Positions 1-64,000 of a stretch of 64,000 bases of DNA are shown here, piece by piece. Positions within the stretch are counted from its first letter, which is position 1, and each line of letters opens with the position of its first letter. The notes under the pieces are model-generated. The model was not told where the DNA came from. It made no database searches and saw only the letters and a list, made by a program, of their open reading frames with translations. The translations under genes and the position numbers were made by a program. This stretch comes from Arbacia lixula (taxonomy: Eukaryota; Echinodermata; Echinoidea; Arbacioida; Arbaciidae): assembly GCA_963669155.1 (NCBI GenBank), contig OZ022595.1, positions 3,312,705 through 3,376,704 of the forward strand, read 5' to 3'.

Positions 1-360
1 CACATGTGTCTTCATGAGGATGATGGGGTCAAAGGTCATCTTTGGACCATTTTAAATATGTGGAAAAAAAAAGACTGAGGACTCCTTATCGACTGCGAAA
101 TCAGGCGAGACTCATGGTTCGTGAACTACCTTGTTATAAGTACTTTCCTTTTTCTCTTCTCCCAGTCTGTTTCATTTTTCTTCTCTGTTGTTTCTTCATT
201 ATTCTTTTATCTCTTGAAGTCCTTCACACATTTGTTTCTCTCTTGCTTCCTTTCTTTTTCCCGTTTCTTTATTCTGTTCTTCTCTTTAGCCTTGTTCATA
301 TACCATCATCATGATAATACTGCTTTATTATCGATGCATGGTGGTAAGACAATACTGTAC
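1..360. other. T-rich intergenic stretch with repeat fragment
   Basis: There is no gene. The first 60 bases share the wording 'gatgatggggtcaaaggtc' with a stretch near 36470-36500, so they look like the edge of a dispersed repeat. Positions 150-300 are a pyrimidine-rich low-complexity tract; its apparent reading frames are only runs of Phe, Leu and Ser. Confidence 0.4.
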
Positions 361-369
361 TGACCGGCA

Positions 370-436
370 CATTAGCCTCGTCAGCAGATAAGACGCACCC
401 CGACTTTGAGCGCGCAATTTGAAAAAAAAAACGAGA
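370..436. repeat. fragment of the 60.2-kb foldback family
   Basis: The words 'agataagacgcaccccgac' and 'gcgcgcaatttgaaaaaaa' match, in reverse, the outer right arm of the long foldback at 60216-61009. Only one terminus is present, so this is a truncated copy. Confidence 0.6.
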
Positions 437-625
437 CATACTTGTGGACAAGTATAAGGTGGTCTGCATTGGCAAATCCATGCGCAGACATGGGCTGGAA
501 AATGCACGGTGAACTATAGACCTTCAATCCTGACACCATCTATTCATAAGCAATGAGAGACATCGATCAAGAAAGCTCATAGGGCACCTATTATACTAAC
601 ATTTCAGAGACTTTCCTAAATGGTT
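437..625 (-). repeat. dispersed repeat, inverted relative to 45040-45235
   Basis: Read on the minus strand, this stretch matches 45040-45235 in order: the 'cagagactttcctaaatgg' word, the 'gacaccatctattca' word, then a 'cttgtccaca' end. A shorter copy of the end lies at 22588-22685. No coding potential is seen and the family is not recognised. Confidence 0.5.
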
Positions 626-764
626 ACATGTATATGCTAACATGTAAGAGAATGGGGCGAGGAACAAGAATTGGAAAGAAAATCTCAAAGAGAATGACAA
701 AGTTAGGGATAGCACAGAAGAAGATGGCAAAATAAACGTTGCAAAAGGAATGCAAAAATTTACC

Positions 765-845
765 CTACCCACTCCAGGAATCGAACCGGCGGCCTCGAGA
801 TCTTAAAACAGCACCTTTCCCATTGAGCCACTTATCTTCCCATTC
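765..845 (-). repeat. tRNA-like SINE head
   Basis: On the minus strand there is an A-box-like word (taagtggctcaatggg) followed about 40 bases later by a B-box-like word (ccggttcgattcc). This is the internal RNA polymerase III promoter layout of tRNA genes and tRNA-derived SINEs. A proper cloverleaf with acceptor stem is not evident, so a SINE head or tRNA pseudogene is more likely than a working tRNA. Confidence 0.5.
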
Positions 846-854
846 ACTTAACAT

Positions 855-1012
855 GTAATGCCCAGCAGGAGTTGGAGTGATTAAGAAATCGATATTCAAG
901 CTGAAATTTCACCATGATCGCGACATCTGATTAAAATATAGAGATGACGTCCCTGAAAGCTAGTAGACTCAGCTACAACATACTAAAATTTCAGAGTAAC
1001 AGAATTGAACAT
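855..1012 (-). repeat. fragment of the 17.2/22.3-kb repeat family
   Basis: On the minus strand this carries the 'atttcagtatgttgtagctg' type wording seen at 17420-17470 and 22345-22375. It ends exactly where the gypsy LTR begins, so the LTR appears to have landed in it. Confidence 0.45.
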
Positions 1013-1950
1013 TGTTACGATCAATTCACGCCAGAAAGGATTGCACAAAATGATACCAATATTTAGTTTATGTGTTCTTTATTATATAGGGTATTTCCCC
1101 TTTAAAATCAAGACAAACTTTCACAACTTTGTACAATGTCAATCAATCAATCAATCAATGACTCTACATAAACATTAGAAACATATTTAGGCTTACAATA
1201 CTGCAGGATACTGTAGTCGAATGAATCCACGGCTCTCGTTGATGGTCCAGTTGATAATCCAATGCAGTATTCCCAAATTATGATCGCAATGTTGATCCCA
1301 ATGTTGTACGCTGAAGAACAGGTATTCCAGATAGTCAAGTCCAAATAGATGATCCAAGATGGTCAAATATCAATCCACAGAGAGTGTGACTTCCACAGAC
1401 AGGATCTCATAAGCACTATTTAACAGGCAGGTAGTTATCCATGGAGAGAAAATCCTCGTATAGATCCACAGGTGTAAGATAATATGTAAAACTCTCTGAT
1501 ACAGGTCGTCACAGGTGCATTACTGGAGCTAGATGATATAAACTCTGAGTTCCTATCTCAATCACCCTAGATTCTAGACCTACATTCTAGAAGGTTCTAT
1601 TATCTGTGTATCTAGAAATTTCTCAATACATCTAGTAAGCACTACATTTCAACTATGCTTGTAAACATAACAATCAATATTGACCTGACCTAGATTACAC
1701 TGATGAGTCATGACTAGCCCATCTGAGCTCCTTTATTATGCTAATGAGTCTCAGCTAGCTGTAACATTTTTTGTATGTAAATAGCACATACACCTGTAGC
1801 TGAGCCTTCTCACATTCCAGAATCTTCTATGCAGTACATTGCGCAATGTTTATTTCACCAGTGAGGAATTTCACAAGCACACAGAGTGCAGCTAATTCAA
1901 GAGCTACATGTATGGCCATATAAATGTGTAACTTATACACATTTGTAACA
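1013..1950 (-). mobile_element. Ty3/gypsy LTR (3' LTR of the adjacent relic)
   Basis: This 938-bp unit begins TGTTACGATC and ends TTTGTAACA, so it has the TG...CA inverted ends of an LTR. The same unit recurs in part at 13160-13772 and in full, but interrupted, at 27657-36140. Directly beyond its inner edge the minus strand reads ccatgggggaaag just before the LTR, which is a good polypurine tract. That makes this the 3' LTR of a minus-strand element. It is a fossil with no intact partner LTR in the window. Confidence 0.85.
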
Positions 1951-2436
1951 CTTTCCCCCATGGAAAAAAGAAAATTTTGCTGTAGCAAATTTTTCTTTTA
2001 CATTTTCAAACATTTAAAGTTACCTAAATAAACATGTTCACCTTCTCTGCCTTATGAACAATCATACTTTTATGTTTGAACACTTACAATATCATATTTC
2101 CATGTCTTATTTATGACAACCCATACTTAAACCCTGACAGCTTGTCTTGGATATTTTTGTTACTTTGAATTTCTTATTCACTCATTTTGATGACATGTAT
2201 TATCCATACAATAGTTTCTTCATTAACAAACAAACTTTTTCGATACCATAATCAACCAGCAAGGCACTTATTTGCACTGAATGTTTCCACATAGAAATAA
2301 ACTTCAAAATGTTCTTTCCAAAGTCTTTTGGATATATGGCAATTTTCATTTGTCACCATACTGATTCAATAACATATTTTCACATAATCACATACCTTGT
2401 GACAAAACTTATTACTGCTTTGTTGTGTGTTTTTTT

Positions 2437-4075
2437 TCACACTCTGGACAATGCATCACCTATGACATTGTTTTTGCCTGATATGTGTACAATTTTGAGT
2501 GCATAGGGCTGGATCAGCAGACTCCACCTGAATATTCTACTGTTCTTGGTTTTGAACCGATCCCGGAAGACAAGTGGATTGTGGTCTGTGTACAGTATTA
2601 TCTCCCCTTTACTGTTTGTCAAATACACTTCAAACTGCTGAAGAACAAGGATCATACTGAGTGCCTCTTTCTCAATTGATGAGTACTTTTTATGGTACTT
2701 GTTCAGTTTCTTAGAGAAGTAGCTCACAGGCTTTTCTATGCCATCATCATCATCTTGGAGCAAAACTGCCCCTACCCCAACATCGCTGGCATCAATAGCC
2801 AATTTGAAGGGCTTGGAGAAATTGGGTGCAGCCAACACCGACTCATTTGCCATGATAGATTTCAACTTCACGAAAGCATTTTGGCACTCGTCTGACCAGA
2901 TGTACTTGACTTTGCCTTTCAGCAAGTTTGTGAGTGGGCTCACTACAGTACTGAAATTCGGCACGAATTTTCTGTAGAACCCAGCCATACCCAGAAATCT
3001 GAGCAACACTCTTTCTTGGTTTGGGGGATGGGGAAGCTGAGTATAGCTTCAACTTTGGCTTCTCTTGGCAGTACTTGCCCTTGACCGACTATGTGACCAA
3101 GATAGGTGACCTTTGCCTTTGCAAATTCACTCTTTGCAAGATTGATCACAAGATTGGCTTTGTGGAGCCTCTCAAACAGTAGTCTGAGGTGTTGGATGTG
3201 ATCACTCCATGTGTCTGAGAACACAAGAATGTCATCAATGTACACCACACAGTGGTCAAGTCCGGCAATCACCTGATTGGTCAACCTTTGAAAGGTTGCT
3301 GCCGAAATTTTCATCCCAAAAGGCATGACCTTACACTGAAACAGACCATCTGGGATCGCAAAGGCAGATATTTCTTTTGCACGGTCGGTCATTGGCACTT
3401 GCTAGTAGCCCTTAAGCAAGTCTATCTTACTGACGAAGGCAGAGTTACCAACCCTATCAATACAGTCCTCCAATCTGGGAATTCGGAATTAATCTGTCTT
3501 ACTGCATTTACCTTCCGGTAATCAATACAGAATCTCTGTGAACCATCTGGTTTTGGTACCATGACGATAGGGGAACTCCAACTACTCTGACTTGGCTCTA
3601 TTATTTCATTTTCTAACATGAATTGAACCTCCTCCCTAACCTTCGCCAATTTATCGGGGTTTAACTGATATGGGTGCTGTTTCATTGGTCTAGCATCTCC
3701 AACATCAACATCATGCACAGTCAGTGGGGTGCAACCTACTTTGTCTTTGCAAACGTCCCCAAATTCATGCAACAAATCAGTTACATCTTTTCTCTGATCT
3801 TCAGGGAGGTAACTCAACACTTCCTGTGTTTTCCCTAACACCTCCGTGTTAGATAACCTGACACTAGGTGGCTCACTCATGTTTACATCTGATTCAGACA
3901 TGTCCACATCTGATTCCACCACATCTACCTCCTCATCATTTACCATGTGTATCACCCCAACTGGCTGGCTAGCCTCTCGCTCAAAGTATTCTTTGAGCAT
4001 GTTCACATGACACACCCTTTGATCTTTTCTCCTGTCTGGAGTACCGATCACATAATTGACATCATTCAGTTTCAT
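2437..4075 (-). pseudogene. gypsy reverse transcriptase-RNase H remnant
   Basis: From the upstream (high-coordinate) side the parts are: an integrase-to-RT linker with acidic repeats; the RT N-terminal fingers with WSSPIVMVPKPDGSQRFCID; the RT palm with the YIDD catalytic box (VVYIDDILVFSD); and an RNase H domain with the D-A-S-D-V-G core, a YFSKKLNKYHKKYSSIEKE word, YTDHNPL, and the terminal GDALSR typical of Ty3/gypsy. RNase H stops about 490 bases before the LTR. It once made DNA from element RNA in the host cell. It is a fossil, broken in a few places, and is not expected to work. Confidence 0.85.
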
Positions 4076-4133
4076 AATTTGTTCGGCTCGATTTCGACCT
4101 TTTATAATGCCACAATGGGTATCTTGAGCCAGA

Positions 4134-4265
4134 GGATATTTTTGGAGGGGGTACTTAGCATTGCTGAGAAATATATAGAAGAATTATGTTAGAATATATG
4201 GCATATAATTACATTGGACGGTGATTTTGTAATGTACATAATATGGACCAACAGAAGTCAATATT
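4134..4265 (-). repeat. terminal fragment of the TTAA element family at 7041-8433
   Basis: The words gaggatatttttggagggg, cattgctgagaaatatatag and gaagtcaatat parallel the right arm of the 7041-8433 element (8270-8410). Only one arm is present. It abuts the truncated gypsy relic on one side and the next MITE on the other. Confidence 0.5.
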
Positions 4266-4269
4266 TCAA

Positions 4270-4744
4270 AAACCCCGTTCATATACACCGCCTATCCGCG
4301 AAAAAGGCGCAACATTTGCGGCAATTTTGCCGATGCATTACCGATAGCTGCGTATATGAACGGGAATCGCTCAAATAATGCGGTATTTGCTTCCTCCTTT
4401 TTTGCGCTTATTTTGCGGCTTTTTCGCGGATCGAGACCTAGTAATAATACCGCAATATTGCGGTAAGCGAATCTTATAAACTGCGTCCGCAAAATAGGCG
4501 TAAATGTTGCGCCTTTAGCACCGCGCTCTGGCCTGTTGGTCGCTAATCCTACCGCTCGTATGGCTGAGCGGAGCATGTCACCATTGGTTTGGAGAGAGTC
4601 CAGCTGTCCAAAACACCGCAACATTACGGCTTTTGGGGGTGTATATGAACGGTGCTTTTGCGGCTCGCTGGAAACTTGCTCGCTGGAAACTTGCTTACCG
4701 ATGTGCATCGGTAATAATAGCGGTATATGGTATATGAACGGGAC
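4270..4744. mobile_element. MITE, CCCCGTTCATATAC family, copy 1
   Basis: This is a 475-bp non-autonomous DNA element with inverted ends: left aaaccccgttcatatacacc, right ggtatatgaacgggac. Near-identical copies lie at 10520-10983 and 52650-53042. The inside is CpG-rich, with many short words such as cgcaaaa, gcggtaa and ttgcggc in both orientations. A short tandem duplication (gctcgctggaaacttgc) is unique to this copy. The minus-strand open frame across it is shared by copy 2, but it reflects the repeat composition and has no recognisable domain. No target duplication could be settled. Confidence 0.8.
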
Positions 4745-6538
4745 TATAGTAAACCTTTACATAAGGTGTAAACACGATCAATTCAACAACATTGCACTTG
4801 TTTGTTTTGCTGAAGCATAAGCCTAGCAAGTTGCTATAGTGCATTCAGCTACATAAACTTTTATTAAGGCTTTTATAAGGATTATATTGACAGAAGGTTG
4901 TTAGTCTTCAATTATTCAACATCTTTACAGACATGTAACAATAATAATAACAAGAACAGTATGTGCTCTTTACTATACATGGGCAAACATCAGATTCTCA
5001 TGTTTTATCTTACCTTTAAAGAGTTGCACTTGAAGAGTTGATATCTATGAGAGCGAGCATTGATGTTAATAATGGAATGAGGGGTAGGGGTAGGGCGAGT
5101 AGGGGGCTTACATGTAGAGCAATCACGCCCACACATACTGCTCTCTTCCTCCATGCCATGTAAGAAGGAAGGGATAGTAATTGAGAAAGAAAGAGCAAAT
5201 ATCAGAGGTGATCAGGGATGCTACCCAAATCCTGCAGCTCTGTACATGTATGTCTGCCCTTGATATGTCATTTCGTGGGAAAAGTGTGACGACTGAAGAA
5301 CTCGGCCACTGAGCATGTCACAGGGTAAAGATGGAGACCAATTTGGGTGCTGGGAGGAGGCCTCTCATGTTTTATCTCTCATACTCTCCTTTTATTATTG
5401 ACTGTATTGACTAAGAGAACATGAAATAGAAAGTGGAGGGATAGGAGAAAAGAGAGAGATAGAGAGAGAGATGGAGATATGATTATGCACATGTATGTTC
5501 ATATCAAAGCAGTTGAAAGAGAATTACAGAGGGTATTTAAAGAGAGAGAGAGAGAAAGAGAAAGTGGGGGAGTAGTATTGAATTAAAAAGCACTAAGTGT
5601 CAGCATGCTTAAACATACTGTACTTCGATGTGCATTGTACTAATAGTATACATGGTGAAGCTATGCCTACAAATCCCAATGAATCTATTTGAGTTACACC
5701 ACATGTACATGTACATATTCATGCTATCATCAGTAGCATGGTTCCCATGCTGATGGACGTTTCTATGAAACAGGCCTGGCTGCAATAGACTCGAATCACT
5801 CTGGTCTTTGCTTGCCCTATGCATACACTGGACAGACTAGAGCAGAAGAGGAGAAATCTTCTCAATACTATGTGTATCTGGATTTTAAGCATCTGATCAT
5901 CAGCAGCAGCCTCCATTCGTCTTTTTCCCAGATTATGAGTCCCCCTCCCATCTTAACTCTTTCCTTGCATTTATGGTACCTGCAAAAAAATGAAGAAAAA
6001 GAAGAGGAAAGGCCAACCTAATATACCCTTAATTATGTGTATAAAATGTAAGCGTATTTTGTACACATGACATTCTACGCACAATGCCTTTTTAATGTTT
6101 CACCTTCAGCAGCAAAAAATTGTCCTGCAAATATGTAATTTCTTTATCTCGCCTGCCCGTCATATATATACTGCACTTGTGTGTATCTCAGGCTCAGCGG
6201 ATATGAATCCCCCCAACTTTATTGATCACGAATCCTATGTAAGATGGGCGGCCAGGCCCTGATCTAATATGCGCCAATGCGAGATGTGCCAGGGTCTGGC
6301 AGATTGGTCATTAACTCAAAAGCAGCGGCATAGGTAAGCGAAGACACGGCTAAGAAATTGGTCCAAAGCCTCTCAGAGTGTCAAGCGAGGCTGACCTTTT
6401 CTCTGCCATCCACACTACCTGGGCAGCCGGACGGGAGCATCCACAATTTGGGTTGAAAAAAAATCTGTGATCTTCAGTGTGAAAGGCCCCTTTGAAGACA
6501 GCGCTTGATTTGTTTGTGGTTTACACATTAACACCTGC
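4745..6538. other. no gene seen; GA-rich simple repeats
   Basis: No supported coding sequence is seen. Positions 5440-5475 and 5535-5570 are gagagaga-type simple repeats. Around 5755-5795 the 'aggcctggctgcaatagac' word belongs to a short dispersed repeat also seen near 42925 and 61623. Confidence 0.4.
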
Positions 6539-7022
6539 TTTAAAGGGATAGTTCACCCCGAAATTGTTTTTGGTTTCAATAAAAGGAGACATATGAAAGA
6601 AACATATTAAAGAAGGTTTGACGAAAATCTGTCGGAGAGAAAAAAAAAGTTATTTGAATCTAAATTTTGGATTTTGTGACGTCACATGCGAGGTGCTCTC
6701 CCATATATTGTGTACAATTTTTTTGGAAAATTTCCATTTTGTCAAAAGGATATTTATCATTTCACCTGTGTGTTTAATATATCATTGGACACATATATGT
6801 TTTTACACACATATCACTATTGGCATTGGACACATATGTTTTTACACACATATCACTATTAAAAGAATGTATTCCTCCATCACAAAACAGAAAAAGACAA
6901 TTTATGGAAGAAGTAGTACACAACATATGGGAGAGCACCTCGCATGTGACGTCACAAAATCAAAACTTAAAATTCTAATAACTTTCTTTTTCTCTTCCAG
7001 ATTTTCATCAAACCTTCTTTAA
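6539..7022. mobile_element. TTAA-flanked foldback MITE, family A
   Basis: This starts TTTAAAGGGATAGTTCACCC. Its two halves mirror each other: the left half carries gacgaaaatct, gtgacgtcacatgcgaggtg and ctctccc. The right half carries gggagagcacctcgcatg, tgacgtcacaaaa and attttcatcaaaccttcttt. Other copies lie at 37464-37895 and 58868-59323, and as a copy split by the nest at 27572-36445. The TTAA border suggests piggyBac-type mobilisation (inference). The right terminus here is shortened. Confidence 0.75.
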
Positions 7023-7040
7023 TACGTACTTAACCTATAC

Positions 7041-8433
7041 TTAAAGGGCCCATGTAATCAAAATGCATGTTGACTTCTGTTGATACAACTTAATATGTAT
7101 ATAACAAAATCACTAACTGTTCAATGGAATTATGTGTCCTATATTTTAAAATAATTCTTTCTATATTTTTCTCAGCACTGATAAGCCCCGTCTACAAAAA
7201 TATCCTCCAACTCAAGATTCTTGTTGTGACGTCATCAACGGTAAAAATTAGCAGGATAATAGACAGAATTATGCACAAATTACACATTGCAGTGACTACC
7301 CCCACCTGCCCACAAGAGCATCACATATCTTCACACAATACAACCTAACAACCTTTCATGTGGGAATGGTCGTTTCCTTGTGTCAAAAATGTGCTAGCTA
7401 TGCCAAGGGGGGAAAATACATTGTATGAACATGTGATGACATTATGAGCACTTGCAGGTATTCATTGCAATGTTTAGTTTGTGCATAAGTTATGTCTATT
7501 TTCTGGCTAATTTATACCTGTGATGATGTCACAAGAGTCTTGAGTTGGAGCAGGGAGGTGTTACGAAGGAGTAGAAACCCAAGCATAATATATTCAAACA
7601 TCTGTATGTGTTCTAAAGCGTGCTCATGAATGTCAAAAGCATTCCATAATCATGACAATGCTTTGATGTTCCATGTGCCGAGCCGACATTTAGCTGATGT
7701 CAACTTGAACAGAAATTTCTTTAATTTCCCATTTATCTGTAAACGTTTTGTTTTTGACAAATTCGTTTGCAAACTATAAGGAAGTTAACGTCAGATAATG
7801 ATAGATCCTAATACTCTGCTTTTGTTTCGATAAGTATTGAGGAATCATTAAAAATCGGACATATAAGCTATTTGTATTACTTACAAAATCGACAAATTTC
7901 TTCACTTTCCGACAATTTGTGCATTTGGGGGATTCAACCACTCTCAAAATGATATATTAAGCTGTGTATTATCATTAACGGCGTTTGTGTGTGTTTGCGT
8001 GAAACATAGATATTTCACTTGAAAAACTTGTTTATTTGTGTTTGCTGATACCTGTTATGCTCATGGAAGTATTAATGCCATTGACAGAACGGGACAAGCG
8101 AAATGAGACTGTACATTTCTTTTGTTCTCTCTGAGAAGCCGTTGCCACACAATCATGTTCATAATTGCTCAAACACCTGAACAGCACCTGTTGAGAACAC
8201 ATAACTTTTCAGCGGCTTGGCACATGGGTTCAAAGGAAGAAAGTTGCTTCATATCCTTCCATAACACATCCCTGGTTGGAGGATATTTTGGAGGCAGGGC
8301 TTATCAGTGCTGAGAAAAAATATAGAAAAATTATTTTAAAATATAGGACACATATTTCCATTGAGCCGTTACTATACATATTAAGTTGCATCAACATAAG
8401 TCAACATATATTTTGATTGCAGGGACCCTTTAA
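7041..8433. mobile_element. TTAA-flanked DNA transposon with ~190-bp inverted ends, family B
   Basis: The left end TTAAAGGGCCCATGTAATC and the right end ATTGCAGGGACCCTTTAA form inverted termini. The inversion continues inwards for about 190 bp (the Ttgttgatacaacttaata word against tattaagttgcatcaac). A second, inner palindromic zone lies near 7290-7560. The middle part (about 7560-8120) looks unique. No transposase frame is present, so the element is non-autonomous. A 5' copy lies at 47761-48140 and fragments at 4134-4265 and 54398-54445. TTAA at both edges fits piggyBac-type target choice. Confidence 0.7.
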
Positions 8434-10097
8434 AGACCGCCTGCTTAAAAAGACTTTGTTTTTTGTTTCCCATGAGTGAACTTTATGTACAGGCTTCAAA
8501 ATACACAAAATACAATAACAATAACCACTACAGGTACGATCAAGAAAATGCTGTTGATGCTGGTTGCACCAAACTTTAAAGAAAGAGTTCAATTTTCTGA
8601 TAATAATGATAATAAATGTTTTTTATCGTGCATTTAAGAACCAAAAGAATTCACAATGCGCTTTACATGGAAAAGACTTGAATTTACATTTTACATTAAC
8701 TCCCATGTCTACATATCATATGTACATCATAAAACACAATTTAATGGAAAAAACATCAAATTGCATTTTAAATTACAAAAGTAAGTAACTAATTAACAAA
8801 AAAAAAAGAGATGAAAAGATGCAACTACAAGCTCAACAAAATTCATACAGTCCATAAGTATCCACATCTAGTGATATAACTTTAACTTCAACAGGGCACG
8901 GTGTAGAGAAAATGTCAAAGATTCCTGAATGAAAAGTTGTACTTATCGCAATCATGTAAAACAAATATTGTCAATATACAAATCTTACATTTACAATAAT
9001 TAATGATACACATCTGAAGTCCAAACTTGCTTTGATCTGTGTTGCATTTAAGTCCTGCATCCTTTCATTTTTGCTCTGTAAAGTATACTTTGAAGGTTTA
9101 AATGATGTTGCCAATTTGAACATCAAATACTGATCAGTTTAGATTTTTACAGTCTGAAACATGAGGGGGAAATATTTATGATACTCATAGTGGATTAAAT
9201 TTTTATTCACGCACCTTGTAGATATAGTGTATTTACTTCACATTTTGTTGTATTTGTGAGGGCTTCTTTGCAAGTGTGATGTCATGAAGCAAACATCCTG
9301 TGCATTATATCCGAGGAAATGAATACATTTTAAAAGGGGCTGTTGGCAAGGGGCTCTTTTGGCATTGGTGAAAAACAATCTGAAATACCACACAGGCATG
9401 AACAATTTGCCAAATTCACATAATGTGCACTACATACTGGTATAAATCTCTGTACTGTACTTGAAATCTGTAGTATCATCCGAAATAGCCACCTTCCTGC
9501 GTACATATTAAAGAGTGGGTATTGTCGTAGCAAAGCACTCCTTCATACGCAATCCATTCTTCGTAGAGGTGAGGGGTAGTAATGGGAATGATTATGGGCC
9601 GCAATTATGACAAAACACTGCTACCATCATCATTGAGTTTGGATTTTGTTTCATTTAAATGATTTTTGGGATGATTCCTTCATAGTGTCCCACAATCAAA
9701 GTAGATTGCATGGTCATGATAGAATGGCACTCCATTAATTACAGATCATGTACCTTTGCTTCTCTTTACCTTTCAAAAACATTTCAAAAACATTCCTGGG
9801 AGCTTGCAAAGAACATTCTTTTTGGAATTCAGCTCGGAGGCAGAGCCACAGCATGTTTAAGAGTACTGTTTGTGCTTCTGTGTTTTTCATTGGAAATGGT
9901 AATAGCTTGTCATCCATTTCAATAGAATTTCTTCATTGCGAGACATGCAAAGTGCTGATCTATGGTATTTGTGTTTACAACAGGTCCACACATCAGTACA
10001 TGCAACAACAGGTGCAAACATCAGTACATGCACATTAAAGAGTTACCTTGTGTGCTAGATAAATTGCTGCTCTATGAGATTCATCTGTAAAGCTGTG
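8434..10097. other. no gene seen
   Basis: This is AT-rich sequence without convincing open frames, splice-bounded exons or recognised repeats. A short tandem word (acatcagtacatgcaa/acaggt) occurs near 9985-10035. Confidence 0.4.
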
Positions 10098-10181
10098 TAG
10101 AGTACCGAAGTGGTGTTGTCATAATGAGCATGTTGTCAAGAAAACAGGCTCTAAACAAAATGTGAGGCACTCCCAATATAA

Positions 10182-10515
10182 GCCATTTCGTAATTGCAAT
10201 TGCGCATGAGCAGAATATTGCTTTTAGTAAATGACCTCAGGTCATTTTCCAAACTCACAGAGTAAAATGGGAATTCATTAGAAAGTCGACCACATTTCAA
10301 TGTATTATCATGCAAATATGGCAGCAGCTATTCAGCTGAGAAGGTAGTGAAAGAACATTCCACCATGTGCATCTGCTTCTATTGTTGTTCTGGGAACACT
10401 GTAAAATGTCTTTACACCTTCATCCAACACAACTTTATGAAAAACAATCCCAGTGAGCAGTCTAGTAGTATTTATTCAGTGCATTGTCCGACTATGGTGT
10501 AATTATGAAATGGTC
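10182..10515 (+). mobile_element. MITE family E, copy 1
   Basis: The inverted ends are gccatttcgtaattgcaat at left and taattatgaaatggtc at right. A copy in the opposite orientation lies at 59614-59952, sharing the gacctcaggtcattttc, gtcgacca and gaacattccac words. A 5' fragment is at 22536-22600. It has no coding sequence. Confidence 0.7.
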
Positions 10516-10519
10516 TATT

Positions 10520-10983
10520 AAACCCCGTTCATATACACCGCCTATCCGCGAAAAAGGCGCAACATTTGCGGCAATTTTGCCGATGCATTACCGATAGCTG
10601 CGTATATGAACGGGAATCGCTCAAATAATACGGTATTTGCTTCCTCCTTTTTTGCGCTTATTTTGCGGCTTTTTCGCGGATCGAGACCTAGTAATAATAC
10701 CGCAATATTGCGGTAAGCGAATCTTATAAACTGCGTCCGCAAAATAGGCGTAAATGTTGCGCCTTTAGCATCGCGCTCTGGCATGTTGGTCGCTAATCCT
10801 ACCGCTCGTATGGCTGAGCGGAGCATGTCACCATTGGTTTGGAGAGAGTCCAGCTGTCCAAAACACTGTAACATTACGGCTTTTTGGGGTGTATATGAAC
10901 GGTGCTTTTGCGGCTCGCCGGAAACTTGCTTACCGATGTGCATCGGTAATAATAGCGATATATGGTATATGAACGGGGCTTTT
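10520..10983. mobile_element. MITE, CCCCGTTCATATAC family, copy 2
   Basis: It is almost identical to 4270-4744 but lacks the short internal duplication of that copy. Its ends are aaaccccgttcatatacacc and ggtatatgaacggggcttt. It lies inside the outer element 10098-11082, directly beside the family E MITE. Confidence 0.8.
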
Positions 10984-11314
10984 GAGTACCCGCTGTGATC
11001 ACCGCTGCTTGCTCTTCCCACATAGTTTAGAACCAGTTGTCTTGACAATAATGCTCAAATGACATCACACTTCGGTACTCTATGGGATTAGCATGTATTA
11101 CATATAGAAGATTTTTGTTAGGGGCCTTACTGTAAGAACAGGTTCACCGTATAGGCGATAGACTCTATTTAATTCACAATAAATACCTTCTGCCAAAATT
11201 GAATTTTGAATCAATGTTTCTGAGGAATTTTGTATGGTGCTGCAAGCACTGCATTAAAGGCTAAATGTTTGCAATTAGGCTAAAATGATGATTTGTCTTT
11301 CTGTTCTCATGCCC

Positions 11315-11825
11315 TTAAAGATTGTCCGTCCCTTTTGCAAGCTTAAAATTTGAAATCGTCTATCACGATCGTAAATTGAAGAAAGTGTAAGAATATAGCA
11401 TGTTGAAGCTTTCTGTATATGTAAAAAATTTTAGCCGTTAAATTTCAAACCGACTTTTTTCGTACTATGAAAAAAGTATAAGACTTTGTTACAGTATCTG
11501 TGTGGTTATTATGCGTGTGTGAAATCCTAATTTTATGAGTAACTACCAAACTTTGGAGATGATTCCTTCCATAAAACAATTTTTTTCATAATGCGTTTTA
11601 TAATTTAATAAACAGATTAATCAATAAAGCAGATATTTCAACACAAACTGCTAAGAGCCTGAGGTAAAGACTATTAATCAGATGTTGTTTACGTGCATTA
11701 TTTGAATTTTACACTACGTATCAGTTTCAAATTGTGAATATAGAGCTTGCTAATACCTCTCTATATGATTTGCCAATGTTTCGATGGTTTTGTGGTGATC
11801 TGAAAAAGGGACTAGCTGTCTTTAA
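11315..11825 (+). mobile_element. TTAA-flanked MITE, family C, copy 1
   Basis: Its edges are TTAAAGATTGTCCGTCCC at left and GGGACTAGCTGTCTTTAA at right, giving imperfect inverted ends with a shared GTCCCTTTT word and TTAA on both sides. Internal landmarks are a cacgatcgtaaatt word and a ttttttcgtactatgaaaaa palindrome. Copies lie at 15914-16441 (reverse) and 49122-49646. It is non-coding and probably piggyBac-mobilised (inference). Confidence 0.75.
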
Positions 11826-11889
11826 ATTAAGAACAACAAATCACTTCACTCAATGTTCATGCATCATCCAAAATACTAGTTTATCCAGA

Positions 11890-12320
11890 TAAAAGTACTC
11901 AAAATAGTCAAGCGGCATAGCTGAATAATTATTCACTCTTGTCTAAAAGCACCAAATTTGGTACACATGTAGAATTAAATTATCTAAGCAAATTTGGATA
12001 ATGAGCCCTCTTGAAATTTGCCCAGGGAGGCAATGGCGGCCATTATGAAAAATGGCCACCATTCAAAATTCGAAAAAAATATTTGTTGTTATTAACGCTA
12101 ATTAAATTGTATTCAAGATGATACAAAATTAATTTAACTTTGGGATAAATTCTAAGAATTTTTTGGGCAAAAATGTGATTTTTAAACAAAATTTCCAAGA
12201 TTTTAAATTTTCCTCAATTACGTATTGGTTCATATTGCAACAAATCTTCCACACTAATGGACTGAAACATTACGGAAATTTGCCCATTGAAATGTTTATA
12301 ATGAATTATATTCCATTTCA
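11890..12320 (+). repeat. arm of a large diverged inverted repeat
   Basis: The landmarks gcggcatagctgaat, gtctaaaagcaccaaattt, ttgcccagggaggcaatgg and cggccattatgaaaa occur in reverse order and orientation at 14040-14615. The arms are clearly diverged. They are either the two ends of one element or two oppositely oriented copies of one repeat. Confidence 0.6.
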
Positions 12321-13158
12321 TGATATATAGTTATAGCATTCCAAAGTTGAAACTTTGGTGTTTGCTAAAGCAGCATTTTGCGCATGTCAGTCTTCCGCCA
12401 TATGTTTAACACGCAACCATCATCATGACCACATGTGTGGAATCTCAACGTTCCTATATACTGGCCAAATGTACTTTGACTTGGAAAATGTGGTACCATT
12501 GTCATCGAAGACTGCATACAAACATTATTAATGAAAATTCTAATCCTACTCCCTTTCTCTGAAAAAAAAAGGTTCAGTTGATACTGCAATCATAGGGACA
12601 GGTTATAGTTGATAAGGCTTGAAAAAAAACAACAACTTTAACACTGAACAGAATTTAGCTTGAAGAAGAGACATATGGAATCTGATGTTGGCCTAATCTC
12701 ACCACAACTATAAAATATGGCCAGTTCATGAACGATTCTGCACATTTTGGACACTGTCTTGAATGGAGCTGAATGAGTAGATAATCCATGTTAATCACAC
12801 CAGCATTGTTACAGCTGTGTACAATATTGTAGGGGGCCTGTAATACTCATGGAATGATGGTTGCATTGGGAAGCTCATAATACCCCATAAAGCCCTTCAC
12901 CCGTAGCTTAAATGGCAAGTTATTGTCTTTGCTTCCTCAGTGAAAATGAATTTTTCAAGTCATCTTCAGTCTAGATAATGCTCGTGAAGATCATAATGAA
13001 ATTTTATCACGGATCTTCTCGAGTAGGTAGGGACCACTACTCCAATTTTGTCATCAACTGCTGATTCCCAATAGTATGATCAAGCAAAGCTAGATGAACA
13101 TGCATAGACCTACTCTCACTTCAGCCCTTGCAAGTTGCATCCTCAAAAACTCAAACAA
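12321..13158. other. no gene seen
   Basis: This AT-rich spacer lies between the inverted-repeat arm and the LTR fragment. There is no coding signal. Confidence 0.35.
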
Positions 13159-13159
13159 T

Positions 13160-13772
13160 CAATCAAAATATCAATCCACAGAGTGTACGACTTCCACAGG
13201 CAGGATCTCATAAGCACTATTTAACAAGCAGGTAGTTATCCACGCAGAGAAAATCCAAAGAATAAATCCACAGGTGTGTATCGAGCCAAGGTCACAACAA
13301 ACTCTTACTACAGGTTACTATTACCACAGGTGACTGGAGCGAGATGATATGTAAACTCTGAACTCATTTCCAAAACAACTCCTATATACTGTATACTACA
13401 ATCTGTACATTCTAGAAGGTTCTATCATCTATGCTTCTAGAAAGTTCTCAGTAAATCTACAAAGTTCTATTCATGCTTGCAAACAATAAACAGAGTGACC
13501 TGACCCAGATTTCACTGGTGAGTCATCACTGGCCCAAAAGGTTACTGAACTCCACAGGCACACTCCAGCCAATGCCTCCTTTATTATGCTAATTACCCCC
13601 CCCCCCCCTGCTAGGTGTAACATTCTTTTATGTAAATAACACCTGGCCAATTCCAGAATCTTCTAGGCAGTACACATTGCGCAATGTTGATTTCAGCAAT
13701 GAGGAATTTCACAAGCACATAGACTACATCTCAGTTAATGGCTACATGTATAACTTATACAAATTTATAACA
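13160..13772 (-). mobile_element. gypsy LTR fragment
   Basis: This matches the part of the 1013-1950 LTR from about 1355 to its end: tatcaatccacagag, tctagaaggttctat, acactgg-type text with gagtcatcact, gcgcaatgtt, and an end in atttataaca. About 350 bp of the outer part is missing. It holds a C-run at 13599-13609. It is an old, truncated fossil with no internal region nearby. Confidence 0.8.
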
Positions 13773-14038
13773 TGGGCATGGAAGTGTACGTATGTATGTA
13801 CATGTATATTGCACACATTCTGTACACCGAGGCATGCACACTTTGCATTTTTGACATGTGTCAGGCTTGTATACATACCAATATACTTTCACTGCTTTTA
13901 GGATGACCCATATCGGTAGTAAACATTGATATGTTGATGGAAGCCAAAAGTAACTTGCGTTTTGCAAGAAAATTTGGATGCAATAGGTCATACTAGACAC
14001 AAAAGGCATGCAGACCCAATAAGCACCGTTGCGTGTAA
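13773..14038. other. no gene seen
   Basis: This short spacer has a 'catacgtatgtatgta' simple stretch and no coding signal. Confidence 0.3.
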
Positions 14039-14039
14039 A

Positions 14040-14615
14040 ACACATGGCGGGGACATATTGTGTAAAAAATGATGCTTTAGCTAATATTAAAGTATAAACT
14101 TAGGAGAGCTATAATTATGTAATAGGTTAAGTGATGAATCCAACTTTTTCAGAGATCATCAAACAGATGTCCTGGCAGTTTTTCAAAAAGTTTCTATGTA
14201 TTAGTGAGACGAATTTTTGAAATAAAAAGAAATGTGTAATTTATGGAAATTCAAATTTGGTGGAAAATTTTTTAAAAATCACATTTATTGCCCAAATTTC
14301 TCATGAAAATCACTCCAAATCCTGCTAAATCAGATACTATATTGAAGTAAATTTAACACTCTTTAATATGACACCTTATATGATGTGTAAAAATATACTA
14401 TTCAAATGTTATCAATAAAATTGTTCAATACTACTTTTCAATGGCGGCCATTTTTCAAAATTGCCGCCATGGCTCTCCTGGGCAAAATTCAAGAAGGCTC
14501 AATATCTAAATTTGCGTGTAATACATCATTCTATGTAAGTGCCGATTTTGGTGCTTTTAGACAAAAGTGAACAATTACGTCAAAATATTGAGCTATGCCG
14601 CTGGACTAAAACTAC
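14040..14615 (-). repeat. second arm of the large diverged inverted repeat
   Basis: This is the reverse partner of 11890-12320: caatggcggccatttttc, tctcctgggcaaaattc, ttttggtgcttttagac and gagctatgccgctgg appear in mirrored order. Confidence 0.6.
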
Positions 14616-15758
14616 ATGTACTTCCATCTACCTACCTTGCCCATGTACATCCCTCATTAAAAAAAACACACAGAAATAAGTGGTTATTATGCATGCATTT
14701 CTGAGGACTGCTGATTCTAAGTGGATATTTCCCCTGGAGTAAGATCTGAAATATTGACGAAGCAGTATGACAAAAAAGGTCGCACACCAAAGCTCTTGCC
14801 TTATATGAGAAAAGAGTAGGTTAGCCTGGCTTCCAGACTGTGATACATTTGTTAAATCCCAGCTACCACAAGTATACATGTGGGTTTAGTACTAACAAGA
14901 CTATTCTTCCTTATCCCTGCAGTGTTGGGTGCTCCATTTAAAAACTAGAGCAAAGTTATTCAAACATAGTCTACCAGAGCCAGGTATGTTTATGGAAGTG
15001 TTAAGAACGTCAGGTTAGAAGTAGCGAACAGCCTGGATGCCAGGCTACAAGTACCTATGTGGCTGGCAAAACATTGCAGTGAATTAGCATTTTTGAGTGG
15101 GGGAATATCGCTCTCGTATGTATTGGTCGATGCAGTGATGTTGCTGGTCATGTACGAAACATGTTTATATGCAGGTGCTCTGCAGCAAAAGCAATGATGT
15201 GCAGATTGATCCAACTATGATTTACAAGCAGAAGTGCTCTGCTTAAAGTTCTGCTTTTTTAATCACTTTTTCAGATTTTTTTGTTATATGTTCCTCAATT
15301 TCTCTTATTTGCTCTGCATTTTTTTTTGTTGATTTAAATGAAATTATTACTAGTTGTGAAATTCTATCATGGTTACTTTTCCGTGATGTAATTAGAGGTG
15401 AGTATATTATTTAATGTACTCACAATGATAACACAATCAACAAAAATGTAAGCCATCATTTTGACATTTGCTGTGGATGGAATTCAAACACAAAAGCAAG
15501 GTACATATTCATTAACCTTCATTAAATGCAGCAATGATGAAGCTATTATTTCTTGGAAAACTGGTCAATTTGATAATTCACTGTAGCTAACCAAGTCCTT
15601 AAATTCTTAGATGCATCATCTTGTTTTTGTTTAAATCCTTCATAGATTCTTCGCCTGCTATTTGTCAAAGTTCTCTCTCCCTCACCTTGTGATTGTTAAT
15701 CCGTCTAGTGCCAGACAGACTGCTGCTCAGTGGGCTTTGTGTGTATTATTTACCACCT
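14616..15758. other. no gene seen; short dispersed words
   Basis: No coding region is supported. The 'ttagcctggcttccagac' (14822) and 'cagcctggatgccaggcta' (15030) words belong to a short family seen again near 27345, 43070 and 61765. Confidence 0.35.
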
Positions 15759-15874
15759 ACACTACAGCTCGAAGAAATTGGCACGGGTAAAGGGAAAGGG
15801 AAGAAAGGGAAGGAAAACTGCTCCTTCCCTTTCTTCCCTTTTTTACCTGTGGCAATTCCTTTGAGCTGTAGTGT
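15759..15874. repeat. tight hairpin with purine/pyrimidine arms
   Basis: The left arm acactacagctcgaagaaat then a gggaaagggaagaaaggga run is mirrored by cccttccc, tttcttcccttttttacc and cctttgagctgtagtgt. The arms are about 55 bp with a loop of only a few bases. The reading frames across it (Lys/Gly-rich and Phe/Pro-rich) come from composition. Confidence 0.75.
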
Positions 15875-15913
15875 GTGTAAACAACTATTATTAGGTAGTC
15901 ATAACTGATCACC

Positions 15914-16441
15914 TTAAAGACAGCCAGTCCCTTTTTCAGATCACCACAAAACCATCGAAACATTGGCAAAACATATAGAGAACTGTTAGCAAGCTCTATA
16001 TTCACAATTTGAAATTGATACGCAGTGTAAAATTCAAATAATGCACGTAAACAACGTCTGATTGATAGTCTTTACCTCAGGCTCTTAGCAGTTTGTGCTG
16101 AAATATCTGCTTTATTTATTAATCTGTTTATTAAATTATAAAACGCATTATGAAAAAAAATGTTCTATGGAAGGAATCATCTCCAAAGTTTGGTAGTTAC
16201 TCATAAAATTAGGATTTCACACACGCATAATAACCAAATAGATACTGTAACAAAGACTAATACTTTTTTCGTGGTACGAAAAAAGTCGGTTTGAAATTTA
16301 ACGGCTGAAATTTTTTACATATACAGAAAGCTTCAACATGCTATATTTTTAGAAATGGTCTTGAATCACACTTTCTTCAATTTACGATCGTGATAGACGA
16401 TTTCAAATTTTAAGCTTGCAAAAGGGACGGACAATCTTTAA
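15914..16441 (-). mobile_element. TTAA-flanked MITE, family C, copy 2 (reverse)
   Basis: This is a full reverse-oriented copy of 11315-11825, beginning TTAAAGACAGCCAGTCCC and ending GGGACGGACAATCTTTAA. It keeps the caaagactaatac segment that copy 1 lost in part. Confidence 0.75.
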
Positions 16442-17480
16442 TTTCATTGGAAATTTCTTTATTCTTTATTTATTTATTTTAATCCCCCCCCCCCAATTTT
16501 TGTGTCATATATGTAACTTAGAGTCTTACTCACATTGATCATTTTGCATGGAATTCTTGTCAACTTATTCATGTAATCTTGATAAAATAAGGTTTTCAAG
16601 GTCATCACATTATTGTGATGTCATCAAGGAGCAATTTAATGAAAATTAATCATTTGAAATGGATCATAACATAAACAAAGTCAAAATTAAGAAAATCAAT
16701 TCGTCATAAGAAAACATGCGCATACATGCGTACATTAGTGCATTTGCATGTGAGCAAATTCTAAAAGTGCTCAAAATGAACTATATTTTTTGGCATGTGT
16801 TTCAGGTCATTTCAAATATTTCTCCACTAAATGAATGAGTCTGATACTAAATATCAGATCAGATTTGGAGTAAAAGTTCACACGCCCGCCTATACATTAT
16901 TAGCTTATTAGGTGCAAATATTGTGAAAAACATGACTCTCTTTAATCAGGATGGACAGTGACCCCCCAATTCTTATTCAATATTCTAATATGCTTTTCAC
17001 ACTGGCAAAAATTAGCCCCGTACTATCCTTAACCCCGTACTATCCCTAGCCCCGTACTATTTTTTGAAGCTTTTCACACTGGCATTTCTTAGCCCCGTAC
17101 TATTTATTTTCTTGTGACGTAATTTTATTGCCATGTGAATCAACGATATTAATTTTCATCTAAGCCATCATGAACTTTTGTTTTCATTTGAGCATATCTT
17201 GCATCAATTTTCTGCCAGATTTCAGTATGATGTAGTGGAGACATAATTTGTCTCTGCCAATATGCTCTTAATATCTCATTATAATGTCATAATGATGTCA
17301 ATTATTTTATTAAAAGGCATTATTTCAAAATCTTACATATTTACATGTCATGTCAATAGGACAGTGATTTATTTCCATCATGACAATATTCGCCGAGCTG
17401 TGTCTTTTTCATGTGTTCTTTTACTCTGAAATTTTTAGTATGTTGTAGCTGAGTCTACTGCTCTAGTATTATCACTGTTT
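16442..17480 (+). repeat. old repeat, family F, copy 1
   Basis: It runs parallel to 21515-22390 in the same orientation: a tttatttatttatttt run, aaggtcatcacattattgtg (against aaggtcattacataatcgtg), a 'gagcaatttaatgaaaa' word, 'cccccaattctt', then atttcagtatg...gtagt...gag. It is strongly diverged with no reading frame of note. A small tandem array (17017-17105) sits in the middle of this copy only. Confidence 0.55.
16995..17105 (+). repeat. short tandem array of CCCCGTACTAT
   Basis: The word ccccgtactat occurs four times with spacers of 7-40 bases, and the phrase cttttcacactggcaaaaat / cttttcacactggcatttct occurs twice. It is probably a local duplication or the remnant of a small element. 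Confidence 0.6.
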
Positions 17481-18235
17481 CTTAATTAGATGTCGGGATA
17501 GATTCCCATAAAGAAATTAGGTCGGAGTAGACAATAATACAGTTCATCATTAATTATAATCATAATCATCATCATCATCACTCTCATGATTGCTATTATT
17601 ATTATTATTATCAATGTAATGATGACATGAAATCGTAAGTAATGACAATAACAATGATGTTTAGGCCTATGGTCTTCCAGTTTTCAGACTGAACGACAGA
17701 CCACCTATGCTGTTTAAAGAACAAATTAAATTTCTTTATTTTTATATTGTTATTGGTAGATAACTTTGGGCTCAATGATTGCTTTGCAACATGGACTTAA
17801 ATGAAAAAATCTTCCTCCGTGTGGACAATATTTTCTGCCGCCCTGAAAAAGGGGGTATAATATGACAGGCTCTGTCATGTGATGCCTGAGGGCTCATGGA
17901 TAATGTGGCGTGACACATTAGATTGAATAATGGTCATCACATTCGGGCAGTGGTGATAATGAAATTACCCATGCGGTTTTGAATTGCAGAAGTGTTTAGA
18001 GAAGGGAGGGGGTGGTGAAGAATGCATCTTGATGGACGTAGGGATTTAAGTGAAAATCTGCATGTGGGCCTGAGGAGATGCAGTAAATGGGGGGGGGGGG
18101 GGGGGGGGTATTCAGTACTTTTTCCCTCAAGGATTGACATTGAGGGTGTTGTGTGGTTGTTTTGCTGTAGAGCAACAAGGGTTCCTGTTGTGTCAGAAAC
18201 TAATTATGATGAAGGATTTGTGTACACAGGCTCTG
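17481..18235. other. no gene seen; microsatellites and a G-run
   Basis: This contains atcatcatcatc (17563-17582), a tta/att run (17595-17613) and an uninterrupted G-run of about 19 bases at 18090-18108. There is no coding signal. Confidence 0.45.
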
Positions 18236-18249
18236 CCCTTACAGAAATC

Positions 18250-18705
18250 CAAGCTTGCAACAAGCTTGCAACAAGCTTGCGGTGAGCTTGCAGCAATCTT
18301 AATAAGCGTGCGTTCACAAATTTAAGATTGCAGACCTTGCTTGCAATCTTGCTGCAAGCTAACCGCAAGCTTGCAGCGAGCTTGCAGGGCCCGAGGTTGC
18401 ATCCTGCAAGCTTGCAGCGAGCTTGCAGGGCCCGAGGTTGCACCCTGCAAGCTTGCAGCGAGCTTGCAGGGCCCGAGGTTGCAACCTGCAAGCTGGCAGC
18501 AAGCTTGCGGGATCCGAAGTTGCACCCTGCAAGCTCGCAGCAAGCTTGCAAGACTGGACGTCATATCCTGCAAACTTGCTGCGAGCTTGCAGGCCTCATG
18601 TTCCGCAAGCTTACAGGGTGCAACCTCGGGACCTGCAAGTTGGCAGGTCTCAATCTTAGGTCCTGCAAACTTGCAGACTTGCAGGACACGTGTTCTGTAC
18701 TAGTA
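18250..18705. repeat. GCTTGCAGCAA palindromic array, left arm
   Basis: The near-palindromic word aagcttgcagcaagcttgc is repeated. From about 18375 it forms a roughly 50-bp unit (gcttgcagcgagcttgcagg plus gcccgaggttgca plus ccctgca) that runs four to five times with drift. Several frames stay open across it on both strands, but the predicted peptides are mere Cys/Lys/Leu/Ala repeats. Confidence 0.8.
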
Positions 18706-19312
18706 ACCTTATTCCTCTAAGCTTGCTGGACATAAACATGGTTACACACGTACGCTTGTAAATATTTATGTAAATATAAGGCCCATAAGCACCACAATTG
18801 CACCCTGTAAATTAACACAGTACATTACTTGATAAATGTTAGCACATGACACTAATTCATGCATACGCCCCAAAAGTGTCAAATCATATTTAATCATTTC
18901 AAGCCCCTTTCTTTTTAAATCTTCACCAAATCTTTAGTGTTTTAATAATGAAACTAGACAATATACAGACACTAATAACTTATTGTTCTGACCCTTGCCA
19001 GAACTCAACATCACCTATATAGCTGAGTTAAAACAGATATTCATCTGATATCCATCCCTTGCCATAGATATGCAGTTTTGAAAATATTCTAATTACATTC
19101 ATTTAGATAGAGGTCACATGTAAGTGACATGGAACTTAACATTAATATATGACGAATGCATGCCTAGATGCCGACCAAGACCAAAAGGTAAACAATTATT
19201 GCATTAAAGATAATGTTGATATATTTTTGCCTGTATTCAGTTTACATTTCATTTCATTGTGGTCCAAATCAAGATCCATTATTGTTTGTTGTGGCCACCC
19301 AGGTCGAAATTC
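18706..19312. other. spacer inside the foldback element
   Basis: This AT-rich sequence lies between the GCTTGC array and the CAGTAG array. It has no coding signal and no clear repeat. Confidence 0.35.
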
Positions 19313-20440
19313 CCATAGAAACCAGTAGAAACCAGTAGAGACTGTCTACTGGTTTCTACTGGTCCAGTAGAGTCTACTGGTCTGAAGAGGAACTACGGAA
19401 TCAAACCAGTAGAAACCAGTAGAGGCTAATGTGTTGAAGACCAGTAGAAACCAATAGAAACCAGTGAGATCTAATGGTTTGAGAAGGAGTGTGAAAAAAA
19501 CAAAGTCAAACCAGTAGAAACCACTAGAGACCAGTGGATTCTAATGGTATTGAAGACCAGTAGAAACCATTAGAATCCACTGGTCTCTAATGGTTTCTAC
19601 TGGTTTGATTTTGTTTTTTTCACACTCCTTCTCAAACCACTAGATCTCACTGGTTTCTATTGATTTCTACTGGTCTTCAATACCATTGGAATCCACTGGT
19701 CTCTACTGGTTTCTACTGGTTTGACTTTGTTTTTTTTTTACACTCCTTTTCAAACCATTAGATCTCACTGGTTTCTATTGGTTTCTACTGGTCTTCAATA
19801 CCATTAGAAACGACTGGTCTCTAATGGTTTCAACTGGTTTGACTTTGTTTTTTTCACACTAATAGAAACTAGTGAGATATAATGTTTTGAAAAGGAGTGT
19901 GAAAAATTCAAAGTCAAACCAGGAGAAACCATTACTAATAGAAACTAATGAGATATAATGTTTTGAAAAGGAGTTTGAAAAATTCAAAGTCAAACCAGGA
20001 GAAACCATTAGAGACCAGTGAATTCTACTGGTGGAGACCAGTATAAATCAATAGAAACCAGTAAGACCTAATGGTTTGAAAAGGAGTGTCAAAAATTCAA
20101 AGTCAAACCAGGAGAAACCAATAGAAACCAGTGAGATCTAATGGTTTGAAAAGGAGTGTGAAAAATACAAAGTCAAACCAGTAGAAACCATTAGAGACCA
20201 GTGAATTCTCCTGGTATTGGAGATCAGTAGAAACCAATAGAAACTAGTGAGATATAATGTATTGAAAAGGAGTATGAAAAATACAAAGTCAAACCAGTAG
20301 AAACCAATAGAAACCAGTGAGATCTAATGGTTTGAAAAGGAGTGTGAAAAATACTAAGTCAAACCAGTAGAAACCATTAGAGACCAGTGAATTGGTAATG
20401 GAGACCAGTAGAAACCAATAGAAACCAATATAAATAGAGA
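19313..20440. repeat. CCAGTAGAAACCAGTAG satellite-like array with an internal inversion
   Basis: The unit is about 115 bp: accagtagaaaccattagag, a gaccagtgaattctactgg, an agaaaccaatagaaaccag, tgagatctaatggtttg, then aaaaggagtgtgaaaa. The order is forward to about 19560, reversed from about 19560 to 19860 (tttctactggtttgac text), and forward again to 20440. The reversal gives long hairpins. There is no coding potential. Confidence 0.85.
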
Positions 20441-20894
20441 TGCTCATGAATATTCATGCATGTATTTACGTGTCCTAATTTTGTACTTTTAAATAGATAA
20501 CCTCCCCCTAACCAGATAAAAGGAATTTTACCAAGTAATGATTTCAAGTTTAAACATAAAATAGTGAATGTCACCTACTTAAGTGAAAACAATAATGATA
20601 ATAACAACAAAAATGATCTTCTTAAATGTAAGTTGTAGTAACCAATATATTATGAACCTTATAACCGTACTGCTATATATATGAAAGTCTGTGAAGGAGA
20701 GACCAGGAATTAGGATAGGTATAGGATAGAATAGGAATAAATATAGGATAGGATAGGATTAGGTTAAAGCGATAAGGAAATATGCCATAATTCGGATTAT
20801 CATATACTAAATTTAAATTGATATTTCATCAATATTTTTAATTTTGATTCATATTGGTCTCCTGATGGCTCCAGTAGGTATTCTACTAGTTTCT

Positions 20895-21136
20895 ACTGGT
20901 AAGCTTGCGGCAAGCTTGCGGCAAGGTTGCAGGTTGCAAACTTACTAGCTTGCAGCAAGGTTGCAGGTTATGCGCTATATTCTTTGCCCTGATTGGCTAA
21001 TAAGTTATCTCATTTGCATTTTTGGAACCATGCAAGCTAGCGGCAAGCTTGCAACCAGCTTGCGGCAAGCTTGCGGCAAGCTTGCAACCAGCTTGCGGCA
21101 AGCTCACTCTGCAAGCTTGCAGCAAGCTTGCAGATT
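20895..21136. repeat. GCTTGCGGCAA palindromic array, right arm
   Basis: This has the same word family as 18250-18705, mainly gcttgcggcaagcttgc. It is split near 20955-21035 by a non-repeat stretch and ends in the inverted terminus of the element. Confidence 0.75.
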
Positions 21137-21148
21137 TTTCTATAAGGG

Positions 21149-21514
21149 TGATATGACAAAGAGGAACATGGGCAGTGACATGATGAGAAATGGCACTGGG
21201 GATATTATATTAGTTTAGTCTAGTATTGATTGCTGACCGGCTCAATTTGGTCTTGTGTCAGCAAGAAAAATTTGTATGTTTCCCATTCAACTTAATGCTG
21301 ATACAGGCCTTATGTGTATGTTCCCCATTTGAACATTTTGCATGCAAGTGAATGGGATAAAATCATCCATTCAAAAATGTGAAATTAATACATAATATCA
21401 ACACAAATCTTCCAATATTTTGTCATGTTCTTCAATTTTAATATATGCAATCAATATCATGTAGCATTTAATTTCATTTATTAGGTGGTGCCATGCCATG
21501 GCAGATCGCCTCTT
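21149..21514. other. no gene seen
   Basis: This AT-rich spacer lies between the foldback element and family F. No feature could be supported. Confidence 0.35.
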
Positions 21515-22390
21515 GTTTTCGTCCGAATTTTCTTTCTTTTTTCTTTATTATTTATTTATTTATTTTCATTCCTATTTTTTGTGGCATTGATATCTCAACA
21601 ATGCATGGGCCATGTTTTATCAAATGCTCATCATGTATAGGCATATATGTGAGCATGTTACAGCACCATTTTCAAGGTCATTACATAATCGTGACATCAT
21701 GCACGAGCAATTAAATGAAAAATCTATTATCTCATGTAGCTCTAGAACTGGTCATCTCTGTGTAATGAAATTTGGCATGCATAAAATTAATGAGAAGGCA
21801 ATTAATTTCAATGAAAAAAAAAGCGCGTGTACGTTAGTGCATAAACGCGCAAAATTTAAAAATGCTCGAAATAAACTCAAAATTGTTTTGCATACGTTTC
21901 AGGCCATTTCTAGTATTTTTCAAATTTCCGCACGTACACGCGTTTTCCGTGCATCAAACAAATGCAACGTCAGAACACAGTTTTTTAACTGGATTCATGT
22001 TTCTGACACTGCAAACAACACATCCTGACATTTTGAGCCATTTCCATGCAATAATAAAGTCCATGCGTGCGTCAATACGTTTTTGTGTGCAAATATTTCT
22101 AAAAACATGACTATCTTCAATCGGCCATAGCTCCTCAGAATGGCTGGTGACCCCCAATTTTTTTTCTCATATTTTGAAAGAGTGGGAACTGTAGATGCTA
22201 TTTCATATATCATTTGGTCGTTAAATACATCGTGACGTCATCATACTGCCATATGAATTGAAAAAATGAATTTTCATGTATGATATGAACTTTTTTACTA
22301 ATTTTTGCGTATCTCAGTAATCCTTGATCAATTTTCTTCCAAATTTCAGTATGTGGTAGCTGAGATATTGCTCTATGGAATAATAGCCTT
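21515..22390 (+). repeat. old repeat, family F, copy 2
   Basis: It is the partner of 16442-17480: the tttatttatttatttt run, aaggtcattacataatcgtg, gagcaattaaatgaaaa, ctgcaaacaacac, and atttcagtatgtggtagctg. It is diverged, with no transposase recognised. The open frames across it are not supported by any motif. Confidence 0.55.
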
Positions 22391-22535
22391 ATTTTTTTTA
22401 ATAGGATTCCATGGTGTAAATTTGATTTTGACATTAATGTCAAAATCGGACGCATATGTAAGTGTTATGTCGGTGGTGATTGAGGAAGAGCGCCATCTGT
22501 CGGTATGCCGGTAGATGGAACCGTGTTGGTGGGAG

Positions 22536-22600
22536 CCATTTCGTAATTGCAATTTCACATGAGCAGATCATTGGTTTTAGTAAATGACCATGGTGTCACC
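22536..22600 (+). repeat. fragment of MITE family E
   Basis: gccatttcgtaattgcaatt, cacatgagcagat and ttttagtaaatgacc match the left end of 10182-10515. The rest is missing. Confidence 0.6.
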
Positions 22601-22690
22601 ATGCATTTACCAGCCAATGCCAGTGCATGAATTTGGCAATGCAGACCACCTTATACTTGTCCACAACTATGTCTCGTTTATTTTCCATTC
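22588..22690 (+). repeat. dispersed repeat fragment shared with 45040-45235
   Basis: The words ggtgtcaccatgcatttacc, tgcagaccaccttatac and cttgtccacaactatgtctc parallel 45140-45220 and, in reverse, 437-500. Confidence 0.5.
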
Positions 22691-23059
22691 TAAAACGTCT
22701 ACAAAATATAAACTAACATGATGGCAGAGTCATTAAGAAAGTTAAGGAAACTTCTGTAAAAATGACACAGCTTACAAAAGGCAATAAACAATGCATTATA
22801 ATACAGCGTGGGAAGGTGGCGGACAAGGTGGAGGTGGAGAAGGTGGAGAGAAGAAATATCATCATACGCAAACACATCAACATGTAATAGATTGACAGCA
22901 AATAGAAACGCACAGAAATTGATTGAGGAGGGCTTCATCCAACAATGGTTGAGGAATGCCTGATAATGATGATGCTGCTGCTAATGATGATATAATACAG
23001 GGTAAGAAAAACAAACCAGCAACATTAGAAAGGCAAAGAGTAAATCAATGTATTAAGGT

Positions 23060-23960
23060 AAAATCTAAATGGAGATTAAGATATTGTACAGATGTTGCTT
23101 ATATTCATCTCCAAAGTGGGTTAATATTGCACTCACCTTGATTGGTGTTGGAAAGCTACTCCAGAGTGGAGGACCATTGTAAAATGAAGACTGTGTTATT
23201 GCAGTGTGATGTAAAGGGATACAACTCTTTTCAGAAATTCTTGTTTTATAATTGTGTATTGCATGACTCTTAGTAAAATAATCATAATGAATGTGGTAAA
23301 TATTCATTGCATAAAAATACCAGTCTTTAATGCTTTCTTGAAAAGGTAAAATGTGTGTTTTAAAATACAAAGATAAGCAAGGGCTAGATATGGCGAAGAG
23401 GTAATCACACGGATTGAACGTTTTTTAAGTTTCATTAGACGATCAAGATTTTTCTGTATTGCAATAATTTAGATGAGGTGATACTAGTGAATGATGCAAT
23501 ACTTTTAAAACAATTTGTGGTAAGAACTGCATTTTATAAAGAATTTAAATGTTTTTGGATAATGTATTACATAAATAGTTCACATGATTATAAATGATTT
23601 TTTGGGTAATTTAAACCATTATTATTTTGTCATCCCTATAATATAGATCCACGTTACAGTTGTATGATTTGTTTTGTCTACATTCAAAATCAATTCATTT
23701 GCAGCCATCCAGTCGCTCATACTCGAGACTACAGTACTGCCTGCAGATCCCTTCCTTTATAAAAAAAAAAAATATGCTTGTGTCGTCTGCAAATAATATG
23801 TAATGTAAAGATTGATATGAACAAGGTAGGTCATTGATATAAGTGAGAAACAAAAGAGGCCTGAGTATCACTCCCTGGGGCACTCCACATGTGACATTAC
23901 TACTTTGAGATTTTATTTTATTCCACTGATAAACATGTAAGTTACTTGTTTACGATCACT
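23060..23960 (-). mobile_element. LINE reverse-transcriptase remnant
   Basis: This minus-strand non-LTR retrotransposon remnant has, in order, PQGVILRPLLFLTYINDLP and LFADDTS (RT domains 4-5 with the FADD catalytic box, 23770-23883), the AANELILNVDKTN word (about 23670-23700), and a C-terminal conserved stretch with YNGPPLWSSFP (23065-23370). The style is that of L2/CR1/Jockey-like LINEs. The frame shifts and carries stops between these blocks, so it is a dead 3' part of a copy. A poly-A tract at 23761-23771 lies within the RT block and causes one shift. Confidence 0.75.
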
Positions 23961-24545
23961 AAGGTAGTTGAATAAAAGTAAAGATGAAAGATGATAAAGA
24001 TGAATTGATCACTAAATCATTAAATTGCCAACATGATGGAAATGTTTGAAGCTTGCTTTTTGTAATGGCATGATTATTGCTTTTACTTGTATTTCTTGAT
24101 AATATTTTACGTTACAATAGACTGTATGTTCTTTTCAACAATACAAACTTGATTTTTAAGAAATCAATTGTTGCTAGCGATAATCGTTTGTCTCGCAATG
24201 TATGGTCAATGCAATCTCAAAAGATCACAATGTTTCTTGCGCCGCCGCAACACTTTGTCAGGTGTGATTCAAAATTGTAGTAAGTAGGGGTTTAAATACC
24301 CTTTGGTCAGTGCAGTGCACTAACCTAAACCCACTCATAAACGGTCCAATACTGTTGGCCGGTGCTGGCCGGTGCATGCGGATACTTGACCAAACTATAG
24401 GCCGCTGATATGCGGCTTGCATCGTCGTGCTGTAACAAGCTACAGACAAAGGTCAAGTTACAGACAAAGGACAAACGACAAAGCCCACTGGCCGGCAATT
24501 CTGGGTGATCGACCAGTCAAAGGGCAGCTTTTAGAATAGGTTCGC
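23961..24545. other. no gene seen
   Basis: No coding region or repeat could be supported. It may still be LINE-derived near its left side. Confidence 0.3.
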
Positions 24546-25472
24546 ATTAAGCCTGAGTCATATAGATTTTTCAGAAACGGGTGTTCGAAAGCTTTGCGCC
24601 GATCGAACATTGATGCATCGACGGCACATTGACAAATTGTGTACAATGGATAGCGGAGTGCGAACGCTAGTGGTCGTGTATATTTTGCTTATTACATGAC
24701 GTCATCCAGCCACTACCAAGAGCCAATTTATTAATGAAAATATAGTAAGCATGCACAGTGCAAGCCTTCCATTTCCCCACTCAGTATTCCACCAAAACAA
24801 GTGTGCAATTCTCTATCACCTCGTACCAAAATCGACCTATAATTTCTCTTTCCTATATTTTATATGAATTGTGAAAGGTATTCTCGGAGAATCTATTTTC
24901 TCACCGATACCGCACATGTAAGCGAATTAGCGTTGGAATCTGTAGAGTCTATTGCAACGTGCACAAAATCAATCGGCTTCCGGGTCTCAGACAACGTGAC
25001 CGGATATCGTTATCGCTGTTGATACTTCCACACGCACATGGTCATGACCATGGTCATGATCTCCGCGATGCACCAATCAGCGGTCTCCGAATCAGCTTGT
25101 GCGGAGACACTATATCATGCTGTCCGCGTTGTACACAGTCTATGGACAATTGTTCGTTGTGGCGTTGCATACGTAGTACGGTATATAGTAGTGAACGAAT
25201 CGAAGACAAAGCTGCTTGATCATCAAGCAACCAGTTCGTTCTCTTGATGCGTTACCTGCAAAACTCACAAAAGAGAGTAGGAACCAAGTAAGCAAATTAG
25301 AATTGTGAAAATATGAAGATAAATTGTGTATAACAGGACTATCAAACAAAAAAATTTGTGTTTTCTAGTCAATTTGGTAATTTTGTCGATGCATTGAATT
25401 CATCAAAACGAAATCGGAGTTCGACGTCTTCAATCAAATACTGGCTTAATAATCGATTCGACTCAGGCCTAG
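24546..25472. mobile_element. possible inverted-terminus element
   Basis: The left end ttaagcctgagtcatatag and the right end gattcgactcaggcctag are inverted (CCTGAGTC core). The inside is richer in CpG than its surroundings and contains the word catggtcatgaccatggtca, itself a palindrome. No transposase is seen. The termini are short, so this could be chance. Confidence 0.35.
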
Positions 25473-25573
25473 TTTGCATTGTTGGGCGGTAACGATGGCC
25501 AGCTTCAAACAAACAACATGCTGCTATGGCGTGTTGATACGAGGTGGTCGGGGAGTGTCATGGCGGCATATTG

Positions 25574-25702
25574 TACTAATCCAAAATTTGGGGATATCGA
25601 TCCCGTTGTGTAGATTGAAATTATTTTCAATTTATTTCAAATTATTTCCAATTATAATTTCAATCAAGACAATGGGATCAATATCTCCTAATTTTGGATT
25701 CC
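25574..25702. repeat. small foldback hairpin
   Basis: aatccaaaatttggggatat plus cgatccc is mirrored by gggatcaatatctcctaatt plus ttggatt, with an AT-rich middle (ttattttcaatttatttc). It lies directly against the polypyrimidine tract. Confidence 0.65.
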
Positions 25703-26350
25703 TCTCCCTCGTGCTCTCCTCCTCTCTCTACCCTCTCATTCTCTCCCTCCTGCTCTCCCCCTCTCTTTCCCCTCTCTCTGCCCCTCTCCCCTTCTCATCC
25801 TCTCCCTCGTGCTCTCCTCCTCTCTCTACCCTCTCATTCTCTCCCTCCTGCTCTCCCCCTCTCTTTCCCCTCTCTCTGCCCCTCTCCCCTTCTCATCCTC
25901 TCCCTCTTGCTCTCCATCCAGCTCTCCCTCCTCTTCTCCTCTTTCGCTCACACCCTCTGCCCTCTCATTCTCTTCCTCCTTCTCTCCCCCTCTCTTTTCG
26001 TCTCTCACCCCTCTCCCCCCCCCACCTCTCTCCCCTCTTTCTCCCCTCTCTCTCCCCTCTCTCCCTTCTCTCTCTCCCCTCTCTCTCTCCCCTCTCTCCA
26101 CTCTCTCTCCACTCTCTCTCCCCTCTCTCCCTTCTCTCTCTCCCCTCTCTCTCTCTCCACTCTCTCTCCACTCTCTCTCCCCTCTCTCTCCCCTCTCTCT
26201 CTCTCCCCTCTCTCCACTCTCTCTCCACTCTCTCTCCACTCCCCCCCCCTCTCTCTCCCCTCTCTCTCCCCTCTCTCTCCCCTCTCTCTCCCCTCCCTCT
26301 CACCTCTCATCCTCTCTCCTCCTCCCTTGTCACTCCTCTCTTCTGTCCCA
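25700..26350. repeat. 650-bp polypyrimidine (CTCTCTCC)n tract
   Basis: This is almost pure C/T on the plus strand, built from ctctctcccctctctctccc variants. The first part (25705-25905) holds a roughly 110-bp higher-order duplication (ctcgtgctctcctcctctct and following). All long frames across it, on both strands, are Ser/Pro/Leu or Glu/Arg/Gly repeats and are not genes. Mirror symmetry makes triplex (H-DNA) formation possible (inference). Confidence 0.9.
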
Positions 26351-27570
26351 CCTGCCCCTCTCTTATTACAATGGCTATACCCCTCTCGCCATCCTATGTG
26401 CATTTGAATAAAGTGCACCAATTACTAATTTTTCATTAGTGTTCTACCAGCCTGAAGTCGATAAATAGAATGCCATTTGATGGAAAAATCTCTAATCCCT
26501 AATCTTGTGCTAGATTGCAACATAGCAGCTAATATGTCATACAGCATGCTATTTGGTAGTCAGTGTTCATTAGCTGAAATCTATGGTCAAGAAATCCCCA
26601 CACACACTCTTGGGCTAGATGGTATAATAAGTTCAGAAACCAGCATGCTATTTGACAGCTTCTTATCCTATTAGAGACTTTCCCGCACTCTCCACAGCTT
26701 CATGTTCTTTCCCTTTTCTGTCTCTCTCTCTATTTCTCTCTTGGTTTACCAAATACCTAGCCACAAGTGTCATTTGATAGTAATCAAACTAATTGGCTGG
26801 CATGGCATTCCAGCCACAAACATGCATGTCTTCAGCACACTGCCCCTGTCTGTATGTGTACAGCAGTTTGGCAAAGAGATCAAACTGCCTTACATCAGCT
26901 GCAAGGCACTGCCTAATTAATTGCCGTCTTAGTAATTTCTCATAAAGCTGCTTTTGCTAAACTAATGAAATTTTCATTGAAATAAGCAGGTGTGTAGGTC
27001 AGGTCTCTGTGGATGTGTGAGCATGTATGTGTGAAAGTGTGTGTTGTCCTTCTGTACTCTTTGGTGGATAGGTTAGATGCTGTCAGCCACTTCATCACTT
27101 TCACTATCTAGTGAAGATTGTAACACAGTGGGCTGATGTGTGTGCGCGATGTGACCAAATTGCTCAAATTTGGCTTTCCTAGTGGGTAGCATGGCTGTTG
27201 GATATTTATAATCCAAACTACCCAAGTGCATATTAGACTCAGTATATCCCACATGTTGGGGTGAGCCAGAGAAGAAATCAAGAATGATTAGTCTTCTGCA
27301 ACCAGACACGTTTATTTTACAGTTTGCATTAGAATGCCCAACAGCATGGAAGCCAGGCTAAGATGTGAGGGATACCTGAAGGTTGTTATCATCAGTGATT
27401 TAACTACCCACAACAAAGGATTAGGGATACAAGTCGCTGGGCAGAATTGATTTTTTTGGGCAGGGGCTATTGTTTGAATGGATCCCCTCCACTATGCTGT
27501 GCAATATACCCATTGAGGATTATTTTTACAAGGGCACTTTTCCAATTTCCAAGGGCTCTTTATGCATTGT
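26351..27570. other. no gene seen
   Basis: No supported coding region. Two 'cagcatgctatttg' words (26542 and 26641) make a small local duplication. A short dispersed word (aatgcccaacagcatggaag) at 27333 recurs near 61752. Confidence 0.4.
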
Positions 27571-27744
27571 GAAGGTTAAAAGGAAAGTCCACCATGATAT
27601 TAAGATGGTTTGAATAAAAGCAGAAACATGAAAGAAACATATATTAGTGAAGGTTTTGTTACGATCAGTTCACGCCAGAAAGGATCGCACAAAATGATAC
27701 CAATATTTAGTTTATGTGTTCTTTATTATATGGGGTATTTCTCC

Positions 27745-28420
27745 TTTAAAATAAAAAAAAAACTTTCACAAATTTGTACAATGGGTTTCTCACTTAATCT
27801 ACGAATATTATACAAGTGAACGTAAGCTTACGGTGCTGGAGGATACTGAAGTCCAATGGATCCACGGCTCTTGCTGATGGTCCAGTTGATAATCCGATCC
27901 AGTATACCCAAATTATGATCGCAATGTTGATCCCAATGTTGTACACTGAAGAGCAGGTATTCGAGATAGTCAAGTCCAAATAGATGATCCAAGATGGTTA
28001 AATATTAATCCACAGAGCTTTCATGGCTTTCACAGGCAGGATCTCGTAAGCACTATTTAACAGGCAGGTATTTATCCACATTGAGAAAATCAAAACAAAC
28101 TTTCACAAATTTGTACAATGGGTTTCTCACTTAATCTACGAATATTATACAAGTGAACGTAAGCTTACGGTGCTGGAGGATACTGAAGTCCAATGGATCC
28201 ACGGCTCTCGCTGATGGCCCAGTTGATAATTCGATCCAGTATTCCCAAATTATGATCGCAATGTTGATCCCAATGTTGTACACTGAAGAGCAGGTATTCC
28301 AGATAGTCAAGTCCAAATAGATGATCCAAGATGGTCAAATATTAATCCACAGAGCTTTCACGGCTTTCACCGGCAGGATCTCGTAAGCACTATCTAACAG
28401 GCAGGTATTTATCCATGTAG
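27745..28420. repeat. tandem duplication inside the solo LTR
   Basis: The stretch from aaactttcacaaatttgtac through ctcgtaagcacta occurs twice, near 27758-28060 and 28095-28400, with few differences. The other LTR copies have it once, so the duplication arose in this copy. Confidence 0.8.
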
Positions 28421-28720
28421 AGAAAATCCTTGTATGAATCCACAGGTGTGTATTGAGCCAGGGTCACAACAAAAATCTTAGATGCAGGTTACTCTTACCA
28501 CAGGTGACTGGAGCAGGATGCTATTAAGCTCTCTAATGCAGGTTATCAAATGTACATGACTGGAGCTAGGATGATATGTTAACTCTGAGCTCCTATTCAA
28601 GCAACTCGTATATATACTACAATCTGTACATTCTAGAAGGTTCTATTATCTGTGCTTCTAGAAATTTCGCAATACATCTAGTAAGTTCTACATTGTACCT
28701 ATGTTTGTAAACATGACAAT

Positions 28721-28897
28721 ATACAAATGATTCGCAGGTATGAGTGGGTCGGTAGGAATTGTTTGCACAAGGTAACTATGGAACTGTTAAACCCACGAGG
28801 CGAAGCCGAGTGGGTTTAGACGAGTTTCCATAGTTACCGCGTGCAAACAATTCCACCGACTCACGAAATAAACCTGCGTATCATCTGTTTTATAGAA
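28721..28897. repeat. foldback at the 3' edge of the Crypton
   Basis: The left arm (tacaaatgattcgcaggt, gggtcggtaggaattgttt, ggtaactatggaac) is mirrored by gtttccatagttaccgcg, tgcaaacaattccaccgac and cctgcgtatcatctgttt. The arms are about 75 bp with a short loop (cccacgaggcgaagccgag region). It may be part of the Crypton end or a small MITE lodged at the boundary. Confidence 0.75.
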
Positions 28898-28944
28898 TGG
28901 GCATTGTCACAAACCCAAAAATCCAAAAAAAATAAAAAATTAAA

Positions 28945-29080
28945 AACTTTACCGGACGCATGAAATTATTTTACCGGACGCATGAAATTTTTTACCGGAC
29001 GCATGAAATTTTTTACCGGACGCATGAAATTTTTTTACCGGACGCATGATTTTTTTTACCAGCCGCATGATACCAAATGA
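28945..29080 (+). repeat. tandem array of TTTTACCGGACGCATGAAA
   Basis: A roughly 23-bp unit with the fixed core accggacgcatga occurs five times, plus a variant last unit (accagccgcatga). It sits in the 3' untranslated side of the Crypton. Confidence 0.9.
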
Positions 29081-29468
29081 CTCACTGCTTAATGTCTGGA
29101 CTGAAAGGAACTTTTTATAAATGAACAAAACAATAGAAAACTGAAAATCCTGAGGGGTTTTGATACATTTTTGTCAGAATTTCAGATTTTCAGTTTTCTA
29201 TGGGATTTATGTGTGGTTGTAACTAAAATTTAGAAACATACCTTTTTTTGGCAGACTCTGATTGTATGCTTTCCCGATGATTGCCAAATTGAAGAACATT
29301 TTGCAAATCTAGTCTATGTACATGTACAGTTCCATCAACGACTTCAAAACGTAAGACGACATAAACTTTTGCTTCCAGAACGAACACAGTTGAAAGTCAA
29401 GGAAAATGTAAAACACTAACAGTTGAAATCCAAACAGCAACACATTTACATGGAGTTCTTCCTCAGTG

Positions 29469-30793
29469 TTATTGTTTGTTGTTATGGATGTTTACCACAC
29501 AGTTGCTTATGTTGAAGATGTTACTGGAGGTACGTGTGGTATTACTCTGCGATGAAAGAGACAAAGACAGAGGAGACCGTGCAGGTTGAAGGGCTGCTAA
29601 TGGTAGTGGCGTAGATGGTGATGATGATGCTGTCTGAGCACTTGGTTGTTCACTGACAAGAATACCATCAATAATTGTCTGTTGTTCACTGCTGAGTTTG
29701 CTGACTTGTAGCTCTACGGGAATTGATACCGGCATTGCTGCAGGAGTAGTAGTTACAGATGAGGTTGACGGCTCGTCAAGGCTAGAGTCGTGATCATGAT
29801 TGACATCCGACTGACGGTTAACATTAACGTTATACAGATGTTGTCGGATCTTACCGCTCATTTCCTTCTTTCTCTCTGCACTTGTCTTTGTGTAGATTTT
29901 GATGGAGCTTTCACTCTTATGACCGCTGACGGACATAATGTCCCTGGACTCAAACCCGGACTGGTCTAATGTAGTTACACACGTTGCCCTCAGGCAATGA
30001 TTCGTGTACACCTTACTACATTTCGCATTGGTAGAGATGATCTTCATCTTGTTTGACAGTGTGTTAATACCGACCGGACTGTTCTGATACCACGGGTCAC
30101 TGTCATTCGACGGCCGCTTTGGTTTTGGTTTCTGCCAAAACCAGGGACATGCAGGGTTTAGTTTAGACAAGTACTTTTCAAATGTTTTGACAGGGCATCT
30201 TTCGGTGTTCGGAATTTCATACATCAAGCCGGCTCCGGTAGCTTCATCGTCATTCTCTCTGTGATTTTTTGTGAGATGATCACGCTTTTGAACATACTTC
30301 ACTCCATCATCATCAACACAAACAGAGAAATCTGATGGCTTGAACATTGTACATTTTCTCTCCCTCGATTGCAGAAATATGTTAGCAAGTCAATAAATAC
30401 CTTGTTCTGAAGTCCTTCTGGTCTGTTGCAATCCAACTGGGTCTGTATCTTCTCCATGTCAACATTAGAAATTGGATTCTTATGCTTTGTACTTCCTAAT
30501 CCTTCCCGCTTCAGTTTGACCAAAACTGCTTTGAACATTCGAACACTCTGGGGGAAAAGGGCATTCTTACAGATGTCGATGTTGAAATTGTCCAAATAGT
30601 GACGCTGGATCCCGTACCGAATGTACTGCATTGATTTCTTCGTGTACGAAGAACCATCACTCTTACGCAGCGATGCATACAAAGCAGACAGCAGCGAGTC
30701 CAAATCCGCGGTGTTCTCCTTAGTAACGTCGGTCAAAATTGCATCTTTTTGCTTCAGTCTCGCAAAGCACTCCAGTTTGAAGAATCCAAATTT
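29469..30793 (-). pseudogene. Crypton tyrosine recombinase (DUF3504-type), main part
   Basis: This is the catalytic part of a Crypton recombinase, which moves the transposon by site-specific recombination in the nucleus. The N-terminal helical domain (30793-30400) contains SYTKKSMQYIRYGIQRHYL and ends in the first catalytic arginine block, CNRGREN. The second block gives KPSDFSV, CPVKTFEKYLSKLNPACPWF, HCLR (His-x-x-Arg, near 29990), SGHKSESSIKIY (His, and the Tyr nucleophile near 29893), followed by a Ser/Thr/Pro-rich low-complexity tail. Relatives captured by animal hosts include KIAA1958, QRICH1 and ZMYM proteins. A single frameshift near 30345, just after GREN, separates the two blocks, so the copy is probably inactive. 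All four catalytic positions are still visible. Confidence 0.8.
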
Positions 30794-30900
30794 AATAGAG
30801 AATTAAACAAGAACTTACCTGTTTGAAGTTTAATTGCTATTTTATTAGCAATACGTAGGGAGGGAGTACATGAGAGCCCGCTCGCGTGCGCGCAGATCAT
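30794..30900. repeat. DIRS left inverted terminus
   Basis: The outer 79 bases (aatagagaattaaacaagaa onwards to gggagggagtacatg) are repeated exactly in the internal complementary region. The inner 34 bases (tacatgagagcccgctcgcg and on) are inverted at the right terminus. Confidence 0.9.
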
Positions 30901-31003
30901 TCTTCAAAGCTGTAGTGACCACTGTCAGCGTGATAAAGTAGAAATTAGGAACTACCTGTATAGAACTTCTCAAAACTGAAGAAAAAAGGGTGGGAGTGGA
31001 GGG

Positions 31004-31116
31004 CATGTACTCCCTCCCTACGTATTGCTAATAAAATAGCAATTAAACTTCAAACAGGTAAGTTCTTGTTTAATTCTCTATTTTATCACGCAATCCTTGT
31101 GAGTGATTACATGAGA
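31004..31116. repeat. DIRS internal complementary region
   Basis: Its first 79 bases are the reverse complement of the left terminus. The last 37 (attttatcacgcaatccttg to catgaga) are the reverse complement of the right terminus. This region is the template used by the family to complete the ends through a circular intermediate. Confidence 0.9.
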
Positions 31117-31205
31117 TTTTAAAGCACAGTGGTCACGAGGCTAAGAGTAGAAAACACTGCCACAATAGTATGATACAAGTATTAGTCATACTGACCATTA
31201 AGACA

Positions 31206-32301
31206 TCAGTGTTCCAATACTGTGCGGGAGAAACTGGTACAATCTGGTTCCACTGGCTTCAAGTAGAACTTTTGAAAAGTTTTAGCATTGGCCCAGCCAG
31301 CTTGTCTCAAGATGTCAGACACTGGCAATTGTTTTTCCTGGGCTGAAGAGAGATTTGTAGTGATTAATGTCAATACCAGACTTCTCCATAATGGTTCTAA
31401 TCCACCGTGAAATTGTTGCTGTTGTAGCCCTCCTGTGGGGCTTCTGGTAGGTGATGAACAGATGTCTCTCTGCACCTCTTAAAGGGTTAGTGACGGTAAT
31501 ATAACGTTTCAGATATCGTACTACACAAAGTCGCTTATCTGCAGGAAATGATTTCAAGAAGACGACGGTCCCGACATTTCCTGGTCTACTTTGCTTGAGC
31601 AATTTATCTACGTGGAACTCCACTGCACTGTCTGTCAGGCTCATCTTGTCCAAATGAAGTTTGTGGATGGTCTGCACTCTCTGTGCTGAAGTCAAGGCCA
31701 ACAACATGCTCAGTTTTAATGTCAACAAGCTTAAAGGGAGTTTGTGTGCTGGAGACAACACTCGTAAATAATCCAGCACAATATTGACATTCCAAATACG
31801 GCTATAACGTGGTGTCGGAGTTCTCAGCTTGAATACTCCTTTGAGATATCTGCTAATTAAAGGATGCGTTCCAACAGTGTAGTTGCATTCCTCCAAACAT
31901 ATAAAAGTTGCCAATGCACTTCTTGCTACATTCATGGCACTATAGCTAGCTTTATTTCTGTAAAACAGTTCATTAAAAAATTCCAACAAATTCTCCACTT
32001 TTGTGCGAGTCCAGGAAATTTTACGTTTCACACAAAACAGTTTCCACTTCTTTAAATAGACATTATACTGTCGCTTTGTTGAGTCTGTCAGCGATGCACC
32101 TAGAATCTCCACAGTTTCTGTAGTTAGTCCTTGCTGGGAGTAGAAACCACGCCAAGCCTGCAACATAACAGAGAAAGCTTTGTTAGAGGATGAGGTACAC
32201 CCGAGACAGGTTGTGTGAGCAAACATGGGCTTTTTGGCAGGGTGTAAGGTTTCTCCAGTAACAGTTCTTGTAGGAGGGGAAACCAGGCTTGTGTAGGCCA
32301 A
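31206..32301 (-). mobile_element. DIRS tyrosine recombinase part
   Basis: This part provides the recombinase that inserts the circular DNA copy. Visible blocks are LTDSTKRQYNVYLKKWKLFC (N-terminal core-binding domain), ALTSAQRVQTIHKL (first catalytic arginine), a block with PHRRATTATISRWI, and AGWANAKTFQKFYLKP carrying the tyrosine nucleophile. This is the recombinase type of DIRS1-like elements and replaces the integrase of LTR retrotransposons. It overlaps the end of the RT part, as is usual in the family. It is a fossil with about one break. Confidence 0.85.
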
Positions 32302-34037
32302 TTTGGCACAATCAACAACCCCTCAGCTTTATCTGATTTTATTTTTTGCAAACATTTAGATACCAAATTGAAGGGTGGGAATGCATAGAAATTTAATGTT
32401 CCCCAATCCAAAGTGAAGGCATCCACTGCCCATGCACTGGGGTCTGGTTTCCACGAAACATACACTGGCAGTTGGTTGTTTAGTCTAGATGCAAAGAGAT
32501 CAATATCTGGTGTGCCAAAGAATTCTGTTATATTTGAAAATATGTCTCTGTCTAGCATCCATTCAGTGTTATCACTGAATTTTCTCGACATGTGGTCTGC
32601 TTCAACATTGAGCGCCCCTGGGAGGTGAGCTGCAGTAATCCATATATTACGCTTACTGCACCATTCCCATATTTTGGACGCCATTTCATTGCACATTTCT
32701 GATTTTGTGCCCCCTAGATTATTCAAATAACTGACAGAAGTGGTGTTGTCAATTCTCACCAGTATGTGACAATTTCTCAAATCTGCACAATATGCACGTA
32801 GCCCAAACCACGCAGCCAACATTTCGAGATAGTTTATTTTGTTTTGTTTAGCAATTTCAAGTTCATGAGCATTCCACCTGCCACCAGTGCAAGAGTCAAG
32901 ATCAGTGGCACCCCAACCCTGTCCGCTTGCATCTGTGCGAATTTCTTTGGTTGGTTTTTCTCTAATTATTGGTTTGAAGGCAGAAGAGATATTTTTAATC
33001 CACCAGTCAAGCTCATGTTTTGCAGTTTCTGAAATTGTCATCGGTCTATCGAAATGTCCACAATTCTTTTTCAACGCTGCAATTTTCTCAGTTTCAAGGC
33101 ACCTGTAATGCAGTGGCCCATATTGGACTGCGGGAAGAGTTGCTATTAACTTTCCAATCACTCTAGCAACCTCTCTAATTGTTGGTTTGTGGTTATCTTG
33201 AAGCTGTTTACATACATCTTTAATTTCACAGACTTTTCTATCTGGGAGTGTAACCACCATTTTGTTGGTATTCAAATTAAATCCAAGGAATTCTAATTCC
33301 TGAGATGGTTCGAGGATAGACTTGTCAGGGTGTATGATAAACCCCAAGTCTGACAGAAGTGATGTAGTAGCTTTAACAGCAAATTCGCAATCGGTTTTGC
33401 TATTTGCTATTATTACGTTGTCATCAAGATATGCACAAACCAAATGTCCCTCTTGCCTAAGGTGTGCGAGTACTGGTTTCAGGATTTTTGTGAACAATCT
33501 AGGGGCACTACTTAGCCCATTGGGCAATGATTTATACTGCCATAATTGCCCTTCCCACTCAAATCTAAGGTATTTTCTATAGTCTGCATGAATGGGCACT
33601 GTGTAATACGCATCACGTAAATCTACTGAAGCCATGTAATTTCCCCTAGAAAGGAGTGTAAGTACAGAATAGATGTTGTCCATTTTGAAGTGGCGATAGG
33701 TGACGCTTTTATTTAATTCTGACAGGTCTAGAATCAGGCGTATACCACCATTCTTTTTCATTCTGGTAAATATGTTAGAAATAAATTCCCCTTTTTCATG
33801 AGTGCAACGCTCTATGACATTTTTCTGTTCGAGATCCAAAATTGTGTCCCGAATTTTCCCTGTTTCTTCCGCATTGCGTTTGTACGGGAAGAGGGGTTTT
33901 TCTCGCTTGGGTGGGAATTTATCTGGATCAAATTCGAGTTTGTATCCAGTGATAGCCTCAATGATGAGGGGATCTGAAGTTAATTTTTCCCAATTTCGTA
34001 AAAATGGCTTCAGACGACCACCGACCGTATTACGCAA
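32124..34037 (-). mobile_element. DIRS reverse transcriptase-RNase H-methyltransferase-like ORF
   Basis: This is one open frame of 637 residues. The reverse transcriptase spans about residues 55-255, with GGIRLILDLSELNK, SVDLRDAYYTVPIH and the YLDD catalytic box at 203-206. RNase H spans about 365-485, with IRTDASGQGWGATD, the E in NYLEMLA, RIDNTT and the EADHMSR end. Residues 505-580 (FFGTPDIDLFASRLN, VSWKPDP, YAFPPF) resemble the Dam-like methyltransferase region that DIRS1-like elements carry. It copies element RNA into DNA. The frame looks open throughout, in line with the young age of the insertion. Confidence 0.88.
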
Positions 34038-34105
34038 GTGCCCATGAATATTGAATGCACCTACCTCTTCAAAGGTGCTCTGGCTCGGTGTGGGTTGTTC
34101 GTGGG

Positions 34106-35392
34106 CTACTGTTTTCCCAGTCCTTGGCCCCGTGGGCGACGACTGAGATTCTGTTGCTTCTGTTCGGCTCTGGCAGACATGGGAGTGTAAGAGTGAGCTG
34201 GGGGATCTCTGTGTCTGCTGTTTGAGTGGTGCTTGTCTAAAAAAGGCCTGTTTGCACCTCCTGCTCCCGGTCTGCGTCCAGTAGGGAACCAGCCTGCTGC
34301 CTTAGCTCTCTGTTTAAAGGTGTCAGGCTGTCGTCGGTATGGATGAAACGACTGGGGGCGATGGTGTGATTTCATGACACCAGCAGTAGCCTTCCTCTGG
34401 TCCTGCATTTCCTTCACCTGTTTCCCCAGGTCGTCACCAAACAGGAATTTTGTAACCTTATTGGACGGCTTGCAAAGCCGCTGAAAATCAGAGTTGAGGT
34501 CAGGCTTGATCAAGTCTTTGCGTAGGCAGTTTATGTTGAAATTTGCATCACCCAAGAGAGCTAGTGTGTCAGATAGCTCTTCGGTCATGTTAGCTGGTTC
34601 CAAAATTTGTGCGAGGGCACACACACCCTTTGTAAGAGATTTCTGTATGCACTGCAATCTCAGATCTCTGCCGCGTACAGCCGATGGCAGATTCTCCCAA
34701 ATAGATGGGTTCACTTTGGGAACATCTAGTATTCCACAGTTTGCCGGGCACGGGTATTTGTCGGCCGTTTCCTCCATTGATTTCTCAGCTAATTTTTGCC
34801 CCATCATGTAGCTGATTGTCTTAGCTATTTTGTCATCAATGGGTTTACCAGTCGAGGAGGGGGCTGCATACTTAGCTGCAAACTCAGGCACTTCTTTTAC
34901 TTCCTCCTCAGCTGACTTCTCTAGATCATAATTAGGTTCAGCTTGGCAGACTTCATCATCAGAATCCACCATATCTGCTCTGTCACCGCAATCAGTGTCA
35001 TTAGCACTAAGACCGACAGTCTTATTGGCGATAGAAGTAGCAGCATTAACGTTGGTGCTCGTTGCTGCTGGCATGGTTGGTAAACTATCTTTCACGACCT
35101 GAGTTAAACTTGTTAAGAGCAACTCCAGCTTGTCCATTCTTGTGTGGACGTCTCTGTCTTCCTTCGGCTCCGCCTTGGAAGAACCACTCGAATCTGTCTT
35201 AGACTTAGTCGAGTTTGATTTTAGCTGATTCGAGCTCGGCTTCGCCTTACTCGTATCTGACTTCGATGTACTGCTCAGCGGTTTCTTTCCCGGTGCGGTC
35301 CCCGTGCCGGTCGGGGTAGGTGTTGGTGAAGAGCCGATCTTCTCACGCCCGCCGCGGGACGGAGAATTGCGATCTTTGCTCTTACCTTCCAT
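34106..35392 (-). mobile_element. DIRS gag-like ORF
   Basis: This frame of 428 residues is the first on the element's coding strand, starting about 170 bases inside the right terminus. The N-terminal 90 residues are Ser/Thr/Lys/Pro-rich (KDRNSPSRGGREKIGSSPTP). A central helical block contains RLQCIQKSLTKGVCALAQIL and FQRLCKPSNKVTKFLFGDDL, a phrase typical of DIRS gag proteins. The C-terminus is basic and His/Arg/Pro-rich. It is the presumed particle protein. There is no zinc knuckle, as is usual in the family. It looks open. Confidence 0.8.
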
Positions 35393-35561
35393 TTCGCTAC
35401 GGACTTACGGTTCCAAAAAATAAGTCACCAAAGTTGTCACGATGCGATTAAACGCTCGAAAAAACCCCGTTTGGGTCCAGTAGGCGACGAATTATGAAAG
35501 AATTTTGAAGATTCTGCGCTGCAAAATAAGTCGTGTCGAAACACAAAATGGCGCGAACGAT

Positions 35562-35623
35562 ATGATCTGCGCGCACGCGAGCGGGCTCTCATGTAATCAC
35601 TCACAAGGATTGCGTGATAAAAT
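35562..35623. repeat. DIRS right inverted terminus
   Basis: It contains the shared core (atgatctgcgcgcacgcgag and on) followed by the outer segment gtaatcactcacaaggattg cgtgataaaat, whose complement is in the internal region. Confidence 0.9.
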
Positions 35624-35725
35624 TGCTTTTCTTGTGCTACCTGCATCGGCATTTTGTAGTAATGCGTCCAATTCTCCGTCCGTGAGAAGTTCAAATCGAA
35701 CTCCGGCTTCGGTCGCGGTCGCCAT
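35621..35725 (-). pseudogene. Crypton recombinase, N-terminal segment
   Basis: A minus-strand ATG at 35725 opens a 35-codon frame (MATATEAGVRFELLTDGELD, then ALLQNADAGSTRKAI) that runs into the DIRS edge. The frame continues in the same phase on the other side of the DIRS insert (from 30793, KFGFFKLECFARLKQKD), matching the usual N-terminal layout of DUF3504 proteins, where a STKKA-type word precedes the helical domain. The DIRS therefore landed inside the coding region near codon 35. A related N-terminus is seen in the relic near 41300-41390. Confidence 0.75.
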
Positions 35726-36445
35726 TTTTCTTGTTTTTATCGTTTCGGAAACGATACCGATGCCAATACCGATACCGATAGCGCACTAAAGTGGGTATCG
35801 TTCATGCATCAGTAAAAATAATCGTCTGCACGAATTTGGCTCTCAACCAATCAGATTGCAGAGATTCTGACGCCCATTCTATAATCAATATTGACCTGAC
35901 CCAGATTACACTGATGAGTCATCACTGGCATACTACAGTCAGTGCCTCCTTTATTATGCTAATGAGTCTCAGCTACCTGTAACATTCTTTCATGTAAATA
36001 GCCCGGGTAAATAGTACCTGGCAGATCCTTCCACAGGCAGTACATTGCGCAATGTTTATTTCACCAGTGAGGAATTTCACAAGCACATAGAGTGCAGCTT
36101 ATTTAATGGCTATATGCATGGCTTAGACAAATTTATAACAGTTTGATGTAAATCAATCTTGGAATAAGAAGGTCACAATTGTAGAAAGTTTTGATTTTGT
36201 GACGTCACATGCGAGATGCTCTCCCACACATGTATGTTGTGTACAATTTTTCGTGAAAATGTCAATTTTCTCAAAAGGATATATGCACTATTTTATCTGG
36301 GCATTTGATGCATCATTAGCAGCATGTTTTTACACACATACCTCAATGAAAAAAAAAATCCTTCATCGAAAACGGGAAAAGAGCAATGAATGGAATCATA
36401 CAGCATACAATGTGAGAGCACCTCACATGTGACATACCCTTGGAT

Positions 36446-36943
36446 AATACTACCTGTGTGTTGATGAAGATGATGAGGTCATAGGTCAAAAGGTCAAATG
36501 ACATGAGGCCATGTGCATCATTTTTCTTAAAATTTTGGTTTAACTTGATCTCATTTTTAAAATTGCGACATAGGATTCAGTGCTTGAATTTGTCCCAAAT
36601 TACCAGTGTTGAGTACACTCTTTGCCTATATGTGAATGGATGATAAGGATAGAAGAATAATAGCTATGCCAAACAATGCACAGAGGCAAGCAAATCCCCC
36701 CCCCCCTCCTCCCCGGTCTAGCACAATCTGTTGGTAGATTTCAAAATATCAACAGCTCTTCTGTGATTACAGCAGAAGGGTTTCACCTTTATTAGGGATT
36801 GTAATACCAATTTTAACACTTGCCTTTAAACACCCTCTCTTCCATGAATCTCAGCTAAATATGATGCATGTGATATCTGTGTTTACACCTTGTATTACTT
36901 CTCGTATGAATGCATTCTACTATTGTACCATTCTTCTGGTCAG
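36446..36943. other. no gene seen; repeat edge and C-run
   Basis: The stretch near 36465-36510 (gatgaagatgatgaggtcat, aggtcaaaaggtcaaatg) resembles the first bases of the window. A C-run lies at 36698-36707. No gene is seen until the candidate exon. Confidence 0.4.
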
Positions 36944-37002
36944 TGCATCGTGATATCGGCAAACCCTACAGAACGTGCTTCCTGAAATGCCAGGCCGCTC
37001 TG
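36944..37002 (+). CDS. candidate internal exon of an unrecognised host gene
   Basis: A pyrimidine-rich acceptor (accattcttctggtcag) is followed by 59 nt and a donor (gctctg/gtagga). Only one frame is open, beginning with two bases of a split codon and reading HRDIGKPYRTCFLKCQAAL; it ends on a full codon (phase 1 in, 0 out). The segment is richer in GC than its surroundings. The phase-0 end would join directly to the exon at 53111. I do not recognise the protein. The evidence is splice-site and frame only, so a chance pseudo-exon is possible. Confidence 0.35.
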
Positions 37003-37463
37003 GTAGGAAAACAGTCATGCCGGCTTGTTTACGCAAGATTATTTTCTTTTGTAGAAACTCAATTCTTCTATTCCTTTTCTGAGTCTCTCTCCTCTTTTTA
37101 CCCCTGCTAACTTAGAAATATTTGCACAATGGAAATTGAGTGTGTATTGTAGCACTGTAAAAACACAGAGTTGAATTTTGCATACAAAAAAGAAGGTGAG
37201 CCTGCTAGGTAATGCATCATGTTGTTATTTGATGCTTCATATGAATCCTTCTTTTTAATACTTTAGGCCTTATGTTTCAATGTTTGAATGTTTTTGTCTT
37301 CCAGAAGGATAATCTATATTTAAAATTCATGAATGATTTCTGTATTGTCTTCCCTTGCCTTTCTCACTGTGCCTCTTACCCCACCCCTATCGCTTTCTAT
37401 CCATTTCTCTTCATCAAACCACTCCTTCCTTCGTTCCCACCTTCCTTATGCTTCTCCTGAATA

Positions 37464-37895
37464 AAGGTTTGACGAAAATCCATTAACGGATATAAAAGTT
37501 ATGATCTTATGAAATATCAATTTTGTGACGTCACATGTGAGGTACACTCCCATATGTTGTGTGCAGTATAATTCCCTTTTCCGTTTTTTATCAACAGAAT
37601 GATTTCTTTTTCATACACGTACAGTGTGTGTGTAAAAACATACTATTAACAATATGTTAAAGGATGCATATATCTTTTTGAGAAAGTGCACATTTTAACA
37701 AAACGATGTACCCAACATGGGAGAGCACCTTGCACATGATGTCACAAAACCAAAACTTTAAAAGATCATTTCTTTCTTTCTTTCTTTCTTTCTTTCTTAT
37801 CCTTTGATGGATTTTTGTCAAATATTCACTTATATGTTTCTCCCACGTGTCTGCTTTTATTGGATACCAACTTAATTTCAGGGTGAACTATTCAT
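37464..37895. mobile_element. TTAA-flanked foldback MITE, family A, copy
   Basis: It contains aaaggtttgacgaaaatcc, gtgacgtcacatgtgaggta, gggagagcaccttgcacatg, and a right end with a cagggtgaactattcattta A terminus. The left terminus is shortened. A (ttct)n microsatellite at 37768-37798 sits in its right half. Confidence 0.7.
37768..37798 (+). repeat. (TTTC)n microsatellite
   Basis: tttctttctttctttctttc continues for about 30 bases within the family A MITE. Confidence 0.9.
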
Positions 37896-38727
37896 TTAAT
37901 GTTCCCATAAGAGAAATCATGTAGAAATTTGCTTGAGGCAAAGACAAAAAGGAGATGAGAAGTAAAGGGGAGAGTCACATTTCTTTCCTACACTGTCTAA
38001 AGAGGAACAAGGAATCTCATTCCTGTCATGATTATTCAGCCTAAAGCTGTGATCACTACATGTATCAACTCAGAAATGCGGCTAAGCAGACAATATCTGC
38101 TTTTCAAAAATATCTTTAATGGAAACAGAACCAGGATTGTCTATGTGGAATGTAGAAACAAGCGCTTAGAAAATTACTCATTTAAACAAATAGAATTTTT
38201 GCCTTATAAGAGGATATTGAATTCTGCCGTGATATTGTCTGCAATCACTGGAAAAGAGCTACCTTCAAGAAGCCAAATTTCCAGCACCTTCCACCTTATC
38301 AAGCACATTATGCACTGTTTTAAGTGTGTGCATTAGGACAATGCTATTTGAATGAAAATAGCACTGATTTGTGTCAGCAAATTAGAGCTTAAAATGTACC
38401 TAATAGTTCAAGATTTTGTGATGAGGGTCTAATTTTAATTGAACAAAAGATTGTGAGTGAAAAGTTGGTGAAAGAATGTGAGTGAAGCGTGTATGAATAT
38501 AATTAGCAGAAATTCAATTAGAGTGACACTGCGAAAATATGCATCTGCACAGGATTTTTAGGCACATGAGTGTGAAGGGCTTCTGTAAGAGAGAAGAGGA
38601 AGTGAGGAATCCGGTCCCGTAAGTTAGACAAGTTTGATAGAGGAAACCTCAACTCGCTACACAGATACAGTCAAAGTCTGCACCTAATGTGTCTTCTAAT
38701 ATTTCAAATTGAATTATTGCTCTTCAG
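37896..38727. other. no gene seen
   Basis: A 102-codon plus-strand frame (38028-38336) has no recognisable domain, no clear splice borders and no skew in composition. I treat it as chance. Confidence 0.3.
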
Positions 38728-38776
38728 GCAGTCAAATGCAATCCCTGTGTGCAGTTGCATGAGGAGAAAAATAAAG
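38728..38776 (+). CDS. weak candidate internal exon
   Basis: The acceptor attattgctcttcag and donor aaataaag/gtaaag enclose 49 nt. In one frame it reads AVKCNPCVQLHEEKNK (phase 0 in, 1 out); a second frame (QSNAIPVCSCMRRKIK) is open too. In the first frame it would fit after the candidate exon at 36944-37002, but a further phase 1-to-0 exon would then be needed before 53111. It is not recognised as any family. Confidence 0.25.
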
Positions 38777-39655
38777 GTAAAGTCTGATAGATGGGAAGAA
38801 TGTCAAATGTATAGAAGTTCTCCACTATGGCAGGACGCTGTCTTTGTCAATTGCATTAGGTGGATGACTGGATTGAAAGCCTAAGTTAAGTGTTTAGAAG
38901 GGGTACAGAATTTAATGAATTGAAAGAAACTTGCTAGTTGCAGCTTTTGTAAGGAACCAATAATCAGAACAAAGTGGGTTTAATTACAATTTAATCAATG
39001 ATTCAACAGTCTTAAAATGGTACAGTTTAATTGCTAAGTTAAGCATTAACTGAATATGTAACTTTTTAAGCATGTGAATAAGGATAACCCATCCCATGAG
39101 TCGATAAAAAAGTGATTCTATAAACAAAATAAATCAAGATTACAAGTAGTAAGAGGGAGAGGAGGCAGGGAATGAAAGGGTACTGTTAGGCAATAATGAT
39201 ATTGTAAGAGTCTGCCTGGTTTATTTGGTAGCACGGCCTTTCCAGGGCAGATTCTTCACTGAAATAATATACACTCCCGCTTAAAAGAATTGGCAGTGAT
39301 TGGTACCGCTACCCGAGGGATTTGGCAAGGATAAGTTCAGGACATAACCGCAGTTCGTGATTGAACTGTTAGCGTCCCTATAGCTTCCCTTAACCTTCCC
39401 TAAACCTTTCCCTAAACCTTCCTGAAACCCTTCCCAAAGCTGTGGAATACTTTGTTTAATACTTTGTTTAAGCGCGTGTTCATCGCCAGTTCTTCAGACC
39501 ATGCACGCATTGGTTCCTAACCAATAGCTTTCCAAAGCTAGCCTCCAAGCTGTGTGTATACTGGTAACACACACAACATTATGTGCATGTGTGTGTGTGT
39601 ATGTGTATAATTCATGCATACGATATCAATATTATGAAGCAATTTCTTTCAATTT
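38777..39655. other. no gene seen; degenerate CCTTAA/CCCTAAA run
   Basis: Positions 39378-39440 hold a degenerate run (ccttaaccttccctaaacct, ttccctaaaccttcc). A (tg)n microsatellite lies at 39588-39604. No gene is seen. Confidence 0.45.
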
Positions 39656-40560
39656 AGAAAAGTATCGTTCCTCCGTAAATATAGTAAAACATTATCGTTC
39701 ATTTAAACGAAGCATCATTCCTCCGTAAAAAAAATAAAGCATTATCGTTCATACTGAGCAAAGTCGCATTCTTTTGTGAGGAGAGAAAGGCATTTGTCCT
39801 TCATTTAAACAAAGTCTCATTCCTTCTTAAATTAGTAAAGCATTATCTTTTATTTTAACAAAGTCTCTTTCCTCCGTGAGTACAGTAAAGCATTATTTTT
39901 TTATCTAAACAAAGTGCCATTCCTCCGCAAATAAAGTAAAGCATTATCGTTTATTTTAATAAAGTATCATTCCTCCGTAAATATAGTAAAGCAGTATCGT
40001 TCATATTGAGCAAAGTCGTATTCTTTCATGAGGACAGGAAAGTAACAAAGTATCGTTCGGAAAAGAGTAAAGCATTATCGATCATTTTTAACAAAGTCTC
40101 ATTCTTCCGTAAATAGAATAAAGCATTATCTTTCCTCTAAACAAAGTGTCATTCCTCCGTAAAAATAATATTTAAAGCATAATTTTTCATGCTCCGCCTC
40201 GCGATTGTGGAATTCTCTCCCAGCCTCAATTTGTTGCATCACTAGTATTTTCTTTGTTCAGGTCAAAATTAAAAACACATCTCATGGATCAGGCATATTC
40301 AACATACATGTACTTCTTAAATTGTAATTAGACTTAATCTAATGTTTATCATTAAGTTTTGTTTAGTTTTCTTTATACATGTAATTGTAAAGCGCTTTGA
40401 TATATATCCATTAGGAAAAGCGCTATAGAATTAAAAGTTATTGTTATTATTATTAATTTTTCAGTTAAGCAAAGTACTATATTCCTCCGTAAATCTAGAT
40501 TATCATTATCATTCATTAACAAAGCATCATTCCTCCGTAAAGAGTAAAGAATTATTGTTT
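39656..40560 (+). repeat. minisatellite of ~58-bp units with ATTCCTCCGTAAA core
   Basis: There are about twelve units of the form aaagtatcattcctccgtaa, then atatagtaaagcattatcgt, then tcattttaac. The attcctccgtaa core is steady and the flanks drift. Two units carry a different phrase (gcaaagtcgtattctttc atgagga). The array is split at 40180-40463 by a LINE end. Confidence 0.88.
40190..40453 (+). mobile_element. LINE 3' end inserted in the minisatellite
   Basis: It carries the C-terminal words of a non-LTR retrotransposon ORF2 (RLWNSLPASI, then in a neighbouring frame FSLFRSKLKTHLMDQA, so one frameshift). A 3' tail follows, with an agcgctttgata / aagcgctatagaa hairpin and a (tta)n end typical of L2/CR1-like LINEs. 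It is flanked by the 10-bp duplication taatttttca (40180-40189 and 40454-40463), so it is a true 5'-truncated insertion into the array. Confidence 0.85.
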
Positions 40561-40984
40561 ATTTTTAATGTGTTCAATTTTATGTGTGACAGTTATCAAT
40601 TAGAAATGATTCAATCTTGATTACTACTATGCTTGCATTTAAATATTGATAAAAACCACAAACTATATGTAGGATTATGTTTTGCACTGTGTATTTACAG
40701 ATATTTTAATGGTTTTCTAACAAAATTGCCTTATGTGTTCATATCGTTTCCATGGCAACAGCCATTTTTAGGCATGATCGTGAACTCTAATGACTTAGAT
40801 TATAATCAGAATCAACTGGGCACGTTAATAATTGTATACCTAGACACTGATTTTGTATTTTTATGTCACCATATGAGAAATATATGGCAATTTCTTATAT
40901 TTCTGTAATTTCAATTTTTTTGGCACCATGGTGTTGTCATAGCAACAGCGCTCTTGTGCATGACTGTTACACTTAAAAAAACCT
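40561..40984. other. no gene seen
   Basis: This AT-rich sequence has a 91-codon plus-strand frame (40633-40908) without motif. The word gtttccatggcaacagcc near 40747 and ggtgttgtcatagcaacagc near 40932 are loosely related X-box-like words; no function is claimed. Confidence 0.3.
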
Positions 40985-41542
40985 CAATCATCAAATGATA
41001 GACAAGTAATTTCGGTACTTATCTTTTCAATCTTAGGGTTTGTTTCCTCACTGAGGGGCTCCTTTGCTTCACTGCAAACACTGGAACTGAAGAAGACGGA
41101 TCTGTCCGTATGACCAACATGTTTGGTAGTCAATTTAAAAAGTTTGGACGATGGCGCGCTGGTGGTACGCTTACTTCACTGTTGTTTGAGTTTTTTTCCG
41201 ATATAGAATCTAGGACTGTGGCAACAAAGTCTTGACTCACCAGTGCTGGGTTGTTGTTAGGCTTGCACATTGGTATCCATATATCAGTCTTATATGCCAG
41301 AATATACGGTACTGACAGCGTCTGAATCGTCCAAAATTTGTTTCAATTCTTCATCTAATTTTATCAGATTTTCTTGAGATTCGTGGGTGCCGCCATTAGC
41401 GTAAGCAACATTGGTATTGATCATATTCATTCTCGGTATCGCGATATCGTGTTGATATTGTGTGCTGCCAGTAAAAAAAAATTACACGGTAATTACGGGT
41501 AATTAACCAATGAGATTGCAGAGATTCTGACACCCATTCTAT
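40985..41542 (-). pseudogene. older Crypton relic (N-terminal part and right terminus)
   Basis: The right edge (gattctgacacccattctat at 41523-41542, followed by AAT) and the preceding accaatgagattgcagagat match the terminus of the Crypton at 35850-35882. On the minus strand, 41300-41390 reads HESQENLIKLDEELKQILDD then SDAVST, which parallels LTDGELDALLQNADAGST of the intact copy. Downstream text (KPNNNPALVSQDFVATVLDS) is in another frame with stops nearby. No recombinase core is left. It is a degraded, differently diverged Crypton copy. The left limit is uncertain. Confidence 0.5.
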
Positions 41543-43333
41543 AATACTTACTGAACCCTTATCTTAGTTACAATTGCAGCAAAGAATAAAGAGAAATAGT
41601 CTAGGGGCCATATTCTTGAAAACGTTACTAAGCCTAGTTAGTTGCTTAAGTACATTCAACTGCATGCATTTTTAGTAACCAACTAGGCTAGAAAGCTAGA
41701 TTGCACAACTGCAGACAGGGAACTATTAGTAGCATCTATAGAAAGTTTTAGATTGCCAGGACAGTGACAGTGACAATGACTGTGGCTGTGACTGGCTGCT
41801 GCTCTTGATTCAACAATATGATGCATCTGCGGTTGCATTTCCACCTCAATGTTAAAATAGGCCATGCAGATTCCATGCCACAGTCATAGTCACAGCCACA
41901 TGTGGCAATTTGAATCTCTCTAATGTCATACTTGGAAAAGACTCACAATGTGGACCTCATTATGTGGCAGCCCACATGAAGAATTGTGTTTTCCCAGAAA
42001 CTGGCAGCATGGGCCAGAGGTCATGTTTGCAGCTGGTATTTACCCTTTCCATCTTAGCCTGCCTCCCAGGCTATTTGGTATGTCTAATCCCAAGTATATT
42101 ATTGTGACAAAGCTACCATTGGCTTGGTAGCTACGTCGGAGTGCCGATTGCCTTGCCACCCCTCGAGTCGCACAATGAAATAAATGAATTGACACCACAT
42201 CTTTGGTCCAAAACAAGCTCCTTTTGGCTTTATTCAAAATATATGGAAGATAGCGACTTCATGGTGATGCTCAGCAGTAGGCCCGTACTCGGCCTCTCCT
42301 CCCAATCAACTGCCATACCTGCTGCGATTGCCCTTCATTTATACAACTCTGGGCACCTCCAAAATGGCAATACTTTAAAGAGAAAGTAAATATTCTCCGC
42401 TTGCAAAACAGCAATTTGAGAATTGGAATCCTACATCAAGAAATAGTTAAGGAATGGCGACTGTAGAGTCAACACATCTTGTCCCCTCTGTCTCCTCTTG
42501 ACTAAACATTGCTTAAAGGAAATACATGAGACACCACTTTCATCTGATCAACATGTGGGGTGGTATCACATGGCCTATGTTACCCCTTGTCTGGGAATAT
42601 ACTGTACAATAGTTTATAAAAGAAAGTACTTTTAGCCAATCAGCTCTGTGTCTGGATACAGTTATCCTACCTTATTGGTATATGTTCATGTACTGTCTGG
42701 TATAGTGCCATAGCATCTGCTAGTATCATCTGATGTAGGTTAGTCAAATATGTTTTGACATGTGGTCAAAACACCTGTGTCATGTCAAACCGGTACATTC
42801 ACAATGGGGCTTTTGCTCCTTACTCTTTACAATGAGGAACGGTTCCTACCAGCAGCAAAGGTGGAGTTCACATGTAAAATCTAATTATTTTAATGAGACA
42901 TGTTTGCATGTCACAATTATGAACAGGTCTGGCTGCAGTAGACTAATCAGTCACTTGTTCTTTAGGGGGCCCGGCTGAACATTAATGGGTGAACAGGGAA
43001 ACAATGATAAGTCATGTCAAAACAAGGCACAAATGTGCAATGTTATAAGTTTGGATTTGAAATGTCCAACATCCTGGCATGAAGGCTGCTTCCATCTATG
43101 AAATCTCACTGAAGAACACTGAGCAAAGGATGATCGAAACTCAAGAGCATGTTGTGTGGAAAAAATATGTGCTGGTATTTCACTTCAATCTTTTGTGAAT
43201 ACAAAATAAGGGAGCAAGTTTCTCATACCCTTTTCTTTTGCAAGAGAAAAAAGAAGGATTGGGAGTGAGTGGCTTCATGAGGAGGCAAGGGGTCTACAGA
43301 ATAGACTGTTTTCGTAATGTATGCACAAGACCT
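41543..43333. other. no gene seen; small foldbacks
   Basis: A foldback of about 70 bp lies at 41622-41692 (gttactaagcctagttagtt against aaccaactaggct). An inverted gacagtgacagtgac / gtcatagtcacagccac pair lies at 41758-41902, and a short hairpin (gctaccattggcttggtagc) at 42109-42128. Short dispersed words (ggtctggctgcagtagac at 42926) recur near 61623. No supported gene is seen, apart from a very weak splice-bounded segment at 41998-42035. Confidence 0.4.
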
Positions 43334-43473
43334 TTAATTTTGCACACGGCCGCAACCTCGGACAAACAAACGCTGCCCGTCGTCTGCACCGTACCATACC
43401 GCACGCATACGAAGTACAGAATGCGGCGCTAGCTCATGAGTGTATCCATACTTTGGCACTTATTTTATAAATT

Positions 43474-43526
43474 TGAACCCTAAACCTAACCCTAAACCTA
43501 ATTCTAAACCTAACTCTAACCCTGGA
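43474..43526 (+). repeat. degenerate telomere-like repeat
   Basis: aaccctaaacctaaccctaa acctaattctaaacctaact ctaaccctgg is built from variants of CCCTAA, the complement of the TTAGGG telomere repeat of most animals. It is short and internal, so it is an interstitial remnant or a chance expansion. Confidence 0.55.
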
Positions 43527-43861
43527 CAATTTCTTTGCAGTTGAATTCGTCCAAAAAGTGATTTCTACATCTCCATTTGCGCCCGTTTCGGCCCTAGCCC
43601 CGATACTGCTGCGGCAAGCTACAGGTATAGCCGTGACTAGCCGCGTACGCTGCCGTGACTTATGAACTATCGCCCACAATGCATGGGTCGCGGGTACAAT
43701 ACACTTGATTCACTTTTTTTCTTTGAACTAATTCGGACAATACATCTATCAGATTTACACAGCTGGCATATAACAATAAGTAAGATTGTCAGGAGTTCAG
43801 TTTCTCAGGGGAAAGTTATTTTTTTTAGAAGACAGTTCGGCAATAATCGGCGATAATCTCG

Positions 43862-44287
43862 GTGAACTACTGCTGCCACGGGATATGCACGGGGCTCTCG
43901 GTATTTGCAGCATGGCCTAAAATGCAAGGTGAAGATTTCTTCCATTCCCGAAACAAACAAACAAACAAAAAAAAACGCGATAAGTGCCAGCTCTGGATCA
44001 AGGCATGCGGAAGAAAAGACTTGACAACAGACAAAATCAGGAAAGACAGCTACATTTGCTCCAAGTGTTTTTTTACGGGAATGGCGGGCTGCGACAACAG
44101 ATCACCCAACCCCAACACCTGCCGCCGCACCGCAGCCTCGCAGTGCGAAACAAGTAAGACAGCGAAAGCCGTGCGGCCAGCTCCCCGAGAGAGAGCTAGT
44201 AGCCATCGACTCGCTTCCCAAAAGACAGAAAGTTACCGAACAATCTTCCAGTTTGATGAACACATAGTGACATACCCCATCGTGTAA
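43862..44287 (+). CDS. THAP-like zinc-finger reading frame
   Basis: This 141-codon frame contains KKKRDKCQLWIKACGRKDLT then IRKDSYICSKCFF, which resembles the middle and end of a THAP-type C2CH zinc finger (W-I-x-A-C-x-R ... R-V-C-S-x-H-F). The final His is Cys here. The upstream YCCHGIC could be the first cysteine pair. A donor-like cgaaacaa/gtaagac occurs at about 44152, so the exon may end there. THAP domains bind DNA in host proteins and in P-element-like transposases. It could be a host exon, a domesticated piece or a relic. The stretch is CpG-richer than its surroundings. Confidence 0.4.
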   Translation: MNYCCHGICTGLSVFAAWPKMQGEDFFHSRNKQTNKKKRDKCQLWIKACGRKDLTTDKIRKDSYICSKCFFTGMAGCDNRSPNPNTCRRTAASQCETSKTAKAVRPAPRERASSHRLASQKTESYRTIFQFDEHIVTYPIV

Positions 44288-44482
44288 CTGCAACTTCATA
44301 CAGTATACTGTACCTTACTATGAGTGAACAATGTAAGTTGTATGTAAGTATATGAAACTAATCCTTCCCATACCTTTGTATTCATTTTTTAGAGGATTAT
44401 ATTTGCATTTTCACGTAGCGTAAGCTCCACGCTGTGGGACGGGCCGGCGAGGTCCGGGTCCGAGGCAAGTGTGTTCACGCTG

Positions 44483-44692
44483 CTATACTGCTTTCGCTAG
44501 CTGAAAAAGCCGACCCTTTGAATACCCGGTGATAGAAACAACCTTATCCTTCAAAATATCCTGGAGCTGCTTGACAGTGATGCCGTCAAGAGTTCCTGTC
44601 GATGTCGACGACATCACAGAATTCCCTCTCATAAAAAAAAACGCTCTTTCAGGTAAAATAAGACTGAAAATGCAACGAAAACCTCGGGACAC
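44483..44692 (-). CDS. SAP-like small reading frame
   Basis: From the second Met (44620) the minus strand reads MSSTSTGTLDGITVKQLQDI then LKDKVVSITGYSKGRLFQLA KAV and a stop. Leu-x-x-Ile/Leu-Thr-Val-x-x-Leu-x-x-x-Leu followed by Gly-Tyr-x-Lys and a hydrophobic helix is the SAP (helix-extension-helix) DNA-binding pattern. It lies head-to-head with the THAP-like frame, 200 bp apart. It may be a first exon, a small gene or a transposon-derived piece. It is similar to N-terminal SAP-like motifs of many unnamed invertebrate proteins (general knowledge). Confidence 0.35.
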   Translation of the reverse strand: MSRGFRCIFSLILPERAFFFMRGNSVMSSTSTGTLDGITVKQLQDILKDKVVSITGYSKGRLFQLAKAV

Positions 44693-44907
44693 CCGCTAGA
44701 TTCGCACGCAACGATATGCGGACAAGACGGTGAGGACCGCTAATTAAGCTTGACTGAGGTAGCAACAGTAACTATGAATGACGTCATTTTGCATACATTA
44801 CGAAAACGGTCTATTCTCTTCCTCTTCCACCAACTCCAGCGACCCCAATCCCCCATGTCTAGTCACGAAGGTGATAATATAACCCATAATCCCATATCAC
44901 AAACACA

Positions 44908-45035
44908 CTGCCATTTAATTAATGCAAATTCATTGTACTCTCCTTCTAGTTAAAAAAGAACACTTTACAATGATTTTCTCTTTGATCTCCTATGTTCAAA
45001 GCCACCGATTCTCTGGATGATTTATATTTTGATAG
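44908..45035 (+). repeat. dispersed repeat shared with 49862-49980
   Basis: catttaattaatgcaaattc, attgtactctccttctag, aagaacactttacaa and ccgattctctggatgattt run in the same order at 49862-49980. No coding signal. Confidence 0.7.
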
Positions 45036-45240
45036 CCTATACAAGTGACCATTCAGGAAAGTCTCTGAAATGTTAGTATATTTTAGGTGTGCTATAAGTT
45101 TTCTTTAGAATTGCCTCGGATTTCTACTGAATAGATGGTGTCACCGTGCATTTGTCAGCTATGTCTTTGCAGAATTTGCAAAAACAGACAACCTCATACT
45201 TGTCCACAAATATTTCTCATTTATCAAATATGTTCCCCAG
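45036..45240 (+). repeat. dispersed repeat shared with 437-625 (reverse) and 22588-22690
   Basis: The words ggaaagtctctgaaatgtta, gatggtgtcaccgtgcattt and catacttgtccacaaatatt recur in the other two places. Confidence 0.55.
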
Positions 45241-46100
45241 CACATGGCTAAGATATGGAAAGTGACAGCTTTTTTCAATGAAATGAGATTGAATTCAATT
45301 TTGATTTCATGAAAATATCAAACTTAACTCGCAAGTCGCTTTGCACAGGTAATGTACATTTCATTATATTGAATTTATACATAAAAAAATGCAGGTAGTC
45401 TGAATACATACATAAGACCATAATGAGGTGTTCGATTGGATGTGGTTGAAAACATATTGGGCGCTGCATTAAAAAAAGGGCAGCTCTGCCATACACAGCT
45501 ATGTACAAGTAGCTATATGTAGGTCTGGATGTAAGTGTGGGCACTACGGCTGATGGTTATGTTGGCAAAAAGATACATCTTAACATACATACTTCTGCCA
45601 TTACTGTTCTGTACATGTAAATAATAATACACTTCAGCCACGGCTGCCAAAAGATTATGCCAATTAACTTTCATTGAGTGAACCATTCTGCATGAATGAT
45701 TTGATCAACCAGCAACTATAGAGGAGTCCTTCATGTGATCCTAAATCAAGCAAGAATGGGCCCTGTAAAATGATGGTAGAAGAGTTGTGTTATGGTTATG
45801 TCCAGGTTCTGTGATTGTGATTCATTACCTCTAAATTACTCCTTTCTACCACCTTCATATCCTCACCATAAAGGTAAGAGGTTTTAGTGGTGATTCCTTC
45901 ACATGATGCTAAATTCAAATGAGAGTGTGGCAAAAGACTTCTGCTATGATAAAGGTTCTCACATCCTTTACCACTACTATCCATGACACTTCAGTCGCTC
46001 TTCTTCTCTCACACATCACTCTCCAATTTGCTTTGTACCCTTTTCTTTTAGGTACAGAAGGGGTAGTAGTGGTAATGACTGTAGGTAATGACTGTGACTG
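45241..46100. other. no gene seen
   Basis: AT-rich sequence. The taccactactatccatgac / ggtagtagtggtaatgact words (45970-46080) are loosely inverted. No gene is seen. Confidence 0.3.
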
Positions 46101-46104
46101 TGGG

Positions 46105-46560
46105 CGGGTGAGCAGTGAGGCTCATTGGTAGAGAGTTTGTCTCTCAATGGCAAGGCCCTGCGTTCGAGTCTTACACAAGTCCTTTGCAAAAGAGCCAGCG
46201 TTGTGTGTTCTCACGCCTCCCCCCTTCATGGGAAAACACTCCATCCCTCGGATAGGACGCTATATGGAGGTCCCGTGTTTACGACATCCACACTCTATGA
46301 ATGCTAAAGAACCCACTTTACTTCTCGATTAAGAGCAGAGTGAAAACCCGGTGGAGTGGACAGAAAGCCTCTCATGGAAAACGGTTAAAAGGTGCCGACC
46401 CCCTGTGGTTCATCATCTTTCCAGAATTTGAAACGCCTTTCAATACCCACTATCAAAAGGCGTTTCCAAAGGCCTTTACGAACAAGTTTAAAAAAACGTT
46501 GCGTTCATCAACTCAAAGTCGCCCAGTCGAAAACTGGCCTTGTTACTGCGCAGCTGTACT
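46105..46560 (+). repeat. tRNA-derived SINE-like unit
   Basis: The head (46107-46175) has an A-box-like word (gtgaggctcattggtagag) and, about 35 bases on, a B-box-like word (gcgttcgagtctta), the internal promoter layout of RNA polymerase III. The body continues with aacccactttacttctcg and gagtgaaaacccggtggag. No poly-A or simple-repeat tail was clear, so the 3' limit is a guess. A different tRNA-like head lies at 765-845. Confidence 0.5.
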
Positions 46561-47760
46561 GTGAGGTTTGATCGAGGAAGGAGGTGCGGCGCGCGCTTTG
46601 TGATCGAAATAGAAAGTCGTTTCAAAACAGCTTTGCGTTTATCTTGCTTGTACAAACGTGTTTCTGGCTCAAATGCATTTTAGATCGCACAAATTTGTAT
46701 GTTTCAAAAAGGCTTTCCGAACCCCATAATCAAAACACCTTTGTGTTTATCATCTCATAAAAATTCCCTGAGAGGCATTTGGAAACCTTAATTCTACCCA
46801 AGAAAAGAGATGATAAACATACCCATAGAAGGCTATTCAGCCTATGAATGGCATCAAACAGTGCCATATGGAAGAAGAAGATGAAGAAGAGTGTGGGTTG
46901 TAATCATGGCAGAACTGAACCAGCTTTTCCCGGAGCTGGGACATAAGCAAAACGTGTGCTTATTTGCCAATCTGCTCTAGACCAATCTTACTGAGATACT
47001 GATCAAAAAAGAAAATTACTATTTGTTGGTGGTGCATGTCACCTGTGCACTAAGTTTATTTGTTTGGTTTTTTAGAAAAAAAGTATAGTTTAATGCATTA
47101 TTCACATCAGATCCTTTATGCATCATACATTTTGCAAAATGGATAGTTTCCTTGCCCTAGAAAACAGAAATCAGTTAATGGCCCCTAAAACTAAAGACAA
47201 AGCACGACTCCAGATCACAAGAGAACATTATGCATACCCGTCTCCTGTGTAACATGCATTACGCATCACATTTTTAGATAAATTTTTGTCAGCTTGCTCA
47301 GAAGCGAGTGACTAACGAGGCCCTTGTGGGGGGGGGGGGGGGGGGGGGCATACGATTCTGGTGAAACTGCAGTGAAGCTGTTGCAGACAGGATACTCTAA
47401 GCTTGGTAGTCCTATATTATCTGACCGAGATAAGAAGCAGTCACCACTTTGTACCATTTGCAGCTCTCCCCTCATTACAGGAGCACTTACTACAACTTAG
47501 CATTCATCTGAGTGTGGAGCTTTTCACTCGTACATGAACTTAGTGCATGTGTGAATTAAAGCAGAGCAAGATGTATTTTGCATCTAAATTGCCATACTTG
47601 TCAGTCGCGTAGTTAGGCCTACTCTGTCTAAGTGTGTGTGTGGAGATTTATGCCTTGCTCGCTGCAACTCTATGAATTCTAAGTAGACAGAGGAATTCTT
47701 ATGATTAATCTTTGCTGATTTTGTGATTATCACAGCACAGTAGAGAAACAGACCTTTACA
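46561..47760. other. no gene seen; long G-run
   Basis: A G-run of about 20 bases lies at 47329-47348. A small frame starting MAELNQLFPELGHKQ (46906) is short and unsupported. No gene is seen. Confidence 0.35.
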
Positions 47761-48140
47761 TTAAAGGTCCCCTGTCATCAAAATGTATGTTGACTTATGT
47801 TGATGCAACTTAATATGTAGATAAGAAAATCACTAACTGTTCAATGGAAATATGTGTCCTATATTTTAAAATATTTTTTCTGATAAGCCCCGCCTCCAAA
47901 ATATCCTCCAACTCAAGATTCCCCCTGTGACAACATCAAAAGTAGAAATTAGCAGGATAATAGACATAATTTATGCACAAATTAAACATTGCACTGACTA
48001 CCTGCAAGTGCTTATAATAGCATCACATAGCTAGCATATTTCTTACATAAGGAAACGATTATTCCTACATGAAAAGTTGTTAGATGGTATTGTGTGAAGA
48101 CATGTGATGGTCTTGTGGGCAGGTGGAGGTAGTCATTGCT
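47761..48140 (+). repeat. TTAA element family B, left part
   Basis: It starts TTAAAGGTCCCCTGTCATC and follows the left arm of 7041-8433: gttgatgcaacttaatatg, gataagccccgcctccaaaa and ctccaactcaagattc. Its inner part (catgaaaagttgttagatgg, acatgtgatggtcttgtggg) is in reverse order relative to 7290-7360. The right terminus is missing. Confidence 0.65.
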
Positions 48141-49021
48141 GCGCCTCCTCCACCTTGGATGGAAGTACTGGGCGAATGCATGGCAAGGGAGCGCTCGCTA
48201 TACATCTTATAGAAAATTGCTATCAATGGCAGCGGGATGCATAGTGGGATGCAATCACTATTACACACTGCACGCATTATACACCAGTTGCGTGTGCACA
48301 ACAACACACTGCCACTGTACATACAGCTCTGTGCACACTGCATGCACCTTGCGCAAATAATCCTTTCAGCACACGAGTGACAAGAGTATGGAAAGCCCCA
48401 TGTCACAAAATCCCCAAAACGGAACGTTCCGTTTTTTAAGGCTATAAAAACTTTAAAAATGGGACAATTCCATTAAAAACGATATTGTTGGCAAGTCTAA
48501 TATTGGATGAGTGGGAGTCACTATTAACTAGACAATGGCTAGTACTGCTAATGAAAAGGGTGAGTGCAATCCTCTCATAGTCATGTTACATCAGAATGGA
48601 TGGGCTAGTAAGACGGCCTCTCGTTAGAAACAAAAGCTTAACTGATGGATGCTACACATTGTGCATACTGCATACCCATTCTGAAATGAGATTAATTTCT
48701 GCCTGACAGTCAGAATAGATGGGCAAGTATTGTGAGGAATATAAAGTAGCTAGACAAAATGATGCTACATATAGTACACACCCAATCTGAATGACATTAA
48801 ACTTGGACTCAATAATCAGCACAGAATAGATAAAGTCTATTTTGAGGAATATAGCTAGAATACTGATGCTACAGAATACACACACCCAATCTGAATGAGG
48901 ACAAACTTGCACTCGATATCAAAATAGGAGAATACATGAAGGTGGGCAAGTAAAAGAGTTTGATATGAGGATAGCTAGACAACTGATGCTACACATAGTA
49001 CACACACACAATCTGCTCGAG
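48141..49021. other. no gene seen; repeated acacaatctg words
   Basis: The phrase gatgctacacatagtacaca (and variants catatagtacacacccaatc, agaatacacacacccaatct) recurs every 90-120 bases from 48650 to 49010. It looks like a worn tandem repeat. No gene is seen. Confidence 0.5.
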
Positions 49022-49121
49022 CTTAAAGATTGTCCGTCCCTTTTGCAAGCTTAAATTTTGAAATCGTCTATCACGATGCAACTGATGCTACACATAGTAC
49101 ACACACACAATCTGCTCGAGC
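48978..49121 (+). repeat. direct duplication across the left edge of a family C MITE
   Basis: About 100 bp, from caactgatgctacacatag to atcgtctatcacgatg, occurs twice in a row. The second run continues into the full MITE. The duplication spans flank and MITE start, so it happened after the MITE had inserted. Confidence 0.85.
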
Positions 49122-49646
49122 TTAAAGATTGTCCGTCCCTTTTGCAAGCTTAAATTTTGAAATCGTCTATCACGATCGTAAATTAAAGAAAGTGTGATTC
49201 AAGACCATTTCTAAAAATATAGCATGTTGAAGCTTTCTGTATATGTAAAAATTTCAGCCATTAAATTTCAAACCGACTTTTTTCGTACTACGAAAAAAGT
49301 ATTAGTCTTTGTTACAGTATCTATGTGGTTATTATGCGTGTGTGAAATTCTAATTTTATGAGAAACTACCAAATATTGGAGATGATTCCTTCCATAGAAC
49401 AATTTGTTTCATAATGCGTTTTATAATTTAATAAACAGATTAATCAATCAAGCAGACATTTCAACACAAACTGCTAAGAGCCTGAGGTATAGACTATTAA
49501 TCAGACGTTGTTTACGTGCATTATTTGAATTTTACACAACGTATCAGTTTCAAATTGTGAATATAGAGCTTGCTAATACTTCTCTATGTTTTGCCAATGT
49601 TTCGATGGTTTTGTGGTGATCTGAAAAAGGGACTGGCTGTCTTTAA
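49122..49646 (+). mobile_element. TTAA-flanked MITE, family C, copy 3
   Basis: This is the same unit as 11315-11825 and 15914-16441, starting TTAAAGATTGTCCGTCCC and ending GGCTGTCTTTAA. Its duplicated start lies at 49023-49077. Confidence 0.78.
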
Positions 49647-49861
49647 ACTTTTGCTTGACAGATAGTCAAGGTTCTACAACACACCAGGAAAGGCTTGAAC
49701 TCTCAATCCCAGCTATCTGTCTGCTCATCAACACATAGCCTTGAATGCAAGCTGTGGAATACATGGACACCCTGCCTACAATAAATGGACACAGAATGAG
49801 CACTGCTGTCACAACCGAGTCTCCACACCTAGACCAAAGATAAGCACATGGAGTGCCAGCA

Positions 49862-49982
49862 GCCATTTAATTAATGCAGATTCATTGTACTCTGCTTCTA
49901 TAGTCACAAAAGAACACTTTACAAAAATTTTCTCTTTGATACCCCATGTTCAAAGCCGCCGAATCTCTGGATGATTTTTGCC
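49862..49982 (+). repeat. dispersed repeat shared with 44908-45035
   Basis: catttaattaatgcagattc, attgtactctgcttctat and ccgaatctctggatgattt match the earlier copy in order. Confidence 0.7.
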
Positions 49983-50206
49983 TGGATTTCACGTATCAAC
50001 AAAATCGGATGCGCAGAAGAATTTGGGGAAATATCCTCAGCCCATACACTTTTGACATTTGTGACATGTAATTCCTATGATTCAATCGAGGAATATTGTT
50101 ACAATATGGCAACAAGGCTCTAAACGTGACATCAAGTTGCAGTACAAAAGTCTCAATTTAACAATGTTTCGCATCATATTCCATTAAAGCTGCGCCCAAG
50201 CTGGTA

Positions 50207-52305
50207 CAGTCAAACCTGTCTATAGCGGCCGCTCAAGGGAAACTACAAAAGTGACCACTATAGACAGGTGGCCACTATAGACAGGTCGGCGGCCATTTTG
50301 ATTTTGAGCATGTGTATGTTTTGCACTATGTGACCTTCATGGTGCAACTTAATTTGTTGCTTATGTATGATATACATACATCTTATTTTTATGTGCTATA
50401 TAAACTGTATTTTATCATGTTTTCTTTCAATGAGAAATATGAATAAACCTGAAGGCGCATTTTCGTTATCTGTGTATTATTTTGTGTGTGCAATTTTGTG
50501 TGAGATATGTGTACTATTTCGTTTGTGCCCTGAAAGGGGCCCTTGAGCAATGGTTGGCACGGTAAAGGAGCATCCAAGGGTATGTCTAGATCTGCAAAAA
50601 GAAGAATGAAATACAATATCATGCCATAAAATTGTCTTCAGTGTTCGAACAAAAATGAATAATCAAGCAGATCACTCGTAGAAAGTGATTTTATGTAAAC
50701 TGTAGCAAATGCGTCATTATCAGATGAATATGTGAATTCATATCATAATTTCATCGGCTATCTCAACTCTCGCGAGTCCCGGTGATAAATACATGTACTA
50801 CGTTAGATATTTTATGCCACGAAAGACAATTTCTATTCTAACTAATGAAATAAATGTGGTTTAGCAGAGAAGACACATGTTGTCGAATTTCTTTCAAAAG
50901 TTAATGTGTGATTAGTCTCTTATTCATGCCTTGCTGCACGACCTAGCAGCACTGCGAGGAACTACATGCATACATTAGTACAGGCGGGCGTAAATCGTAA
51001 TTGTTTACAACTTTGAACAGAATTGTTAACTTTGTGAAGTAAACAGAATCTTGAATTGAAATACCCCTCTGAAAAAACCCCTGAAACGTTCGTTGATTAC
51101 AAAAATCTGCAACTTATTCATGTCCACATTTTGAAAAGAAGAGAATCGAGCTCTACCGGCAGCCTACCGGATAATCAGAATGATTAGTAAAGATAACAAC
51201 AAGGGCCGCGTATGATGAAAAGCCCGCTTGCCGCTTTGGCATTGGCATTGGCATTGCTTTGAACATGTTGAATAGTGAATAAGCGGCATAACAATTTCAA
51301 AAGAACGACAATTTGCCGAAAACAGGATCTTGAATTAAAATACCCATGTTAATGATAATCAAGTGTTCTCTTTGTTGTTAGTAAGAACCTCCCCATCTTC
51401 GTTTCTATTGTTTCACTCTCCGATCGATCTCAGGGAATGATCTACACCTAAGCGTTTATAGTGCAGAGCAGGTGCAGTGCATGAAGCTCGGGGCCACTTC
51501 GTCTAAGTTATGTACGGTAAATATTCATTTTGATTGATAATAGAAAAAAATGATACCGCTACAAATGCACACTAAAATATATTTACTATCCTAACATATT
51601 TTATTTAATTGAGAAATATTCTTTATCGTGTCTTTTAAAATATTTTTGCCTCAATATTTTCAGAACGGCTGTTGATTAAAGTAAGCAACTTATTCCATAG
51701 GCATAATGATGAGTTTCGAGTTACAGCCGAGCTGCGTGCTCGCAAGCACTGAAGAACCGCGAGGTGCTGCCAGTCTCTGCATAGCGCATATCATGGATTG
51801 ATCTGGGCATGCATGGGCTGAGGGCGTGCGCGAGGGCCAGGCTGGCCGCGGGGATCCGGTGTATTATTCATCACAACAATAAAACCGAATGCGGGATGGG
51901 GAGATTCACCAAAAAAAAAAGAAAAAAAAAAGGATTTCATTGATTGAGGGTAATTAAGTTCAGATCCTGCTTTTTGTTTGGCAAAGTCTTTTACAAGTTT
52001 CATACCATTGGAAAATATGTTGATATAAGCTGTGTTGCATCATGCAGCTAGAAAGCGGGCTTTTCACGCCGATAGCTTTTTCATGGCAGTTTAAGTTCCG
52101 TCGCATCGCATTTCAGAATTGATGGCCGCTATACACGGTAAAATGTTGCCCACGGGAGACAAAATGAGTGGCCGCTGGCCGCGTTAGCCAGGTGGCCGCT
52201 ATATAAAGGGTCTACAACACTGCATTTCTCTGCGGAGGAGTTGAAGGTGGCTGCTATGGGCAGGTGGCCGCTGAATCCAGGTGGCTGCATAGCCAGGTTT
52301 GACTG
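50207..52305. mobile_element. 2.1-kb pogo-like non-autonomous DNA transposon
   Basis: The left terminus CAGTCAAACCTGTCTATAGC and the right terminus CCAGGTTTGACTG are inverted, with TA directly outside each (50205-50206 and 52306-52307). CAGTCAAACCT...ATAGCGG ends with a TA target fit the pogo branch of Tc1/mariner. Subterminal zones repeat ggccgctatagacaggtgg-type words (50226-50286 and 52122-52290). No transposase remains; the open frames inside are short and motif-free. It would need a transposase from elsewhere. Confidence 0.82.
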
Positions 52306-52649
52306 TATTTTCATCTCAAAAAGTATCAAATTTTGTATTCGCTTGTCCTTATTAGCTACATTACAAGCACTATGTGACAAAATTGAAAGTTCAGCAGTGA
52401 AAGCTGAAATGCATGAATGTATAGAAATGTGTATGACCTATTAAAAAATCCAGGTGAACTGCTAGTCATGAATAAGTTGCGGCATCAAATCTCGTTCAAA
52501 GGGATGGATATCCATGTGCTTAAACATCCTTGCCTAGACTACATGTAAGTATCCTTTCATCCATGTTCTTAAGCCTGTGAGAAAGTATTACAATAGTATT
52601 AATGTGTACACTTAGTTATGGTTGCATCAGTGCATCAGAAAGAAACTTG
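52306..52649. other. no gene seen
   Basis: Spacer between the pogo-like element and the next MITE. No coding signal. Confidence 0.35.
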
Positions 52650-53042
52650 AACCCCATTCATTTACACCACCTATCCGCAAAAAAGGCGCAACATTTGCGG
52701 CAATTTTGCCGTTGCATTACCGATAGCTCCATATATGAACGGGAATCGCTCAAATAATGCGGTATTTGTGTCCTCCTTTTTTGCGCTTATGTTGTGGCTT
52801 TTTCGCGGATCGAGACCTAGTCCGCAAAATAGGCGTAAATGTTGCGCCTTTTGCATCATGCTCTGGCGTGTGGGTCGCTAATCCTACCGCTCGTATGGCT
52901 GAGCGGAGCATCTCAGCATTGGTTTGGAGAGACATTATGGCTTTTTTGGTGTATATGAACGGTGCTTTTGCAGCTCGCTGGAAACTTGCTAACCGATGTG
53001 CATCAGTAATGATAGCGGTATATGGTATATGAACGGGGCTTT
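52650..53042. mobile_element. MITE, CCCCGTTCATATAC family, copy 3
   Basis: It is a shorter copy of 4270-4744, with a gap after tcgagacctagt and another after ggagagacatt. The left end (aaccccattcatttacacc) has drifted; the right end (gtatatgaacggggctt) is good. The word agaaagaa lies just outside both ends, a possible 8-bp target duplication. Confidence 0.78.
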
Positions 53043-53110
53043 AGAAAGAATACTCCACAGCCTTGATGCTAGACTACTCCCCCCTCCCTGACTGCAATTC
53101 CCTATTACAG

Positions 53111-53246
53111 GTGCCCATAATTGGAAAGAATCAATTTAGTCCAGACGGCCAGAATGCCAAGTCAATACATACTGAAATGGGTCTGTCTGCAGTTGAGACA
53201 AGTTGGGCGAACTACGGACAAGCGAGGGCGACATTCAGATTGAAAG
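53111..53246 (+). CDS. internal exon of an unrecognised host gene
   Basis: A strong acceptor (ctgcaattccctattacag) and a donor (attgaaag/gtactt) bound 136 nt. It is open in one frame: VPIIGKNQFSPDGQNAKSIH, then TEMGLSAVETSWANYGQARA and TFRLK. The phase is 0 at the start and 1 at the end. Base use is more GC-rich and codon-like than the flanks. The next candidate exon (61120) starts in phase 1, so the two join as ...FRLK-Ala-FSKESS..., leaving a 7.9-kb intron full of transposons. I do not recognise the family. There are no signal, membrane or zinc motifs; the segment is polar and probably soluble. Confidence 0.6.
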
Positions 53247-53921
53247 GTACTTCTGATTTAAAGAGGTAGCAGTGGTAAGGATAAGGCATGCTTGTTACAT
53301 GTGTAATACTTGCTGTATATATCCACATGTTCAGGTCCATATACATGTAGTTCTATTTTGGGGAGGGAAGTTCTAATTCCATTGAACTTTTTCCATTTTC
53401 CTTGGTTTTCACAAAATGTTATTTTTTTGACCTGCAAAAGGGACACTCTATCTTTAAGACTATCAGCAGCACTGTTTGATATTAGCAGAATGTCATAGCA
53501 AGCGGTGGCAGCATGTCCTCCCATAGTAAAAGGCTGGTTACCCTCTGTCTTGATAAGGAAAGAAGAATACAAGGGGGCACAAGAAGAGGGCAGGTATATA
53601 AAGAGATATATGAGATGAGACGGGAAAGAGAGATACATGAATTGAGATAGACAGTGAGAGAGAAATAGCTAGGAAGATTTTGAACATCCTCTTACATACT
53701 CTTCCAGTCATTCTTTCTTGTTATAATCTTTTCATAATTTTAATTCTTTAATGAGTTGTTCGTCATCCTGTTAAACCTTACTTCATTTACCCAACCCTCT
53801 TTCCTTTGTAATGTTATAAAGATTTATGTGCTATCATAGTGACAAAAAAAAAACAATGCACATCAATATTGCAAACAATGGCAGTTTTTATAAACAGTGC
53901 AGCTTATTTGAAGACTGGTTT
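53247..53921. other. no gene seen (inferred intron)
   Basis: AT-rich. A 126-codon minus-strand frame (53258-53638) has no motif and is treated as chance. Confidence 0.35.
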
Positions 53922-54402
53922 GAAAGGGACATACAACTGAGCTTTTGTGGCGCGATATCATTTATAGAGGGCGCTGCAATCGACGGTGTTCGGCGGCGGT
54001 CTTATCAGCCCCACCCCAGTGCCGGCACTGCCCCAACCTCAAGATCTGCAAACCTGTGTTTGTGGCGATCTTGTGTTAAGTAGCAAATTGAGGTGTTCTG
54101 GAGCATGGCCCGGCTCGTTTAACAATCGGGAATCTCCGTATAACTTTGGCAAACAAGCACACAATTGCAGCGATATGGGTGACTTTACACGTGATATGTG
54201 CTCATTTTGTGTACATACACCATGTGTCAAAGACTGTTGCTAGTAGCACACAACCACGAGATTGCCACTAACACAATTTTGCAGATCTTGAGGGTGAGGC
54301 AGTGCCAGCACTGGGGTGGGGTTGATAGGACTGAATGCTGCCGATTGCAGCGCCCTCATAAACGATATCGCACCACAAAAGCTCAGTTATATGTCCCTTT
54401 AA
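53922..54402. mobile_element. foldback MITE with GAAAGGGACATA ends
   Basis: Left arm: gaaagggacatacaactgag, cttttgtggcgcgatatcat, gagggcgctgcaatcgac, gccccaccccagtgccggca, ctcaagatctgcaa. Right arm in mirror: ttgcagatcttgagggtgag, tgccagcactggggtggggt, gattgcagcgccctcataaa, gatatcgcaccacaaaagct, atatgtccctttaa. The arms are about 130 bp around a 220-bp middle. It is non-coding and the right edge borders TTAA. Confidence 0.85.
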
Positions 54403-54445
54403 AAGTCCCCTGTCATCAAAACTGTTCACTGAAAATATGTGTCCT
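54398..54445 (+). repeat. fragment of TTAA element family B
   Basis: ttaaaagtcccctgtcatca plus aaactgttcactg and aatatgtgtcct match the left end of 47761 and 7041 with a deletion. It touches the preceding foldback MITE, sharing the TTAA. Confidence 0.6.
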
Positions 54446-55914
54446 GCTCACTTAACTGCCGTAGACATTGCATTCAGCGATGCGGCTTTATCGCTTATCA
54501 CAGTAGCAGCACTGTGTGCATGCACTATACATTGATATACAAACTGGACATTTTGCGGATGTGGCCCATGATTTTTCGGAATAAATCCTGTCGATTTGAA
54601 TAAGTGCCAAAAAACAGAGAAGTGAGACAAATTCAGAAATAAAGATGGGAGTATGAGGAACAATCTCCCTTTTTTAGAGCTAGCAAAGAGGGGGAGGAAT
54701 ATATATGCATACTGCATTTATTGCCAACAAGACCTTAGGATCTGTGGTCAAGCCAATGATATTGCACTGCGTATAGCCAAGAAGTAGTGAAGAAGGAAGA
54801 CATGCCTATCATTAATGCAGAGATTTGTTTTAATTTTTTTAGTAGAGCACAATATCGGCTCAAATGCTTCTGAGTAATTATATCGGATTTTTTTTCAAAA
54901 AGGTACCCGTTCGATTAAAACAGACGGGGGTAGATGCCCCATTGAAATAAGGAATTTTCCATACGAACGAGATGTATAGCGATCGCTACCTTGTCATTCG
55001 CCTGTTACCCCTGGGGCGGAAGAGGCACGCCAGGCCGCTCACTTAACTGCCACAGACATCAACAAAATAAAGATAATACATTTAATCCTCATATGTCTCT
55101 GCCGGCAGCCTATCACAGAAATGTGATGTACCATTGTTTTTCTAAGTATGTGATTAATATTGTGTGAAGATTGATATTTATTAGTGTGGCAATTATTTTT
55201 CTTTCTTTTTTTTTGCAATATCAAAAAGTTCCATGTTGATCAAATCATACCATGCTTAGACAGGAAGAGTATTTCCTCTCTAGGTATGCACCAATTGCAC
55301 AATTGTAAGCCCCAAAATGCAAAAGCTCCCTACAGTAGGAAGGGGGATACGTCCTCCCCTCCATCACCCACCCACCCTTGGTCGCTTCGCTCCCTTGACA
55401 TTGAGTGTTCAGTTTTTTTAATTTCAAATGTTGGCAAGTATGTAATATTTGCAATTCCTATTAATTCGTCAGCAGGCATTATAAGTTTGTGATAAATTGG
55501 CACAATAATTCAATGAAAACAATTACACATGATCTCAGGGCAATGTAGCCCCAGAACAGCAAAAAAGAAAATATCCCCCTCATAGTGCATAATGCAAAAT
55601 ATAGTGGGGGTGTGTGTCATGAAATAAGGCTTGAAAAGTAGCAGCGGCAAGTTACTTCCAACATTTTTTCCCTGGCACAGCAAAACTGACTAGTTTAAAG
55701 CCTACATTTTCACATACATTTTTTTCCACGCATGTCGTGGTTGCAGACACCCAGCGTTTGTGCTGTAATATGCATGCACTGCTCCTGGGCCAGCTATCAT
55801 GTGTACATGTACACAGGCAAATGGGAGAAAAAGATATGTACATGTTATTGCAACACTCGATTGTGGGCTTTAGTGCTACGTAGTGGGAGTGACCACCAGC
55901 ATGTGCTTAGCACT
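54446..55914. other. no gene seen
   Basis: The phrase cactgctcacttaactgcc-like (gctcacttaactgccgtaga at 54447, gctcacttaactgccacaga at 55036) occurs twice, 590 bp apart, and may mark the ends of a direct duplication. No gene is seen. Confidence 0.4.
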
Positions 55915-56237
55915 GAACCGGGAAGACAAAAAGGCCTTCAAAAGGTGATCATGAGCAATCTTCTTGCGAATGGTCTTAAATTCATGTATTATCTATTTTA
56001 GAAACTGAAAGTTATTTCCCCTCATATGATCCACACTTTGAGTAATAAGTGATTAAATCACAAATCCTCCAAATGTTCAATCTGAACAATTTGAGCATTT
56101 GTGATTTAATCACTAATTACTCAAAATGTAAATGATTTTAGGGCAAGTTTCTCAAATGGACAATGCATGAATTTAAGACCATTGGCAAGAAGATTGCTCA
56201 CAATCACCTTTTGAAGGCCTTTTGTTTTCCCAGTACG
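55915..56237. repeat. two-stage foldback hairpin
   Basis: The outer arms (55921-55985: ggaagacaaaaaggccttca, gagcaatcttcttgcgaatg, gtcttaaattcatg) mirror 56167-56231. An inner pair (agtaataagtgattaaatca / tgatttaatcactaattact, about 56040-56122) forms a second stem around an 'atgttcaatctgaacaattt' loop. This is a MITE-type foldback without coding sequence. Confidence 0.82.
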
Positions 56238-57535
56238 GTATATATACTCCCTTTAAGATTTTGTGACAACATATTTGCATGTTTTTAAATTTGTGACCTT
56301 GTACACGTTATGCAAAATTCATGGAAATAAAACCCTCATGAAAATCACAGTTCATACAGTAGTTTGTCTGGTGATCTTATCCCAGTGTTGCATGGATGTA
56401 GAAGCTGTCAGTTTCAAATTTTGTTCTACCAGTAAGTGTATCCAGAGGTTGTGTTGTAATCCTTATATCTTACACTGTACATGTAGATGTTGTTTGTGAC
56501 ATGCCTGTACCTGTTCTAAATTGATTTTAAAGGACCTTCTCGACCACAGTAAACACAAAACACCTACCCTGGTCAGATCATTGCTTATTCGCAAAGCCCA
56601 AACTTGCGAGTAGATTAGGGCCAGCGCGGGTATACATACTGTAGTGCTGGTGGCTGGCCAATGTATATGCGTGCTAGTTTTGCAATCTCAAATTTTGAAT
56701 GACCTTCATTTCCTCGCATGATTTCTAACATTAATCGTAGGCATGCTGTTCTTTGTCATGCCAAATCTGCCAATGAGAAATAAAACGATTTTGTTCCAGA
56801 TCATTTCTACTCCCCATTAATGATTATTATTAATTGCTTGTGATATAATTTTGATTTTTTATGCTACACAAATTGCAGAAAACATCTTAAATTGTTATTT
56901 GAAAATGCAACTCATAAAATCAACATCATTTATAAACAGCACGAATCATGACGCAGATAGGAGACTACTGCACATGGTTCGCTGTTGTCATTGATGTTCA
57001 TATATGTACAGATACCTGGCGGGGCCTTATGTTAGCCAGTTAGATAGTTAGTATAACAGTTTCTCAATTGAATCTGCCGTACTGCGCATGACTGTTCTTA
57101 GCTTCTCCGGTGAGTTTCCCTGCAAGTGTCTTAACAGAAAGCACACCCGGGTGTTCTCCGGAGGTTACCCCAGACTTACCCTGGTCGGTACTAGGGTAAA
57201 AGTTCTCTGGAGGTTGTCCTGTGTTTAGCGTCTTAATAGACAGTGGGTAACTTGTTCTTCCGAAGCTCTCTGGAGGCTACCCTGCATTTTTTTTTCTCTG
57301 TGAAGACAGGGTGTAAGATTGATCAAGTTAAGATACTCTCTCAGTTCAGTTTTGGAGCAATGAAGAGCGCAAATTGAAAAGCATGATACCCCAATTATGA
57401 TAACGTCTCTGTGAAATGGCCATCTTATGGCACTCTGATATTGTGATGTGGTCCGCTCATGAGCTGTCTCTGTCATTGATGATGTTGTCTCCACAGCAGG
57501 CCTGTTCACCATTCTTCAGATTTTTGTGCATCTCT
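56238..57535. other. no gene seen (inferred intron)
   Basis: The repeated phrase ctctggaggttgtcctg / tccggaggttaccccaga / ctctggaggctaccctgca (57150-57285) is a small worn tandem repeat with cttaacagaaag/cttaatagacag. A splice-bounded segment near 56381-56426 was considered and set aside. Confidence 0.4.
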
Positions 57536-58190
57536 GTTTTATTTTTCTCTCTGTCTCGTGCCTCCTCTCTTTGTCTCTATTCCTTTCTCCCCCCCCCCCC
57601 CTCTGCCTTATGTAATTGTTCTACTTGTCTCTTTACTTTTGTTTTCTTGCTGTAATGTATGCTGTCCTTTCCCCCTCTTGTCTGCTCTTATCTCTATTTT
57701 TGTTCTATTCTTTTTACCCTTAAATATTTGCTTGGTCATTTTTCAAGCCTATTACTGTGTATTGAATTCCCTCTCACTCCCCCTCTCTGTCTCTCTATCA
57801 AAACATTCCTCTTTGTCTCTGTCTGTATCTGTCTCACTGTTCTGTTTCCCCCTCTCTCTCTCTATCCCTGTCTCTTTCTCTGCAGCTGTTCTTCTTCTTC
57901 TTCTTCAACTTCTCATGTATTTTTCTCGACAATTTTGTAACTCATTTGTGTTTTGGTGTGTTTATAAATTAAATGATGTGTTCTTACTTTTCATCACATA
58001 TTTTATTTTTATAAGTATTCTTCTCTGCACGCTCCTTTTTATTCCCAATCATACTTCTTTTCTGCTTATTCTTTTTCATTTTCCCTCTGTCACTCTCACA
58101 CTCTTTCTTCTATTCTCCCTTCTAACCCTCTCCACTTCTCTCCTCATCTTTGCATTTGTCCCTCCCTTCTCCGGTTCAAATGATTACCCT
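57536..58190. repeat. pyrimidine-rich low-complexity tract
   Basis: C/T-rich with a C-run at 57590-57600 and cttcttcttcttcttc at 57891-57906. The 222-codon frame across it (Leu/Ser/Phe-rich) is a by-product of composition. Confidence 0.7.
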
Positions 58191-58867
58191 CACATACTTT
58201 GGATCTGTACTACATGTAGAGTATGACATTTAGTTATCTCTCCAAACCAGCCGAGTGCATTCACTTTAACTTAATAACTACTGCCCTCTCTCAGTAAAGT
58301 ACTTTGCACGCTTTTCCTTCGGTGACCTATCACACTTTGTCCCTTCTAAGTCACTCTCAAAGTCTTTCTTTTAATCTCCCTCTGCATTTCTCAATTTCTT
58401 TGGTAAGTAACAACCTGCAGTTTATAGTAATTATGCCAAGCCATGTGAGCAAGTGCATCATCAATCATGGTAGCAACCTTAAACTAAATACTGCCCTCTC
58501 TCAGTTGAGACAACACACACAGGCAGTTATGGGATGCTGTAGCCTTGACATTCATTAGATTGAAATTCTTCTCCCTCGTACAATTTTCTTTTCAGTGCAT
58601 CCTCAATAATTGCAGCCGCCTTAAACTTAATACTGCCCTCTCTCAGTTAAGACCCCCAAGGAAGAACAGCAGTATTTCATTAATACAGCTGAATTTGGGC
58701 TATCCTCCGTTTCTGATACTGTATATATGCTTCTTAACTTGTATACATTGTATGTATTTTTTATTTTGATTCGGAAATAAATACAAACAATACAAACAAA
58801 CAAACAACACATGCAGACAGTTATCGGCTGCTGCAGCCTCCACATTCATTTAATAGATCTTCTTATC
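58191..58867. repeat. worn tandem repeat with ACTGCCCTCTCTCAGTTA
   Basis: The phrase ttaataactactgccctctc tcag recurs at 58272, 58487, 58630 and 59976 (aaatgctgtcctctctcagt), each time after a cttaaactta-like word and often before acacaggcagttatggg-like text. It is a diverged repeat with a roughly 150-215-bp period; the later copy at 59976 lies past two MITEs. Confidence 0.6.
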
Positions 58868-59322
58868 AAGGGGATAGTTTACTCTGAAATCAAGTTTGTT
58901 TCAATAAGAGCAGACGCATGAAAGAAAGATCTTATTGAAGGTTTTGAATAGAAAGTTTTAATTTTGTGACATCATGTGTGAAGTGCTTTCTCATATGTTG
59001 TGTACAATTTCTTTTGAAATTGTGCAAGATGTTTAAAAAAAAATACATCCTTTTACCTGTGCACGTAATACATCATTAGAAATACTTTTTTTTTACACAC
59101 ATAGCTGTATGAAGAAAACAAAATCATTCCGTTGTTAAAAATACAGAAAGAGCAATTTATGTTATTATACTGTACACAGTACCTTATGGTATAAAACTTA
59201 AACAATCATGATAACTTTCTTATCGTTTGATGGACTTTTGTTGAACATTCACTAATATGTTTCTTTCAAGTTTCTGCTTTTGTTGAACCCAAATTATCTT
59301 CAAGGTGAACTATATCTTTATG
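58868..59322. mobile_element. foldback MITE, family A, copy
   Basis: ggggatagtttactctgaaa, taagagcagacgcatgaaag, attttgtgacatcatgtgtg on the left; tggacttttgttgaacattc, tttctgcttttgttgaaccc and caaggtgaactatatcttta on the right. Both termini are present but worn. It ends directly against the next MITE. Confidence 0.72.
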
Positions 59323-59576
59323 CCTCAGTCACATTTGCTATGGCCGCCGGCCACGGCTAGTCAATTTCTACGGCCACCGTAGAAAGTTCTACGCCATGGC
59401 CATGGCCATGGCCATCACGCTATAATTCTACGGCCACCCTACGGCCTGTAAAAAATAGGAATCCGCCGTACGTCGACCCTACGGCCATCGTAGATTTTCT
59501 GTGGCAGCTGCAGAAATCTCTCGAATTCAGGTATCTACGGCCATGTCCGCCCGCCGTAGAGCAAATGTGACTGAGG
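59323..59576. mobile_element. 254-bp foldback MITE with CCTCAGTCACATTTGCT ends
   Basis: The left end cctcagtcacatttgctatg and right end gagcaaatgtgactgagg are inverted. The inside repeats tctacggccaccgtaga-type words and a run of catggccatggccatggcca, all palindromic. High CpG. No coding sequence. Confidence 0.85.
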
Positions 59577-59613
59577 TTTTAACAGTCTCTCTTTTCAGTA
59601 ATGCATCCTCAAT

Positions 59614-59952
59614 AGACCAGTTCGTAATTTCACCATGGTCGGACAATCCACTGAATAGATACTACGAGAGTGCTGACTGAGATTTTTTCTTGAAGCTGTG
59701 TTAAATGATGGATGTATCGAGACATTTTAAGTGTGCCCGAAACGACAATAGAAGCAGATGCACATCGTGGAATGTTCTTTCACTACTTTCTCAGAGCTGA
59801 ATAGCTGTTGCCACATTTGCATGATAATAAATTGAAATGCGGTCGACTATCTAATGAATTCTCATTTTACTCTGTGAGTAGTGAAATTGACTTGAGGTCA
59901 TTTTCTACCAGCAATAATCTGCACATGCGCAAATTGGAATTACGAAGTGGCT
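59614..59952 (-). mobile_element. MITE family E, copy 2 (reverse)
   Basis: gaccagttcgtaatttcacc at left and ggaattacgaagtggc at right; the inner words (gtggaatgttctttcactac, aaatgcggtcgac, attctcattttactctgtga) mirror the copy at 10182-10515. Confidence 0.72.
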
Positions 59953-60215
59953 TACAGTTGTAGCAGCCCGAAAGTAAATGCTGTCCTCTCTCAGTTATGA
60001 CTATACACTCAGATAGATAGATATTCTTCTTCCTTCTGTTCTTCCTATTATCAATGACTTTTCAGTTGATTAGATGTTATATTGATCATTCTCTGATGTA
60101 TATGAGATATGACATAAATGGTTCATTTGAATTCTAATATAACATTGCGATGTTATGATTGGAAGTGTTTGTTGGTTTCATGATGGCGGGCTTGAAAAGA
60201 CACTCACAAAATGAT

Positions 60216-61009
60216 TACCGTATTTTTCGGTGTATAAGACGCATGTTTTTCCCCTTGAAAATCACGCCAAAGTCCGGGTGCGTCTTATACACGGCGTTAG
60301 AAAAAGTCGGGTCTTTCAAACTTACACGTATACACATGTATGGGACTATGCATTGTGTGACAACAATCAACATTTAACAACAAAATAAATGGCTTTGATA
60401 GCCCGACATAATACCGGTAATACGATCTCAATCACATCATCAGCATAATTACAGGTACGAAGGAAGCACCAGGACTAGTATTTGTCTGAGACACCTCAAA
60501 GAAACCGCTAGCTAGAAAGCTAAGCCCTAAGGATAACCTCCGTTAGATCAGAGCCGCTATTGTTGCTTTGATCCGGCCTCGAGGTGGCGCTGTTCACATT
60601 ATCGTCTGCGGAGATTTTTTTTTTTATCTCCGAGGCCAAAAGGTATACAGCGCCACCTGGAGGCCGGATCAAAGCAACAATAGTGGCTCTGATCTAACGG
60701 AGGTTATCCTTAGGGCTTAGCTTTCTAGCTAGCGGTTTCTTTGTGGTATCTCTGACAAATACTAGTTCTGGTGCTTCTTTGAACTGGTAATTATGCTGAT
60801 GATGTGATTGAGATCGTATTACCGTTATTGTGTCAGGCTATCAAAGCCATCTATTTTGTTGTTGGATGTTGATTGTTGTCACACAATGCATAGTCCCATA
60901 CATGTGTATACATGTACGTGAGACCCAATTTTTTTTTTTTCAAATTGCGTGCTCAAAGTCGAGGTGCGTCTTATGTGCGGGGGCGTCTTATCTGCCGGTC
61001 GATACGGTA
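60216..61009. mobile_element. 794-bp near-perfect foldback with TACCGTAT ends
   Basis: The left end taccgtatttttcggtgtat aagacgc and the right end gcgtctta...gatacggta are inverted. Two arms of about 380 bp match closely for nearly their whole length: for example gctaagccctaaggataacc, tccgttagatcagagccgct and gatccggcctcgaggtggcg on the left against cgccacctggaggccggatc and ggaggttatccttagggctt on the right. Only about 40 bp separates the arms. A fragment of the end lies at 370-436. No coding sequence. Confidence 0.88.
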
Positions 61010-61119
61010 TTTGATCCACCTACTGTGCAATGAACTATGATATCTGAGCTAAGATGTGTGCAGGTGATATCCTCTTTTATTTGCTTTTCTCTTTTCTTTG
61101 CTCTTCTTTTCTCTCACAG

Positions 61120-61166
61120 CATTTAGCAAGGAAAGTTCCATAACAGAGGAGAATGAAGATTCAGAT
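61120..61166 (+). CDS. internal exon of an unrecognised host gene
   Basis: A very strong acceptor (ctcttcttttctctcacag after a long pyrimidine run) and a consensus donor (tcagat/gtaagt) bound 47 nt. Only one frame is open; it starts with two bases of a split codon and reads FSKESSITEENEDSD, an acidic, Ser/Glu-rich, probably disordered stretch (phase 1 in, 0 out). It fits the exon at 53111-53246 in phase. The flanking bases show no repeat. Confidence 0.6.
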
Positions 61167-62279
61167 GTAAGTATAGAAATGAAATACTTATTGTATTGAA
61201 AATGCATGATATGTATCCCATAGGATTTGACATACACATTACCAATGACAAAAACAACAGTTCCCCAAATTGTGTGGAATCATCTCATCACCGTTAAATG
61301 TTGATTTAAACAAAAATGTGTATGACATATTATTGTCTACATGTGTATGCATGTACATGTATGTCAGTCAGTCAGTCAAAAAAGTTAAAATCTATCCAGA
61401 AAGAAAGAGGGAGGTTTGTGAAAAAATGCATATTTTGAGGGAGTGGTACCCTTTCTAATGGCCTCATGGAGGTACTTTCTATCAGCTTGGAAATCCCATT
61501 TGCAGTTATGTGACATAGAGCTTCCCTCTTTTCCATCAGCATTTCAAATGAAAACAGTATGATCTTACCTAGCCTTGCTTCCAGGTCAGTAGATATTTCT
61601 CAACCAAACTATTCAATAAAGGGGTCTGGCTGCAGTAGACTTATCATCCATGATTTCTTCTTCAGCTTGGATGGACTGAGAAAAGAGTTGAATGATACAG
61701 TGACTCTAGTCTTAGAGTTCTTGACTCTATTAGTCAATTGGGATTACAAATGCCCAACAGCATGGATGCCAGACTATATCTTGCCTACTGCCACAGTCAG
61801 TACGTGCTGGAGCAGATTTGATTTATAGTCCTGAAATAGACATGCAGAGCCTGAATATATGGAGAGAAAGTGGATACTGGGATGGTTGGCCAGGAGTATA
61901 ATATCTTGGCATCTGAAATGCCATTTCTTGCTTGTTTCTGAAGGGTTTTGTTAGCTAGCCTCAGTTAGTTCATGATGCACATACACAAATGAGTTAGTTT
62001 GCAGGCTCCAGCCTGTGTTGGTCAGTGAGTGAATCTGAATCTGAATGTGTCTGAAGTGCAGCCGGTTTATGCATTTGTACATGCCTCCTGAGACACAACT
62101 GTCAAGTTAGGCTTTTGCAGACATACAGAGTAATTATAGGCTTAATTTAGTCTCTGTCTGCAAACTTCAAGTGAGTGGTGTTCACCTGATCTGGTATTAG
62201 GGCAGATTTCTTGGTCATGAAAGAATACCAGTTTACAGTGACAAATTTAAGTGTGGATTTTCTACAAATTTATCAACAT
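61167..62279. other. no gene seen (inferred intron)
   Basis: Contains the short dispersed words ggtctggctgcagtagact (61622), atgcccaacagcatggatgc (61751) and a gtcagtcagtcagtc run near 61365. No gene is seen. Confidence 0.4.
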
Positions 62280-63250
62280 CAGGGCCATTCTCATTACAAA
62301 AAATCACAAAGTTAAAAATCACAGAATTTCACAATTGTGTTCTCATTACACCAAAAAAATCGCGAAGTTAGAAAAATTGTGATTTTTCGGAATGAACTAC
62401 GCATGCCCAGCACGCTCGATCGACCATTCCCGGCATGCAATTCGTTTTGCGTGTAGTTCTAGTGGGATGTAAACCAAAGACTGTACATAGAGCGCTGCGC
62501 AGCACTATGTCTTAAATGTATATAAAACATGCAACGAAATTGATTTGCTCGGTCAAGCTACATGTAGCTTCAAGCAAAACTTAGTAGGGTTCGAATGCAC
62601 GTACGCACAATCGCCGTGTACAAAACAGCCATCTGACGCAGTATTTTCCTGAAGGAGCAGGGCAATCCCGTGGTGTAAACATCTTTAACAGTTCAACATC
62701 TTCCGTGACTAGGCTAGTCTAACATCTCAATTAGTTGTTAGACTCATCCCAAATAAGGTTAGTCCAAAGTTCATCTGTGACTACGATTAGATCTAACGTT
62801 AGGTTTACCGGCACGTTTATTAATTTTCCGTGGCTAGTAGCAGCAGCTGCCTAGTACTGCTAGTGCTACATGTAGTGCATAACGACGTTAAGCGCGTCAA
62901 GATGAAAACGAAGCACGACTCTTCACTACAGACCAACTTTTTAAGACCTCATTTATCAGTTTCTCTTAGTTGTAGAGTATGCAGCGCAGTGCGGTCATCA
63001 CTGAATTGATCTAGTTTAGTGAGTGCAGCTGCCGTAGCTTAGCTTAGCCTGTAATGTATGTAGTACTGCGGCGCACATATCAGCTAGCTACTCGATCGCG
63101 CGCTACTGGAAGAGCAGACGTCGGAAGTCACGTGAATAAAATCACGATTTTTCTGTTGTGTGCGTTCTCATTGCAAAAAATTGTGAAGTTTCGGTGCAAA
63201 GTTAGAAAAATCACGCTCTGACTTGCGAAGTTTCATGCGAAGTTTCGGAT
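62280..63250. repeat. CpG-richer block flanked by repeated TTCTCATTRCAAAAAAT words
   Basis: ccattctcattacaaaaaat, gtgttctcattacacc and gcgttctcattgcaaaaaat occur at 62283, 62338 and 63164, each followed by a tgcgaagtt/gttagaaaaat word. The middle (62400-63130) has more CpG than usual here (ctcgatcgac, cgatcgcgcgctac). It may be a foldback-derived element or a regulatory block; no promoter core could be shown. Confidence 0.4.
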
Positions 63251-64000
63251 GTTGTTGTTTCTGTTGTTTTAGATCAGAGTAATGATATTTTTTCGTAGAT
63301 AACACCATAGCTACTGATTTCAGCCAAGTTTGCAGCAAGCGAAAGCTTAGTGAGGTATGTCATAAGTCATGTCATATGTCATGTATTGTTATGATTTCAT
63401 CTTTGGAATTGTTTTCTCAGTGATAGCACAATTATAAATTTACCCTTTTGAGGTGTGACAGATTGTGGACATTTTTCCCCAATTTACCTCTGGCAAAGCT
63501 ACAGAAGATTTTTACTACAGACTTTACAATGTAGGAGGGTACAGTATGTGCCACTGCTTTTATCAGCTGGAACAATGCTTTAATCACACTAGACTAAATA
63601 TGCTGATATGTGTGACATGACATATGCATGACATGGGGATTTGAATCATCAACAAATAGTCATCATGAGGCAAAGACTAATTTCCATGTTAATTGAAAGG
63701 GATTTCTGAACCCAAATATCAGTAAACCTACTCTGCATGCTATGAATATTGAATAAGAATGTCTTGTGGAGGAGAGTGCTACTAGTCTCCAGCACCAGCT
63801 GTTTCCATAGGTTAGAATGGACAATCATTTTTATATTTTATGATGACTAAGAATGTGTCCACACACAAAAAGTTTTCCTTGAAACCCTATAAAAAATGTC
63901 ATATTTGTCCACGCACACAAGAAAATCTGTCCTGTAACACTGTAAAGAAATGTTGTATAGGTAATAGGGCATCCACGCACACATTTTATAACCCCAAAAT
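63251..64000. other. no gene seen
   Basis: A splice-bounded segment near 63300-63354 was considered and set aside. At the window end the phrase tgtccacacacaaaa / tgtccacgcacacaagaaaa / catccacgcacacatttt repeats about every 55 bases. Confidence 0.4.

Follow-up and report, generated by a model that had tools for sequence, protein, structure and literature searches.

A nest of four transposable element classes with an inverted repeat near the Crypton ends

Results

A Gypsy-type solo LTR interrupts a foldback MITE

The DNA stretch analyzed here (64,000 nt, hereafter the window) contains a nest in which transposable elements (TEs) of four classes lie inside one another. We have high confidence that the nest is real and that it was built by serial insertion. 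Its two outer levels consist of the following features.

27568..27656, plus strand: split foldback MITE, left part, with the first GTTT (27653-27656) as its last bases; placed by BLAST and junction alignment
27657..28720, minus strand: left part of a Gypsy-type solo LTR, starting with TGTTACG; 85% to LTR 1012-1454
27755-28091 and 28092-28428: tandem duplication of 337 bp within the left LTR part
35883..36140, minus strand: right part of the Gypsy-type solo LTR, ending with TAACA; 79% to LTR 1672-1916; placed by empty-site alignment
36141..36433, plus strand: right part of the split foldback MITE, starting with the second GTTT (36141-36144); placed by BLAST and multiple alignment

When the left MITE part was compared with the whole window by BLAST, it matched four stretches in three other copies: 37825-37907 (reverse), 6540-6619, 58872-58946 and 59244-59311 (reverse). 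The right part matched 6662-6813 and other copies (E 3.6e-28). The MITE copies of the window (6539-7022, 37464-37907 and 58872-59320) have inverted arms. The split copy is without its right arm, and its similarity in the multiple alignment stopped near 36433; position 36445, at which the first-pass annotation ended the nest, is not a MITE end. No target duplication of the MITE was identified.

At the junction with the LTR, the left MITE flank reads GAAGGTTT and the right flank reads GTTTGATG. After the flanks were joined with a single GTTT, they aligned straight through MITE copy 6539 (GAAGGTTTGACG) and, with a lower identity, through the one near 37.8 kb. For the third copy, near 58.9 kb, the alignment to the joined flanks reached no further than GAAGGTTT, with a gap thereafter. 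The MITE is split with GTTT duplicated, as had been read before.

The halves of the nest LTR matched 1012-1454, 1489-1674 and 1672-1916 in a BLAST search against the window (E 5.3e-140). The copy at 1013-1950 is adjoined by CTTTCCCCCATGG, the minus strand of which is purine-rich, and minus-strand pieces matching the Pfam families RVT_1 (1.9e-24) and RT_RNaseH_2 (1.5e-32) were found within 2437-3401. Because its relative adjoins this tract and these RT/RNaseH pieces, the nest LTR was assigned to Gypsy. The nest copy is a lone LTR with a target duplication and matches the LTR of a Gypsy element. Its tandem duplication, in which 324 of 337 positions are identical, had been overlooked in the earlier reading. 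We propose that a Gypsy element would have inserted into the foldback MITE with a 4-bp GTTT duplication and would since have been reduced to a solo LTR.

A Crypton-bearing insert splits the LTR

The LTR is in turn interrupted, and the insert carries a Crypton.

28721..35885, minus strand: whole insert in the LTR (hairpin, Crypton and DIRS), between AAT 28718-28720 and AAT 35883-35885; placed by empty-site alignment to LTR 1013-1950
28948..29070, no strand: 5.8 tandem copies of a 21-bp repeat, within the 3' region of the Crypton
29469..30796, minus strand: coding sequence of the Crypton tyrosine recombinase, 3' of the DIRS element, by Pfam

The LTR flanks joined at AAT read AACATGACAATCAATATTGACC, and the uninterrupted LTR 1013-1950 reads AACATAACAATCAATATTGACC, with no gap at the junction; the sequence of this uninterrupted copy across the insertion site was also recorded as AACAATCAATATTG. 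An LTR copy at 13.2-13.8 kb is also without the insert, but it is diverged at the site. The first-pass annotation had described a four-level nest of these element classes and had proposed alignment to MITE 6539-7022 and LTR 1013-1950 as a check. The joined flanks ran through both junctions of these uninterrupted copies, in agreement with a MITE split by an LTR and an LTR split by a Crypton. It had also placed the Crypton directly in the LTR. The Crypton-bearing insert was confirmed, but its first ~170 bp are a hairpin and not Crypton coding DNA.

A misassembly that joined unrelated repeats might be feared in such a repeat-rich region. We regard this as highly improbable, because the junctions are base-exact, GTTT and AAT stand on either side, and the empty sites match.

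The AAT shared at the LTR/Crypton edges is either a duplication or a recombination core. Most likely, a Crypton circle would have entered the LTR by tyrosine-recombinase exchange at an AAT common to the circle and the target.

The coding part matched the Pfam families DUF3504 (1.7e-8, 35.1 bits, cut-off 29.7) and Phage_integrase (5.5e-7, 29.9 bits, cut-off 27.1), and also QRICH1 below the curated cut-off (6.7e-6). HCLR, GHKS and IKIY are present in its translation and would fit the catalytic positions of a tyrosine recombinase. One frame break was located inside 30299-30389, away from the DIRS element. Among solved structures, four sequences were found up to E 1, with XerA as the best (E 0.017), and the NCBIfam match, recomb_XerA_Arch (1.2e-6, 28.3 bits), was far under its cut-off of 220. 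The element was called a Crypton by its recombinase, and the label CryptonA is provisional. No intact Crypton copy was found within the window. Searches for Rfam families and tRNA genes also found none. A weak THAP match is also present in the window; taken together with the DUF3504-type Crypton, the DIRS1-like element and the Gypsy-type RT, it would point to animal DNA.

A DIRS1-like retrotransposon lies within the Crypton-bearing insert

30794..35623, minus strand: DIRS1-like retrotransposon, starting and ending with ATT in its own orientation
30794..30900, minus strand: right inverted terminal repeat of DIRS, with extension
31004..31116, no strand: internal complementary region of DIRS; the circular junction, which reads AAT along the element, is its 3-bp overlap at 31080-31082
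31206..32322, minus strand: putative DIRS tyrosine recombinase (Phage_integrase 4.9e-4, below the curated cut-off)
32124..34301, minus strand: DIRS RT ORF, 725 codons stop to stop (Pfam RVT_1 6.3e-21)
34106..35404, minus strand: ORF of 432 codons stop to stop, gag by position only
35562..35623, minus strand: left inverted terminal repeat of DIRS
35624..35725, minus strand: putative N-terminal piece of the Crypton protein (34 codons), separated by DIRS from the remaining coding sequence; open frame across the joined flanks

The end structure is that of a DIRS1-like element: besides the inverted terminal repeats, an internal complementary region was found that matches 30794-30872 at 79/79 positions and 35587-35623 at 37/37 positions, the two matches overlapping by the 3-bp circular junction. 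Together the matches cover 113 positions without a single difference, which would fit a recent insertion, though the stretch is too short to date it. The ORF at the gag position had no Pfam match, and no RNaseH or MT domain was detected in the element by Pfam. In a three-frame reading, the putative tyrosine recombinase was frame-broken in its C-terminal part, with the pieces in different frames, and no HxxR box was seen between the two C-terminal pieces. The missing box is not decisive by itself, since the HSTR motif is given for only 13 of 28 DIRS elements in the available part of PMC3266345.

Because the right border of the insert lies beyond it, the DIRS element lies within the Crypton-bearing insert. 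AAT is present at both of its edges, which read AATTTAAT followed by AGAG and GATAAAAT followed by TGCT and have only AAT in common. Whereas the two outer junctions align to uninterrupted copies, this one is read from the DIRS ends (ATT/ATT, circular junction AAT); judged by these edges, target duplication does not go beyond the 3-bp junction. The DIRS1-like circle would have entered the Crypton later, again by tyrosine-recombinase exchange at AAT.

The Crypton frame had been described as stopping and resuming at the DIRS edges. Joining the flanks at a single AAT did produce an open frame (MATATEAG...STRKAIKFGFF), but frame continuity is weak evidence because one of the two wrong offsets was equally stop-free. 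The additional break noted above lies away from DIRS. The 34-codon piece had no Pfam match of its own, and its addition gave no longer QRICH1 match (profile 38-104 joined versus 38-106 without). A relic peptide elsewhere in the window resembled this piece at 8 of 16 positions, but at E 1.5 this is chance level, and an unrelated place scored an equal E. With so short a piece, it is conceivable that DIRS sits inside the Crypton but outside its reading frame, the 34 codons being a chance frame and the true start lying elsewhere. We judge this unlikely, since the piece opens with ATG and its frame continues once the flanks are joined at a single AAT; DIRS likely interrupts the Crypton reading frame.

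An inverted repeat lies near the Crypton ends, with a hairpin outside its left copy

28723..28888, no strand: imperfect palindrome (hairpin) of 166 bp between the LTR and the left Crypton arm; probable separate foldback insertion
28890..28902, plus strand: left inverted repeat TTATAGAATGGGC, matching the right border exactly over 13 bp; 11-bp arm ATAGAATGGGC at 28892-28902
35872..35884, minus strand: right inverted repeat, set one base in from the LTR border; 11-bp arm at 35872-35882

The hairpin and the 13-bp inverted repeat had both been overlooked in the earlier reading. An inverted match this long or longer occurred in 1 of 5000 first-order Markov simulations, in which any match between the left 250 bases and the right 60 bases was scored. 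When 20000 13-mers were drawn at random from the window and compared with a 250-base stretch lying equally far away, not one found an exact inverted match.

The right repeat belongs to a 41-bp terminal block (35845-35885) that is 95% to 41505-41545. The relic mentioned above, which is diverged and Crypton-like, has this 41-bp block as its end, at 41545, beyond which the DNA differs. A search of the relic gave only 7-13-base matches to the 3' region of the Crypton and to the hairpin, and its left end was not found. In the whole window, the arm motifs occur at three sites (28890, 35874 and 41534). With the hairpin set aside, the Crypton ends would be AAT-ATAGAATGGGC and GCCCATTCTAT-AAT.

The hairpin gave a self-inverse BLAST match of 78.6% over 173 columns with gaps; ungapped, its self-complement was only 62/166, since indels set the two arms out of register. 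The DNA fold of 28715-28895 had an energy of -59.3 kcal/mol (z -13.8), and none of 200 shuffles was as stable. TATA at 28720-28723 and 28891-28894 is a candidate 4-bp target site duplication of the hairpin, the left one overlapping the first base of the palindrome.

Two readings of the hairpin were weighed. It could be the integral left terminus of the Crypton, in which case the inverted repeat at 28890 would be subterminal and the hairpin, as folded single-stranded DNA, might serve the recombinase. The hairpin directly adjoins the LTR at AAT, is very stable and has no second copy in the window, and with it as terminus the two Crypton ends are still partly symmetric next to AAT (6 matches in the first 9 positions, 7 in 20), all of which would fit a terminus. 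The position of the exact 13-bp repeat points the other way, since it is at the border on the right and ~170 bp inside on the left. Moreover, the ATA after the left AAT equals the first three bases of the displaced arm, TATA stands on either side of the hairpin despite the overlap on the left, and self-inverse stretches are frequent elsewhere in the window. We therefore find an integral terminus rather doubtful; the hairpin is probably a separate foldback insertion, a fifth one in the nest, which would have come after the Crypton.

Collections of viral contigs and prokaryote genome contigs were also searched; by its description neither is animal DNA, and absence from them says little. The Crypton protein had 11 pattern matches in the viral contigs and 92 in the prokaryote contigs, with no tblastn relative in either. 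The hairpin core had no match in either collection, and neither the terminal pattern of the Crypton nor the DIRS RT had a match in the viral contigs.

Discussion

The proposed sequence of insertions would be the MITE, the Gypsy element, the Crypton and the DIRS1-like retrotransposon. The first-pass annotation had spoken of a strict age order. The order of MITE, LTR, Crypton and DIRS held, but the reduction of the Gypsy element to a solo LTR may have come before or after the Crypton. It had further suggested that the nest allows dating of Crypton activity. What the nest gives is a bracket, after the LTR insertion and before DIRS, and not an absolute date. Absolute dating was considered and rejected, as there is no clock: between the nest LTR and LTR 1013-1950, 779 of 891 aligned positions agree and 112 differ, with 138 further gap columns, but these differences are the divergence between family copies and give no insertion date.

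The nest had also been called unusual for its four classes, a view that we do not share. Nesting is termed common in plant LTR retrotransposons in the available part of PMC6911290, and TEs inserted into Crypton copies are tabulated in PMC3212892 (Table 2, in the part available). With such insertions already published, the depth of the nest is not surprising in itself. The nest is one more example of TE-into-TE insertion, of an ordinary kind; it is the ends of the Crypton that merit further attention.

Crypton boundaries are described as hard to characterize in the accessible text of PMC3212892. Here, a Crypton can be set against its exact empty site in the LTR, which fixes both ends of the insert to within three bases. 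Circular intermediates, for which models have been published for both Crypton and DIRS, would account for the AAT at the borders of both elements. From one left end and two right ends, we tentatively propose that animal Cryptons have a recombination site built from a 3-bp core, AAT, matching the target, with an 11-bp inverted arm on each side of it (GCCCATTCTAT / ATAGAATGGGC), a reading that is possible but somewhat short of an even chance. If this is true, the excised Crypton circle would carry a perfectly symmetric site, an 11-bp inverted repeat around AAT. The core would also equal the DIRS1-like junction of the same nest in both length and letters, tying together the integration chemistry of Crypton and DIRS. 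The recombination site of an animal Crypton becomes a concrete sequence that can be checked in other copies. We regard the Crypton termini as a modest, testable lead; inverted repeats of animal Cryptons may already be in print, as Repbase and most subscription journals lay outside our literature search.

The elements of the nest can be compared with known systems. The solo LTR resembles other Gypsy solo LTRs in its TG...CA ends, its short target duplication and its kinship to an LTR linked with Gypsy-type RT/RNaseH in the window, and differs by its internal 337-bp tandem duplication. Like CryptonA of animals (Kojima & Jurka 2011, PMC3212892, as far as its available part describes them), the Crypton has a single DUF3504-related tyrosine recombinase, here with no further C-terminal domain by Pfam. 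Terminal repeats are reported absent from animal Cryptons in that part of the source, whereas this element has a 13-bp inverted repeat, which on the right is at the border and on the left ~170 bp further in; we take their lack as a reported absence and not as a defining feature. The same source gives 11-13 bp inverted repeats with 6-8 bp between them as typical of tyrosine recombinases, and the 3-bp core here is shorter than that spacer. Compared with the DIRS1-like elements in the available part of PMC3266345, the nest copy differs in its frame-broken YR without a readable HxxR box. It shares with them the inverted terminal repeats, the internal complementary region with its 3-bp overlap, and the order of RT ORF then, putatively, YR ORF, and its ATT/ATT ends and AAT junction are those given in the SkoDIRS1 row.

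Insertion triplet and ends of the tyrosine-recombinase elements

The insertion triplet was AAT for both tyrosine-recombinase elements of the nest, the Crypton and the DIRS1-like retrotransposon (DIRS).

28718-28720 and 35883-35885: AAT, Crypton edges in the LTR
30794-30796 and 35621-35623: AAT, DIRS edges in the Crypton
28723-28888: left end of the Crypton, with a strong hairpin of 166 bp centred on GAGGCGAAGCCGAG
41505-41545 and leftwards: Crypton-like relic

The hairpin is probably a separate foldback element. The relic has the 41-bp right end of the nested Crypton at 41505-41545, and its left end was not found within the window.

LTR material and other repeats

1013-4183, minus strand: Gypsy-type remnant with LTR, purine-rich tract and broken RT/RNaseH pieces
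27755-28428: 337-bp tandem duplication within the nested LTR (324/337 identical)

An open frame at 43847-44287 gave a weak THAP-domain match (9.6e-4, under the cut-off). A ~530-bp repeat was found in three copies of 92-95% identity (11314-11826, 15914-16441 and 49121-49647), with an exact 98-bp direct duplication, one base between its units, at the edge of the third (48980-49176). Satellite-like arrays comprised direct and inverted repeats at 19403-20430 and direct repeats at 39637-40565, and large self-inverse (palindromic) stretches were located at 60301-60934, 55917-56234, 7205-7550, 25578-25700 and 15759-15874.
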